DNA from: Bolinopsis microptera
Taxonomy: Eukaryota; Ctenophora; Tentaculata; Lobata; Bolinopsidae
Direction of reading: 5' to 3'
DNA length: 64,000 nucleotides
Assembly (NCBI RefSeq): GCF_026151205.1
Contig: NC_087082.1
Coordinates: 13,542,365 to 13,606,364, forward strand
The notes below the pieces were generated by a model. That model was not told the DNA's origin and made no database searches. It was given only the letters and a program-made list of their open reading frames with translations. How positions within the stretch are numbered: position 1 is the first letter of the stretch; every line of letters begins with the position of its first letter. Of the stretch, positions 1 through 64,000 are shown piece after piece. The translations under genes and the position numbers were made by a program.

Positions 1-2248
1 TTGCTCTGGTTGTCTCTTTTACGCTCTAGTTGTTTCTTTTGAGTTGTTACTTTTTTATCAGGTTGCCAATTGCCATTTTGTTGTTATCTTCGAATATATA
101 TTATGCTGCTCAGAAGTCAGACTATGCATTCGGTTAATAATGCCTGGTTTATTTTAACCAGTATAACCTTGAAAGGTTTTCCACGCGTGTTAAATCATGT
201 GATTGGAACAAGACACACCGAGACACAGAGTCACGTGATAAATGTATTTAGGAGAAGATCTCTGTGACACTGATAGAAACTCTGAGAAATGCTCTGTCTC
301 GGATAATGAAGTCGATGGTAAGAAAATCAATGATTTCCGTTCCTGTTACTGAATTACTTGTTTTGTGGAACTGAGGGACAGATATTTTAAATTCCTCCAA
401 TTCGAATGTAATTTTTTGAAAAACTCGGGAAAGATTGCAACACTGTCACAATGTTTTTAAACACATTTGAGAGGGCTGAAGAATTTGTGCTAAATTGGTA
501 ACATATTAATTTGGGCGATGGTCGACAACTTCAATAGACAAGAATGGAGGGAGTCTCACATTTGACCACTCCCCCCCCCCCCCCCCCCCCTGCATCACCC
601 CTCTGATGACTGGTTGCTCAATCTTTGACAAATTGAAGGTACCCTGCGTTTCATTCATTTACTTACTAGGTAATCCTAGATTTTCTTCATGGCATTTAGT
701 GAGAAAATGAACTTTAAACGGAAATTTTAATAATCAATCTGTGACAGGGCTTATCTAAAGTTTAAAATCAGTTAATATTAGTCACACTTCGTGTTTATTT
801 CTCTTTGAGAACGAGCCATGCCTGCCATCTATTATTTTATGAATATTCTGAATATTCTTTAGCACGCTCTCTTGCTGGTTTGGTTTTCTTAATGATAATA
901 TCTACCCAGAACTATTTAAGAACGATTTCTAAATTTTATGACATCTTAGATATTAGTTTTGAGTGTTAGATATTAGTTTTAAGTGTTTAGTAGTTGATAA
1001 AAATTAAATAAATGATCCATGCCCTCCTCCTGAATAATCACAAAATAACATGCTATAAACTAAGCACGACAATCAGGTCCCGATGAGTAGCTGATGGTTC
1101 ATTCGTCTTCTACATTACTAATACTTAATAAGTGTTGTCAAAAAGAATTTGATCTATGGTATGCTGATATGTTTGGGCTGCGTCAACACTTTACTTTGAC
1201 GAATGCAGAGTGACAGCTCTTATTTGATTGATCTTTGCTGTAAACTGATTGATCAATCACGTGCCAAAAGAAAGTGACGTCGCTTCCTACAGTAACACCA
1301 GAGCTAACTTCTTTCGGAAAGAAAATAAAACAGTTAAAACCTTCCGAGCACGACTACGTATACAATTGTCAAAAACAAATACTATTTCAATCCGAATTAA
1401 AGAAAGAATCAATTAAAAGATGGAAACACTCCAACAGCCTGCTCATCAAGTTCAAATCATACTGTGAGCAAGCCAACGCAGCTGTTTACTATCATTTACA
1501 TAATATATTAACACACATGCAATGACAAACTCTTGCTATATGAATTTCCTGATTCAACACTGGTCAGCTGACCTATCTTCGTGGCTGCGATTGGCGGAAA
1601 CGGTGTCATCCTCAACGCTGATCGGCTGCATCAAACCGCCAGTTTTCCTGTAGGATCACTGGAGCTTTCGCTAAAATATTCAATCGACCTGGTTGAGAGG
1701 ATTACTCTCCTTTGCTTTACGCCGCGGGCTTTATTATATACGCCGTCACCCTGTAATCGTTAATAAATAGTTTCCAATTTTTAGTGGACGAGGAGTGATG
1801 CGTTCGTGCTTCAGTCCATGAGTATAACTGTGCTCTCTTGTGTTAATGACACGGTATTTTCGTGATTATACGAGCTTTTTGTCGTGAAGGAGTTAATTGC
1901 CGTCGGCTCTAGCTAACTAAGACAGATAAATTGTAGTTAAATTGTAGTTAAATAACGACGTTTTCATGCACGACTTTCAATAGTTTCGCACCCAGCTAGA
2001 GTCGCATAACTTTTCTCGCACCTCCCTCAGTATCTAGCTGTTGTTCCCTATCATCCCTTGCCGCAAGTATAACAATCGTTTAGCGTAACATTACATAATA
2101 GACCTCACATTACACTTATGATAATTATAGCGGTTCTTGCCGCTTACTCACTGTCACTCACACGTTCTCCGCGTTTTGTACTATACGTTTGTCTATTATC
2201 TGTGTTTCGCTTTTATAGTATACGGCCTGTGTTTACTGTTGCTACGAA
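1..2248. other. Left flank, no supported coding gene
   Basis: I see no convincing gene here. There is a run of 20 C at 571-590. The short ORFs have no recognisable similarity, and some lack an ATG. One possible alternative first exon of the downstream KH gene lies at 242-317: an ATG preceded directly by an in-frame TAA, followed by the donor G|GTAAGA, in a phase compatible with the exon at 3517. The stretch just before 2249 is probably 5' UTR or promoter of the KH gene. Confidence 0.4.
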
Positions 2249-5200
2249 ATGTACGGGGCTGAGAGGGGGGTCCTCGAGTTCCGTAGGTCCATCTCAGCTA
2301 GGAAGAATATCGGTCAGATCCGTGATCCGGACAAGCCGGATACGCCACCCCCTCCAGTACTCGAGCCAACTATTACTCTTAGTAAGTTTAAGTTTTAGCT
2401 TTTTAGTGCCGGGGGTTTGGTTTGTTGTGAAGAGTGATTGACTGGTTGTATTTCTGCGTTGTTGTTTTTAGAACTATCGTATTCAAATGTGGAGTGAGTC
2501 CACATTGGGTGAACGTTACATGTTTAAAGAGACAAGATTATAGTTTTCTATGTTGCTGAGTGTAACTAGTAATCTTACTGAGTCTAGTTGGTGGATGATA
2601 TAGCGCGGCTTTAGTTCTTAATGTAAAGACTCCCGCAATCAACTACTAAGTGTGTGAATAATAAGCGTAGTTAACAGTTCATAGTAGCTACCTGCTACAT
2701 TCCTATACACAGCAAGGTTTATACACTCTCATTAGAAGGTATGATCTCCACATTACCACATGCGGACCAATCTAATTTAGATAATTGGATAATTAGATAA
2801 TTGCAATGCTTTTTCATCGCATCTAAAAGTTAGGCGGTTATTTTGTAGAGTTATCAGGTGTGATCAGCTAATGTTGTGAGCTTGTTTTCATACTCTCCAG
2901 TGGTATTAGCATTGTACAGCCACATTTCTGCCACAACAGTCGCTACTTCCAGTTAGGTTGTACACTTTGTACACTGTAAGGTATATAAGATACAAGTGAG
3001 TTTATTATCTGACAGACCATAATTTAAACAGAAATCTTATTTAATAGACAATAATACGAGATTGCTGTGAGCTGTCTCTCTGTTGTAATTATCTTTAGTA
3101 ATTATCACTGAATTAGTGGTTGATCGGTACTGAATTAATCCTTATAATTCTGAGAATTAGGCGATTGTAAGGAATCTGCAAATCTACCAAATCTTCAAAT
3201 TATACCCATTGTGCTGTAATTTCAAAGGAATGGTATGTGTTCCAAACTGTCACCAGAGTAGCAAAATTTCATTAAAATTAATTGTTTAGTGTTAACCATG
3301 ACGTGATAATTGTCGTATAATGAAATTGACCATTGTGTTTGGAAAATATCCAATAATGATGTCTGCTTACGTAATTATAAATCTGATTTATCTGATGTAT
3401 AGAAAAACCAAAGTAGGTTGAAAATCAAAGTGATAAACGTCGTAACACTATGACTATTATATAATACTCAATAATATCTCATAACCTTGTTCTAAGATTA
3501 TAAATTAAACCTTCAGGAGTGCACGATAGTGCGCACAGAAAGAGACTAGCTACTGCTAACAAAAGGTGTTTTGATGCAGACTCTGTCGCTATTAACTGTG
3601 AGGGGCGAGACGGGCTTCTTTACGTGCTGGGTAGAGGTTAGTCTGAAGTTGTTATGGTGTTGTTATTGTGTTGTTATTGTGTTGTTATTGTGTTGTTATT
3701 GTGTTGTCATGTTAATATTTTTGATTTTTGATCGCTTTGGGTTTTCTTTGCGAAATTCAGACGAATATTGTCGTTGAGTACATACTCATGCATTCGTGCA
3801 ATGTGCATTGCCAACACCAATACCATGTGTATGACAAAGTTATGAACAGCTTACAAACTAAAGTTAAGTCACACATTTACCATTCTTGATGTCCGCTCTG
3901 AATAGCAGTCCTACTGTCTACCCTAGCTATTAGCGCCCTCTAGGATATGAACACGGCTCTTTTGTGTAATTTAGACAATGAAATTGCGAGTTTAAGAAGG
4001 TATGGTTAAGATAAAATATATATTGTACACCCTACACAATACTGTCCATGGTGTAACTACTGTATGTAATGTAGTGTATGTCACAAGATTGAGTATAGAT
4101 ACATCATCATCATTTGTTATAATACCTTCACAATAAAACGGTAGAAAATGTCATTGATAAAATAATTGCTTCATTATTAGTTTCCTTATGGTAGGAAGCT
4201 GTCCTTTCTGATAAAGAAAATTTCCTTATTACTTCATGTCTAGCCTCATCCCAAGCTGCAATAACAAATCAACGGTAGATAAAATACGTTAGATAAAACG
4301 TACTAAGATAAAACACTTTATCGAGTAAAACTGCTTAAACATCTCTTATTTCCACCTCAGTGCGGCATGCTCTCAGTATTTTTCTATCATAAATATTATT
4401 TAAAATAAGTATTTCTCTACCATAAATGTTTGCAGATAATACTCGTTTGAACAAATGGAGGATAGAACGAGGAGCCCTTATATTCCCTGACTGGAGCAAA
4501 GGGGAGATTATACTAGGGGGAAAAGATGACGTCAGAAAGGAACTAAGAAATGAGATATTGGAGCTGATCGTAAGTTTAAATTTTATGCGTTTTCTAATGA
4601 TTATAGGTAATAAAATGTTTCTTACTATTGACTATATCTACTGTTAACTACGCTAAATATCCGTACTATCAACTATCAGTCAATGAAAAGTTCAGTAAAC
4701 TCCTAGAGAGACATATATTATTCCATGTATTTTTTTAGTCCCAAGGTAAATGTAAGGGCCGTTGCAACAAAACCCACGATGAGAATATAGCAGTAGGTAT
4801 GGAGACTGAAGATGTTGGCTGCAAACATGGACACGAAGTAGAAACCATGATATCCTATTCCGTTCAAAGCGTACCCAGGACCTGTTCCTTCTCCGTAAAT
4901 CCGCCCTGCTGTTGAGTAGTAGATGATGCTCACGCCACTGTCACCCAGTCCAATCAAACCACAGATCAATGCAATGTAAATGGAGTCAGGGTGGACGTAG
5001 GTCTTAACTGAACCAATCTCCAAAATCTCCGTTGATGAACCTTGAGGGAGAATCAAAATGGAAAGTACAGCAGCAACTCACGACAACGAAGCCGTTGCTG
5101 GTAAACTTTCGGATGAAGTTCCAGATAGTTGTTCCAGTGAGGTAGCTCACTCCCATAATCACGCCTACCATAGGTATCAGGCCTCTGTTATCGGAGATGG

Positions 5201-8200
5201 ATGCTATAGAAGTGGGAAGGATCTTTACAAAGAACCCCCATACAAATCCCCAGGCGAAGAGCGGGACAGCTAGTAGCCAGAATTCTGGAATCTTCATCAC
5301 AATTTTGAACCAATCTAAAGAATCTTTTAATCCTGTTTTATTTACCAGGATTTGGACCAAATCTTTGCATTTTTGCACTGGAGATGGTTTTCCAGGCATC
5401 AAAATCATCACATCTACATCTTCTTCTCCTTTTTCGTCCGAATCCTCACGGGGGACGGTTTCAACATCGTCAACCCTTTCCTTTCCTTGCGACTTTTCCT
5501 TTACGTCAGTGAGAGCAACGGTTGCTATAATGGCAGCGAGGATAGTGACAGCCGAGCAGGCCGCGTAGACCACAACCCGATTCTCCTTAGATATCTGCCT
5601 CACATTTTGGAAGTAAAAGTAGTTGGCCAATCCTCCTATCACAAGTCCGCAAGCCGATGTCATAAACCATAACCCCATATTCCTCTGTTTAGTCTCCGGA
5701 GTGGAATTGTCGATTATCACCATCGGCCACAGAATCCACAGAGCACCAAGTCCTAGTCCGGTTAGTGCAGATCCAAAGTATATCAACTGCTTGCTGACAA
5801 TCCATATCATGACCCAGTATGTGCCAGTCACGAGGAGTGTGGAGATCAGTGCGGTGAGCTTGATTCCAATCATACTGTAGATTGGATTAAAGAAAACTGC
5901 TGCGATGATAGAAAAAACTACTTTAATTGATTCGGCATAGTACCCAGTTACGAGGTCAATGTCAGTGCTCTCTGCAAGGGCTATGTTTTGAATAACTCCA
6001 GCTGGTTGCATAGCAGTTAGGCAGAGGGACATTGAGATGGCGGCCACCGCCATGTTCTTGTTCTTTTCATCGAGTAACACGCTCTTCAACTTTTCCATGT
6101 TTATGCTAAGTTACAAATAGTGTTAAACATGATTTTTACACGTAAAAAAAGTTGTATTAAACATAACAGCAAAAGTAACATTGTTAAGGACTTGCAAATG
6201 AGAGACGACCTGCAATCTGTATCACGAAAAAATAAGCTAGGAAGACTTATCGACGAATCAAATCATTAACTAGGCAAAACTACTGCAAACAAGAATGAGT
6301 TGATGAGTATTGACCGAAGAAACCAGTAAAACCAAAAAAGCGCAAAACTATAATCGATTATCATAGTACGTTAGAAGAATCTGTTATTAAGAAAATGTAT
6401 CAGTACAAATAAAATTTACAACATCGAAAACGTTATCAAGAAATGCTAAATGACGTTGAGCGGTGAGCCTTGAGGGGAGGTTAAATAGGTTAAGATCTGT
6501 GGAATTCTATTGTTCTTAAAATTTACAGCAGTTGGTATTTCAGGAATTTTTCAAATCATTGTTTGCCCAATCGCTGGAGAGGATGGAGTACGTTTTGAGC
6601 ACATTTATTTGTGTAAGACTGCTGTCCCTCAATTCCTCAAGTCTCCTCTGATCTGCAATTATTCAACAAGGGCAAGTAGGAACAACAGTGGCCGCCAGTA
6701 AATCTGTAGTTTGTTAACGTTCAGTCCTGGTGCACATAGTATTGATTGAGCTTTTTAAACAAAGGTGGACAACAAAGGCCAAAGCTATTAGCTTGAAGTG
6801 TTGTTGTTGAGGAGGCTTTGCTTCTATAACTGAATCGACTCCCAAAATTTACTACTCTATCCAACTCATTCAGGAACTGGTAAAACTGATAACCTCATTA
6901 ACTGATCACCTCATTAGCTGGTACTAAGCTGCATGCTTACCAGTCAGCAGCTTCCGTCAGGTTCCTGATTAGCACGTGACACCGGCAATGATTTGCAAAG
7001 TGGTGGTTATTCATGCTCAGCATCTCATTATCTCCCTTTTCTGGGACACTCCGTATGATCTCCGGATCAAATAATTTTTTTCCCTGCTCTTGCCGAAGGC
7101 AAAAAGATCGTAGGGGATAAGTAATCGGGTTTGGATATATGAGCTATCCCGATGGACCTGCGGTGACGACAAAAGTCTGCTCCTTCGCAATATAGACCAC
7201 TCCCCTATAATTATGTGTATAAAAGGAGTCTATTTTGCGCGCGCGACGCCTGTTATGTGTTAATTAATTACAGGCATAGCAACCAGTTTTTGGTGCTTGA
7301 CGACTGTTACACAGGTTTCCATCGGGTTACAATTCACTCTTATTCATTAATATAGCATATTAGTCATCAGAGCGGATCAATCATCAATGTAAGTGTTATT
7401 TTGGTGAAACAAGCTTAATAAATTACCGAGTGATAAAATTCAGCAAGTCGAAACAAATTAAATTATGATATCAGCTGATAAACTTGTTGCTGATTACTTA
7501 ACAGTTGATCGACACTTAATGGTAAAAAGCGAAAACATAGTTGACAAAAGATGTTACTTTACATTTACATTCAAGGAGCAACTAAGATCAAGATTGCGGT
7601 ATGCTTTTAAAGAATCCTATATAAAATCAAAGGCTCGATAGTCGATAGTTGATGCTGCTGTAGATGTAAGCATCAAACAGAATAGTTGATTACAGTCAAT
7701 AAAGTTGGCATACGAATTACGATGCAATAATATGACGTGACATGATACGCATCGTTAACACGAAACAAAACCGCGCAAAAATGAAATGATCTACAACCAA
7801 ACCACATACAGATCGACGGCGACACTTCAGATGCGCGCAGAATTTTACAAGTTCTGCACGCCTAATATACATAATATAAACGATTATCACGTGCGCCAAA
7901 CACCACTCTGGGATACAATAAAGTAGAACAATTACATTGTAGGCAGTAGGGAAATTTGATCGTGCGTGGTGTTACCGCGGCGAAATTCTTGTTTCCTATG
8001 TAACGCGGTTTTTCCAAGAATTGCGTAATATTAGCTATTTAACAGTATTTGGAACAGTGGTTGATTGTTTTGCTAAGAATTGCGTAATATTAGCTATAAG
8101 AGGTCGATTGTACAACTATTATTCTAAGTGATTAAGATCAAATTTTCATTAAAAAATAATAATTCTTGAATATTTTCCGAGAAATTATGTCTCACTGTGC

Positions 8201-11200
8201 ACTCGTCCTACATAAAATAAACAGCATCTTAAACGTAATAAAAAATGCTAAATGGCGCTGAGGAGATTGATCTTATATAAGGTACGGTCTAAGGAATCCT
8301 ACTATTGTCGTTAAAGTTTACAACTTTTGGTCGTTGGCATTGGTAAAAACCTTAACCTTTTCAACTTAAGGAGCCCTTATATTCCCTGACTGGAGCAAAG
8401 GGGAGATTATACTAGGGGGAAAAGATGACGTCAGAAAGGAACTGAGAAATGAGATATTGGAGCTGATCGTAAGTTTAAATTTTATGCGTTTTCTAATGAT
8501 TATAGGTAATAAAATGTTTCTTACTATTGACTATATCTACTGTTAACTACGCTAAATATCCGTACTATCAACTATCAGTCAATGAAAAGTTCAGTAAACT
8601 CCTAGAGAGACATATATTATTCCATGTATTTTTTTAGTCCCAAGGGAAATGTAAGGGCCGTTGCAACAAGTCCCACGATGAGAATATAGCAGTAGGTATG
8701 GAGACTGAAGATGTTAGCTGCAAACATGGATACGAAGTAGAAACCATGATATCCTATTCCGTTCAAAGCGTACCCAGGACCTGTTCCTTTTCCGTAAATC
8801 CGCCCTGCTGTTGTGTAGTAGATGATGCTCAGGCCACTGTCACCCAGTCCAATCAAACCACAGATCAATGCAATGTAAATGGAGTCAGGGTGGACGTAGG
8901 TCTTAACTGAACCAATCTCCAAAATCTCCGTTGATGAACCTTGAGGGAGAATCAAAATGGAAAGTACAGCAGCTGCAATGGTAAACACACAGCAACTCAC
9001 GACAACGAAGCCGTTGCCGGTAAACTTTCGGATGAAGTTCCAGATAGTTGTTCCAATGAGGTAGCTCACTCCCATAATCACGGCTATCATAGGTATCAGG
9101 CCTCTGTTATCGGAGATGGATGGTATAGAAGTGGGAAGGATCTTTACCATGAACCCCCATACAAATCCCCAGGCGAAGAGCGGGACAGCTAGTAGCCAGA
9201 ATTCTGGAATCTTCATCATAATTTTGAACCAATCTAAAAAATCTTTTAATCCTGTTTTATTTACCAGGATTTGGACCAAATCTTTGCCTTTTTGCACTGG
9301 AGATGGTTTTCCAGGCATCAAAATCATCACATCTACATCTTCTTCTCCCTCTTCGTCCGAATCCTCACGGGGGACGGCTTCAACATCGTCAACTCTTTCC
9401 TTTCCTTGCGACTTTTTCTTTACGTCAGTGAGAGCAACAGTTGCTATAATGGCAGCGAGGATAGTGACAGCTGAGCAGGCCGCGTAGACCACAACCCGGT
9501 TCTCCTTAGATATCTGCCTCACATTTTGGAAGTAAAAGTAGTTGGCCAATCCTCCTATCACAAGTCCGCAAGCCACTGTCATAAACCATAACCCCATATT
9601 CCTCTGTTTAGTCTCCGGAGTGGAATTGTCGATTATCACCATCGGCCACAGAATCCACAGAGCACCAAGTCCTAGTCCGGTTAGTGCAGATCCAAAGTAT
9701 ATCAACTGCTTGCTGACAATCCATATCATGACCCAGTATGTGCCAGTCACGAGGAGTGTGGAGATCAGTGCGGTGAGCTTGATTCCAATCATACTGTAGA
9801 TTGGATTAAAGAAAACTGCTGCGATGATAGAAAAAGCTACTTTAATTGATTCGGCATAGTACCCAGTTACGAGGTCAATGTCAGTGCTCTCTGCAAGGGC
9901 TATGTTTTGAATAACTCCAGCTGGTTGCATAGCAGTTAGGCAGAGGGACATTGAGATGGCGGCCACCGCCATGTTCTTGTTCTTTTCATCGAGTAACACG
10001 CTCTTCAACTTTTCCATGTTTATGCTAAGTTACAAATAGTGTTAAACATGATTTTTACACGTTAAAAAAAGTTGTATTAAACATAACAGCAAAAGTAACA
10101 TTGTTAAGGACTTGCAATGAGACTTGCAAATGAGAGACGACCTGCAATCTGTATCACGAAGAAATAAGCTAGGAAGACTTATCGACGAATCAAATCATTA
10201 ACTAGGCAAAACTACTGCAAACAAGAATGAGTTGATGAGTATTGACTGAAGAAACCAGTAAAACCAAAAAAGCGCAAAACTATAATCGATTATCATAGTA
10301 CGTTAGAAGAATCTGTTATTAAGAAAATTTATCAGTACAAATAAAATTTACAACATCGAAAACGTTATCAAGCAATGCTAAATGACGTTGAGCCTTGAGG
10401 GGAGGTTAAATAGGTTAAGATCTGTGGAATTCTATTGTTCTTAAAATTTACAGCAGTTGGTATTTCAGGAATTTTTCAAATCATTGTTTGCCCAATCGCT
10501 GGAGAGGATGGAGTACGTTTTGAGCACATTTATTTGTGTAAGACTGCTGTCCCTCAATTCCTCAAGTCTCCTCTGATCTGCAATTATTCAACAAGGGCAA
10601 GTAGGAACAACAGTGGCCGCCAGTAAATCTGTAGTTTGTTAACGTTCAGTCCTGGTGCACATAGTATTGATTGAGCTTTTTAAACAAAGGTGGACAACAA
10701 AGGCCAAAGCTATTAGCTTGAAGTGTTGTTGTTGAGGAGGCTTTGCTTCTATAACTGAATCGACTCCCAAAATTTACTACTCTATCCAACTCATTCAGGA
10801 ACTGGTAAAACTGATAACCTCATTAACTGATCACCTCATTAGCTGGTACTAAGCTGCATGCTTACCAGTCAGCAGCTTCCGTCAGGTTCCTGATTAGCAC
10901 GTGACACCGGCAATGATTTGCAAAGTGGTGGTTATTCATGCTCAGCATCACATTATCTCCCTTTTGGGACCAAGAACAAACGGATAGCATAACAAATAAA
11001 ATATCAAACAGTTTATAAAATACTAAATAAGGCTACCATACCCTACGCGAATGAACTAGAGGTTTTACAAAAACTCACAGTAAGTTCTCAAGCTGTTCTT
11101 GATTACTATTTCTGGGACACTCCGTATGATCTCCGGATCAAATAATTTTTTCCTTTGTAACGCGGTATTTCCAAGAATTGCGTAATATTAGCTATTTAAG

Positions 11201-14200
11201 AGGTTGATTGTTTTGCTAAGAATTGTGTAAAAGTTTACAACTTTTGGTCGTTGGCATTGGTAAAAAACCTTAACCTTTTAAACTTGTCGTATGCAAAAGA
11301 TCGATTCTGCCCGCACATCCATGCGCAACATGATCGACATTTTTTGTGTGAACAAAGTTATAGACTTTAGACCCTAAAAAATATGTGCAGTGAGATGGAC
11401 TATCTACAGCTTAGGAAGTTCAGGAAGTTCAAGAATTTTCCAACTCATTGTCTGTTCAATCGCTGGCTTGGAGTACGTTTTAAGCATATTTATTTGCGTT
11501 AGATTCGTCTAGGACTTGGGAGAGTAGTGGTTGCAAGCAAATCTGCGGTTTATTTACGTTAACAATTGGGTAACGTGAGAGTCTGGACTCTACGGCGTGA
11601 CACTCTACGGCGTGACATTAGAGATGGTTCTTAATGGTCTGTCACCATCTGTAGCTAATGAATCTTTACTCTACAGTGCATTAAGAATTAAGATCATCTG
11701 CATTCTGCAGTGCCGCTAGACTATCTGCAGCTAAGGTATCTGCACATGTTGGTATTTCAGGAATTTTTCGATTAATTGTTTGTCCAATTGCTGCAAATTT
11801 ATTTGTGTAAGACTGTTATCTAGCTTGCTAGTCTATTGTTCGCTCCTCTCAAGAAGCTTGAAAAGAGCGCCGCGCACAGGGACTGGCATGCCAGGTAAGT
11901 ATTAAGTAAGACTGCTGTCCCTCAATTCCTCAAGTCTCCTCTGATCTGCAATTATTCAACAAGGGCAAGTAGGAACAATTATAGTGGCCGCCAGTAAATC
12001 TGTAGTTTGTTAACGTTCACTCCTGGTGCACACTGCACATAGTATTGATTGAGCTTTTTAAACAAAGGTGGACAACAAGCTATTAAATTTCGAAGCTCTG
12101 CTAATAAGTATTGCTGAAGAGATTCTGCTTCGCTGAGCTACACAGTACTCGAGCGAGGGACTCCATGGTTTCTATGTTAATCAACTGAAATGCAAGGATC
12201 ACATCATCAATTAATCGCCACTGGATGATCGCCACTGGGTGATCTCTATGCTAGCCAGATTAATAGGTTTCTCTGTGGTTGGTCATCGCTAATAGCAGAT
12301 GCGGACTGCGGACTGCAGAACCATGTCTTTAACTTTTCAAGTCAAACAAACAATTGGTTTTTCGTACCACAAATGATAAATCATAGAGGTTCAAAAACGG
12401 ATTTATAATAACTTTTTGCATCCTAAAATTCGGCTAATCAGAAAAGAGATTGAACATATTTGGCCGTTTACGGTCCCCAGGCGGTCGGTTTGGCTACTGT
12501 GAACTATTTCATGCTGATATTTAATAAACCTCCGTCAGTCTTTTTACTTTTTATTGTTTAAGTCAATTTGCGTTCGACAATTATTTGACGGAGTTGTCCC
12601 TGAGTTGATATTTTTTATAAACAATTGAAATTTACTAAATATTTACACAAAGCCTATAACTCTATAAAATAAAAAGATGTGTAGCATAGCCAAGCGTTAA
12701 AATTAATTAACTGATAATTAATAACTGATAATAATAACTGATGATAATTAATTAACTGATAATTGTTTTCAAACAACTTAGTATAAGATAAATTAGTAAA
12801 GATTTATAAAAGATGAATTAATCCCTCTAACAGATAAATATAGGATATGGTTCAAATCAAGCCTAATGCTAAAATTATGTCATGCATTATACTTTCTTAC
12901 TTTTAAACACTTGTAATCTCATCTTTCAATATTAGTTCCCAGTCCCAAATAACAGAGATCTACTTGATAAACTTCCTGAGTCCTATAGTGATAGAAAGGC
13001 ACATAAGAAGAACAGCCCCCAACATACAGTAACAGTAGCTGTGTAGATCAAACAGTGACGGAGTAAACATAGAGATTATGTAGAACACACAGAATCCGTT
13101 GTTGTTGACCGAGAAACCCAAAGATGCCCCGTCTCCGTAAATCCGTCCTGCAGTTGTATAGTAGATGATGCTTATCCCACTGTCAGCAAGTCCGATCAAA
13201 CCAGATATAACCACTACATACATGTCATGAGGCTGGATATAGGTCTCGGCTGTTCCAAGTTCAGAGATCTCGGAGGCGGCACTTTTAGGGAACACCAAAA
13301 TAGAAAGTGTTATGGCAACCACGTGCATCAATGATGCCAGAATGATGCAGACAGTGTTGTTGGAACACCTGGAGATGAAGTTCCAAGAAGAGGATCCCAC
13401 AACATAAGCCGCTCCAGTCACCAGTATGGTCAGCGGGATCAGATCTCTTCTATCGGATATGGAAGCAGTTGCTGTTGGTAACATTTTCACGAAGTATCCC
13501 CAGATAAAACCCCAGTAGATTAAAGGCAAGAATAAGATCCAGAACTCCTTCAGCGTTCTCATTTCTTTGAACCATTCCCTAGCACTTTTTCTATCCTCAT
13601 GATCTGATTGCCCTGATGATGGAGTATCTTTTCCACCGATAATCTCTACTTTATCTGTTCCCTGCTGCTCTGCTTCTCCTTCCTCGTCTATCTCATAATA
13701 GGTAATTTCCCTATCTGTCAGTGGTATGTGCCGATTGTGACTCTTGGTGATGTCAGAGATACCCAGAGCCGCGATGATGGCTGAAATTATAGTGACCCCA
13801 GCAGCAAGGCCATTTACCATCACCCGGTTGGCGGTGGAAATCTTTGAAACATTCTGAAAGTAAAAATAATTGCAAAAACCACCAACCACCACGCCTAAGG
13901 ACTCTGCCATCCACCAGTAGCCCATATTTTTCTGGGACATGCCTGCCTCTGAATTGTTCATCACAACCATAGGCCAAATGATCCACAGAGATCCATATCC
14001 TAGTCCCGAAAGAAAGGAGCCCAGGTAGATGGTGTACTGGTTAACAATCCATATCATGCTCCAGTATGTTCCAGTCACCAAAATGGTCAGGACTGCTGCA
14101 GTTATTTTGATTCCGGCCAACTTGTAGAAAGGATGAAATATGAAACCTGCCAAAATGCACGCAATATATTTCACAATGTCCGCGTAGTAACCAACTGCTA

Positions 14201-17200
14201 GGTCTATGTTTGTGCTATCTGCAAGGGCTATGTTTTGGACAGATGCTGCCGGAGAGGCTGCCATTACACACAAGCACATGCATAAGCTAGCTAGTACCAT
14301 GTTCTTCGTTCTTTCAGTATACTTCAGCTCCATTTTGATTCCCCTGGGATAAAGAATCGATCATTGGCAATGTTAAAAGTGTGATGAATCTGGTTATAGA
14401 TAACTAATTTGTGATTTGTGATGGGATAACATTTCATAAATATGTCAATCTGCATCGTTACATTATTACGTCATAACTATTAGTATTCCACCAAATCTGT
14501 TATAAAACGTGTTCCTACGCAACAAATACAATTGTTTCAAACGCTCGAATACAACAGAGTGATATATTAAATACAACAGAGTGATATATTAAGCTGGATG
14601 ATCAAACTAGAACGTACAAGTACAAAGATAGATATCAGCACAACAAGCACAGAGTACTCTAACCCTATATCATAAATCTTTACGTACATACACTTTAAAA
14701 CAGTTGTTTTTTTCATTTGTGAGGATCAAAGCTTAAGTTATCTTTCTAATGAGATCCCTGAGTATATAAACTGTTTCTAAAAATATGCACATACGTGGTT
14801 TGTCAATACAGTGAGATTGATTAAAATGTGCGACGGTGTCACCTAGAATCTGTCAATTGTATGAATTGTTGCAGCTTGAAATTAAGGCTACAAAATAAAT
14901 CTCGATCTTCAATTACACCGTTTTAACAGAATTCTACATATTTGACCTGTAAAGTATGAAACAAATGGGACTGGAGAAAACTTTACTTTTTGTACGAGAA
15001 AGAAAGCCGCTCTAGTATATAACCAAGATAGAAATCAAACATACTTCCCGTTCTTGCATTCATATCTAAATGAAACTTTAGGATAAACATATAAATTCGG
15101 AGGCCGGGATGGTTGAAAAGAAAGCACAAGCAGTAATTCCGATTATGAATATGAAAAATCTGTGAAAATGTGTAATTCGTGGTAGCCAGACTTATATTAC
15201 GCTCGAAATAGGTAATGAAATATTCAAATAATATTAAATATTATATTCTGGAGCCGATATGTGACTTCTATTTTTAAGTCTTATCGCTATAAGAACCCAT
15301 GGTTTTTTGGGATAAAAAAGCTGTCATTATATCAAAATCATTTATATATTAATCTGGTGGAGTATTGAGTCCACCCCTTCTAGTCAGTTATGAAGAGTAG
15401 AAGTCAAAAAATCAAGTTTTAAGAAGCCTGTTCAGCTAGGTAGAAATACAATACGTACGATAGGTGGAAGGTGTGAGGAGCAACTCAATTCCTCAAAGGG
15501 AAGCCAAAGGAACATGCTCATGAATAATGGAATACGAAAATATATATTTATCGTTATTGCTTTATTGGATTAAATAAATCGTTCTCCACGGGGCTTGGTG
15601 CATTCATAACACCACAATACAATGAACAATGAATACGAAATTTGACGTTCTTTATCAGTTCGATGATCGAATGTCTGTCACCATTGAATATATTATCATA
15701 TATTATATTGTACCAGAAATAAAGAACAATTACGCCCTGGTCCTTTGTCATCAGTCGGTCCAAATTCTGATTTATAACCAACCTTATCTTTATTTTACAG
15801 GTTTTGAGCTGTTTAATACTTCTTTGTAATAAACTGATTTAATTTATTATCACAATTCGAACATAGTCTTAGAAACTCAACGGTTAACAATCGAAATTAA
15901 ACGGTCTGTTGAAAAAATAATGAATAAGTTCTATAACAAACATACCCTAAAAAGACATGTAATTTAAGCTTGACCTAGTATGGCAATGCACCGCAAAAAT
16001 ACGAATACGAATAAAACCAGGCCGACAGAACGTAAAACAGCCGCTTCATTAGTCAAAGCTTCATGTGAATTTATATGTAACATAAACATTAGCATGTTAA
16101 TCAACAGTAATCGATACAGGGTGTTTCAAGACATGTAACTAATTAATCAGAGGCAACATTAAGAGGCAGTAAAACTAGTGGGCTGCGATGAATGGGAACT
16201 TGCCACCCCATGGCAACATTAATGGCAGCATTAAATATAATATTGGTTCTGTTAAATCGCTTCTTAATATATAGTAAATTGATATCATTCTGACAATGCT
16301 AACTATCTGGCAATACGACTAGAATTATCATTTGAATACAACTAAAATTATTAATCAAAACATCTAGCCCCCAAGAAAGTACAAAGAAGCAGAGAGCATA
16401 ACCAGTATACAATCACAACTAATAATTACAGTCAGAATCATGCGACTAGAAATAGAGAGGAAGTTAAAACGCACTACTTCCTACATGAAGTCACAAACTG
16501 TGAAATTATGTCTGAGGATACAAGCTGGTTGGTTATTAATAAAGTGAAATGAAATGAAATGAAATGAAATGAGGTATTTATATCCCGCTCATATGATTAA
16601 CCAACAACACAAGGAAGAGGTTAACCATGTCAGAGCGGCTGACTGTGAGTAATGTGAGCAAATGTGTAAAATGAACAAAAGTATAACTCAAAAGGGCTTA
16701 AGACAAAATTAAAACATCTTTTATTGTAAACACCACACTAAACTAAAAAGAAACAGAAACCATACAATACGTGTAGGTATTATAAATGATAATACAGTGA
16801 CATGATCAACAAAAAAGAGAGACAGATCCTAGAAAGGTAGAGATCAAGACAAAAAATGGAGTGCAGTAAAAAATAAAAGCCAATGTGTCTTGCAAAGTGA
16901 AGACAAATGGGAAGAAAAAACATCAAAACTGATTATATAAATGGTTCTTTAACATTCGCTTGAAGCAGTTGGTATCAGTAATACATCTCAACATTATTGG
17001 AAGAGAGTTCCATGCAATCGGTGCATGGCTTGAGAAACGTCTGTCATCAACTTTGGACCTTTTATTCTTTGGTACCTTTAACATGAGATGGTCACCAGAT
17101 CTTTTCGACCTGGTCATGGTGTTTGAAAGTTCTGTATCCACTACAGCCACATCTAGTAATGCTTTTAGGTAATCAGGTGCAGTACCGTGAACTGATTTGT

Positions 17201-20200
17201 GGGTTAAAAGACAGACCTTAAAGAAGATTCGTTGGTCTATAGGGAGTATGTGGGCCTTCTTATAGAAGGGAACCAAGTCCGTGGTTCTGTCTTCTATGTT
17301 ATAGATGAAACGAACTGCCCCATTAAGGGTGGATCTAAGTTTGTTTAGTCTGGTCTTGGGTAGATTCATGTATAGAGAATTACAGTAATCTAACTTAGAT
17401 ATAACCAGTTGTTTCACCAACATCAATTTAATGCCTTCATCTAGGTAACGACCAATAGTTCTTAGGTTCATCATTGTCCAGCTACATTTCCTTTTGACAT
17501 TATTGATCTGTCTTTCCATATTTAAAGTTTCATCAAATTTGACACCCAGACTCTTCCAGCTGTCTCCTTTGCACTCCGTAGGTAGAATTTCAGTGCTTCC
17601 AAATTGCAGTCTGACACTGAGTTCACACTTTTTTAGAATATGGCTCTTTCCTAACACCAATAGTTCTGTCTTACTTTCATTCAGTTTCATGTAATTCTTC
17701 ACCATCCATGCTTTTATCTCTGCGAGACATTTGTTTGTTCTGTCTTGGACATCAGTGAACTGTACCACACGGTTTGGTTGAAATGAGATGTACAGTTGAG
17801 AATCATCTGCATAGAGCTGTATATCAAGACCATATTTGGCCGCAATTTTCTGGAGAGCTTTGATATAGAGGATGAAAAGAATAGGCCCCAAGAGTGATCC
17901 CTGGGGAACTCCAAACAAAAGCTCCAAGAAAGAAGAAAGAGTATCATCAATCTTGACACAGAAATGTCTTTTCTCAAGGTAGGACTTTATCCATTGCAGC
18001 GCACTTCCAGTAATTCCATAGTCTTTCATAAGCTTTTCCAATAAGACTGTGTGGTCAATGGTATCAAATGCTGCACTTAAGTCAAGAAGTACAACTATGA
18101 CAACATTCCCAGCTTCAATTTCTTTGTTAAGATCATCACACATTCTTACAAGTAATGTTTCACAGCTGTGATTAGGGCGGTATCCAGATTGGACTTCTGA
18201 GTAAAGGCTATGATTCGTAAGATGGACATTGAGCTGGTTTAGTACAATTCTCTCTAGGATCTTAGAGAAGGCAGAGAGGTTAGAGACTGGTCGATAGTTA
18301 CTGAGAATATCAACATCAGCATTTTCCTTTTTCAAAGTCGGCTTAATGACAGCTTTCTTCATATCCGAGGGAAAGACTCCAGACTTCAAGGATGAGTTCA
18401 ATACGTGGAGTAAAAAAGGCGTTAGTTCATCAACACAGTTTTTTAAGAGAAATGCTGGGATCGGATCCAAGCAGCAGAACTTGTTGGACATCTTTGATAC
18501 CAGGTCTTTGAGTTCATCAGCTGTTATCTCAGAGAAATTATCAAAGATGCAGTCTTTATCAAGAACATGATCTTTGTCTTTGTCTTTGTCTTTGTCTTTG
18601 TCTTTGTCTTTGTCTATATCTTTGTCTTTGTCTTTGTCTTTGTCTATGTCTTTGTCTTTGTCTATATCTTTGTCTTTGTCTTTGTCTTTGTCTTTGTCTT
18701 TGTCTTTGTCTTTGTCTTTGTCTATATCTTTGTCTTTGTCTTTGTCTTTGTCTTTGTCTTTGTCTTTGTCAGAATCTTTTCCTTCCTTCTCAATGGCTTG
18801 TCTGATGGTCGCAACCTTTTCAGTAATAAAAGTAATAAATACTTTAAAGTTTAAGATATTTAGAGAAGACATTCCTTTCAAAATTCTGGGTAATCAGTTT
18901 ACTAATTATTATCAATGATTTAACATCATGAATAGGGTGAATAAAGTCAATAACAACTGAAGAGAATTTGCTTATCCTATATAGCTCACCTACAATTAAT
19001 ACTCTATATTATGAAGGTTACACAGGTACAACTTTAAAACTGAAATCTCTTCGTTTATCAAATAATTTAGTAAGAAAATGGAAATTCAAAATATCAATAT
19101 CTAAATCTAGTAAGGTAGTCGAAAAATTACAAGAGATTGTTATCACAATGTCCAACTCAGCAGGGTAAATATCGTTGCATACTATATCAACAGTTGTAAT
19201 AATAAACTAATAATGGGGTTAGGAACCGACCAGATATCCGGCTGAATCCGGATCCGGCTTCAATATCCGGTTCCAGCTCCGGTTTCAAAAATTTTGCCGG
19301 ATTTTTGCCGGATATTTCTTTGTTTAAAATGTATTTCTAAAATCTTGAAATGCATAGTTTTCGTCACATTTTAACTCGAATCCCTAAAAAGCAAAACTTT
19401 TTTCACTAGACTTTGAAAAACCGAAAAAATATTTTCGGCTTATAATAAACGTACCTCTCGTATCGAGAGCTCCCGTTTCCGAGCTCGTGTTGCAAAGGGG
19501 AGGCCTGCCTTCCGAGATTGCATTACCAGGGCCGGGGAAGCCTTGAGTCCAAAATTGTATATCGAGGGGTGGGTGCGGACTTTGAAAAACCAACAAATAT
19601 TTTCGGCTAATAATGAACAGGGTAACATGAAATGTTGAGAAAAGTGGTTTTCAGAAAAACCTAAATAAAAAAGTTGGCCATTTTTGGCCCCTTGCCCAGA
19701 TTTTATGGGGGGCGATGCCCCCCTGCCCCCCATCCTACACCCCTGTCAAAACCAATTAAAAAACTGCTTGATCAGATACGACAGTTGCGCCCAAGCGATA
19801 TATTGAAATCCCTCCAATTATAATAAAAGTAAAATTTATTCACGTCACTTATGATTGGGAAGTGGGAACCTGTTAATGGCCTGTTAAGGTGTGGGAAACG
19901 GGCGCAACTGTCGGTAGGCCTTTAGAATACACTTGTCCTAAAAGACGGGAGCATTACGTTAAATCAGGTGATTGGGTTGGCACTAGATCCCCACTATGGG
20001 AATCGTGCAGAAAGCCCAATTACGGTATCTTAGCACCCTGTCACGATTGGCGATTAGGTAATCATTGATTACCCAATCAAATCTAGAACCTTCTACGACA
20101 TTCAGATTCAGAAGTCGTTTTATTAGCGGAGATTCAATGTGCATTTAATTAATTAATTAGATAATTTCTTTATTAAAAAGTTGTTTAGAAAAAGTTGTTT

Positions 20201-23200
20201 TTTTTTGTTTTCTAACAACACTGCTTCAAACTAGAATCTTCTAAGATATTCAGAAGTTGACTTATTTGCGGAAACTCAATGTGGTAAAAAGGTGGTAAAC
20301 AAGACGTGGTAATTGTGGATTTTGCTGACGTCCGAAATTTTGGGAACTCTCTGGAATGACTCCTGGGATCTGTGCGCGACAAATCGCGCATTTTCCTTTA
20401 AATCTGAGGACCAAATTCGCGTATTTTCTTTCAAATCTGCTGGCCAAATATCACGTTTTCTATAGGGATTAGAAAACAATCACATCCACAGTCTTCCGAA
20501 TGTAGGTGCGGATTTCGAAAGCCGAAAAAATATTTTCGGCTCATAATGATCATGGTAGCATGAAACATGAACAAATATTTGACCTAGATGTCTACTGCTA
20601 GGCCTAAACAGTAAACATCATCGGCCTGGTCTTATAAGCTTACACTTATTTTGTAATTACAAACTATGGCATATAAGGATTAATATCATAATTATTAATG
20701 ACAAAAGCCCGATAATAAGGATCAATTTAAATTTTCCGGCAAGATCCGGCACAGTCCGGCAAGTTCCGACAACACTATATTTGCCCTTCCTAACAACCGG
20801 TTCCGGTCCGGCAAAATCCGGCTAACCGGATAATAGATCGATATCCGGCAAAACCCGGTCCGGCAGCCAAAAGCCCATTCCGGTCAGTTCCTAAATGGGG
20901 TGTTTAAATGAAAACAAAAGAATCTTGGCAAACGAACAACTTATCAAGATGGATCGCAATCCTTCGACAAATCGAAATTGTGCCACTTTATTTTGGTCAC
21001 GTTAGTCACTTATACACACAATGTGTTGGAATCTTATATTGCAAAGTTATAATATTGAATACTTTACTTCAATTCGGCTCACCACCAGCTCAACAAGCCC
21101 CAGCCATCCTGCTTATCTAATTGTAAAACCTTCTATGAGGATAATTCTAGGTTTATACATTTTGAATTGTGAGGAAACTCAGTTTAAGACATTACGTAAG
21201 GCACTTTGTAAGTTAATTGTCGTGTTCACAAAAACATTCGTGTAAGGCAACATTATATTCTACGCTGTTGAGTAATCCAACCTGAGAGAACTTAAAGGCT
21301 GCGAATTTTTCAGCTTATTATTGCGGTTTTTGTCTAATTTGCCGCATGTATGAACATGTTTTGCCTTGTTTTGGGCAAGTGCGGAATTGCACTATTTACA
21401 AAAAATTGCCGCACTTTCATGTTGATTGTTGCCTCCTGTTTTCGCGGATGATTTATAACCTTTTCGGGGCGGAGTCCAGAAAGGATCTGAGGAAATCAAG
21501 ATCTTGGACCATCCATATTCGGTAGATATTATGGGAGCTCATAACTAAAGAGTTATTAGAAATTTTCGGGAAACACTGAGAGTAAACTTCATCCTGGCAA
21601 TCGATTGGTTTATTCTACCTTACAAGACATTTTTATAACGTACGAAATGCGACGGTTTTCCCGAAATTTCGCCATATTTTCGGACCGCCAAAATTTCGGT
21701 CGTCGTAATAGAATCCGTCGCATTATTTTTAGCTTATTCCAATAATTGTGGCTTCATCGATTCATTTTGTTCTTGAAAAGTTAGTGATATGATGGTGGGA
21801 CAAATAAACACAATATTCCATGATGAATTTAATGTCAAGTAATACGTTTTAAATTTACAATAAATTACATTTATGTGCTAACATAAACGTCTTATAAGAG
21901 ACTAAGTCAAGATAAACAATTTAATACCAAACTCAATAAGTGAAACTGAAAGAGTCGAGCCGGACCCCTTAGAGGGAGATGAAGAAATCGATTTATAAGT
22001 TTCATTTTGTTTCAACATGATTTTACCGATTTTTAGAAAAGTTTGAATTTCCTTTAGCTTTGTATCAGAAAACAAAATGATGAAAAATACCCTTATTTTC
22101 TGTGACGTCCGAAATGTGACGGTTTTTGTTCAATTTCGCCATATTTTCGGACCGCCAAAATTTCGGTCGTCGCAAATTGGTCCGCCACAAAAATGTCTTG
22201 TAAGGTACGTAAAATAACGATTTCCACTTTTCAGGAAGAAAAGGACGTGTCAGAGTTCTACGTTCCCCAAGTTGTGAACATGTCTTTCTTGGTGGGTCAC
22301 AACTGTAGAAACCTGAAGAAGATTGAGGAGAAAACAGGCACTTTTCTCCGGCCAAAGGGGTCTCATAAGGTATGTTGTCACGTGTCAAATTAACACACAT
22401 TCTGCAATATATACAGCGCTAGTTCAATCGATACATTGAACCAAGTTTTGTTAATGGTTTTCTAAATTACCTAAAGTTGTTGGTATTCAAGTTTTTGAGG
22501 AGGGACATGTATAGATTGTATACTGAAAGTTACGTCACTTTAAGGTCACTTTTTAAGGGTACTCACTACTCAACAACCACTTTCACTTATGATATAAACT
22601 GATGATGATGTATTATGTAATTCTGCATAACTCAGCAGTTGCTGACTGTATAATGACCTTACAGATACAAAAGTTATATACATTTTGTGACGTTTAATAA
22701 AATTTCTTACAATTTCAGACCGTCATGATAGCAGGACAAGATCGGCCCTCTAGAGAGTTCGCTAAAAAGATGCTCAAAGAACTCTGCGGCAACGTTAGTG
22801 CACTCAGATAATATCAAAGTTGATAAGATCAGATAAGATCAGTGTCTATCATAAAGTTCCTCATTTTCAACATTTAACATTCAACAACATTTAAAGGATG
22901 AGGGGACCTTAGAATTCACTTCCAAATATTCGCGTTTAAGTCCTGTGAAAGTGTGTAGGATCAAAAAATACGCCGGACTGTGAAATCGATAATTCGTGCA
23001 ATATCACGCCGCGCTCCTATTGGCTGATAGCAATTTTGGGCTGTGACGTCAATTATGTGTTAAGACCAACGTGTGCGCGCACACTTCGCTCGTGTCAACA
23101 TTTTGTTCTTGGTTCTGTTCTGTTTTAATTACGTCGTGTTACCTTTGGCGTTTGCGAGAGCGGTATCTTTGGTTGCACTGAATTAGTCTAAGTTACGAAT

Positions 23201-26200
23201 AATTCTCTTTAATAGTTAAATGTAACTCAGAAAGGCTTACTTGTAGTTGTAGTAGGTATTTCTATTTATAAATAGCTAAGATAAGTAGCATCCGCTAACT
23301 AAACCACAAACTGCTATTTTGTTTTGACTTGTTTGAAACCCGATATGGACACAATTAAAAATCGGCATATTTCGTTATACAAGAATATAGGAATGTATTT
23401 TCATATGAAATGTGCGATTAACAATATAAAATCAAGTGTTGCAATCGGCAGAGCACAATCAAATCAAGTGTTGCAATTGGCAGAGCACAATACATATGAA
23501 ATAGAAGATATGTTGACCGACCCACTTAATATATGTTTAGATTGAATGTATGATGTAGTAGAAGACATTTTACTAGCTGGCCCTTGGCGCCTCTAGTCCT
23601 ATCTGAGTGCGCACGTGCGGTTTGACACAGCGCGTGTACCGGCCTTTAGTTGTACACTCATTTATAATTTACCGTTTTAGTTTGCTGTGACTTGAGTGTA
23701 AAGCGTAACGAATGTGGATGTGTTCGTCTGCTACGTATAATATTGCTTGGTGTAATAGTTGCAAATCTTGCTTACGTTATAAGTAGTGTCACATAGTGAT
23801 TTAGAACTTAAAAGCTTGGTGCTTGGTGCTTGTCCAACTGGATGAAGACATGCATTTCATACCTACCCGATCCATTTTTATTAGGACCGTGTTGTGTTGA
23901 TATGACATTTTGATATATCAACTGTGGTACGATACAGGGAGTTGCTAGGTGTTACGTTGGGAGCTATAAATATACATAATTTACATGCCTTTCTGTGTGA
24001 CTTCAATCTTATTTCAGTTGTATCTCGGCTCATGGTTATCGTAGGGTGATAATTCTTTTTTCAACCGGTCATAAAAAGTCTCCTCTCCATTGGTTATAGG
24101 CTCGTTAGTATCGTAAATTGTTAATGTATTCTTAATTAGTAATTTAGTCGGCCCGCACGCTCATTTTACCTGTATTTCTATATGCGCGGATCAGAGCAAC
24201 TCACATAATTGACGTCACAGGTTCAAATTGTTTTGGCTGGATATCTCGGCGCGCGAATGAAATACAACTTTGCGGATTTCACTAAAGTGGTTTACACGAT
24301 TAATGTAATAAAAGGATTTGCACGAGAAAAAAACTTTTTCTAAGGTCCCCTCATCCTTTAAAGAAATCAGAATATCTTGATTAATATGATAACTAACAGC
24401 TAAATGTAGACTCAGATTCCGTGTTCCATCGTCCTCTCTTTCCAAAAAGCATCTGTATTTTATAATTCGACTATTTCCCATTCTTTCTCTTAATAAAATT
24501 TATCTTCTCACCCTAACTAACAAGTCCCCTCCTCCTCAGTTATTCCCGACAGCCAGCTCACATCTCCAAATAAACGGTAACGTACCCCGTACAGCCACCG
24601 TGGTCTTCATGGACAAAGACTTCGGCTACATCCCTCCCCTTGCTACAGGCCGACACGCCAAGTACGTGTTATTCAAGTTTTATATTACTCTGTTATATTA
24701 CTCATAATAATACACGTTTGTCAGTGTATTATTATAATCGTACACAATTGTCAAGTTTGTCACTTTGAGGTGTAGGACACAGTCTTGCTACAGAGGGAAC
24801 ATTGTAACAAGCATGAACATTACATGTAAACTGATACACACCCACACTCGTATTACATGTACCCACTGTTCTTGTATGATTTCTCTGTGTCTACGTGATA
24901 ATATCCAGTCTACAATAACTAGATATCGTAGAAACACAATATTGTATCGGAATGTTAATGTGCCTCATTAGTGCCTGTATAAAGCACATTGTAAGATATC
25001 GTTCATCAAAACATTCTAATTTTCTTGTTTCAGAGTGCTAGGAATCGAGGAAGGACAGGCGTTTTTAGAGGACACTGAGGACAACAAGCTGTGTCTCTTA
25101 GAACCGTACGCTGAATCAGACGGAGCGTTGCAGCAAGCTAGACCCTTGTAAGTGTGAACCTTCGTCAGCTAAAATTCCCGCCTCCATTATTGCTTATTGA
25201 GTGAATGTAGAATGTAGTACTGCTGTATATTGAGTAGTATAGTAGTATAGTAGCACTGGTATATTAGGTTATCGGGCTGTAACTGTTTTGTGGGTTCGTG
25301 TTTGATTTGGCTAATATAGGCTCAATTACATGACTTAATTGCGTGACTTAATTCCTGCAGGGGTTCCCTGTTGCAAACCAACACGGAGTTTATCCAACAG
25401 TCCCTCTTTCATTTCCTCAACGAAGTTCGGCCCCACAAAGGAATGATCAGTCTAAAGGGATCGTAAGTATTGACGATTGTAATAATTATTTTATACCCAT
25501 TTTCTTAACTTAAATTTGCCAATCAAGACAAAAATGATGTCCAAAACGCTGGTTTTTAACTTACGCCACTGTGGCATTTTGCTACCACAATTAGCGGTTG
25601 GGGTTGTTGTACGTGATGTATGTAACTGTCATTCGAAATTCTACATTAATTATAATAAACAGGACTGCTTGCCATGCGTGCGTTTATGTGGTTTGTGGTA
25701 ACCTCTAAAATGGACCATCACAACATGTATAATTTGTAACGCGCGAAGGTTTTAGTCTGTCAAAATGAGCGCTGTTTACCAAATTATTGAAATTTTGCAG
25801 GCAATTCTTTTGCAAGCGCACATGTTGAAATCACTGTGAAGATCAACATCACACAACAGGTTGAAGGAAATGCAATTACTACAATTCAATCTGAAGAGTA
25901 GTTTTACACGCACTTTTCAAATTTGTGTATAGTGTGGTTATTTGTAGCCGTGGACTATAAAATAACTCACCAGATAGTTTGTTCAATTTGTTGTGATTGC
26001 ATTGGTCAAATTCATTGTCACAATCACAATTAAACGGTGATTTAAAGCATATTTGAACCTTATATTATGAAGTTAATAAGCATATTATATTTTAGGTACG
26101 GAAAGATATTGTTCCTAGATTTGAGTGAAGATGTTTCGTCAGTGTGTTGGAGCATAGAGGAGTTTGCTTACCAATCGATGCTTTTCAACCTACGAACTAT

Positions 26201-27899
26201 CTTCAGTCCAAGGTAATGAAAATAAGCATCACAACAATGCGACTCATAAATAATTTTCCTATCCGGATATTACACGTAATGAAAAAAACAATACATATTC
26301 ACCCCTTATTTTCATAATTGTATTATACAATATACGTGCATTGTAAATGAAGCTTACTTTTTTGCATTCAGGTGTGATTTGATGGAAGAAAACATATCAG
26401 ATAAACTTGGGGGTAATCTTGAAGAATGTAACATGAAATATGAGGTATTGCAAATAGTTCCAAGAGGTTAACAAAATATTTTCCGTCTCAGTTGTGTTAA
26501 AAAACGAAAATGAATTAACAGTACTGTGAATAGATGGCTTTTCGTGGTCGTTTAATTTACATGTAGGTTGCAATGCCGAACTGGTAGAGTTTCATGCAAC
26601 CCCAAAAATATTTTATCTCCCAGTTCGCAATGATAGACAAAACACCAAAAGACAAGAACAAGTGTAGGAATGTGGTAGTCCATGTGAAGCACACTGTTGA
26701 AGACGAAGCGGCTGGGGATCATAGATTCGAGATCGTTCACATCGTCAGCAGCGAAAAGAAACATAAGGTTTTTGTTCATGCCAATTACTCAAGATTACAA
26801 AACATAAATGAGTAATGATCTATAACCACGTTGCCATCAAACTTCTTTAATAATCGTAAACTTTTCGCGGTCTATTTTATTAAAACAGTATTTGCTAGAA
26901 ATAAAAACAATTTTAATATTTCAGGAGTTTACAAAGTCAGGAGACCTGAATCCGAACCGAACAGAGCGGTTCTGTGCGAACGTAGCGTGCGTGGACCGTA
27001 AAGTAGATCTGCAGATAAGGGTCGAGTGTGCTCATGTCATACCTCACGAAAACTTCAGGTACGCTCCATTTGTTTAACTAGACTTCAGAACAAGTTTCTC
27101 ATCATGACATGAGGCTATTTCTCAGATAATAATAGCTGAAGTTAATGCTCCTCACTATAATATCAAGATTAACATATTGTTGTTCACAGCACGTTTGTTG
27201 AGAGACTACAAGTAATGCCAGACGAGAGCGTACCCGGCAACCCTGCTGTAGCATTCGAATGTGAACAGAACCAGACCATTATCAGCGTCAACAAGGTGAG
27301 ATAAGCTTGTAGAGATAGTCAAACAACTTTAGTACCTTATGTTATGCAGTTTCAATCGTATCTTTGATATTGTGGATATGTCTCGAGTCAAACCTTCAGA
27401 CCGGCTAATCAGCAATTTATCTTAGTAAATAATAAACAAAGTTGATATATTTTGTTAACAGATTGCAGAGACGGTGATAGGCATCGGAAGTATAAAGATA
27501 GTGATATCAAGCGTAACCAGGGGGAGTATAACTAGAGACAGTATTTCTAGAGACACTTCGTTGGTAAAGTTCGAGTCCACTCCTTACACCAAAATAGAGG
27601 TTAGTTCATATTACGACGTTGTTAAGGGCGTTGGGTTTGTGGATTCGAAACTTACAGTTTGCACGAAAGTGAATAATTTTAGGCAGCTTATCATTCCACG
27701 ATTTCCCTTGTATAACGGGCTCTACTCTCAGGTTTGCAGTAAAGTATGGGAGGGAGCATTCAACCAGAACGTACTTGCTGCGTACGACGAGGCGGGTACC
27801 TCTAAAATGACATGGTCAGCTGAACAGATCTTAATGAAAGATTTGGAGGACTTTATGAACGTTGCACAGAACGCTTCTAAGTATGTCAAGCCAGAATGA
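2249..27899 (+). CDS. Tandem KH-domain protein, 14 coding exons, about 648 aa
   Basis: Exons: 2249-2381, 3517-3636, 4436-4569, 22235-22369, 22719-22793, 24540-24661, 25034-25147, 25361-25462, 26096-26212, 26372-26444, 26624-26767, 26925-27058, 27190-27295, 27462-27899. All junctions are GT-AG, phases match, and the total is 1947 nt. The ATG at 2249 is the first after an in-frame TAG at 2216. Two KH-like modules are visible: residues about 62-129 (GRDN at the GXXG loop, then LNKW and EIILGGKDDV) and about 133-197 (GHNC loop, then LKKIEEKTGTF and TVMIAG). Both loops depart from canonical GXXG. Residues about 200-648 form a globular region I cannot assign. KH proteins usually bind RNA; an RNA role here is inference. 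Intron 3 is 17.7 kb and contains UNC93-like genes on the other strand. The first exon is the least certain. Confidence 0.8.
3647..3708. repeat. 11-bp tandem repeat in KH-gene intron 2
   Basis: About five copies of an 11-bp unit close to TGTTGTTATTG lie directly after the donor of the exon 3517-3636. Confidence 0.8.
4470..8368. repeat. Tandem segmental duplication, copy 1 (3.9 kb)
   Basis: This segment is near-identical to 8369-11285. The left end falls inside KH-gene exon 3 at an AGGAGCCC shared by both copies. The right end is marked by the TTTACAACTTTTGGTCGTTG block at 8317, repeated near 11234. It contains the frameshifted UNC93-like copy and its upstream region. Confidence 0.9.
4718..6098 (-). 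pseudogene. UNC93-like membrane protein, frameshifted copy
   Basis: This is a near-identical copy of the intact gene at 8617-10017. Its frame is open from the ATG at 6098 to about 5057. A 20-nt deletion relative to the intact copy then shifts the frame, between short CAGC repeats near 5072. The remaining C-terminal part (SIYIALICGLIGLGDSG and onward to the stop at 4718) is in another frame. The break removes the last third of the protein, several membrane segments, so a working UNC93-family product is unlikely. Substitutions outside the deletion are few, so the break is recent. Confidence 0.88.
8369..8468 (+). pseudogene. Captured 3' part of KH-gene exon 3
   Basis: Copy of 4470-4569, including the CTGATC|GTAAGT donor, carried along by the tandem duplication. 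It lacks the original acceptor and the first 34 nt of the exon. The sequence before it, CAACTTAAG, could serve as a weak acceptor. Only one synonymous-looking change (CTA to CTG) separates it from the true exon. Confidence 0.85.
8617..10017 (-). CDS. UNC93-like MFS-type membrane protein (466 aa), intact
   Basis: Single-exon ORF from the ATG at 10017 to the stop at 8617. The protein is strongly hydrophobic, with about 11-12 membrane segments in two bundles. They are separated by an acidic, probably cytosolic loop at about residues 205-260 (rich in E, D and K). Features that suggest the UNC93 branch of the major facilitator superfamily are an N-terminal segment with VIQNIALAEST, a glycine-rich GLGLGALWILWPMV helix, and a C-terminal IIYYTTAGRIYG shared with the paralogue at 12960-14333. 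UNC93 proteins act as regulatory or trafficking partners of membrane proteins; the substrate or partner here is unknown. The gene lies antisense inside a KH-gene intron and is the intact member of a recent duplicate pair. Confidence 0.8.
   Translation of the reverse strand: MEKLKSVLLDEKNKNMAVAAISMSLCLTAMQPAGVIQNIALAESTDIDLVTGYYAESIKVAFSIIAAVFFNPIYSMIGIKLTALISTLLVTGTYWVMIWIVSKQLIYFGSALTGLGLGALWILWPMVIIDNSTPETKQRNMGLWFMTVACGLVIGGLANYFYFQNVRQISKENRVVVYAACSAVTILAAIIATVALTDVKKKSQGKERVDDVEAVPREDSDEEGEEDVDVMILMPGKPSPVQKGKDLVQILVNKTGLKDFLDWFKIMMKIPEFWLLAVPLFAWGFVWGFMVKILPTSIPSISDNRGLIPMIAVIMGVSYLIGTTIWNFIRKFTGNGFVVVSCCVFTIAAAVLSILILPQGSSTEILEIGSVKTYVHPDSIYIALICGLIGLGDSGLSIIYYTTAGRIYGKGTGPGYALNGIGYHGFYFVSMFAANIFSLHTYCYILIVGLVATALTFPLGLKKYME
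11395..12085. repeat. Older partial copies of the UNC93-gene upstream region
   Basis: Blocks at about 11395-11480, 11745-11815 and 11905-12080 match, with increasing divergence, the region upstream of the UNC93-like genes (6534-6790 and 10459-10715). The clearest shared run is CTGCTGTCCCTCAATTCCTC. They indicate repeated local duplication before the recent 3.9-kb event. Confidence 0.8.
12960..14333 (-). CDS. UNC93-like MFS-type membrane protein paralogue (457 aa)
   Basis: Single-exon ORF, ATG at 14333 and stop at 12960. It aligns along its whole length with the gene at 8617-10017 but is clearly divergent. Shared landmarks are VQNIALADST near the N-terminus, GTYWSMIWIV, LWIIWPMVVMNNSE, NYFYFQNVSKIS, and ADSGISIIYYTTAGRIYG near the C-terminus. 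About 11-12 hydrophobic segments flank a charged central loop (residues about 200-255) that differs in sequence from the other copies, as expected for a soluble linker. No frame damage is visible. It is the third member of the antisense cluster nested in the long KH-gene intron. UNC93-family assignment is by overall pattern; transport or regulatory substrate is unknown. Confidence 0.8.
   Translation of the reverse strand: MELKYTERTKNMVLASLCMCLCVMAASPAASVQNIALADSTNIDLAVGYYADIVKYIACILAGFIFHPFYKLAGIKITAAVLTILVTGTYWSMIWIVNQYTIYLGSFLSGLGYGSLWIIWPMVVMNNSEAGMSQKNMGYWWMAESLGVVVGGFCNYFYFQNVSKISTANRVMVNGLAAGVTIISAIIAALGISDITKSHNRHIPLTDREITYYEIDEEGEAEQQGTDKVEIIGGKDTPSSGQSDHEDRKSAREWFKEMRTLKEFWILFLPLIYWGFIWGYFVKMLPTATASISDRRDLIPLTILVTGAAYVVGSSSWNFISRCSNNTVCIILASLMHVVAITLSILVFPKSAASEISELGTAETYIQPHDMYVVVISGLIGLADSGISIIYYTTAGRIYGDGASLGFSVNNNGFCVFYIISMFTPSLFDLHSYCYCMLGAVLLMCLSITIGLRKFIK
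14334..16540. other. AT-rich intronic stretch, nothing recognised
   Basis: Part of the long KH-gene intron. The only structure noted is a short tandem repeat of ACAACAGAGTGATATATTAA near 14550-14592. The short ORFs on both strands near 15554-15829 are shadows without recognisable similarity. Confidence 0.5.
16923..18881 (-). CDS. Reverse transcriptase ORF of LINE, with (KD)n insert
   Basis: 652 codons. After a short N-terminus comes a long lysine-aspartate repeat (residues about 38-104) encoded by a hexanucleotide array. A complete-looking reverse transcriptase follows, with NYRPVSNLSAFSKILERIVL, then VVLLDLSAAFDTIDH (first catalytic Asp), FGVPQGSLLGPILFILYI, and YADDSQLY (catalytic YADD). 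A C-terminal region with WNSLP follows. It copies the element RNA by target-primed reverse transcription. The family is jockey/CR1/L2-like by motif; I cannot fix the clade. The ORF has no internal stop, but the missing endonuclease suggests it cannot move on its own. Confidence 0.85.
   Translation of the reverse strand: MKGMSSLNILNFKVFITFITEKVATIRQAIEKEGKDSDKDKDKDKDKDKDKDIDKDKDKDKDKDKDKDKDKDIDKDKDIDKDKDKDKDIDKDKDKDKDKDKDKDHVLDKDCIFDNFSEITADELKDLVSKMSNKFCCLDPIPAFLLKNCVDELTPFLLHVLNSSLKSGVFPSDMKKAVIKPTLKKENADVDILSNYRPVSNLSAFSKILERIVLNQLNVHLTNHSLYSEVQSGYRPNHSCETLLVRMCDDLNKEIEAGNVVIVVLLDLSAAFDTIDHTVLLEKLMKDYGITGSALQWIKSYLEKRHFCVKIDDTLSSFLELLFGVPQGSLLGPILFILYIKALQKIAAKYGLDIQLYADDSQLYISFQPNRVVQFTDVQDRTNKCLAEIKAWMVKNYMKLNESKTELLVLGKSHILKKCELSVRLQFGSTEILPTECKGDSWKSLGVKFDETLNMERQINNVKRKCSWTMMNLRTIGRYLDEGIKLMLVKQLVISKLDYCNSLYMNLPKTRLNKLRSTLNGAVRFIYNIEDRTTDLVPFYKKAHILPIDQRIFFKVCLLTHKSVHGTAPDYLKALLDVAVVDTELSNTMTRSKRSGDHLMLKVPKNKRSKVDDRRFSSHAPIAWNSLPIMLRCITDTNCFKRMLKNHLYNQF
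18571..18770. repeat. Hexanucleotide (TCTTTG)n microsatellite
   Basis: About 200 bp of near-perfect TCTTTG units, interrupted by TCTATA or TCTATG units. It lies in frame within the LINE ORF on the minus strand, where it encodes KD dipeptides with occasional ID. Confidence 0.95.
19220..20893. mobile_element. hAT-like non-autonomous element, 8-bp TSD
   Basis: It begins TAGGAACCGACC and ends with the inverted counterpart GGTCAGTTCCTA. It is flanked on both sides by AATGGGGT (19212-19219 and 20894-20901), an exact 8-bp target-site duplication as in hAT elements. The ends are rich in CCGG-containing words on both sides. There is no transposase ORF. A short motif with ATTTTCGGCT recurs inside near 19432, 19600 and 20530. 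It lies in the long KH-gene intron. Confidence 0.85.
19779..19913. mobile_element. Small MITE-like inverted repeat nested in the hAT-like element
   Basis: CGACAGTTGCGCCC at 19779-19792 is exactly inverted at 19900-19913. The element is about 135 bp and has no coding capacity. TA dinucleotides occur near both ends, but a clean target duplication is not certain. Confidence 0.65.
21617..22205. mobile_element. TA-flanked MITE next to a KH-gene exon
   Basis: CCTTACAAGACATTTTT at 21617-21633 is inverted at 22189-22205. Both ends are flanked by TA, as in Tc1/mariner-type insertions. Inside, a block of about 55 bp around CGCCATATTTTCGGACCGCC occurs twice (near 21670 and 22138). The right end is 29 bp before the exon starting at 22235. 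Confidence 0.8.
22895..24357. mobile_element. TTAA-flanked inverted-repeat element (1.46 kb)
   Basis: AGGATGAGGGGACCTTAGAA begins at 22895 and its exact inverse ends at 24357. TTAA flanks both sides (22891-22894 and 24358-24361). TTAA is the piggyBac target, but the terminal bases are not the classical piggyBac ones, so superfamily is tentative. There is no transposase. A 31-bp tandem duplication around GTTGCAATYGGCAGAGCACA lies near 23433-23495. The element sits in a KH-gene intron. Confidence 0.75.
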
Positions 27900-28303
27900 G
27901 TGGATGTTTTGATGTTTCCTGTGTTGCAGAGGATAAACTCTGATGGTTGCAAAGGGTAGCTTGCAAACAATGATGACTTATGACAGAAGCTGTAAAGTCA
28001 GCTGGACAGTGCAGAGAATTGGAGTAGTTTTGTTGCGAAGGGAAAGTTCCATTATAGCCGATTGATTCAGACTCAGAGGAACTTGATCTATATAATAAAT
28101 GTATTAAACATGTTGATATTTTACCGTAAACTTATGTTTCGTAGCTTTGAAATATTTTTATGTCTTGTGCATCCCAGACTTTCTTTAACAAATTGGAAAA
28201 CCTAGTGACAAAAATAATGTTTCTGCTGAGCTGCGATCTTATTGCATTTTGATCAAGGAGTCTGTCTAATGTCTATGTTTTGTACCTTACATTTGATATT
28301 TTT

Positions 28304-28309
28304 AATAAA
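28304..28309 (+). terminator. AATAAA polyadenylation signal of the KH gene
   Basis: AATAAA about 400 bp after the stop at 27899, in an AT-rich 3' UTR. It is the first good signal in that stretch. Confidence 0.6.
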
Positions 28310-28885
28310 GATTGTATGTATATTTTAATCATATTAATTTAACGTTGATTACCAAATTAAAAGCTCATATCATTTTGTTCACAACAAAAATTAATAAAAC
28401 TGGATTACATGGTATAATTTCAAGTTTTTAAAACTTTTATAATTTTAAAAGGAATAGAAGCATCATTCATTTTAATAAGAACGAAATCAAATTCTCCAAA
28501 TCTTGTAGAAAAGGGAAGGAAAGGACGCATCATTAACTTATTGTGTTAAGAGGTAAATAAGTACTCGACTACTCGACTACAATGATTGATACGGGTTTTA
28601 GCGTGTCAAACAGAAGAAAAACAATTAAACATACCCTTTTATGTTCTTATAAGTATGCTATTGAAACAGTAACTACTAAATTTCAAACCCAGAAACCCCT
28701 GGTGGATAAGGAGGCCGATGATACAGACGCAACCGTTATCTTCACATAATTCACGGAGGTATGAGACGTGAGATGGTGCAGTGTCCTTCCCGTTACTATG
28801 GAAACCATAATCACATCTTCCCCCAGTTCCCTCTTGGCCTTGCTTCTTTAAATAAAGTCATTGCTTTAATCTATGACAGCTCCTT

Positions 28886-29287
28886 TCACATGGATCTAAG
28901 TAGTGGTCTGTTGAAAGCAGCCCGTTTCTCTCTGCCAATATCCTCACCCTGTTCCTCCTGATGCCTCTCCTCGTCGTGCTTCACCTCCCATTGTTGCGCA
29001 CTAGTACCAACTGCACTGGATGGGGGTGTGGCCTGTATCCTGTACCGTCCCCCGTTCAGGGCCACCAGCTCCCTCTGAAACGAAGGTAGGGTAACCAGGG
29101 GTTGTCTGACGATGGGTTTCCGGCAGGTAGGAGGTTCAGGAGTGTGGCGGACGGCGGTGTAGAGAGTTGAGGGTTTGTGATGGAGAGAGACTGGTTTGCT
29201 GGGTGCGGATACATTGTGGGCTATGTAGTCTCTCTTGGTTGTACTCTCCCTCCTGTACAGCATTTGCGCTTTCAGCAGCAACTCCAT
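28886..29287 (-). CDS. Uncharacterised basic protein, 133 aa (possibly one exon of a larger gene)
   Basis: Open frame from the ATG at 29287 to the stop at 28886. The ATG directly follows a good acceptor-like sequence (CTTACTCAG), so either a 5' UTR intron precedes it or coding continues upstream. I could not find that upstream exon. The protein is charged and lacks membrane segments. It opens MELLLKAQMLYRRESTTKRD and closes with a Glu/Arg-rich, probably helical stretch (KHDEERHQEEQGEDIGREKR) and FNRPLLRSM. GC content is higher than its surroundings, which favours real coding. I do not recognise the family. It lies tail to tail with the KH gene and upstream of GON7 on the same strand. Confidence 0.5.
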   Translation of the reverse strand: MELLLKAQMLYRRESTTKRDYIAHNVSAPSKPVSLHHKPSTLYTAVRHTPEPPTCRKPIVRQPLVTLPSFQRELVALNGGRYRIQATPPSSAVGTSAQQWEVKHDEERHQEEQGEDIGREKRAAFNRPLLRSM

Positions 29288-30300
29288 CTGAGTAAGAGTC
29301 GGGTTAGAGATGTATAGGGTGTATAATACAGAAATATTCGTAATATTTTATCAGCATGATGAAAGTTATATATTCGATGTTCATTGTTGTAGCGGGATCA
29401 AATGTTAAAAGCTTTTTTATCTAGTTCAAAAGCACAATTAATGACGATAGTAACTGAACATATATGGCAACGAATATATATATGACGCACACTCGAGTAC
29501 CGCAATTTAAGTCAACGCACACCCTGCAACTCAACCAACTTACTACTAAACTGGACTGATAATAAAAAGTTCACTGCCACTTCACACAATAATATTATGA
29601 ACTTAAACATGCTCCCTTAGAACACTATGACATATGTTATTGAACTGCGATCTAATCTTATCGAACGCATGAGGAATAAATATGCACCTATAATATATAG
29701 GTGGCATTAGCAGCTAGCAAACATGAACTAGGGCGTTTATTTCAGAATTATACAGTATATACCGTTTGGTCAAGTCTGACTCTATCTACATGTATGCAGT
29801 ATGACCCATGGCATGTTGTAGCTAGCCATGGAATGTCGTTTTCCCACTTCCGCAGTTCAATGTGATATCAAATCTTTAACAAGCGATTAAACTGATAGCT
29901 TGGACATAAATTTTGAATATTTAATTCAAAATTTATTAAATACATTTTTACAAAGATTAATTCTTCCTGTAATTTTGGGCAAAAACAATTCGAATAAAGA
30001 CAAAACAACACAAAATCAATGGCTCCAGCTCTGTATTATGGGAAAGAGTGTTTGTGAATTCCGTTGCTAGGAGCAACAGAATTTCATTAAAAGTCATCCG
30101 ATACCCCATTCACTGCTTTTAGCATAAAGTACCGAATGGAGAACTGATATGTTGACCGATTCCGATGAAGTGAGCGGTCATGTCATTAATTAAGTGTACT
30201 TTTAAACTGTTAAATTACGTAGCCCATTAGCTGGAAAAACTCCCCGAATACATAATATGTATTTCATTAGTTATTACTGTGCACAAATTTTCCTCAACTA
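29288..30300. other. Intergenic or intronic AT-rich stretch
   Basis: No gene or repeat recognised between the 133-codon ORF and the GON7-like gene. It may hold upstream non-coding exons of the ORF at 28886-29287. Confidence 0.4.
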
Positions 30301-30304
30301 GGTG

Positions 30305-30310
30305 TTTATT
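30305..30310 (-). terminator. AATAAA polyadenylation signal of GON7-like gene
   Basis: TTTATT on the plus strand reads AATAAA on the minus strand, 67 bp after the stop codon at 30377. Confidence 0.6.
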
Positions 30311-30376
30311 TTTTCTTCTAATAAAAATCATTCATTCAGCCCTTCTGCATACCTCTTAAATTTTGTCTGCGACCGG

Positions 30377-30938
30377 TCAGGAATCTGTCTTACATCTTTT
30401 GTTATCATTCTCTTCATCCTCAGAACTGTCCTCTGCGATATCACCCTCTTCTATTGTTTCTGAAATATGATATTATCAGTCTTTATGCATTTAAATGGCC
30501 ACGTATAAAAACTGTCAGCAAGGCTTTGTAACCATATTGAGAGAAGTGGACAGAATTTTTATAATCACCACTCTCTCCAATTAAGAATTTAAACTGCAAG
30601 AGGTTTTCTATTTTCTGTGTGAAATGTTACATGTACGATTGCACACCAAACTATACAATAGAAGTAAGAGTGTCTTCAAGGCATTGCCTCATGGAAGAGT
30701 CCATGAAGCGGATAACTAGCTGTTCATGTAGTTAACTGCAACAATCCCCATTGAAGCAGTACGACTTACCTGACTTTATGGCATCAGCCCCATTGGATGT
30801 AATCTTGTTGCTGATAATAGTGTTGATCTGGGTCTTGACGGACTGTATCGCTCCAGATAGTCCCTTCATGGAACCATCAAACTGGCATGTCGACTTGATG
30901 TCTTCTCCCACGACCAGTGTAAATGAAACTTCAGACAT
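30377..30938 (-). CDS. GON7: GON7-like KEOPS complex subunit, 2 exons, 83 aa
   Basis: Exon 1 is 30938-30770 and exon 2 is 30459-30377, joined in phase 1 with a GTAAGT donor and a TTTCAG acceptor. The protein starts MSEVSFTLVVGED, has a central helix GLSGAIQSVKTQINTIISNK, and ends with a highly acidic, disordered tail (DIAEDSSEDEENDN). This small size and order (short strand region, LSG-containing helix, acidic tail) fit GON7. In animals GON7 is the small subunit of KEOPS, the complex that makes the t6A modification on ANN-reading tRNAs, where it contacts OSGEP/LAGE3. Assignment rests on size and pattern, not a search. A CpG-rich stretch (GTGCGTGCGCGCGCGTCGCG) lies upstream at about 31008-31027, as for a housekeeping promoter. 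Confidence 0.72.
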
Positions 30939-31261
30939 AACTGTGAAGTCGGAGTATTTAATTAATTACATTACACTGCCAAAAGTGTTTTATCGCTTCG
31001 GAAATCGTGTGCGTGCGCGCGCGTCGCGTAATTCGCGGTCATCCGTCTAAAAAGAACTTGTTGCTACAATATTATTTTCCCGGCGTAATCCAGAAGTACA
31101 TAAAAATTGGCAGACATTAGCAAGAACATGTTGAAAAGTTGTATTATTTTGATGCACGAGCAGCTGCTGTGCTTGTCAACTTCTATGATCGGCGAATACA
31201 TGTTTCTAATTATAATTGGCAATCGGAGTAACTACAGTTTTCTTTATGAAAAAGGTTACAT

Positions 31262-31267
31262 TTTAAT
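31262..31267 (-). terminator. Possible ATTAAA polyadenylation signal
   Basis: TTTAAT on the plus strand gives ATTAAA on the minus strand, about 225 bp beyond the stop of the large PHD-homeodomain gene. No AATAAA was seen closer. Confidence 0.35.
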
Positions 31268-31490
31268 GATCCAACAATAACAGACTTTTGCAGGATACGT
31301 CTAAAAATAATATAAGTTCAAGATTAGCGCATAACTTAAGAGTCTTGCAATAATAAACCCACCAAACATGCCTACTAACTTCAGTTAAAAAGTGAAATGT
31401 GATAATAACTAACCATGATAAATTAATAGGCAGAATAAAGTTGTACAAGTAAAATTAAAATGATATCATGAAAGTATAAAAATTAAAATT

Positions 31491-32066
31491 TCAACAGTCT
31501 TTATCGTAGAGACACCGAAAGTCTCGAACCCTAATAAAGTCCTCACAATCTGAGGCTGCTACTGAGTGTTTCTGCCGAATGTGAGCTAAAGTTTTCTCCT
31601 TGTTTTTGAAGAGAGCTTTACATTTAAGACACTCTGTAGAAATCCATTGTTTGACGTGATTCTCACTGATGTGCCGGACAGTGTGTTTTGATTCCTCCTG
31701 ATGGATAAATTGTTATATAATACAAACTGGAGGAAAAGGGTGGATAGAGGGATCATTATTTAGTTTCCATAAATTGATCTAACAAACCACTAATTCTAGA
31801 TATTGGTAAAACATAAATACCAAATTCGGACCAGAAATTTCAAGAACAATTAATAAAGTGTGAAAAGTCACGTACGTTTCGGAACATCTTGCAGAAGGGA
31901 CACACGTGCATTGAGACATCAACATTGTCCTGGTGTTGTTTTAGAGAAAAAACACTGGTGAAGTTCTTGGAACAGTGACAGCAAAAGTACCTCAGTTTAA
32001 GTTTGTGTTGCATCAGTTTACCTCGGGTTGAGAAGAAACTCTCGCATTCCTCGCATCGGCACGATT
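31491..32066 (-). other. Domain region: C-terminal C2H2 zinc fingers
   Basis: The last two exons carry a degenerate finger (CEECESFFSTRGKLMQH, second His missing) and CCHCSKNFTSVFSLKQH with a distant second His. A finger beginning CPFCKMFRN is completed only after splicing by HISENH. The last finger is CLKCKALFKNKEKTLAHIRQKH with its ligands intact. The protein ends LYDKDC and stop. Restoration of the split finger supports the final splice junction. Confidence 0.75.
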
Positions 32067-35000
32067 CTGAAAACGTTAAGATTTATTTTAACGTGAAACC
32101 AATGATTAACGGTTTAGTTAGGACACAAAATAAAGGACTTCAAAGACAAACTAGTTATGGTTTGACCGGTGTTAACTGTGATTACTGATTATGTACTAAC
32201 TAACTAACTCAACTTAAAAACTTGTATTCATACTATACAATAGTTTAAATTACAAAAGCTCACCCTCGCCAGACGGTGACACTATGTTAGCAGGACTACT
32301 CTTCACTGGACTAAGCATATCCTCTTCAATACACGTGACTTTAGCAGGGCTGCTGGCAACCTTCCTTGACTTGAAAGAGTTTGATATTTTCAGGGGTTGA
32401 ACATTATCTTCCTCTGGTAATAATGTTGAACTAGGTTCTTCTACATACGAGACTGAGGTGGAACTTTCCTCATCAGGGAATGGAGTGGAATAAGCTGCCG
32501 TGTCAGAAGATTTGCTCTCGTTGTCGTCGTCTTCTATAACGTCATTATCGGAGAGATTAGGAAAGATGTCTTTTGACTCGTTCATGGAGTTGTCATGTTC
32601 GTCTGATGCTTCACTAGGTTTTGAAGTATTTTTGTGAGGATGCAAAAAAATAAAATAAATTTTATCAGTTAAGTTGGTCTCATAACGGGAGACAAATTGC
32701 CAGAAAATGTTGAAATTCAATTAAAAAAGCATCGAAACATTTTGGGACAATAACTAAGAAACTGAAAATACACGCACTTGTCGTCCTCATTTTGACTATC
32801 AGCGCCAGTAAGAAGAGAAAAGAGCGGAGACACATCCTCCGGACATGAAGTCAAGTTGACCTCCTCCAGAAAGTTAAGAGAAGACAAATACCTCCAGTCT
32901 GAGCCTGAGTTGTATTTCTCTACCTTGTACCGTGACATTAGACTCTTCCATTTGGAGGTAATCCGATCAACTGGAGGCGAAGGAGAGGGTAACATTTTAT
33001 TATTTCAGGATGAGACTTGTATGTAAATTTTGGCACACAAAACTGATGAAACTTTTAAACGTTCGAGCTGTAATTATCTATACAAGATTTCAAATATCAC
33101 GTGGGATTGTTCAGCTGACTCACCAGGAATATCTAATTTTCTTTCCAGTCTCTGTATTAGCTTGTCCTCGTTACTCTCATATTTACAGGAATCGTCCCAC
33201 AAGTACGGGTTCAATGAGTAAAATTCTGAAAGACGGTACGGAATAAAAAATAATTTTAAGTTAAGTTAATAATTAAGTCTCCCTTTTTCTGAGTAACGGA
33301 TGTGCTCTTAAATCGTCTCAATTATTATTTGTCAACTATTCTGAACACGCTACTTCTTGCTTACAGAAACATCGTATCAAGGCAACTAGACCAGAGACTA
33401 TTAACTTATTTAACTTACCTATCAAGGAAAAGACTTCATTCTCCGACCAATCATAACCCTTCTTCCTTCTCTTTTTCTCTTCAGCTTTTGGTGACACAGC
33501 AAATATCGTCTCCAGAAATTCAACCTCTTCATCCGCCGACTCTTCTGTCTCTTCCTTTCTCTCAGACACCTCAATCGTCAACTCGTCATAATTTTCATCG
33601 TCGCACTTGGGCGCTTTCTTTTTACCCCGCTTTCTCGGCCTTCCTCTGGCTTTAGGTGGATCGGTTTTAAGTTCTTTATTTATTTCTGAGATCCCCGGAG
33701 ATGTTTTTCTTGGTCTTCCTCTGGGCTTAGGGGAAACAGATTTAAGTTCTTCTTTTATTTCTGAGACTAATGATTTTCTAGGCCTTCCTCTTGGTTTAGA
33801 GGAATTAGTTTTCAGTTCTTTTATTTCTGAGATTCCTGAAGTCGATTTTCTCGTTTTCCTGGGTGACATAGAGGCATCAGAGGATGACTCTCTTGTTGGC
33901 ATTGGTTTGAAACTGGCAGCTGAGGATGTTTTTCTGGCTGTCCGACGTAGGGAAGTGTTATTCTTAACAGGACTCTGACCGGTGAAAATCACCTCAACCT
34001 CATCTTCATCATCTTCCTCATCTTCTTCATCCTTTAACTCAGGTTCAATATCAACTATTTCTGAGCTTGTACTTCTCTGTGTCCCTAAGGAAATACATCA
34101 AGTTAGATTTATAAAATCAACTTCCCTATACTAGACTCAGCACGAATAAAACAGAACAATTTCATGTTGGAAAAGGGATTCTAAAGGACTCAATTGAGAT
34201 ATCTATAAAATAATTTACCTCTTCCAGTTTTAGTGCCATCCCACCCTTTTACTCGGTTAGAATGAACATTTCTCATGTGATCCATCCTGATTGACATCTT
34301 AGAGAACTTGTCCTCGCAGTAGTAACACCTGTAGACTGTGGATGGAGAAGCGCTGACTTTTGGAGGAGATTCGTGTTTTTCTGGAGTTCCTTCTGATTCC
34401 AGCTCCTTTTTAATAGGAGACTCAACGGATAGTGTTTTGGGAGGTAATGGTTCTGGAATATTCTCTGGTTTAGTAGGTGATGATGAGAGAGGGAAGGACT
34501 CTGGTGTTTGTTCCCGAGAAGGATGGGGGGTCTGGTAGGGTGATCTCTTGAACGGAAACGGTTCGTACTCGTTTTCTTGTGTTACTTTCGATTTCTTTGT
34601 GTTCGCTTCGTCGCTCGTTTCAATTTTACGACGCTTAGCACGTGCAGTATAGCTGAAGGGAAACAAAATTAGAAACAAAATTAGAGGATTCGAGCTTTGC
34701 AATCTTCATGTATTGAGAGGTTTAGATTTGATGACATGGCGAAAACGTAAAATCAATTTTTAAGTAGAAGAATCAACAGCTAAACAAGGTAAAGGTAAAG
34801 GTAACTTCATACTTGTCCCTGTCGTTTCTCTTGTTTAAAGTGGTAAGTTTAAAGAAGCTGTTCAGTTTGGTCTGCTCTCCCTTTGGTTTAAAACTCGGAC
34901 GGCTTGTCTTGGTCACCTTCCGGATTAACGATTTGTTTTTCCTATGCTTTACTATATACTCCCACAATTTTTCCTTGTGTTCATTATACGGCTCGACCTC

Positions 35001-38000
35001 TTCATCTTCAACAACAGTTTCTGAAAATTAAAAAAAGTTAACAACGTTATACAAAGCGCACATAATATAATAACACTACGTTGGGTTCTTAAATCATATG
35101 GTTAGGGGTGAAAATTCTAGTCAAACTCTGAAAATATCAGCCAAGCGGAAAGATGGTGATTGGCGATGCAGGTGTCAGTGTGCCGAAATAGTGATGTTGC
35201 AAAGAACCAACCAGCTTGAGGAGGAGTATATTTGAGTTTGGTAAGTAGAAGGTTAAAAGGTCGAATTGAGAGGGTTGCTAGACGGGGATCAGGCACAGTG
35301 TTTTCAGACTCTGTATCGTAATCTGGATCACTTGCTACAGATGGGACGGGGTCCAAACCTGAATGTAGTTTTAGAAAATTATTGTTTAAAGGGACTCTCG
35401 ACTCTTTTTTGAGAGCCCGTTATTTAATAGTATACACACATGCGGAAGTTATTAAGTACATACAGAAGAAACACAAAATTTGAAGTTTAAAACTAAAATT
35501 ACCTATCCAAATATCAGGATCCAGATTCTTTGAAATGAGCTTGTCCTTTTTCAGCTTTGCAACACACAATTTGAACACTGCTTCTTTCAACGTCTCCGGT
35601 GTCATCAGGAAGGGGTCTTTTGAGGGGCTCAAAGTTTTCTTTCTATGTCGCTTACTTGAGGAGCTTCCTGATCTGTTGCGGCTGCAGCCTGGGAATGTAA
35701 TTGATTAATCAAGAAGTTAATTAATGGAATTATTAATTTAACAATTATTCAAATAAAAAGCGAGAAAACATTTATCAGCTCAGCACTTGCAATGTCAGCA
35801 CATAAAAAAACAAACAGCACAGTGGAATAAACGAAGTATTTACTAAAAAAAGGTACATGTTATAAGAAATACATTGAGGTACGAATAATTGTCACTAACA
35901 AAGAAACATTAAAACCTTTTTTTAATTAAGATGTTTCAGGAATGCAAGTTATCAGTTTTCAAATAAAAACACGCTGAGAAGAATCCGCGGAATTAGGATG
36001 ATTTTAAGCATTGGCAGCGAGCAATGAGCATTTTAATTAAATATGTACAAGTGAATTGCGCAAATCTGCGGGGGTTCCAGCAACATATATGGGCTATACA
36101 ATATGATCACGTGATATACGTCATCAGATGAAGGTGCCTGAGTGGAAGTGAGGTGTGGAACTCTAGCGAGGGTGACTGTGTGGATGATAAAATGAAGTCG
36201 ACCAGGAAGCTCAGAAGCTGTACTGTAAAATGAGGCTTTCCAAGTGAACCTTGGTATGGTATCTTTCGAAGGCTCTCGGTCGACTACTCAATGATTTGGT
36301 GAAACACAAATGTGTACCTGTACTAGTTTCAGATTCTGGTTTATTAGGAGATTCCGTTTCAGGAGAAAGGCCAGGATTGTGGTCATTTGAACTTCTCTTT
36401 TTCGACCAGGTCTTACGTCTAGTAGGTTCAATGTGGATAGAAGAATCTGAGTGCCAATCTTCTTCTGCTAAAACAATGTTTGGATTTATATCTCATGTCA
36501 TGAATGTCACCAATCAGATATCAAGTTCATTGTAAGAATATAGGAGGACAGCTATTGATGAAGTATGAAAAGAATACAAGCATTTTGACAAGAGTACGTA
36601 CTCATGCATTGGAACCCTTTCGTTTGCTATCCATGCGTCTCTTTTTCTTAAACCACCCTTTAAGACTATAGTCTGGGATGCCAGTTTTCTCGAGGATTTC
36701 CTTTTTTGTCTCCGGAGAGGGATAAGGATTCTCTTGATAATGCTGTTCCATAATTTTGATACTACTCTCTGGAATCTTTTTGCGAATCCTTTTCAACGTT
36801 GTCCCTACGTAAGTTTTGAAATTTGGCTTTTTAACGTTTAAAAATAGAATGTCGATTGCAATGTACGAAAGAATTCTCAAATCCTAGAAAAACATAATGG
36901 GGTTCTCAATGCCACAAGCTTGTGAGATTCATTGATTGCAGCACTCCTCAAATTATTGCTATTTCCTACCAGTTTGAAGAGATTCATCTTTTCTCATCGC
37001 CGCAAACCAAGCCTCTATATGGCTCCTAAAAGAACCTGTTTCTGATATCATACTTTCAACATAGTCCGGGTTAACGAACTTTTCCCTCTGGTAGTACTTT
37101 TCCAAAACAGCTAACTGATCAGGTGTAAACTCCAGCTGGCCGTAGTAGGAGTAATTTACTACAGATTTACTTCCAGGGACTGTAAAACCAGTTACTGAGG
37201 AGGATGAAGTACAGTCTTCAAGTGCAGTGATGTGTGCAAGTGTGATGTGTGCAAGTGTGATGTGTGCAAGTGTGATGTGTGCAAGTGTGATAAGACAGTT
37301 TTGTAGCCAAATGAAAAGTTGTGATATTTAACTAATCAGGCCCGGGGGAAGAAATAACATGCATTTTCGTGACAAGAATAAACAGCGCTACAGATTAAAT
37401 TAAGTCGACCGAGAAGCTTCAGTTAAGAGGAACCAATGAACCCACAATTTTGTCTTTTCTAACATAGTCTAGTATCGAAAGCCTGAAGGCTACCAGCGAC
37501 AAATTCATGAGTGTGTGATGGAAGTGGAAGTTCTACTGTGGAACACATCTTCATAAACTTCAACCTGAAAACTTGAAGTTTAATTTTGGCGCACGAGACA
37601 CTGAGACATAAACTAGTACCTGTACTGGTATCTGATTCTGAAGTGTCCGTTTGTTGAGGAGAATAGTTTAAAGAAGGAGCCTCATTCTGACTGATTATAT
37701 TTTTAGTTGGACCATAATTTCCCGATTTTGCCCAGGAGAATTTTCGTTTACATCTTTCAGGGTCCAAGGAAAGGGACCATTTAGATTGGTAGACACACTT
37801 CCCATCTGCAAAAACATCAGTCAAAATTGGAAAGACTTAGGCTCCTTAAAAACAACTTCATTTGGATATCATGCTTAGTTTTTAGAGAATCGATGGAGGC
37901 GATGGTCTCCTTTGAGGTATGAGAAGAATACAAAAATGTACGTACTCATGGCTTTGTAATCCTTCGTTCTGCGAGTTTGAAACCAAGACTTTAAACTGTA

Positions 38001-41000
38001 AACAGGAATGTCAAGTTTCGTAAGAATCTCTTTCATTGTTTCTGGTTCAAGGAAATGATTTTGTTGGTAATACTCTTCAAGAACTTGGACCTCCCTTTCT
38101 GATTTCGGTTTTTTATCCCTTTTAATCGCTATCCCTATGACAAAAAGGTTTGTGACCTATCTTTTTCATTAAAAGAGCAAGCAATTTGGAGGCAATATCC
38201 ATAGAAACGAAGGAGCGTATCCAAAATTCAGTGAAGTTCAGAATATGCCGATATAAGTTAGGTTATTTAAGCTAGTTTTATTGATTTCCCTTTTTTTTCG
38301 ACTTCCTACCAGTTTTATGAAATTCCTTTTTCCTCTGCTTAGAAAACCAGGATTCAGCACTGCTCAGAAGGATTTCATTTCCTGACTCTGCTTCAATCCT
38401 TTCCATCATGGCTGTATCGACAAATTTTGCTTTCTGATAGTACTTCTCCAAAACGGCGATTTGATCAGTTGTCAGGTTTTTGCCTCTTGGACGCCGGAAG
38501 CTGTCTAATTTTGAGGTGGTGCTACCTGGTTATATTATAATAGTGAGTGAATTACCGTAAATAGTTAATGAGATGCGGAATGTGTAATTATACAGTAATA
38601 CACATAGAATAAATCGTGTATCATGCTTGCAATCGGGAGGGCACAAATCACTGATAAAAAGTCTATCTGAGATCTGAACATTTTGCTAGGTTCCCATTTT
38701 ACAGGCCGAACTGAACACATTGTTTCTGCCAACTTGCTTAAAAAGAATCAAAATAAATATTTCGGGTTAAATCTAACAAAGCTAATAAAAGTAATCAGCA
38801 GAAAGCGCAGGCTCTGAAACTCATAACGTATGTGAAAGTGAAACTGGAGGTGAAGGTGAAAGTTAAAGCTCATAGCCAAATTTGTGCCCTTAACCTACCA
38901 GTCGAGCTGTTCACATTACTGGGACCAGCCGCTTCCTGGTCCAGAGATAAGTTCTTTGTCCTTTTTGCTGGTTCTGCAGGCTTCTTTTTTTCTTCTTCAA
39001 GCCTTTCTGCTGCATACTTAGACTGAGAGAAAAGTAAAAATACATAAATTTGTACAGGTACATGATCTCGAATCTTGTAGATAATCTACTCGATATCCGC
39101 GGGATATGAAACTTAAACGTTAAGCCATAAAATGACTGTTCAAGCTAACTTGACATTGACTGACTCACCTCAATAGTAACGCAAGTACCACAGCTCCAAT
39201 CTTTAGGGCCACGTTTCTCGTGTCCCAGACAGTAAGGGTGAGCTCCAGCTTGTCCACACGTGACACACTTCATCAGATCCCACTTATCACTGGGAGGAGA
39301 GTATTTATAAGGTATTGCAATTAATTATATCCTGATAATGGTAATTATATAGATTACACCAGGTATTATGAGTACAACAGGTCTAGAAGTTAATTGAGTT
39401 GTCCTCTATAATTAAATCCAAATTAAAATGTAAAAGTTCAGACACTGATTGAAGATTGTAGTTATAGTCAGTTCTTTGATAAGTTTTGCTTACTTGTTGC
39501 GACTGTCACCCTTTCTCCCGTCAGGATGTAAACAGATAGGAACATCACATCTCCAGTGTTCCACATACAGGTCATCATAGTAACCGTCTTTCTCCCATAC
39601 TGCGTCACTGTAGAGTGTAGCAAGAAGTAAGTTAGGGTGCAGTTTGGGCTCAGACCCCAGTTTCATCTTAGAACAAGGTTTCAACAAATTTCCCATACAC
39701 AAGAACTAGACTCCCCCCAATGATAAACCAATTAGCCAAAGACAATACCCTCTACAAAACGCAGTGTAATGTATTAATAAGCAATAAGAAACTTTACACC
39801 GTGTAATATACGATGTACAGTTACACACGTTCTCATCACACATAGACAGTGTTATGTTAATTACACTGCACAGAGAGGGGGCCGGGAAGAGAGCTCAAGG
39901 GGCTCAATTCTCTGTGTACATAGAACTCAATCAAACCAAAAGGTATGAGCGAAATTTGGGGAGGGGTACTCAATTAAATCGATACTCTAATTCGTCATAT
40001 ATTATCTATATTTATATATAATGACTTTGGTGACGTCATCACTTTATTCAAGATATCATCTTACCTTAGAGGGATATTTATCCCCATGATTTTCATGATA
40101 TTATTGAACTTTTTCTCGTTGTTGCACATTGGACACCTAAAGAAGTAACCACTCGCATCGGCTTGATTCTGAAAGAGGGTTATGTATCATATTATCGTGA
40201 TTAGTTAGCTGCTTAGCAATATCAGGAAATTCGTAAGGCATAGATTATGATTGATAAGCACTTTGAGAACTGTAATTGATAATTTTTAGACTCAATGGAA
40301 GGGTTTATACCTGAATACAGTCCCTGTGAAAAGGAGTCATATTGCAGCACTCAGTGACTATAACTTGTTGTGGTACCACCTTGCTCTCCACTGATATCAT
40401 GTCACCACAAATAGCACATTCCACTGTTTTACCCATCATTTCCTCCAAGAAGTTCTGTCGTGGTCTGTGGCTGTCACAAAACGACCTGAAAAGTCCAGAG
40501 TTAGAACTAAACTTTTCATTTACGAAGCTAGGGAATTTTTCTGCATTTGTAAATAATAACTTACGAAGCAAGGGAATTCTTCTGCATTTGTAAATAAGAT
40601 TAATCCAACAATAATTATTCTACTTTTTTCTTCAGCTTTTTCGATAATTTCGAGATATGACCAGACCAAGTACCTGAAGTTATCGTAGTACTGCATGAGA
40701 CAACCATTTGAGAGCCCACAAGTCAGGTGATAAGTGTAGGAACAGCGCGCCTTGTTACATCCCACCAGGGCACCAGGTAACCGACAAAACGAACATGTCT
40801 GAGGAAAAGAACAATTTAGCTCCCCTCAGCCTATCTGTCCTTACTTGAAGGTGACCATTAATGTCCTGATTATTAGGATATTGCTAACGAGTCACGTCAA
40901 GAAGCTACTCTCTAAATAAACAGTAATTTGGATTCCTATAGCTCAGTAAACTAAGGATCCTAATGTAATTATGATATCTTCTATATCAAAAGAATAACAA

Positions 41001-41797
41001 ACCAAACGTTTCCCCCGAGACAGTTCTTTTTTGATGTTGGGAGTGAGAAATCCCCATAATCCTTCTTCATTATTTCCAGCTTGAACCAATCCAGACGAGA
41101 ATAGCTGCAAAATGATTAGGAGTTGATAATTATTAAATCTCAAGCAATAACGATTATAGATAACACTGATTGGCCTAATTCTTTGCCTCTACATTCGAAA
41201 TAGGATGCAAGAAAAATCTAGGAAACAAAGAAAGTTACCAAACAGCTATGATGGGCAAGTATTCCGTCAACGTCCTTTAGTTCTCCCAATTTTTTAGAAA
41301 CATCTTTAGTATAACAGAAGTGACAACAATCCTGAGGGGGAGGTACCCAAACAGTTGGGGCATTGTTTTTCTTACGCTTTCTTGAATCAGGGGTCACATT
41401 TTCTTTTGTGCCAGTATCTGCAAGTATACAAGTAATTTTAGAAAAACTGATTTTTATTATCATGATTGTTTTCAATAATAAAGCTAGTAAAGTAACAACT
41501 TTCACTTGTCTAACTGACATTACAGTAACATCTTAATCAAAGTCCAGCAAATGCATCTACCAAAACATCTAAAATAATGTAATCATAACACTTACTTTGT
41601 CTATTAGATGTATTTCCTTTTGTCGGCTGGTGGACAAGTTTTTCTTTCAAATCAGCAGGAATGCACAAAGATCCATCAGGGTTAAAATTTAGAACTGCAG
41701 CTTTTCTTGGGGAGGCATGCTTCTCAGTGAGAGGTTTCTGTGGCTCTTTGATATCAGGATAACTTACAAGGTGGCTTGTTGTCTCTTCGTCTGTCAT
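31491..41797 (-). CDS. PHF7/G2E3-like PHD module + four homeodomains + AT-hooks + MADF + C2H2 protein (about 1,626-1,689 aa)
   Basis: Exons (5' to 3'): 41797-41596, 41417-41239, 41104-41003, 40798-40674, 40485-40311, 40168-40065, 39607-39494, 39289-39169, 39022-38899, 38525-38310, 38134-37946, 37805-37620, 37179-36970, (36804-36602 or 36616, see its entry), 36467-36318, 35688-35503, 35358-35212, 35020-34813, 34652-34219, 34084-33419, 33225-33124, 32970-32778, 32613-32264, 32066-31876, 31697-31491. Every junction is GT-AG and phase-compatible, and the frame stays open (4881 nt without the bracketed exon, 5070 with its 189-nt form). Domain order: ePHD/RING-like/PHD, residues about 95-372; homeodomains about 430-745; C2H2 about 1085-1112; three AT-hooks about 1210-1270; MADF about 1325-1412; C2H2 fingers about 1560-1670. 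It looks like a nuclear chromatin or DNA-binding protein. Function is inferred from domains only. That this is one gene rather than two rests on continuous phase, without transcript evidence. Confidence 0.82.
32778..34084 (-). other. Domain region: acidic stretch, three AT-hooks and MADF domain
   Basis: Exon 34084-33419 opens with a run of Glu/Asp (KDEEDEEDDEDEVEV). It then carries three AT-hook cores, SKPRGRPRK, PKPRGRPRK and PKARGRPRK, in repeated contexts with SEI(K/N)(K/E)ELK. The end of that exon with 33225-33124 and 32970-32778 forms a MADF/Myb-like domain: VFSLIGEFYSLNPYLWD, then ITSKWKSLMSRYKVEK and SDWRYLSSLNFL. AT-hooks bind the minor groove of AT-rich DNA; MADF domains bind DNA and are common in invertebrate transcription factors. 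Confidence 0.8.
36318..37179 (-). repeat. Homeobox cassette 2 (exons A2, B2, linker L2), duplicate of cassette 1
   Basis: A2 (37179-36970) has FTPDQLAVLEKYYQREKFVN and IEAWFAAMRKDE. B2 (36804 onward) has SIKIMEQHYQENPYPSPETK and YSLKGWFKKKRRMD. L2 (36467-36318) ends PESETSTG. Order, exon lengths and splice phases mirror cassette 1, which implies tandem duplication of a three-exon block. Position 51 is A in A2 and K in B2. Confidence 0.8.
36602..36804 (-). other. Homeobox exon B2 with a stop abutting the donor
   Basis: Acceptor at TACGTAG|GGACAACG in phase 1. Read to the homologous donor CATGA|GTACGT, the frame ends in TGA exactly at the exon edge, and the exon is 203 nt. The sister exon B1 is 189 nt with the same CATGA|GTACGT end. 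B2 carries about 14 extra nt just before it. A weak donor at AAAGG|GTTCCA would give 189 nt and keep frame into L2. Skipping B2 (A2 to L2) is also in frame. The exon could therefore be a terminal, poison or alternatively spliced exon. Confidence 0.6.
37228..37291. repeat. 15-bp tandem repeat in an intron of the large gene
   Basis: About four copies of TGTGCAAGTGTGATG in the intron between L1 and A2. Confidence 0.9.
37620..38525 (-). repeat. Homeobox cassette 1 (exons A1, B1, linker L1)
   Basis: A1 (38525-38310) encodes a homeodomain with TTDQIAVLEKYYQKAKFV and recognition helix SAESWFSKQRKKE. B1 (38134-37946) encodes one with VQVLEEYYQQNHFLEPETMK and YSLKSWFQTRRTKD. L1 (37805-37620) is a Ser/Thr-rich linker ending TSESDTSTG. 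All three exons are phase 1-1. The Asn at homeodomain position 51 is replaced (K in A1, T in B1). Confidence 0.8.
39169..41417 (-). other. Domain region: PHF7/G2E3-type ePHD, RING-like and PHD fingers
   Basis: Exons 2-8 follow the human PHF7/G2E3 N-terminal module piece by piece. The ePHD runs from CCHFCYT through LAHHSCL, FSSGLVQAGNNEEGLWGF, RLTCSFCRLPGALVGC and YHLTCG to FCDSHRP. A second zinc module follows: CAICGD, VTECCN, FHRDCIQ, then FFRCPMCNNEKKF and MGINIP. A third module has WRCDVPICLHPDGR, then MKCVTCGQAGAHPYC and WSCGTC. In PHF7 and G2E3 this module reads histones and carries ubiquitin E3 activity. The zinc ligands look complete here, so ligase or reader activity is plausible but unproven. 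The HECT domain of G2E3 is absent; homeodomains follow instead. Confidence 0.82.
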
Positions 41798-42464
41798 TTT
41801 TCATCCTTAATTAAGTTTACATCATGTATTTTGTTAGAGAATGTTAACATCCATATGACCTCCTAGACCTAGAGAGGAATTGTATAACTTCGGTTCGGCT
41901 TTTAGTAAAGGCTCTTACGGACAAAAATTCTAGTTTCATTTTTTTAGATATGGTTATTTCATCGAAATCAGCAAGTGCAGCACATTACAATGTTTCAATA
42001 AACCAGAATATCTAATTTTTTCTTCGAGTTTACCTATCAATTCTTACCTTATAAATGGGATAAGTCCCATTTAAAACATTTCGGACCATCATGAATCGAT
42101 TTAGTGGTCAAAAATACGTCCATCAAGATGGATTTGATGATTCTGTGGTATCGAGCAGATAATCCCTGTAAAAGCCTCTACTATTAACAGGATAGAATTT
42201 CAGATGTATACTGTCAATTGTGAAGTTACTATTAAACGGATTTGCGGACAAAAGCCCACTATCCTAAGGAGGATGCTACACTGGATCGCAAAGGGTTACC
42301 GTCCCAACTTGAAATTCCATGAAGGCGTATGACACTGCTGCAAAGATGTTGACATAATAATCAAGGATTAATTCGCAACAAAAAGAAACATGAGGACGGA
42401 TATCCCGGGCAACAGACATTAGAAGTGAGGAAATAGAAACAGTCAGCCCCACAATTACGATCGA
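41798..42464. other. Upstream region of the large PHD-homeodomain gene
   Basis: No gene or repeat recognised. It lies between the start codon of the minus-strand gene at 41797 and the hAT insertion, and so presumably holds its promoter and 5' UTR. Confidence 0.4.
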
Positions 42465-43703
42465 CTCAGTTCCAGTGGCGTAACGTTACTTTTTGGCGCC
42501 CCCCCGCTCAACTCAAAAAGCGCCCTCTTTCTGGAGCGCGCTCGCTTCGCTCGCTAGATTTGTCCGAGGGCCGTTGCCATCACAATTTTTAAATTTTAAA
42601 ACGGAATATAAATGTGAGCCAATAAAATTTAAATTTGGAAAGTGAGAAGCCGCGCGCAAATAATTTTACATGTAAGCCGCGCGATTTTGTAATTAAATCG
42701 CCAGTAATTTGCGCATGATTGTTTTCGCGTTGGATAAAATATTATCTCGTGATACCTGTTAACGGTTGTGATTGGACTATGCAGAGGGACGACGCGTTAA
42801 CTTATGGTAATAATAAATGTATCATGTACGGGACACTAATGATAAGTCGGTTACACAATGTCAGAATCTTGTTCGCGTTTCATTGTCGTTTGACATTAGA
42901 CATTACATTCGAAACAGCAGCTAGGTAATTTGTCATTTGTCTGATTAGTGGTGTTACTGTTAATTTGTGATAAAGTATAAACAATGAAACAATTTTGTGA
43001 ATTGTGTGTTTCATATTGTTAGTCTAACGAGGAGAACTGTTTTAAGCTGCTGTATATGTTACAAAAATTTATATTATATTAAGGTTACCGGTTGTTCATG
43101 TAAATTGTAATCATCAATGGGGTAAAATATCAAATATGCCGTACTTAGCTTACGCGAACATTATGCGAATGTATGTTATTATAAATATCCTCACAGCTGG
43201 TCGAATATGAAGAACTGCATTGGGAGTCTGGGCGGTGTACAATCAATATATTTTACTACTGAGTTGTTTTAGCAGTTTCTACTTTTAGCTCAGTCTTTAT
43301 TACGAGGAACTGATTCAGTGGAGATAAGTCAATTTTGTAGGACTCATTTTAGTCGAAGTTTAGGAAACGATGCCGTTTCTTACTTGTCCGTTGTCGCAGA
43401 TTAATATTATTCATATGTTATTGATAATGACAATAAGGAGTGTTGGTTGGTATCTTCTAGATGTGTGTAGTCTGTACTTCTGTAGATGAGTACATCGATA
43501 GAATAATACTGAATATTATAGGTACTGATCATGATTGGTATTACTCTTAAACTTGGTAGTACTCTTAAACTGTTTGCGCTTCAGTGTTGAGAAACACTGA
43601 GAAATTATGTAATGTTGATTGTTAGTTAATTTCGTTCTGTATTGAAGGTAAGTTTGTCAGAAACATAATGTAGCTAATAGGATATAATAGAACGTTACTC
43701 GTT

Positions 43704-43858
43704 TTATTAAGAAAATCGTCGAGGAAACAAATATTACACACTGAGTGTAACAGTAAACTAATGTAAGGGACACACCTTAGAAACACTTAATAACTGATTT
43801 ATAACCGATCATATCCTTGACGCTCCGTTGGGACAGTTACCATGGCAACATACGGGGG
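43704..43858. repeat. 155-bp direct repeat inside the hAT element, copy 1
   Basis: Nearly identical to 44177-44331, about 473 bp further on. The shared landmark is GTTGGGACAGTTACCATGGC. Confidence 0.9.
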
Positions 43859-44176
43859 ATTCGGGGAATGGTTAAAGAATTCTACTGACAAGCTTGATCA
43901 GTAAAACATTACTGCCGCTAGATTACAAGTATGCCACGTCATTTCAAGGCAATGAGATAGATCAGTGCACTTTATACGCATTCAATTATAGCATTACTTG
44001 GTTAGCAAATCACGTGAAATCTCTGGAATTATCACCATGGTTACTGGGTAGGTGTTCAGACTCAACAGATGTAATATATAAACTGACCTCTTCGTTTTAA
44101 CATCCATGTTCAACGGATAAATGGAGCTTAAATAGTTGGTACGATCAAATGTAATCTTTACACAAATGGTTTCGTG

Positions 44177-44331
44177 TTATTAAGCAAATCGTCGAGGAAA
44201 AAAATATTACACACTGAGTGTAACAGTAAACTAATGTATGGGACACACCTTCGAAACACTTAATAACCGATTTATAACCGATCATATTCTTGACGCTCCG
44301 TTGGGACAGTTACCATGGCAACATACGGGGG
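44177..44331. repeat. 155-bp direct repeat inside the hAT element, copy 2
   Basis: Second copy of 43704-43858, with a handful of substitutions. Confidence 0.9.
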
Positions 44332-45147
44332 AATGGTGATCTTATATATTATACAATTGAAAAGTGCGTGTGTGAGCTGTACTCACTGTACTGATTGTCC
44401 ATTATCTAATGCTGTTAGCAAGTTTTTATGGTAGTATGGTTGTTACCAGATGATGATGTTAAACATTTAAATGTATACTTTTCTATTTATTGGTAGTTGT
44501 TCGAATGATTATTGTTATTTGTTAGAACTTGCAGTTGTAGCCGACTTTGTTTTGCTGCCAGAAGTAGTAATGATTTGAAATGGCTGTTGTAATATGGTGT
44601 CACAACTAGTAACTACAAAGAGTGACCTATTTTTGTAGGAATTGTTTCCGTACGTTAAAAAATGTATTAATGAACAAACCTTTACATTTATAATGAAATT
44701 CCCGGATATAGCATGTGTTTATATGAACTACATGCCGAATGCCAATATGTGTGGAGTGTGGTTGCTCACTGTATATGCAGAGTTGGGATGTGACTGAAAA
44801 CATTGAAGTAAGTATTGAGGTTTATTTTGAATCATTTAATATTGTGGCATCTGTGGAGTTATGTTAGGTATTATGCCATGTGGTGAAATTTGTAGAAGGA
44901 AGTGGTTTACAGATTTATTTGTAAATTAACATCAAATTTCCCAAATCAGGTTTCGTTACCGTTGGAAGATTTCATGTACATAGTACATACTATGCAAAAT
45001 GTGGAGTCAATTGTACGCTGACGAAAGCTGCAAAACAACTGAGCCAGCTCCACAAGCACGACCTGACTGAAGAATTAAATCTTATTTGTCTGTGAATATT
45101 TCGCTACGTAGCTTGTCAGCCTTCAAGTTGATTTTGGTGCCAATCTG

Positions 45148-45322
45148 AATAACTGTACAGCCAGTGCTGAAAAATCCTTTAGCAAACTGAAGCTATTTAA
45201 AAAACTCCGAAGCACAATGGGTAACTAAACGATAGATTAAGCAGTTTACATTTTAGCCATCATCTCAATCGAGAACTTAACAGCAAGACAACTTGACAAG
45301 AAAGAGCTGGCCTGTGGCCAAA
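45148..45322 (+). pseudogene. Decayed hAT transposase C-terminal (dimerisation) remnant
   Basis: Reads TASAEKSFSKLKLFKKLRST then MGN, two stops, and AVYILAIISIENL. This matches the conserved SAERSFSKLK...LRSTM...LSIE pattern of the hAT dimerisation region. The stops mean it is not functional. Confidence 0.75.
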
Positions 45323-45551
45323 TTTGATGCTCTTTCCAAACCTAAGAGAGTTGCTTGGAATATGAACTGTACGCTAATGTAAATATTATGTAGTATTGAA
45401 AAATGTAAATTGTTTTTTATTTCCATATTTTTATCTGTTATTGCTACCTGTTAGATGTTGGTGTTTTATTTGTATAGGATCATTAAAACTACAATAAGTG
45501 ACTGCCGATGAAATTGGGATCTAAGTTAAAAGTAAAAATTGATATCTAAAA

Positions 45552-48056
45552 TTGCCAGAAAATCAAAACATTCTCACGCGCGAATTTTGTATGTCTTTGA
45601 ATGTCTTTACCAGGAAAGGTTTGAAGTGGTATGTCACTGGGTCTTCGACACGTATCAGGAAGGTTGGTGATACAACTCAATGCTCCTTGCTTGATCAGGT
45701 CTTCTGCAATAATGATTGTTTTGTAAATAATGTTGATATCCTTGCTCCTCTGGGTAAAAGCGATCATGTATCACTACTTGTCGAGCTGAAAGTCAAAAAC
45801 AATGTCGAGTTCCTTACATCTAAGAAGAAAAGCTGGTATAAGGTGGATCAGGACTTTGTTAACACACAGTCATCAGACATCAGCTGGGGGTACTCTAGAG
45901 AAGATCTTCAGGTCGAAGAGATGTGGGAAGAATTACACCAAAAACTTTGTGTCATTTCAGATCGTGTTCCAACCACCCACCTTAAAACAACTAAAGGTGG
46001 GGAGATCTTACAGAGGTTACCCTGGGATTGCTCTAGTCTGGTTAGGAAAAGAAAGTGCAAGGACCGGGCATGGAAGGATTTTGACGAGGATCCTACGATG
46101 GTGATGTTTAACGCAGCCGAGTACGAGCAGCGGATGTACCAGAACGCTGAGATTAAGGCAAAGATCAAATATGAGAATAAAGTGACTAAATTGTTTAAGT
46201 TAAATTGTAAACCTCTTTTTAATTACCTTAAATCTAAAAGTATTTTAAGAAAATCTGTAGAAAGACTTAAAACAGATGATGGTTCTGAGACCAAGTCTCC
46301 TTCTGAAACGGCAGAAGTGTTAGCTGATTTTTTCCAGTCAGTTTTTAAACCTGAACCTTTTGGCCCTCTGCCTCAAAATTGTTATACAGAATGTAATGAT
46401 GATTACTTCTGGAGTAAATTTATGGTGCACCCTGAAAGTGTTGCCAAGATTTTGGGATCACTAGATATTAGTAAAGCTATGGGTCCTGATGGTGTTCATC
46501 CTAGACTCCTGAGGTATTTAAGTGAGAACAGTTCCTTTGTGGATGCGGTTGTGTTGCTGTTTAGTGCCTGTGCTTCTGAGCAGTATATTCCTGAGGTATG
46601 GAAAACTGCCACTGTTGTGGCCTTGCACAAAAAGGGGTCAGTACATAGTCCTAATAATTACAGGCCTGTGTCACTGACTTGTATACTATGCAAAGCCTAT
46701 GAGAAGCTTCTTAGGGAGTATATTCTCGACGGTGTTGAACAGGTGCTTAGTAGCACGCAGCACGGCTTCATGAAGGGTCGGTCATGCTTATCTAACCTAC
46801 TGGAGTCTATTGACGCTGTCAATGACTTGCTGGCTGAAGGTGGCTGTGCTGATATATTATACTTTGATTTCTCTAAGGCCTTTGATAGCGTACCACACCA
46901 CCGTTTATTAGTTAAATTAAGAAATGTTGGTGTTCCTGAGGAGATAATTGGTATTTTAGAAAACTTTTTAGTAGGGAGGTCTATGAAAGTTAAAGTAGGA
47001 GATGAATTTTCTGAGATTAAGTATATACTTTCAGGAGTGCCCCAAGGCAGTGTTTTGGGACCATTGCTCTTTCTTTTATTTGTAAATGATCTTCCAGAAG
47101 GAATCAAAGCTATCATCAAACTTTTTGCTGATGATGTTAAAATGATTGTTAATCCTTTTATTAATCTAACAGCTGATTTGAAGTTGCTAGAACTTTGGGA
47201 GTCTCGTTGGTGTTTAAATTTTAATGTAGATAAGTGTATGGTCATGCAAATTGGTTCTTGTAATCCTAAGAATCAGTACTTGTTTGGTGGTGTGCCTTTG
47301 AGATGTGTTGAAAGCGAGAAGGACCTTGGAGTTGTCTTTAACACCAGCTTCAACTTTGAGGGTCATGTGAGAAAGTGCATTGCTAAAGCTAATAGTACCA
47401 TTGCCTGGCTTACAAGAAATATTATATCGAGGGAGAAAAGCGTTATGCTGGGCTTGTATAAGTCTTTAGTAAAGCCTCATATAGAGTATTGTTCACAGGC
47501 ATGGGCTCCAATGGCTAGGCATGGAAACTGGTCACTGATTCTTGAATTGGAAGGTGTTCAAAGATCGTTCACCCGTATGATTGATGGATTGGGACTCATG
47601 ACGTACAGAGAGAGACTGGATGAGCTGAACCTCACAACCCTGCTTGAACGCAGGGTTCGTGGAGATCTCATTGAGATGTTCAAGATCCAGGAAGGCTTTG
47701 TGGGTTATGGTTCCGATTTATTTGGTCGTTCTGGTAGGACCGTTGCTGCTAGATCAAAGACTCATAGATTCACCACATATGAGACTGATTTCTTTGCCCA
47801 AAGGGTCTTGCGCTATTGGAACAGTCTACCACCACTTGTGAAAGCTAGTGAGTCAGTTACTGGTTTCAAGAGGGGATTAGATGCCTTTCGGCTTCATGGA
47901 TATCGAGCTAATAAGCTTGGTCATCACTGGGAACTTTCATATGACATCTTTGATAGGATAGATGTGTCTGTGTCTAATAGGAATAGTTATGTAAGTTATA
48001 TGAAAGAGAATCCATTGGTAGCTAAGAGGAAGAAGGTTAATATCAAAGGTATTTAA
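45552..48056 (+). CDS. LINE endonuclease (C-terminal part) and reverse transcriptase ORF, 834 codons
   Basis: The first about 85 residues are the end of an AP-type endonuclease (SLLDQVFCNNDCFVNNVDIL, then GKSDHVSLL with the SDH catalytic motif). The upstream endonuclease is missing, so the element is 5' truncated. The reverse transcriptase follows: AMGPDGVHPRLL, NNYRPVSLTCILCKAYEKLL, ILYFDFSKAFDSVPH, LSGVPQGSVLGPLLFLLFVN, and the catalytic FADD in IKLFADDVKM. A C-terminal region ends with RYWNSLPPLVKASESVTGFK. CR1/jockey-like by motif. There are no internal stops, so the copy is young relative to the decayed hAT transposase around it. The start chosen is arbitrary, since the real start lies in lost sequence. 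Confidence 0.88.
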   Translation: MPENQNILTREFCMSLNVFTRKGLKWYVTGSSTRIRKVGDTTQCSLLDQVFCNNDCFVNNVDILAPLGKSDHVSLLVELKVKNNVEFLTSKKKSWYKVDQDFVNTQSSDISWGYSREDLQVEEMWEELHQKLCVISDRVPTTHLKTTKGGEILQRLPWDCSSLVRKRKCKDRAWKDFDEDPTMVMFNAAEYEQRMYQNAEIKAKIKYENKVTKLFKLNCKPLFNYLKSKSILRKSVERLKTDDGSETKSPSETAEVLADFFQSVFKPEPFGPLPQNCYTECNDDYFWSKFMVHPESVAKILGSLDISKAMGPDGVHPRLLRYLSENSSFVDAVVLLFSACASEQYIPEVWKTATVVALHKKGSVHSPNNYRPVSLTCILCKAYEKLLREYILDGVEQVLSSTQHGFMKGRSCLSNLLESIDAVNDLLAEGGCADILYFDFSKAFDSVPHHRLLVKLRNVGVPEEIIGILENFLVGRSMKVKVGDEFSEIKYILSGVPQGSVLGPLLFLLFVNDLPEGIKAIIKLFADDVKMIVNPFINLTADLKLLELWESRWCLNFNVDKCMVMQIGSCNPKNQYLFGGVPLRCVESEKDLGVVFNTSFNFEGHVRKCIAKANSTIAWLTRNIISREKSVMLGLYKSLVKPHIEYCSQAWAPMARHGNWSLILELEGVQRSFTRMIDGLGLMTYRERLDELNLTTLLERRVRGDLIEMFKIQEGFVGYGSDLFGRSGRTVAARSKTHRFTTYETDFFAQRVLRYWNSLPPLVKASESVTGFKRGLDAFRLHGYRANKLGHHWELSYDIFDRIDVSVSNRNSYVSYMKENPLVAKRKKVNIKGI

Positions 48057-48729
48057 TTAAATTTTTTTAAAGTTGGTAATTATATGGTTTCAAACGTAAA
48101 GTGTTCATTTTCTATGAATTTCTTTTTGAGATGCCCAGAGAGGCATTATTTATAATGTTATGTTATGTTTGTATACCACGTTTGTATAACAATTGCAATA
48201 TCGTTATCACTTACCACGTGGTTTTAGCGCGCGCTGGCTGCTTGCTTTGCACTATATTTAATTTTAGAATTTTACAAATCTTAAAACAGTAGCACGATAT
48301 TTAACAACTTTTGGACCTTATATACCAAGTATCTTATTACCAGGGGCGCCATATTTCTAGGGGGCGCCAAATTATGAGGAGGGGCGGCAGAATTTTGGCG
48401 CCCCCCTCTCACGGCGCCCCCCCGCATAGCGGGGTCTGCGGGGCCTTACGTTACGCCACTGCTCAGTTCACGACCACAAAAGACACACGGACATGAATGT
48501 AAACCTTTGATTGTTAAACAATTATGGAAATTATAGTACATTCGGCTGCAGCGCTCGATTCTTACGTATGAATTTATTGTGATACGTATGTGCGCAGCGC
48601 GCTAAAATCTTGATTTGATTTTTGTGTTAACAGTTAACTTCGGTTTTCACGGTTGGAGTTAAAATACAAATGGCTGTACGTAAACTTTGATATATAAACT
48701 CTAATATATAAACTCTAATATTATAATTA

Positions 48730-48754
48730 GAACAAAAAAAAAAAAAAAAAAAAA
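48730..48754. repeat. Poly-A run
   Basis: About 22 A in a row, possibly a retroposon tail; the element it belongs to was not identified. Confidence 0.6.
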
Positions 48755-48959
48755 TGAAAATATTCAAACAATATACACATAATATAGCAATGACCCTATA
48801 TAAAAATAATTATAACTATAAAAATTCTGTAAAAATGGTACAAATTTAAAAACTGAGGTAAAAATAAAACCCTTTGCAATAATATATGTAAAATCCACTA
48901 AATCACATCACAACAATAAGTAGTTTAGACCCCCCATCCAACAAGCACTCCATGACCTT

Positions 48960-49235
48960 TTAGGGTTTAAAAGTGTTGATCAGGTTAAGGTCCAAATCAC
49001 TTATTGCCGTGGGTGGAAGGGTTCTGGTACCTCTGTACCCCCTGATAGAGATTATACAGGTTCTGAGTAGATCAAAACGCAGTCTGCGTCTGACAAATGA
49101 CATCACATCACAATACCGTTGGCCTTTCTTTAGGCTGATCTTTTCAGCGAGATGTTTTAGGAACTGTGAAGCCTCAGTTGCCATTCCTCCTGTAGTACTG
49201 AACACCAGTGGCGTGAAAGGAAGCCTTTTCGACAT
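48960..49235 (-). pseudogene. C-terminal fragment of a non-LTR retrotransposon ORF
   Basis: 91 codons. It contains FTPLVFSTTGGMATEASQFL and a downstream Arg-rich segment ending CIISIRGYRGTR. This resembles the tail of reverse transcriptase ORFs widespread in invertebrate genomes (FSTTGGM ... LLRS...IRG). The rest of the element is absent. Judged from remembered pattern only. Confidence 0.55.
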
Positions 49236-49239
49236 TTAG

Positions 49240-50853
49240 GACTCTGTCATTGTACTTATAATTAGAACTGCAGCTCTCAGTATGCAGTACATTTAATTTA
49301 ATTTAATGCCTTCTAAATACCATTAGACTAGTTTTGCGATATTCGTATATGATATATAAATAAACGTCATGTAATAAATGTTGTACATGTAATGTAACTA
49401 GTTTTAATGGTTTGTTTCTATTATATGATAATTGTAAAAGCAAAAACAATGTGTGATTTCAAAAGTATGCTTAACGGGTGATACTCGTAAAATATTTGTT
49501 TCAGTCCAACTCAGCGCGCGTCCTGGTAAATTATTAATTTACAAAAGTATGCTTATGTTTAAATAAAATTGTGATTGACACATATGCACATGCATAATTT
49601 TAACAAATAATACTAATTGCAATTTGGCGTTTATATGTTAATGTTATATTTTTACATTTGCATCTCATGAGATGCAAATGTAAAAAATAGTAAAAATAAT
49701 TTCTGATTATCATTTAAATAAATTTTGTTTTACTTAATAAAATTGAGTTGAAGTTAATCTAAAAATTAACCAGTAAGCAAAATTTATGAAAAGGTAATCA
49801 TAATATAATAAAAAGTTTTAAATAGTATTAATATTAAATTGAAAGTGCGCCGCGCGTATATAGTATTCGCATTATACTGTAACTACAAAAATCGAGCGCT
49901 ACATTTGAACTTTTCTGATTATCATTTAAATCATAACTACTGCTTTTGATATTGCCGGAGTTCATTGTTTTTACGATCAGTTTAATTTATACAAAAAATG
50001 TTTAGTTTTGTTTTCGACGATATTGGCGTTAACTAAGTTTGTTTTGGACTGTACATGGTTAGTCAATATTGTAGCTGGACAATAATCATTGCTGGAATCA
50101 TTTGTGTATTTTGTTTGAATAAGACTTTTTAATATCTACATTGCGCTGCAAAATTTTGTTTTTTCCCAAATAATATCCTACTGATATAATTGGTATATGT
50201 AGTCCAATAGTTACATAAACACTGCTTGTACGTATGGCCATGGCGAGAAACTCTATCAGCAGCGAAATAAATACGATACTTTGACATAATACATGGGATC
50301 AAAGTATCGTATAAATTTACTGGCGGTGAGTTGCTACTACTGTAACTGTCAAAAGTGTCACTTATTTCATGATCTTCAACTTCAGCAACAACGAAATCGT
50401 CTTTTACCAATTTATTGACTTTTTGATTGTTATGTTATTCTTTGCAAAAATTGTTATTTTCGCTATTAATGTATGAGATTTTTGTTATTTCAGCTGTTGT
50501 AAGTTGTTAACAAATTTTCTGGCAGCATCGTTTAAATATATTTGACAATCGTGTTCACACTTCACCCATATTAGCACATTTTAGTTTGACTTGAGTTGAC
50601 CAATTACAGACTTTCACTCAATAGCTTTCCTTACGTTTTTAAGACACATCATTTTTAGCCGAAAGTTGTTATTTGATTTTGTCCTTACGGTAATTAAATA
50701 GAACTGTTAATTCTCAGTTTGACTTTGAGTTTTTTACATATATTCTTAACCAAATTCATTACTTTAGCTACAGCAACAAGGAAATATTAACTGAAGATAA
50801 ATGGACACAAGAGTATTCTCAACCAGTTAAATAGAGATAAACTTCGCTAACTC
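49240..50853. other. Upstream region of DIDO1-like gene, no gene recognised
   Basis: Very AT-rich. Contains the 38-bp palindrome at 49649-49686 listed separately. The 5' UTR and promoter of the DIDO1-like gene presumably lie at its right end. Confidence 0.4.
49649..49686. promoter_or_regulatory. Perfect 38-bp palindrome holding two octamer motifs
   Basis: A perfect inverted repeat centred between 49667 and 49668. Each arm contains ATTTGCAT/ATGCAAAT, the POU/Oct octamer, with TCATGA at the centre. It could be a dimeric binding site or a cruciform; a transposon-derived hairpin is also possible. No function is shown. Confidence 0.5.
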
Positions 50854-53800
50854 ATGGCAGACGATTTTGACGACTTCATAGCAGACCTTGATGACAACAC
50901 TTTACAGAATAGTGCTCTGTCACTGTCGAAGCTGTTAGCCTTAGATGATGACCACGAAGATGGAGGATTTGAAAAGCTGCTCGGAAAGCTTAATGACAAG
51001 GATTTGGAGGTAAGATTGTTACCTAAATTTCTACTTTATAAGTTACTTTGCTTTGGAGTGTACTCAAAAATCGAATGAAGTATTAATCTTAAGTATACTA
51101 TTCATGGTATCAAAGGATCAGTTTCTTTGGCTTATTCATCATTACCGTAAGTACCATAATATTTAACACCTGTCATTAGCAAAATGAATAATTGCAGGAT
51201 ATCATTGATCTGGATACCCTGGAGCAGCTGGAGAAGGACTTCATGGCAGATGATCGAGTCAGCAGTGGAGATTCCCCTGATCAACCTTCCTCTCCGCCTC
51301 TAAAAGGTGAACAACCTTTTTTTATGCAGACGGTATTGCATAATTTCCTGATATTTTTCGTTTGAGGCTAAACAGCTGTTTATGAAATCATGAAAGTTAT
51401 TGACATAAAACTGTTCAAGCATTCCTTAATTGGTAAAGTTACAAGAGTTTGTGAGTGCTAGAAGTATTTAAAGTCTTTATTGACACAATTTATTTTTGGA
51501 AGTCTTTAATGTCACCGATCTCTCACTATTGCTCATGTTCTACTTCTTACAGTTCAAAAGAGGAAACATTCCCCCGTACCTGAGCCTGGTGGAAAACGAC
51601 CACCAAAAGGGAAGGGAAAGAGAGTTCCTGAAGAACCTAGCCCCAGATTCAAAGAACCTGAAAAATTCTACTGTATCTGTCGACAGCCCCAAAATAATAG
51701 GTTCGTCAACATTTGCCATAATCGATTAGAATTCGTCGTGTCTCAAATTACATACAACATTATAATGACTATCATGCTCTCAATTATTTTCGAATGCTCT
51801 GCCACTCAAATTGTTGTTTGAGTAAGCTGCCGAATAAGAGAGTAACTCGCAGGTTCATGATATGTTGTGACAGCTGTGAGGAGTGGTACCACGGGGATTG
51901 TGTAGGTATCAGTTTAGAGCGGGGTAGACAAATGGAGAAGGCTTCTGAAGATTACACCTGTGTCAAGTGCCAGAAAGCTAAAGAAAGGCCGACTCCTCAA
52001 GCTCACATTCCTTCGTCAATCCGCGAAAAGGTTCGTGAATTTCAGTAACTAGTTAACTTTAACAGCATAATTTGACACCAAGGTTTGGTTTATTACTAGA
52101 GTTGTAACGAAAAGATAATTATCTCGAAAGTATCCTTCTGAATGGTTTAGATTCGGGGAAATCTAAACTAAACATACACTATAATATTATGAAATCATAA
52201 CTAACCATTAAGCTTAATTAACAACTATTTATTGTGTCATTTATAGCCGTACCCCTATTATGATACACGCACTAAACCATTATCTAAACCAATGTCTTGA
52301 CCACCCCAAATTTACACGCCTCAACCAGAATGGCCCCCAACGAGTCCCAATGATCCGGTCTAAAGTGTCACTTATTCTGCAGTTACTTGAGGACCGTATT
52401 CAGGTGGCTATGTATTATCTAGTGCCGCTACCAGCAGGGCAGCAGCTTTATAAAATCAGCTCTCTAAAATCGCTACATAGCTCGTCGGTTGTCGTTCTAA
52501 TTAGTGCTAAGCGGTTATTTTAAATTCGTAAGGAAGACACCTTTCGGAGCAATTATTTGCTACTTGTCTGGCAAAATTGCTGGCGCTTCACTGCTACTAT
52601 TTGGATATGATTTTCGGTGATGGTGTTCTAATGTTCTATGCCTGTCTAATAGTCTGATTAGAAGTTAGCATTCAAGAGACAGACAATGATGGAAAATTCC
52701 AGTGCATATTATGGATGACAAGAAATGTGTCTGTTGCTTAAGCTGCCGATCTTCTCCACCTTAATAATCAGTAAGAGAGTGAATTTGAGAATATTACGGT
52801 TAAACAGTTATCGGGTATTGTATTTGCTGTTGGCAAGCGAACGTACAGCTACAAGGCCAGCGTTATCCAAGCCAAGGTTTTAATGAATATTTTCTGGGTC
52901 AGTCATGCGCACGTTCGTCTATTGTTTTTCTTTTGTCGTTGGAGTTTCGGTGAAGGAAGCAAATCCGTGTAAAAACATATGTATCAGAGCGTACATGCTC
53001 TCTCTTTTTTCTGGAGAAAGTATGATCCGAGTCTCTTGTCATTACAATGACTTAGCCATTTTACAACAAATACTCACAGACGGTAATGGGTTTCCACGAC
53101 ATTACGATCATTTCCACATTTCTGCGGAAGGTTTAACTCCCACCAATGTAACCGGTTACAAGCTCTCCTTGGTTTACATTTCTACAAAGTCGCTTCCTCC
53201 GTTTCCCAGAATTATAGAAGAGCTTTCAATCAAATTAGTGTGCTGTCAAAACCAACGCACGGGACACATGTCAAACTGGTACCTGAATTCTCCGGAAGAT
53301 ACTCAGATTAGATCCCCTGCAGCTCTACTTCCATATATGTTCATCTTCCAAAAGAAGTGAGCTATCTCTCAGCCTGCAGCTAGTTTCTTATTTGCTTATT
53401 ACTCGAAAGCAGACAAATTTTCCATGGAATTATACATATTATACATATTATGTACAGTTTACTGCAGCAGTTAGATGATCATTCCGAAAATTGATCACAG
53501 GATAAGTAATTCAGGCCCCCCCCCCCCACCACATTCACAACATCAGCTTCCCCCCTCCCACACACACCACGTGATAACAGTAATGATTAACTGTGACAGA
53601 AAACAAGAGACCCCCAAGTAGACCGTCACATACACACGGCGTGTAACAGAAGTTCTAAATCTAGCACATATGACTACCTCCCTCCCCAACCACTACTCTC
53701 TCTCTCTTTCTCGCTCTGAGTAATATAATGGATAAATATGCGTGATATATATTATATTATATTCTCCCACTGACTGCGCAGGCTACAACTTGGCAAATAC

Positions 53801-56800
53801 TGGATATTTCATGAGTAATATGAGGCGAGCTCTGAGTGCCGTCTTGAGCAAATCAATACACAATTATAACGTCGGACCAGGACGAGAGAGGGAGAGAGAA
53901 AAAGAGAGAGTCGGTTCTTTGTTAACAGACTACATTAGGAAATATTGAAAGAGAGATTTGTAAAGGAGAGTTTGGTAAAGAATGTTCGAGAGAGAGAGAG
54001 GGAGAGAGAGAGAGAGGGATATTGATATATATTGTGTGGGACTTGGCCTCTAATGATTACTTTAGTCTACTGCACGTTACCTATAGAAGACTCAACAAGT
54101 CTAATCAACACAGTAAAAATCATGCTGTGGAGCGTGGTGGTAAGAATAATGATGATCTGATAGATCCTGCCTTTTCAGTATATCAAGTAACGAATCCTTA
54201 TTATCTCTCTAGCTCTCTCTAAGTGAGCGAGCAGCTGCAACAACGTTATTATCATACATAGTCTCTCACTTCGGTCTAGTGCACTGTATATAATTGAATA
54301 CTGAACAGGTGCGTGTTATTACTCTTACAACAGCCGGAGCCACGTTGTAATAATAATATTATGTAAAAACTTTTGTGAGGCTGCTTACTCAAAGAGTCTA
54401 AAATTAGAGTGGCAGTGAATATTGATTACAGGACTCGGTGAGCTGCAGCTTAGCGTTTGGGGGGCCTCTGCAATGTTATTAAATCAGTAATTACTAATTA
54501 TATATTTACTAATTATACCTGCTGTTGTCAAGAGAAGGGCCCACAACACTGGCAGATGCGCATTGAGCACTCCACACACGCTACCACTTCCAGGCTCCTG
54601 ATAATAGGCCAATCAGCAGCTGGTTTGATTAGCACGTGAGCGTTTCTGCTCCTGCCGATAAATAGATTGTTGTAGGAAAATTAGATGAGAAAGTGGTGGA
54701 AAGAGAGAGAAAGAGAGAGAGCGTGTGAGACATGATAAATGCTTTGTTCCAACGTTACAACAAGGCCTATACTAGTTGATGTGATTAGTTGTGTACTAGC
54801 ACCACACTGCACGCCGAGTACTACACAGAGGGTAAAGGGGCGGGAATGTACACATCTTGGCTGCCAGCCAAGTGTGTGACAATAGAATCCTGCGACCTGC
54901 AGTATAAAAGTATAATAATATAACCTAACCATAATTCATCTTAGACGTCTTATATCCTATTACATATTATGAATAATTATGCAAACTGAAGACGCGCATC
55001 AACTTGTAGGATTACCTTTAATTAGGACTTCTTATTGGCCGTATTTCTTAATTTTGCCTTAAAGTGCAAACTGGTGTGAAGGGTGTCTAATGACCCTTAC
55101 CATTGTTATAAGGGGTATTGAGTTAAGGTGATATGATGCTATTTAAATCTTAGGGTTTTGGCAAGTGATCGGAGGTGAATAAGGTAAATTATTAGACCAA
55201 ATTGAAAATGGGGCTTTTGATTTAGGGAGATGATTTAATTTATGAGCGACTAATAATCGGATGGAGGTGCTATTTTGCCCTACATTTGTATTGGTTGCTA
55301 TACAGTGATAACAAATAAAAGATAAAGAGAAAGTAAAAGAGAATCTAATAAGTTTTACGATAGCTGCGTGTTTGATAAAATTCAATAACACACCTTCATT
55401 CTACATTGCAGTACCCACTGAAGCAGTGTGTCACAGTGTGTTTCCTTCATGCAACCAAGAGCTACTAGTGAGTGTAACAATTATATCCCAGACAATCAAT
55501 ACTGTAAATATCAGTGCAGTGTGTAGATTGAAGATTGCCAAATGAGGTAATGTGATGGTAACTATAGTCATGGTAACCATGGTGGCGTCACAGTGAGTAG
55601 TGACATTCCTCCAATGGTACGGTTATGAAAATGACGTACGTTTGACGTGGAGGGGGTTCCTCAGAAAGGATTGAGGAGCTTCATGATAATTAAAAGAGCG
55701 AGTCTTGGCAAGAGGCGAGGAATTCAGTTTTATCCGGAGTTAAATCACTCCCCGTATTAAACCTGGTCAGATAGGTTCAACCATGTGCAGAGGATTCATG
55801 ATAACAGACTGAATCTGGCATAATATGTAGCACTGCAGTTAGGAATATGTTTCTGTGGAACGTGTAAAAATAAAATGAGAGGCACGCTTCTTTCATTTCC
55901 TTGTTCATTTCCTTCGCCTTGATATAATCTCATTCATACAGTTCATTTTTGGGAACTGTTTACATCAAGGAAAATCTCGCTTAAATCAAATGAAGGTCTC
56001 GCTTGATCATTAAAAGTCAGAAGAAGCAGCATGATCTGTACTGGGACAATATCCAAGAACATAATTACTACATGGCTTCTTGTAGTGTCTAATATCACCG
56101 TTTGACAGTGGACCTTCATATTGTATTCTAATCGGCAAGTGTTGATGGTAGTAACGTAACTTCCACGTCACATCACGTGACTAAGTTAATGCCTAATGGT
56201 GCAGTCTGGCACTCCTTATATGGGGATAAGTTTCTTCTTAGTCTCTACATGACCTTTTCTAAAGGTAGTTAGTGTACTTTAAACAAATCCGTCAGCTCCA
56301 AATATGGTATTTTTATTTCAATATCCTGTTATTAAACATTTAGGGTAACGTGGCCCGGTATTAATGGATTAAGAAGCGGTCTGAAAGACGGGTTTCTAGT
56401 TAGTTTCACTTAGATCTTATAGTTCTAGCTAGTTCGGAAGAGATACGGTCCGGGCCTTCAGCTGGTTACTATAGATATTATAGATATTGATACTGGTGGG
56501 CACGTTAACCATGTTTGTTTCGAAACATGACAGTCATTTTATGTTTTGATTGTTCAATGCTGGGAGCTGATTGGTTTAATCGCTGTCACGTGCGAGAACA
56601 AATATTGGGTTCACCTCCACACCAGTATCCAGATATATTATGTAAATAAAAATGCATAAATAAACATGCGGTCTCCACAGGAGGAGTTTCTAGCAGATTA
56701 TAACATCAGGTACAAGGGCCCTGTTTTACATTAGACAGGACGGTGCAGATAGGGCGTAGACTCCCCTAACTACCTTCCTCGCTATAGTTATACTAACTCT

Positions 56801-59800
56801 ACCTTAGTTCCCCTCTAATATAGCACCAAGTCATGTGTGTGGTTATTATAGGGACTGTTGTATGGAGATTGGGGGTTATAAATACCCCGTACACACTATT
56901 ATATATTATATTATTATATTGTTATTATATATTTTACAAAGTGAGATAGTGATCTAACTTAGTAAGTCATTGTTCAAAAGGTACGAGTAGCGACTCGGAT
57001 TGGAACGGATTAATTTGGTGCATTACTCCATTGGGATACCCAAAACGCTCAGGGTTAAGGGTAGCTGGTGAGAGGACTACTGTTTTACACTGTGCAATTA
57101 AATTGATTTAAGTCATTTCTAGATATAGAGAAGTGAGAACTTGTGGAATGAGAGTTTGCTACATATCTTCATGATGGTTCTCTACGGTAAATTTGTAGAT
57201 TTGACACCGGCAAAGTGTGATACCACAATTTATACAAATCTCCAAAGTTAAAACTTTTAATGGTTCGATTTGGTTCGGAGCCATAGACTGAGTTCTTGAA
57301 TGTATCACTTGCCTGGGGGTTGACAGTTCTGGAAATAGAATACATATTATTATCCCTCTTTACGAGGTTTTAAAACTCTATAAATAGATTTGTAGTGCAC
57401 GAAACAAATGTGTTCTGTCAGAACTCGACATGTTTTAAAATAGCGCTTGTTGCACTGAGGGACGATTTAATTCAAAAATAGAATATGTACAACTCATGTT
57501 TTAAGCCAAGTTTTAATTCATACAGATTTTTGTTGTATCAGGATCTTTGTCGCGCGGCTTGTTTGACATTTTCACTTGAATTTGTAGTGGTTAAGATTAT
57601 TATATCACCTCCAGCTTCATGGTTTTACAGCTAATAAAAGCTACTGTTGCAAGAGTTTCAACCGAGCAATTCCCAGATATTTAATATACTACTATACCAT
57701 CACGCACGTTAATCTCAGAGTGGTTTCAGCAGCGTCTCTGCGTCACTACCGCCTGATCTTCAAAGGCCTCACTATAGTTGAAAACCATCTTTAATTATTT
57801 ATTGTGCGTTAAATTGCTTTTTGTCGTCCACGCCAGATTCATCTGATAACTTGCTGGTATTGGTATTAGAATAGGTCAACATTTAAACATTAATTTACTC
57901 AAATATGGTTCTGACAATTTCTTGGAGGACAATTCTCAGAATTGTGATCCACTTTAATTGCCTTCCTTTCTGTCGGTCCCGGCTGCGAACAAATAAGAAT
58001 TTATATAGTCGGGCAAGTCGATTGTCGGCTAAGCAGTAAGGCCCCTATCATTCATAACATTATGTGGTTCGCGAATTATATCCTCAGTAACTTTATGGAT
58101 ACCTGAGCTCCATTCTAAATTATCAAGATTTAATGCTTAACAGCAAAGTGGTTCTCTGTAACTGAGTAATATGTAATTCTAGCTCTAAATGTTTTAGATG
58201 ACTGGACTCGGGTGGGTGGTTGTCAGGAGACAAACGTGAAGTTATTATAACTAAAATCATAATAGCATACTCTAGCATATTTGAGAACATATTGCAAATA
58301 GTACTAGCGTAAGTTAGCGATCGTATTGTCGAGGATCGCTCTGTTCGTTAATAGACGTTATTTCGCTGAATTTGACCTGCTGCATTCCAAATTTGTCAAA
58401 ATGTAAAGCCTTGTAACTACTCCAATGAAAAAGTAGATAGTAAATTTGCCCTCATTGGAGTACTGAAAGAGTTATCTATACCATGCACCTAGGTCCTAGG
58501 TCCTAGATAGTAAGATACGCCCTTTTGTCATGTGATACCGGACCGCTGGTACGGGACATCAAACTCAGAACTACTTTTGGTTTTGATTCGTCGAATGTAT
58601 ATCAAAATTACTTCTCCTCCACTATCTAATATCTTCATTGCACTTTGTTTATCACTTTGGGATAAATGAGCATTTATCCTACTTTCGCCTTCGATATCTT
58701 AAATTTGAAATTTTGCCATGGCATGGACATTGGCCAATATCAATTTGTTTTCGTTTTCAACTTTTCAGCCATCCATCCGAGAATCCTGAAAATGCCGCGG
58801 CCCCCAGTCTCTCAGTCTCCACAGTGAAATGCTAGTTCTGCAACACGCCGTGTTGTCCCCGCTGCCCCGTAGTTAAATCTATATCATGCCACTCTACTTA
58901 GCTCTCCACTCAGGGATCCTTTTCTGTAAAACTGTGGCAATTACCGAACAGCAGGCTCCCGAAACGGCTTAATGTCTCTCTGAGATTAGCCTCTTTAACG
59001 TTATAATCATAATTATTACAATATTACATGATGGTTTTAACATAAAACCTAGCTACGTGTTATTTTACCGTTAGCTCATATGATTAGTTCAAGACTGGTC
59101 ACTAACTATAGCTACTAGGACGCATAATTAGTTGTAGCATAACATATTATAATATGTAGCATTTTTTTGTTGTTGATATAGAGCTTCTTGCCACTTAGGT
59201 CCAGGATCATTATAATACATAACGCCGGACTTCTAGGCATGGTGCTTGGTTAAGTTGTGGGACACACTCAACTAAGTAAGGTTGAGATAATATGTTATAT
59301 GTAGCATAATACAGTATACTATAACAGTATAACCCTCTACGTTAGTACTATAATATTGTAGTCTAACTAAAACCACAACTCATTAGTCCTATAACGGATA
59401 AAAGACAATTTCGGTTCTGTCGTATTTAACATACTGTTCAGCAGTGTTATCTTGACAATACTCCTTTAAATGACGTACAAAGTCACATGATCACACAAAA
59501 GTGAGCAGCCCTCTGTTTCTTCTATTTCTATTCCCAGTTAAAAGATGAACTCTTAAAACGAGACAGAGCTGTGTGCATTCTTATCAAACAGAAAAGATAG
59601 TTTGTTGAGTTAGTAAGCGGTTAGCTCTAAAGTCCCAATCATTATAATATTGTAAAAGCACCTTGTCTTTTGAACACGTGGACCACGTGACGTGGTACTC
59701 ACGTGACGTGGTACTCACTAATCATATGTATTAATTTAGCGGTTATACTTAGTTAGACTACAGGGGGTGTATCTGGATAAGTGCAGTAATTGGTAATGGT

Positions 59801-62444
59801 ACAAGCTAGGCAGTGGTACTAGAAGAGTTGGTGTTGGATATCTACTCACGTCACTGCATTATATCTACTCACAATCTCTAGGAGATATCATCTCTCAGAG
59901 CTACTCAAGATATCTACTCCCTGCACAATGTCTACCATAGAAAGGAGATATTATCTTACTCTAAGCTACTCAAGATGATATAATATAGTTATTAGTTATA
60001 GAGTAAGGATGTTATCTGCCAGAGCTATTAAACGAAAGTGCTGAGCAGGCTTTTTGAAATTCACAATTCCTATTATAACATTAACAATCTTCTTTATTTT
60101 CAATAAATCGAGTGAAACATAGAACAACTTAACTGATGTCTAAAGTGAAGCCAACTTGTCAAAGTAACCCTACGTTACATTCCAATGGAGTATTTTATCC
60201 CAGTTTTAATTTAACGATAATATCTCCCATTTTAACAGTATCTGATATTCTAACCCCACTCTTCTGAATCAGGCGAAGTCACTGAAGGTAGCTACAGTAG
60301 TCCCGACTAAACACTACAGTGCGGACGCCAAGTACAACAGATTTGACACGTACGATCATGTGGACAGAGTGAGTTTTATATCCAGTTTGACGTGTATCAG
60401 TGTGCACTGTGCCCCCACATATCATCCAGTCTATCATGTTGGTGATATTACAGCCTCTTCTCTATATCATGTGTATTTCGACTTTATAATCAGACTGGAG
60501 ACAAATTGTTTGGTCATTGTCAGACTTCGGTCTACCAGTAAATAGACCACTGACTTTGACACTTTAAAAACTCTAATTTGGTGACGTGAACATGATTAGT
60601 ATTATGATTAGTATAATAAGGTTGGGGTAGAAATAATCGGTCAAATTGTGCTTCATGCTGGGACACGTCTTAAACATGACTAGAAAAATGAGATATAATG
60701 TTAAGTTGTACAGGACTCTCGGTAGTCAAACTCTATATTCGTCATATTTCATGTTTTGCATAAACATGCTAAGTTCATAAATCTGTTGGAACTCTTATTT
60801 ACTTTAAAGTTGTAAACTAATATCAATATAATATTACAATTATCTAGTATAAAATGTGAACTTTCCTTAGCCCTGGAATGCATGGCCAACAAATAGTTTA
60901 GTTTTGAATTTATTCAACCCATAGTTAATATCGGAGTTGAAAGCAAATACCTTTCTTTCTGAATACTTTGAATACCCCTAGAAGTATATGAAATATCCCA
61001 TGCATAATTATTCAACATAAATTCGGCACGCTGTGTCGAATTAGGCTGATCAGCCTAAAAGTATGATCGAACAAACCGAGGCTAATCATAATTTCTCTTC
61101 CAGTCGTCTTTTTCTTGACGTGGCTGAGCAAAGCTGTATATTATTAGATGTCACATTACTCGTCCTCTACTGCACACTCGGCAATATCCCTGCAAGTCGA
61201 ATGAGAGGAATTTGAAGAAATTGTCACATGTGAAGCTTAAGAAAAGCAAGGAAAACTAGCGTCCATCTGTCATTGAATTCCAGAAAGTTATTTAGTTTCC
61301 CGTGTATTTAGTGCATGTTTAAACAGACTGCAGAGCTACTTTCGCTAGTATTTCACTGGTAGTGTAGCAAACATCTCCCAATATTGAACTGAATGAATGT
61401 CTTTGCTTTGATATGAGCTGTAATTTCTTAAACATTTTAAGGTGTAGCAGTATTTGATTTACAGTAATTAATTCCGTTCAAAAGAGTTTAAAAAGTTGAG
61501 GGAACCGGGTGAACAGTGAACACGTGAACAGTGAACACGTGATACAGTGATACAGTGAACACGTGATACAGTGAACACGTGATACAGTGAACACGTGATA
61601 CAGTGAACACGTGATACAGTGAACACGTGATACAGTGAACACGTGATACAGTGAACACGTGATACAGTGAACACGTGATACAGTGAACACGTGATACAGT
61701 GAACACGTGATACAGTGAACACGTGATACAGTGAACACGTGATACAGTGAACACGTGATACAGTGAACACGTGATACAGTGAACACGTGATACAGTGAAC
61801 ACGTGATACAGTGAACACGTGATACAGTGAACACGTGATACAGTGAACACGTGATACAGTGAACACGTGATACAGTGAACACGTGATACAGTGAACACGT
61901 GATACAGTGAACACGTGATACAGTGAACACGTGATACAGTGAACACGTGATACAGTGAACACGTGATACAGACTACAGTGAACACGTGATACAGTGAACA
62001 CGTGATACAGTGAACACGTGAACACGTGATACAGTGAACACGTTATACAGTGAACACGTGATACAGCGAACACGTGATACAGTGAACACGTGATACAGTG
62101 AACACGTGATACAGACTACAGTGAACACGTGATACAGTGAACACGTGATATTGGGTGTAAACTGTTATCAGAGAGGTACTTGAGTAAATAGTTTCTAGTT
62201 TATTTACAAGTACTGTGTACACTGTGAGTTATATTTCACCACGCACATCTTTCATATCTTCATAAACCACATAATTCCTTATATGGCAGTGTACCCATGG
62301 CGACCAGGCGACGTTAGCATATTATAATATGGTATAAATTATAATGATTCCTATTTTTCAGTCTACCACGAAATGTAAGATAGAAGGATGCCCAGAGTAC
62401 GCTATGAGGAACTCACCTTTCTGCTCAGAGAAATGCGTCCTCAA
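50854..62444 (+). CDS. DIDO1/PHF3-like PHD-finger protein, 5' part (3' end beyond window)
   Basis: Exons: 50854-51009, 51198-51306, 51553-51700, 51853-52030, 60273-60368, 62362-62444 (phase 2 donor, continues outside). The N-terminus is acidic (MADDFDDFIADLDDNT). A Lys/Arg/Pro-rich linker (VQKRKHSPVPEPGGKRPPK) precedes a C4HC3 PHD finger at about residues 135-185: FYCICRQPQNNRFMICCDSC, EEWYHGDCVGIS, YTCVKC. This closely follows the DIDO1 PHD, which binds H3K4me3; the Tyr and Trp expected in that pocket are present. The last exon encodes CKIEGCPEYAMRNSPFCSEK, like the Cys-rich segment following the PHD in DIDO1. TFIIS-like and SPOC domains would be expected downstream and are not in this window. 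The 8.2-kb intron could hide further exons. Confidence 0.8.
52905..53360 (+). CDS. Uncharacterised 151-aa ORF, possible secreted protein
   Basis: ATG to stop, lying in the long intron of the DIDO1-like gene on the same strand. The N-terminus is hydrophobic (MRTFVYCFSFVVGVSV) and could be a signal peptide, followed by a Cys-containing stretch (KEANPCKNICIRAY). The rest has no repeats or membrane segments, with two adjacent Cys in KLVCCQNQRTG. I do not recognise it. It could be a nested single-exon gene, a remnant of a mobile element, or chance; its length in AT-rich sequence favours past or present coding. Confidence 0.4.
   Translation: MRTFVYCFSFVVGVSVKEANPCKNICIRAYMLSLFSGESMIRVSCHYNDLAILQQILTDGNGFPRHYDHFHISAEGLTPTNVTGYKLSLVYISTKSLPPFPRIIEELSIKLVCCQNQRTGHMSNWYLNSPEDTQIRSPAALLPYMFIFQKK
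53361..60272. other. Rest of DIDO1-like intron 4, simple repeats only
   Basis: No exon recognised. There is a C run near 53517-53527, (CT)n near 53696-53716, GA-rich tracts at 53885-54017 and 54696-54722, and a CACGTG cluster near 59678-59717. The plus-strand reading GYNLANTGYFMSN near 53780 is probably chance. Confidence 0.4.
53985..54017. repeat. GA microsatellite
   Basis: Run of GA dinucleotides with a few GG interruptions. Confidence 0.9.
61511..62150. repeat. 16-bp minisatellite with an E-box in nearly every unit
   Basis: About 35-40 copies of GAACACGTGATACAGT, nearly perfect in the centre. Variants at the edges include GTGAACAGTGAACACGTG at the left and ACAGACTACAGTGAAC twice at the right. 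The palindrome CACGTG occurs once per unit. It lies in the intron between the exons 60273-60368 and 62362-62444 of the DIDO1-like gene. Since 16 is not a multiple of 3 and no frame holds a stop, long artificial ORFs appear on the minus strand. Confidence 0.97.
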
Positions 62445-64000
62445 GTAAGTTATTATTTAATATAACACTTAAGTAAATTTTTATTTAATGACACTTAAGT
62501 TAGTTTGTTAAGGACTTTAAGTTTAATGGTTGAGATAATTATTGTTTTTGAGACTTTTTAAAGTATCAAAATTTAGCGGTGTTTAAAAACACCGCTAAAT
62601 AACAAAACTAATTAGCTATAAATACGGAAAATAAAAGATTTTTCAAAACGATCTACATTAATAAATGAAATCATTTCAATCATAAATAAACTTGTCTAAG
62701 TTACAACACGTCGCGTCGATAACCACTTTATTGAATTTAGAAAATTATAACATATTATAATATTACATACCGTTTCTTTAATTGTGGCAAAAGTTTTGAC
62801 TTGACAAAAGTTTTGACGTTTTGAATCCCCTGGAGGCATTCCAGCATACGTTAAAACAGGCGTTAAGACTTGTAACTTTGTATCCTCTCTGTTAAACATG
62901 GCAATATCAAGGTTCTTAGTTTAACTATAAGATCCATTTAATAGCAGTGTCTAATTACTTTGATAATATCATATCGTTTCAAGTTCTCAATATAATGATT
63001 ATGTTGGAAATTTCAACAATTCCATCAACCTTTTAACCACCAAATGAATTGTAGAACTCCTCTAGCAGGCATTATTTGAGGAGCAGAATTCACGTCACAA
63101 GTGTAAATTGAATGACATGGTGATAATGCTTCTTACTTTGTCAATTATCAGAGGCGTGGCTTATGGGCGTCGCTTTGTCAAAAAATGTATATTATGTAAG
63201 TTACTGTAACAATGAACAAGTTAGTTGATGAAGGAGTTAGTCCGAGCCATAGGTTATTAGATTGGAATATCTTGTAGTGATCTGGATCAGATCGAGATAT
63301 CCAGTATTCTGTGATCTAAGCTAAAGGAACGTGAAGTTATGCTGCGAATTATATTTAGTATTATATTCTGGCAAGCTCAATGTAACAGCATATATAATAT
63401 ATATTATCTATCTATTGGAGTGTGGCCAATCTATTTGTTGGGCGTATTCCAAGAAATTTAAACAACATGAATCTTTTTAAAAATCACCTTAAATATCAAT
63501 AATCATTTTACGTTCCTTTGAAATCTTTTTGAGATCATATCCAAATCTGGTTATTATGCTTTAAATCATGGTATCAACAGAACGTGCTGAATTAAATCCA
63601 ATCACCACAATGATCTATCTTACCTGGGTTTGTGTGTCCACTCCTTTATTTATTTGCCTCCGGTCGAACTTAAAACTTAACTTTTCATCGCCCTCCTGTC
63701 TACTCTAGAGACAACTGTTTAGGTGTAGATTTTAAACTCCTCTTTACTTTCACGTCAACTCACTTATCGCTAGACCCTTGTGTCTACCTCTAACAACTCT
63801 CCACCTAACTGTCTATTATTTACCGTTGTGGAGCACAATTGCACTTCACTTCATAGTGCCGTGGTATATGATTATAAGAACCCATCTCAGTGTCACTAAT
63901 TTCGGCCGCGCATGAGGTCATACCCTTACTTTTCTTTTTTTGGGTAATGTGTACAGCTATGTCCGCTCTGACGAGTGCAGTGCTGAACCTAGTTTTGCGC
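62445..64000. other. Downstream intron of DIDO1-like gene
   Basis: No further exon recognised up to the window edge. The next exon should begin with one base completing the AA left by the donor at 62444. An A/T-rich inverted motif, TTTAGCGGTGTTTAAAAACA, at 62572 forms a small hairpin. Confidence 0.4.

Follow-up and report, generated by a model that had tools for sequence, protein, structure and literature searches.

A single gene in Bolinopsis microptera probably encodes a large chromatin protein in which a PHF7-like module, a homeodomain array, and a DNA-binding half follow one another. The gene lies in a window of 64,000 nucleotides (the whole stretch of DNA analyzed, whose numbering is used throughout), and in sequence searches it looks like the only PHF7/G2E3-type gene in the genome. 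Computation places the domains in the order ePHD-RING-PHD, four homeodomains, a C2H2 finger, three AT-hooks, MADF, and C2H2-like fingers. By analogy with PHF7, the product is most likely a chromatin-anchored histone ubiquitin ligase with a duplicated, noncanonical array of homeodomains.

Gene model and the PHF7-type module

Twenty-five exons chain in one frame on the minus strand, and all 24 introns are GT-AG (Table 1). The ATG at 41797 is preceded, two codons upstream, by a TGA in the same frame. An earlier note on this DNA had counted 24 to 25 GT-AG exons on one strand, as found here, and the two junctions that it singled out, 39169 to 39022 and 38899 to 38525, are the exact boundaries of exons 8/9 and 9/10. 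Its length of about 1,630 to 1,690 residues fits two exon 14 variants (1,631 and 1,694 amino acids). The note's statement that all exons are phase compatible with one open frame fails, however, at exon 14, which with its strong donor ends in a TGA codon. Exon 17 is uncertain, as is a possible additional exon at 36286-36203. AATAAA/ATTAAA poly(A) signals (18 sites over 42500-30500) are scattered across introns and exons and thus do not discriminate gene ends, and a bacterial-type promoter scan of 38850-39200 is uninformative for animal DNA. Rfam gave no match at gathering score over the window. For 5.8S rRNA, a single poor match scored 48.2 bits (cut-off, 42) and fell in a stretch of rDNA that looks error rich.

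TABLE 1 Exons and predicted domains of the gene model (positions in the window)
Feature	Position	Strand	Support
Whole gene model, 25 coding exons, ATG 41797, TGA end 31491	31491..41797	-	Kept as one gene by DP
Exon 1, N-terminal tail	41596..41797	-	
Exons 2-5 (41239-41417, 41003-41104, 40674-40798, 40311-40485), ePHD (zf-HC5HC2H) and start of RING-like domain	40311..41417	-	Pfam; PHF7 8jwj alignment
Exon 6, remainder of RING-like domain	40065..40168	-	8jwj alignment; zf-RING_2 below cut-off
Exons 7-8 (39494-39607, 39169-39289), PHD finger, C4HC3 pattern	39169..39607	-	PHF7 alignment
Exon 9, Lys/Glu-rich linker without Met between PHD and homeodomain 1	38899..39022	-	Splice scores
Exon 10, homeodomain 1 (WFSKQR, residue 51 = K)	38310..38525	-	Pfam, AF2, Foldseek
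Exon 11, homeodomain 2 (WFQTRR, residue 51 = T)	37946..38134	-	Pfam
Exon 12, linker 3' of homeodomain pair 1	37620..37805	-	
Exon 13, homeodomain 3 (WFAAMR, residue 51 = A), exon 10 duplicate	36970..37194	-	Pfam, AF2, DNA alignment
Exon 14, homeodomain 4 (WFKKKR, residue 51 = K), exon 11 duplicate; strong donor gives terminal in-frame TGA; weak donor 36616	36602..36804	-	
Exon 15, linker, probable exon 12 duplicate	36318..36467	-	DNA match at 3' end; protein identity 31%
Exons 16-18 (35503-35688, 35212-35358 uncertain, 34813-35020), without recognized domain	34813..35688	-	
Exon 19, one canonical C2H2 pattern	34219..34652	-	
Exon 20, acidic stretch and three AT-hooks (RGRPRK)	33419..34084	-	
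Exons 21-22 (33124-33225, 32778-32970), MADF, starting at exon 20 end	32778..33225	-	Pfam 2.4e-6
Exon 23, linker, Ser-rich and acidic	32264..32613	-	
Exons 24-25 (31876-32066, 31491-31697), C2H2-like fingers, one canonical	31491..32066	-	

The N-terminal module is of the PHF7/G2E3 type, as the earlier note had proposed. Residues 98 to 373 align with the ePHD-RING-PHD of PHF7 (PDB 8jwj; E = 5e-57), with 101 of 269 aligned residues identical and 29 of the 38 Cys/His residues of the PHF7 stretch kept. The ePHD scored 72.6 bits against Pfam zf-HC5HC2H (cut-off, 29.1; E = 3e-20) and by sequence alignment retains 13 Cys/His residues, while C34 and H57 of the PHF7 chain are lost. The RING-like domain between ePHD and PHD aligned through with 8jwj and scored 24.3 bits for Pfam zf-RING_2, below the cut-off of 27.3. 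The PHD finger retains its C4HC3 residues (C316, C321, C342, C345, H351, C354, C367, and C370), with a PHD_4 score of 15.7 bits, below the Pfam cut-off of 30.6. When the genome was searched with the module, 9 of the 10 matches were exons of this gene, and the tenth was weak (E = 0.0075). PHF7 and G2E3 are reported as H3K14 ligases, and PHF7 requires its RING, PHD, and ePHD for activity in vitro (PMC13061254). By homology to PHF7, we infer that the present protein may likewise be a ligase.

The homeodomain array and the predicted DNA-binding half

Pfam detected four Homeodomain stretches in the segment (4.9e-26), with homeodomains 1 and 3 scoring 20.5 and 21.0 bits when scanned alone, slightly below the cut-off of 22.9. 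The array matched homeodomains among PDB sequences (best E, 3.3e-6), and AF2 models of homeodomains 1 and 3 had three helices each (mean pLDDT, 79 and 73). All of the best 50 of 263 Foldseek matches to homeodomain 1 were homeodomains, with poor E values among those 50 (best, 0.013; none at or below 0.001).

In a reading that extends the earlier note, the homeodomains are working sequence-specific DNA binders that aim the ligase at chosen genes, a proposal that covers the homeodomains only and is compatible with one gene. The retained fold, the presence of W48, F49, and R53 in all four, and a helix 3 net charge of +4 and +5 in homeodomains 2 and 4 speak for it. Asn51, however, is lost in every homeodomain and kept in three of three comparison homeodomains from elsewhere in the same genome. 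Moreover, Asn51 was invariant in a set of 346 homeodomains whose analysis is cited by Holland et al. 2007, who also describe one human homeodomain with Lys at that position (PMC2211742). Residue 47 is S, S, A, and G in homeodomains 1 to 4, and homeodomain 3 has a net charge of -3 and a neutral third helix. Thus, the loss of Asn51 makes sequence-specific DNA binding doubtful even though the fold is retained, and together with the acidity of homeodomain 3, it makes ordinary base recognition unlikely; we consider gene-specific aiming by the homeodomains improbable. Most likely, the homeodomains make contact with proteins, RNA, or the DNA backbone instead of reading sequence.

By DNA alignment, two of the homeodomains, intron included, are tandem duplicates of the other two. 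Exons 10 and 11 with their intron align with exons 13 and 14 with theirs at 363 identical columns of 599 (2e-26), and the dN/dS of the duplicate pairs is approximately 0.18 and 0.21 at a dS of 1.5 to 2.4, which is near saturation. Exon 15 is probably a duplicate of exon 12 (31 of 39 bases matched; 7e-5). If this reading is true, a homeodomain array has kept its fold, under apparent constraint, after the key base-contacting residue was lost in every copy.

The second half of the long protein carries three RGRP AT-hook cores with basic flanks (residues 1224, 1247, and 1272 of the 1,694-residue variant), which sit on a DNA repeat with spacing of 75 and 69 bases. MADF scored 28.2 bits, above the Pfam cut-off of 22, and BESS was not listed by the Pfam scan at E <= 1. 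Against the PDB, the best match of the MADF part was GT-1, which was not significant (E = 0.029). A Pfam MADF search of the genome gave three matches elsewhere and missed the exon-split MADF of this gene, and therefore the search does not count MADF genes. Patterns picked out two canonical and three degenerate C2H2-like fingers, the terminal ones scoring 28.0 bits alone (cut-off, 27) and 19.8 within a longer segment. All of the domains that the earlier note named besides the PHD module (four homeodomains, AT-hooks, MADF, and C2H2 fingers) were detected, homeodomains 1 and 3 being below cut-off on their own. The note's count of at least four kinds of DNA-binding domain is weakened by the missing Asn51 and the acidic homeodomain 3.

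Exon 14 and the probable unity of the gene

Exon 14 has a strong donor (TGA/GTACGT; score, 6.72), the same as that of the homologous exon 11, and its use yields an in-frame TGA and a product of 754 amino acids. A weak donor at 36616 (AGG/GTTCCA; score, 0.23, below all other donors in the model) yields 1,694 amino acids, and exon 14 skipping yields 1,631. Thus, the AT-hook/MADF half is reached only by the weak donor or by skipping. The join to the AT-hook/MADF/C2H2 half is less certain than the PHD-homeodomain join, and the share of full-length protein would depend on how exon 14 is spliced. The coupling of a ligase-type module to DNA-binding domains, as proposed in the earlier note, is supported for the PHD-homeodomain join; DNA reading by the homeodomains is doubtful, and the join to the second half depends on exon 14.

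A gene-finding DP was run with codon and splice scores taken from this gene itself, and its bits depend on costs that we set. Training used all exons, exons 1 to 13 only, or exons 16 to 25 only, with intron background in the half-trainings still drawn from all introns of the gene. The one-gene path was best under all three trainings, and it persisted when we banned the weak donor of exon 14, its acceptor, or the two together. It scored 694.6, whereas 100 dinucleotide shuffles reached no more than 61.0 and five control stretches, a few of them probably with real genes, gave 24.6 to 142.7. When trained on exons 16 to 25, the DP lost exon 3 and changed exons 4, 5, and 14. When trained on exons 1 to 13, codon scores for exon 17 (0.095) and exon 24 (0.032) fell below the best intron frame (0.131). 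The reverse test also scored the true ePHD exon 4 low (-0.115), and thus the per-exon codon score is a weak measure; such scores were useful overall and weak for Cys-rich exons. We rejected a pseudogene or a chance chain of open reading frames on the basis of the DP trainings, the shuffles, and dN/dS.

Fusion of neighboring genes is a common error of gene prediction, and a PHF7-like gene might have been joined to an unrelated homeobox neighbor by exon over-chaining. The join, however, crosses introns 8 and 9, which measure 146 and 373 bases and have good splice scores, and exon 9 between them looks like coding sequence and contains no Met. Moreover, one gene outscored a PHD/homeodomain split at 39140 by 30.7 to 35.6 bits, 19 of which are our start/stop costs, and we regard such a fusion as very improbable. 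Less far-fetched, though still unlikely, are two transcription units, in which a gene for the PHF7 module and four homeodomains ends at the exon 14 TGA and a separate AT-hook/MADF/C2H2 gene has its own promoter or is set free through spliced-leader trans-splicing at the acceptor of exon 15 or 16. The in-frame TGA with its strong donor is as expected for two units, and intron 15 is the longest, at 629 bases. Spliced-leader trans-splicing is reported from ctenophores, but operons had not been found there according to the same source (PMC7986045). The second gene, moreover, would have no natural start: the best path split at the exon 14 stop opens with a 22-base chance exon and scores 22.9 to 29.1 bits below one gene (19 again being start/stop costs), and extending exons 15 and 16 upstream in frame brings up a stop within 28 and 19 bases and no ATG. 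Exon 15, finally, resembles a duplicate of exon 12, though the match is short, and so is probably part of the homeodomain unit.

Alternatively, the exon 14 TGA might stem from an error in the assembly or from a minority allele, in which case the protein would simply be a single chain of about 1,690 residues that includes the four homeodomains. This is a variant of the one-gene reading, and its likelihood is not additive with those of the other readings. For the B. microptera assembly, wtdbg was followed by polishing with Illumina reads, and RNA-seq and Iso-Seq served for annotation (PMC10232365); the rDNA of the assembly looks error rich by eye. Moreover, exon 14 has 203 bases and its duplicate, exon 11, has 189 with an identical donor, a 14-base difference that breaks their otherwise shared phase. 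The assembly yielded no second copy or haplotype for comparison, however, and no further damage was noticed in exon 14. We take an erroneous or rare stop to be somewhat less likely than not.

A possible mechanism and relation to known proteins

How a single gene of this kind might act can be drawn from its parts. The ePHD-RING-PHD would recruit an E2 and ubiquitinate histone H3 (at H3K14, if human PHF7 and G2E3 are a guide), the AT-hooks, MADF, and fingers would hold the protein on AT-rich DNA, and the homeodomains without Asn51 would contact proteins, RNA, or the DNA backbone. The exon 14 stop may be a splicing choice between a 754-residue form, with ligase and homeodomains, and a long form of about 1,630 to 1,690 residues that would gain the DNA-anchoring half. 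We speculate, with little confidence, that in ctenophores the single PHF7-type histone ligase evolved into a chromatin hub specific to the lineage, that its homeodomains changed from DNA readers into a duplicated contact array, and that the exon 14 stop switches between a mobile ligase and one that AT-hooks, MADF, and fingers anchor.

A literature search found no protein with this domain order among the matches listed, consistent with the earlier note, which knew of no described family. PHF7 and G2E3 share all three zinc modules and their order with the present protein, at the identity to PHF7 given above, and we know of no homeodomains, AT-hooks, or MADF in either. G2E3 proper carries a HECT domain, whereas Pfam found none here in the segments scanned (residues 1 to 415, 416 to 750, and 802 to 1694, with exon 15, of about 50 residues, left out). 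MADF-BESS proteins have MADF in common with the present protein, in which the Pfam scan listed MADF without BESS and MADF sits inside a multidomain chromatin protein. Plant PHD-class homeodomain proteins have a plain PHD finger and one homeodomain and, to our knowledge, no PHF7-type module. The class, named in PMC4901127, shares with the present protein the combination of PHD finger and homeodomain. CTEP1 and CTEP2 are ctenophore-restricted loop-anchor chromatin proteins that also have C2H2 fingers (PMC12221973); the words homeodomain and MADF are absent from the main text of that paper, and comparison by text, that is, by description only, found no link. Finally, the ZF-class homeobox proteins (ZFHX and ZHX/HOMEZ) likewise place several homeodomains and C2H2 fingers in one protein. 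The class is not described with ePHD-RING-PHD, AT-hook, or MADF in the portion of PMC4901127 consulted, and the present gene also differs in having lost Asn51 throughout. ZFHX3 has 4 homeodomains and 23 fingers (PMC4901127), the first Foldseek match to homeodomain 1 was the first homeodomain of ATBF1/ZFHX3, and the present gene encodes both homeodomains and C2H2 fingers, joined only in its long form.

Gene model and the stop codon of exon 14

The earlier note proposed that 24 to 25 exons in one open frame join a PHF7/G2E3 module to homeodomains, AT-hooks, a MADF domain, and C2H2 fingers. Our model has 25 exons with GT-AG at every intron, and the two junctions offered for testing (39169-39022 and 38899-38525) are its exon 8/9 and 9/10 boundaries. 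The frame is open as far as exon 14, but use of the strong exon 14 donor makes TGA the terminal codon of that exon, giving 754 residues. Exon 11, the homolog of exon 14, has an identical donor without the stop. The frame is kept either by a weak donor at 36616, giving 1,694 residues, or by skipping of exon 14, giving 1,631. The strong donor scored 6.72 and the weak donor 0.23, and the next-lowest donor in the model scored 1.59.

Features of the window, by window position
Feature	Position	Strand
Gene under study, ATG 41797 to TGA 31491	41797-31491	-
Three successive UNC-93-like MFS open frames (368, 470, and 466 codons)	5004-6110, 8617-10029, 12960-14360	-
Long reverse-transcriptase ORF (RVT_1), retrotransposon type	16923-18893	-
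Long reverse-transcriptase ORF (RVT_1), retrotransposon type	45543-48056	+
Over-long predicted chain overlapping the gene under study on the opposite strand; KH domain (2.2e-5), FXR-type by eye, somewhere within its predicted exons	17872-37792	+
Predicted gene with PHD finger (2.5e-9), CXXC1/CFP1-like by eye; second chromatin protein near the gene under study	50854-55178	+
Short TCACACTTGCACACA-type tandem array in intron 12; like stretches on contigs C6, C8, C12, and C13	37227-37291	

A purpose-written gene-finding dynamic program used codon, donor, and acceptor scores trained on all exons of the gene, on exons 1 to 13 only, or on exons 16 to 25 only, with all of its introns as intron background each time. 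The best path was one gene with the model's start and stop under all three trainings (694.6, 575.0, and 582.1, respectively). With all-exon scores, five control stretches reached 24.6 to 142.7, and 100 dinucleotide shuffles had a mean of 24.6 and a maximum of 61.0. Banning the weak donor cost 11.8, 9.0, and 4.6 bits, and one gene was still best, with exon 14 skipped in two runs and shortened in one. Details varied: an extra exon (36286-36203) was added by the all-exon and exon 16-25 trainings, the exon 1-13 training placed the exon 15 start three bases away, and the exon 16-25 training lost exon 3 and gave an altered exon 4, an altered exon 5, and a shorter exon 14. Counting against the model, in one training the best intron frame outscored exons 17 and 24 by codon score. 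Moreover, run over the whole window, the program read through intron 4 and included 36286-36203, which made 26 exons; the exon list is thus provisional in its details.

The locus may instead be two units that break at exon 14, possibly through trans-splicing, which occurs in ctenophores; according to the same source, however, no ctenophore operons had been reported (PMC7986045). A split imposed at the exon 14 stop cost 23.2, 29.1, and 22.9 bits under the three trainings, and one imposed between the PHD and the homeodomains cost 31.9, 30.7, and 35.6 bits. Any split pays a start and stop cost of 19 bits, a value that we set, and therefore the one-gene margin beyond it is a modest 4 to 17 bits. 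Alternatively, the stop may be an assembly error, and the assembly yielded no second copy of the stretch for comparison. The assembly (264.65 Mb, 232 contigs, with the window in contig 11) has 13 chromosome-size contigs of 15.2 to 26.2 Mb that total 258.07 Mb, or 97.5%; C14, C15, and C20 are each at most 0.2 Mb. The published Bolinopsis microptera genome has 13 chromosomes and 265 Mb (PMC11797021), and 13 chromosome-scale scaffolds hold 97.23% of bases (PMC10232365) among 346 scaffolds in print, compared with 232 here. The sole 5.8S rRNA match found (C5:2305813) lies in rDNA seemingly full of homopolymer errors, which urges caution on local assembly quality. We conclude that the gene model is well supported and its order of domains unusual. 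Of the two joins, the one that links the PHD to the homeodomains has strong support, and the second, homeodomains to the AT-hook/MADF/C2H2 half, is probable but depends on exon 14.

Zinc module, homeodomain array, and C-terminal half

Exons 2 to 8 encode a PHF7-type module. Pfam found zf-HC5HC2H (3e-20), and a PDB search matched PHF7 8jwj (5e-57) over residues 98 to 373, with identity at 101 of 269 aligned residues. By sequence alignment, 29 of the 38 PHF7 Cys/His residues in the aligned stretch are kept and nine, possibly including zinc ligands, are lost; those kept include the CxxC pairs 99/102, 163/166, 226/229, 273/276, 342/345, and 367/370. Scored alone, the RING (24.3 bits) and the PHD (15.7 bits) fall under their Pfam cutoffs (27.3 and 30.6). 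When the module was searched against its own genome, 9 of 10 rows were exons of this gene and the tenth was weak (E, 0.0075); thus, within the limits of gaps and an exon-wise search, it looks like the sole PHF7-type gene there.

Homeodomains 1 to 4 lie one per exon in exons 10, 11, 13, and 14 and singly scored 20.5, 38.3, 21.0, and 37.6 bits against a Pfam cutoff of 22.9. A PDB sequence search with the array returned 20 sequences at an E of ≤0.001, the best being DUX4 (3.3e-6). AF2 models of homeodomains 1 and 3, each from a four-sequence alignment, had three helices (mean pLDDT, 79 and 73), and the best 50 of 263 Foldseek rows for homeodomain 1 were all homeodomains (best E, 0.013; none ≤0.001). 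The earlier note took these for DNA-binding modules. The fold is kept, with W48, F49, and R53 in each of the four, but position 51 carries K, T, A, and K in turn, whereas it is N in three comparison homeodomains from other loci of the genome. Asn51 was invariant across 346 homeodomains in an analysis cited by Holland et al., who note one human homeodomain with Lys at that site (PMC2211742). Moreover, homeodomain 3 has a net charge of -3 and a neutral third helix, compared with third-helix charges of +2, +4, and +5 in homeodomains 1, 2, and 4. We therefore doubt sequence-specific DNA binding by the array, most of all by homeodomain 3; its members probably do not read DNA in the ordinary way. 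The best own-genome matches to homeodomain 2 outside the gene are two near-identical, oppositely oriented homeobox frames of 175 codons (WFQNRRAKDR), separated by about 3 kb (C2:18704500-18709800).

Exons 10 and 11, the intervening intron, and the first part of the intron that follows align to exons 13 and 14 (363 of 599 columns, 2e-26). Exon 15 matches exon 12 over 39 bases at the 3' end and donor (31/39, 7e-5), and the two are 31% identical as protein across 49 codons. A tandem duplication of a three-exon unit is thus probable, and for the first two exons of the unit it is firmly supported. By our own script, Nei-Gojobori dN and dS were 0.41 and 2.34 for exons 10/13, 0.50 and 2.39 for exons 11/14, and 0.72 and 1.51 for exons 12/15; with dS near saturation, these tell only that protein change was restrained.

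In the C-terminal half, exon 19 has one canonical C2H2 pattern, exon 20 has three RGRP AT-hooks on a DNA repeat (spacing, 75 and 69 bases), MADF scored 28.2 bits against a cutoff of 22, and the end carries a set of C2H2-like fingers, one canonical in pattern. An own-genome search with this half returned its own exons in 10 of 12 rows, the other two being weak (E, 0.001 and 0.007).

Possible function and known relatives

The likeliest role of the product is that of a chromatin-bound H3 ubiquitin ligase. PHF7 and G2E3 are reported H3K14 ligases, and human PHF7 activity in vitro requires RING, PHD, and ePHD (PMC13061254). Module homology, fold, and duplication are demonstrated computationally; beyond these, the ePHD-RING-PHD part would ubiquitinate H3, presumably at K14 by analogy, while the AT-hooks and MADF would anchor the protein on chromatin, the array might make contacts, and exon 14 could serve as a switch.

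Among the matches listed in a literature search (titles and beginnings of abstracts, rather than animal protein databases), none joined a PHF7-type module to homeodomains. The table of a Mnemiopsis survey of 76 homeodomains names no PHD or MADF partner. Its 18 unclassified homeodomains lack internal introns, as do those studied here, and could include orthologs of the array. Every part of the protein is of a known kind: the ZF homeobox class likewise has several homeodomains with C2H2 fingers, and the plant PHD-homeodomain class likewise combines a PHD with a homeodomain (PMC4901127).
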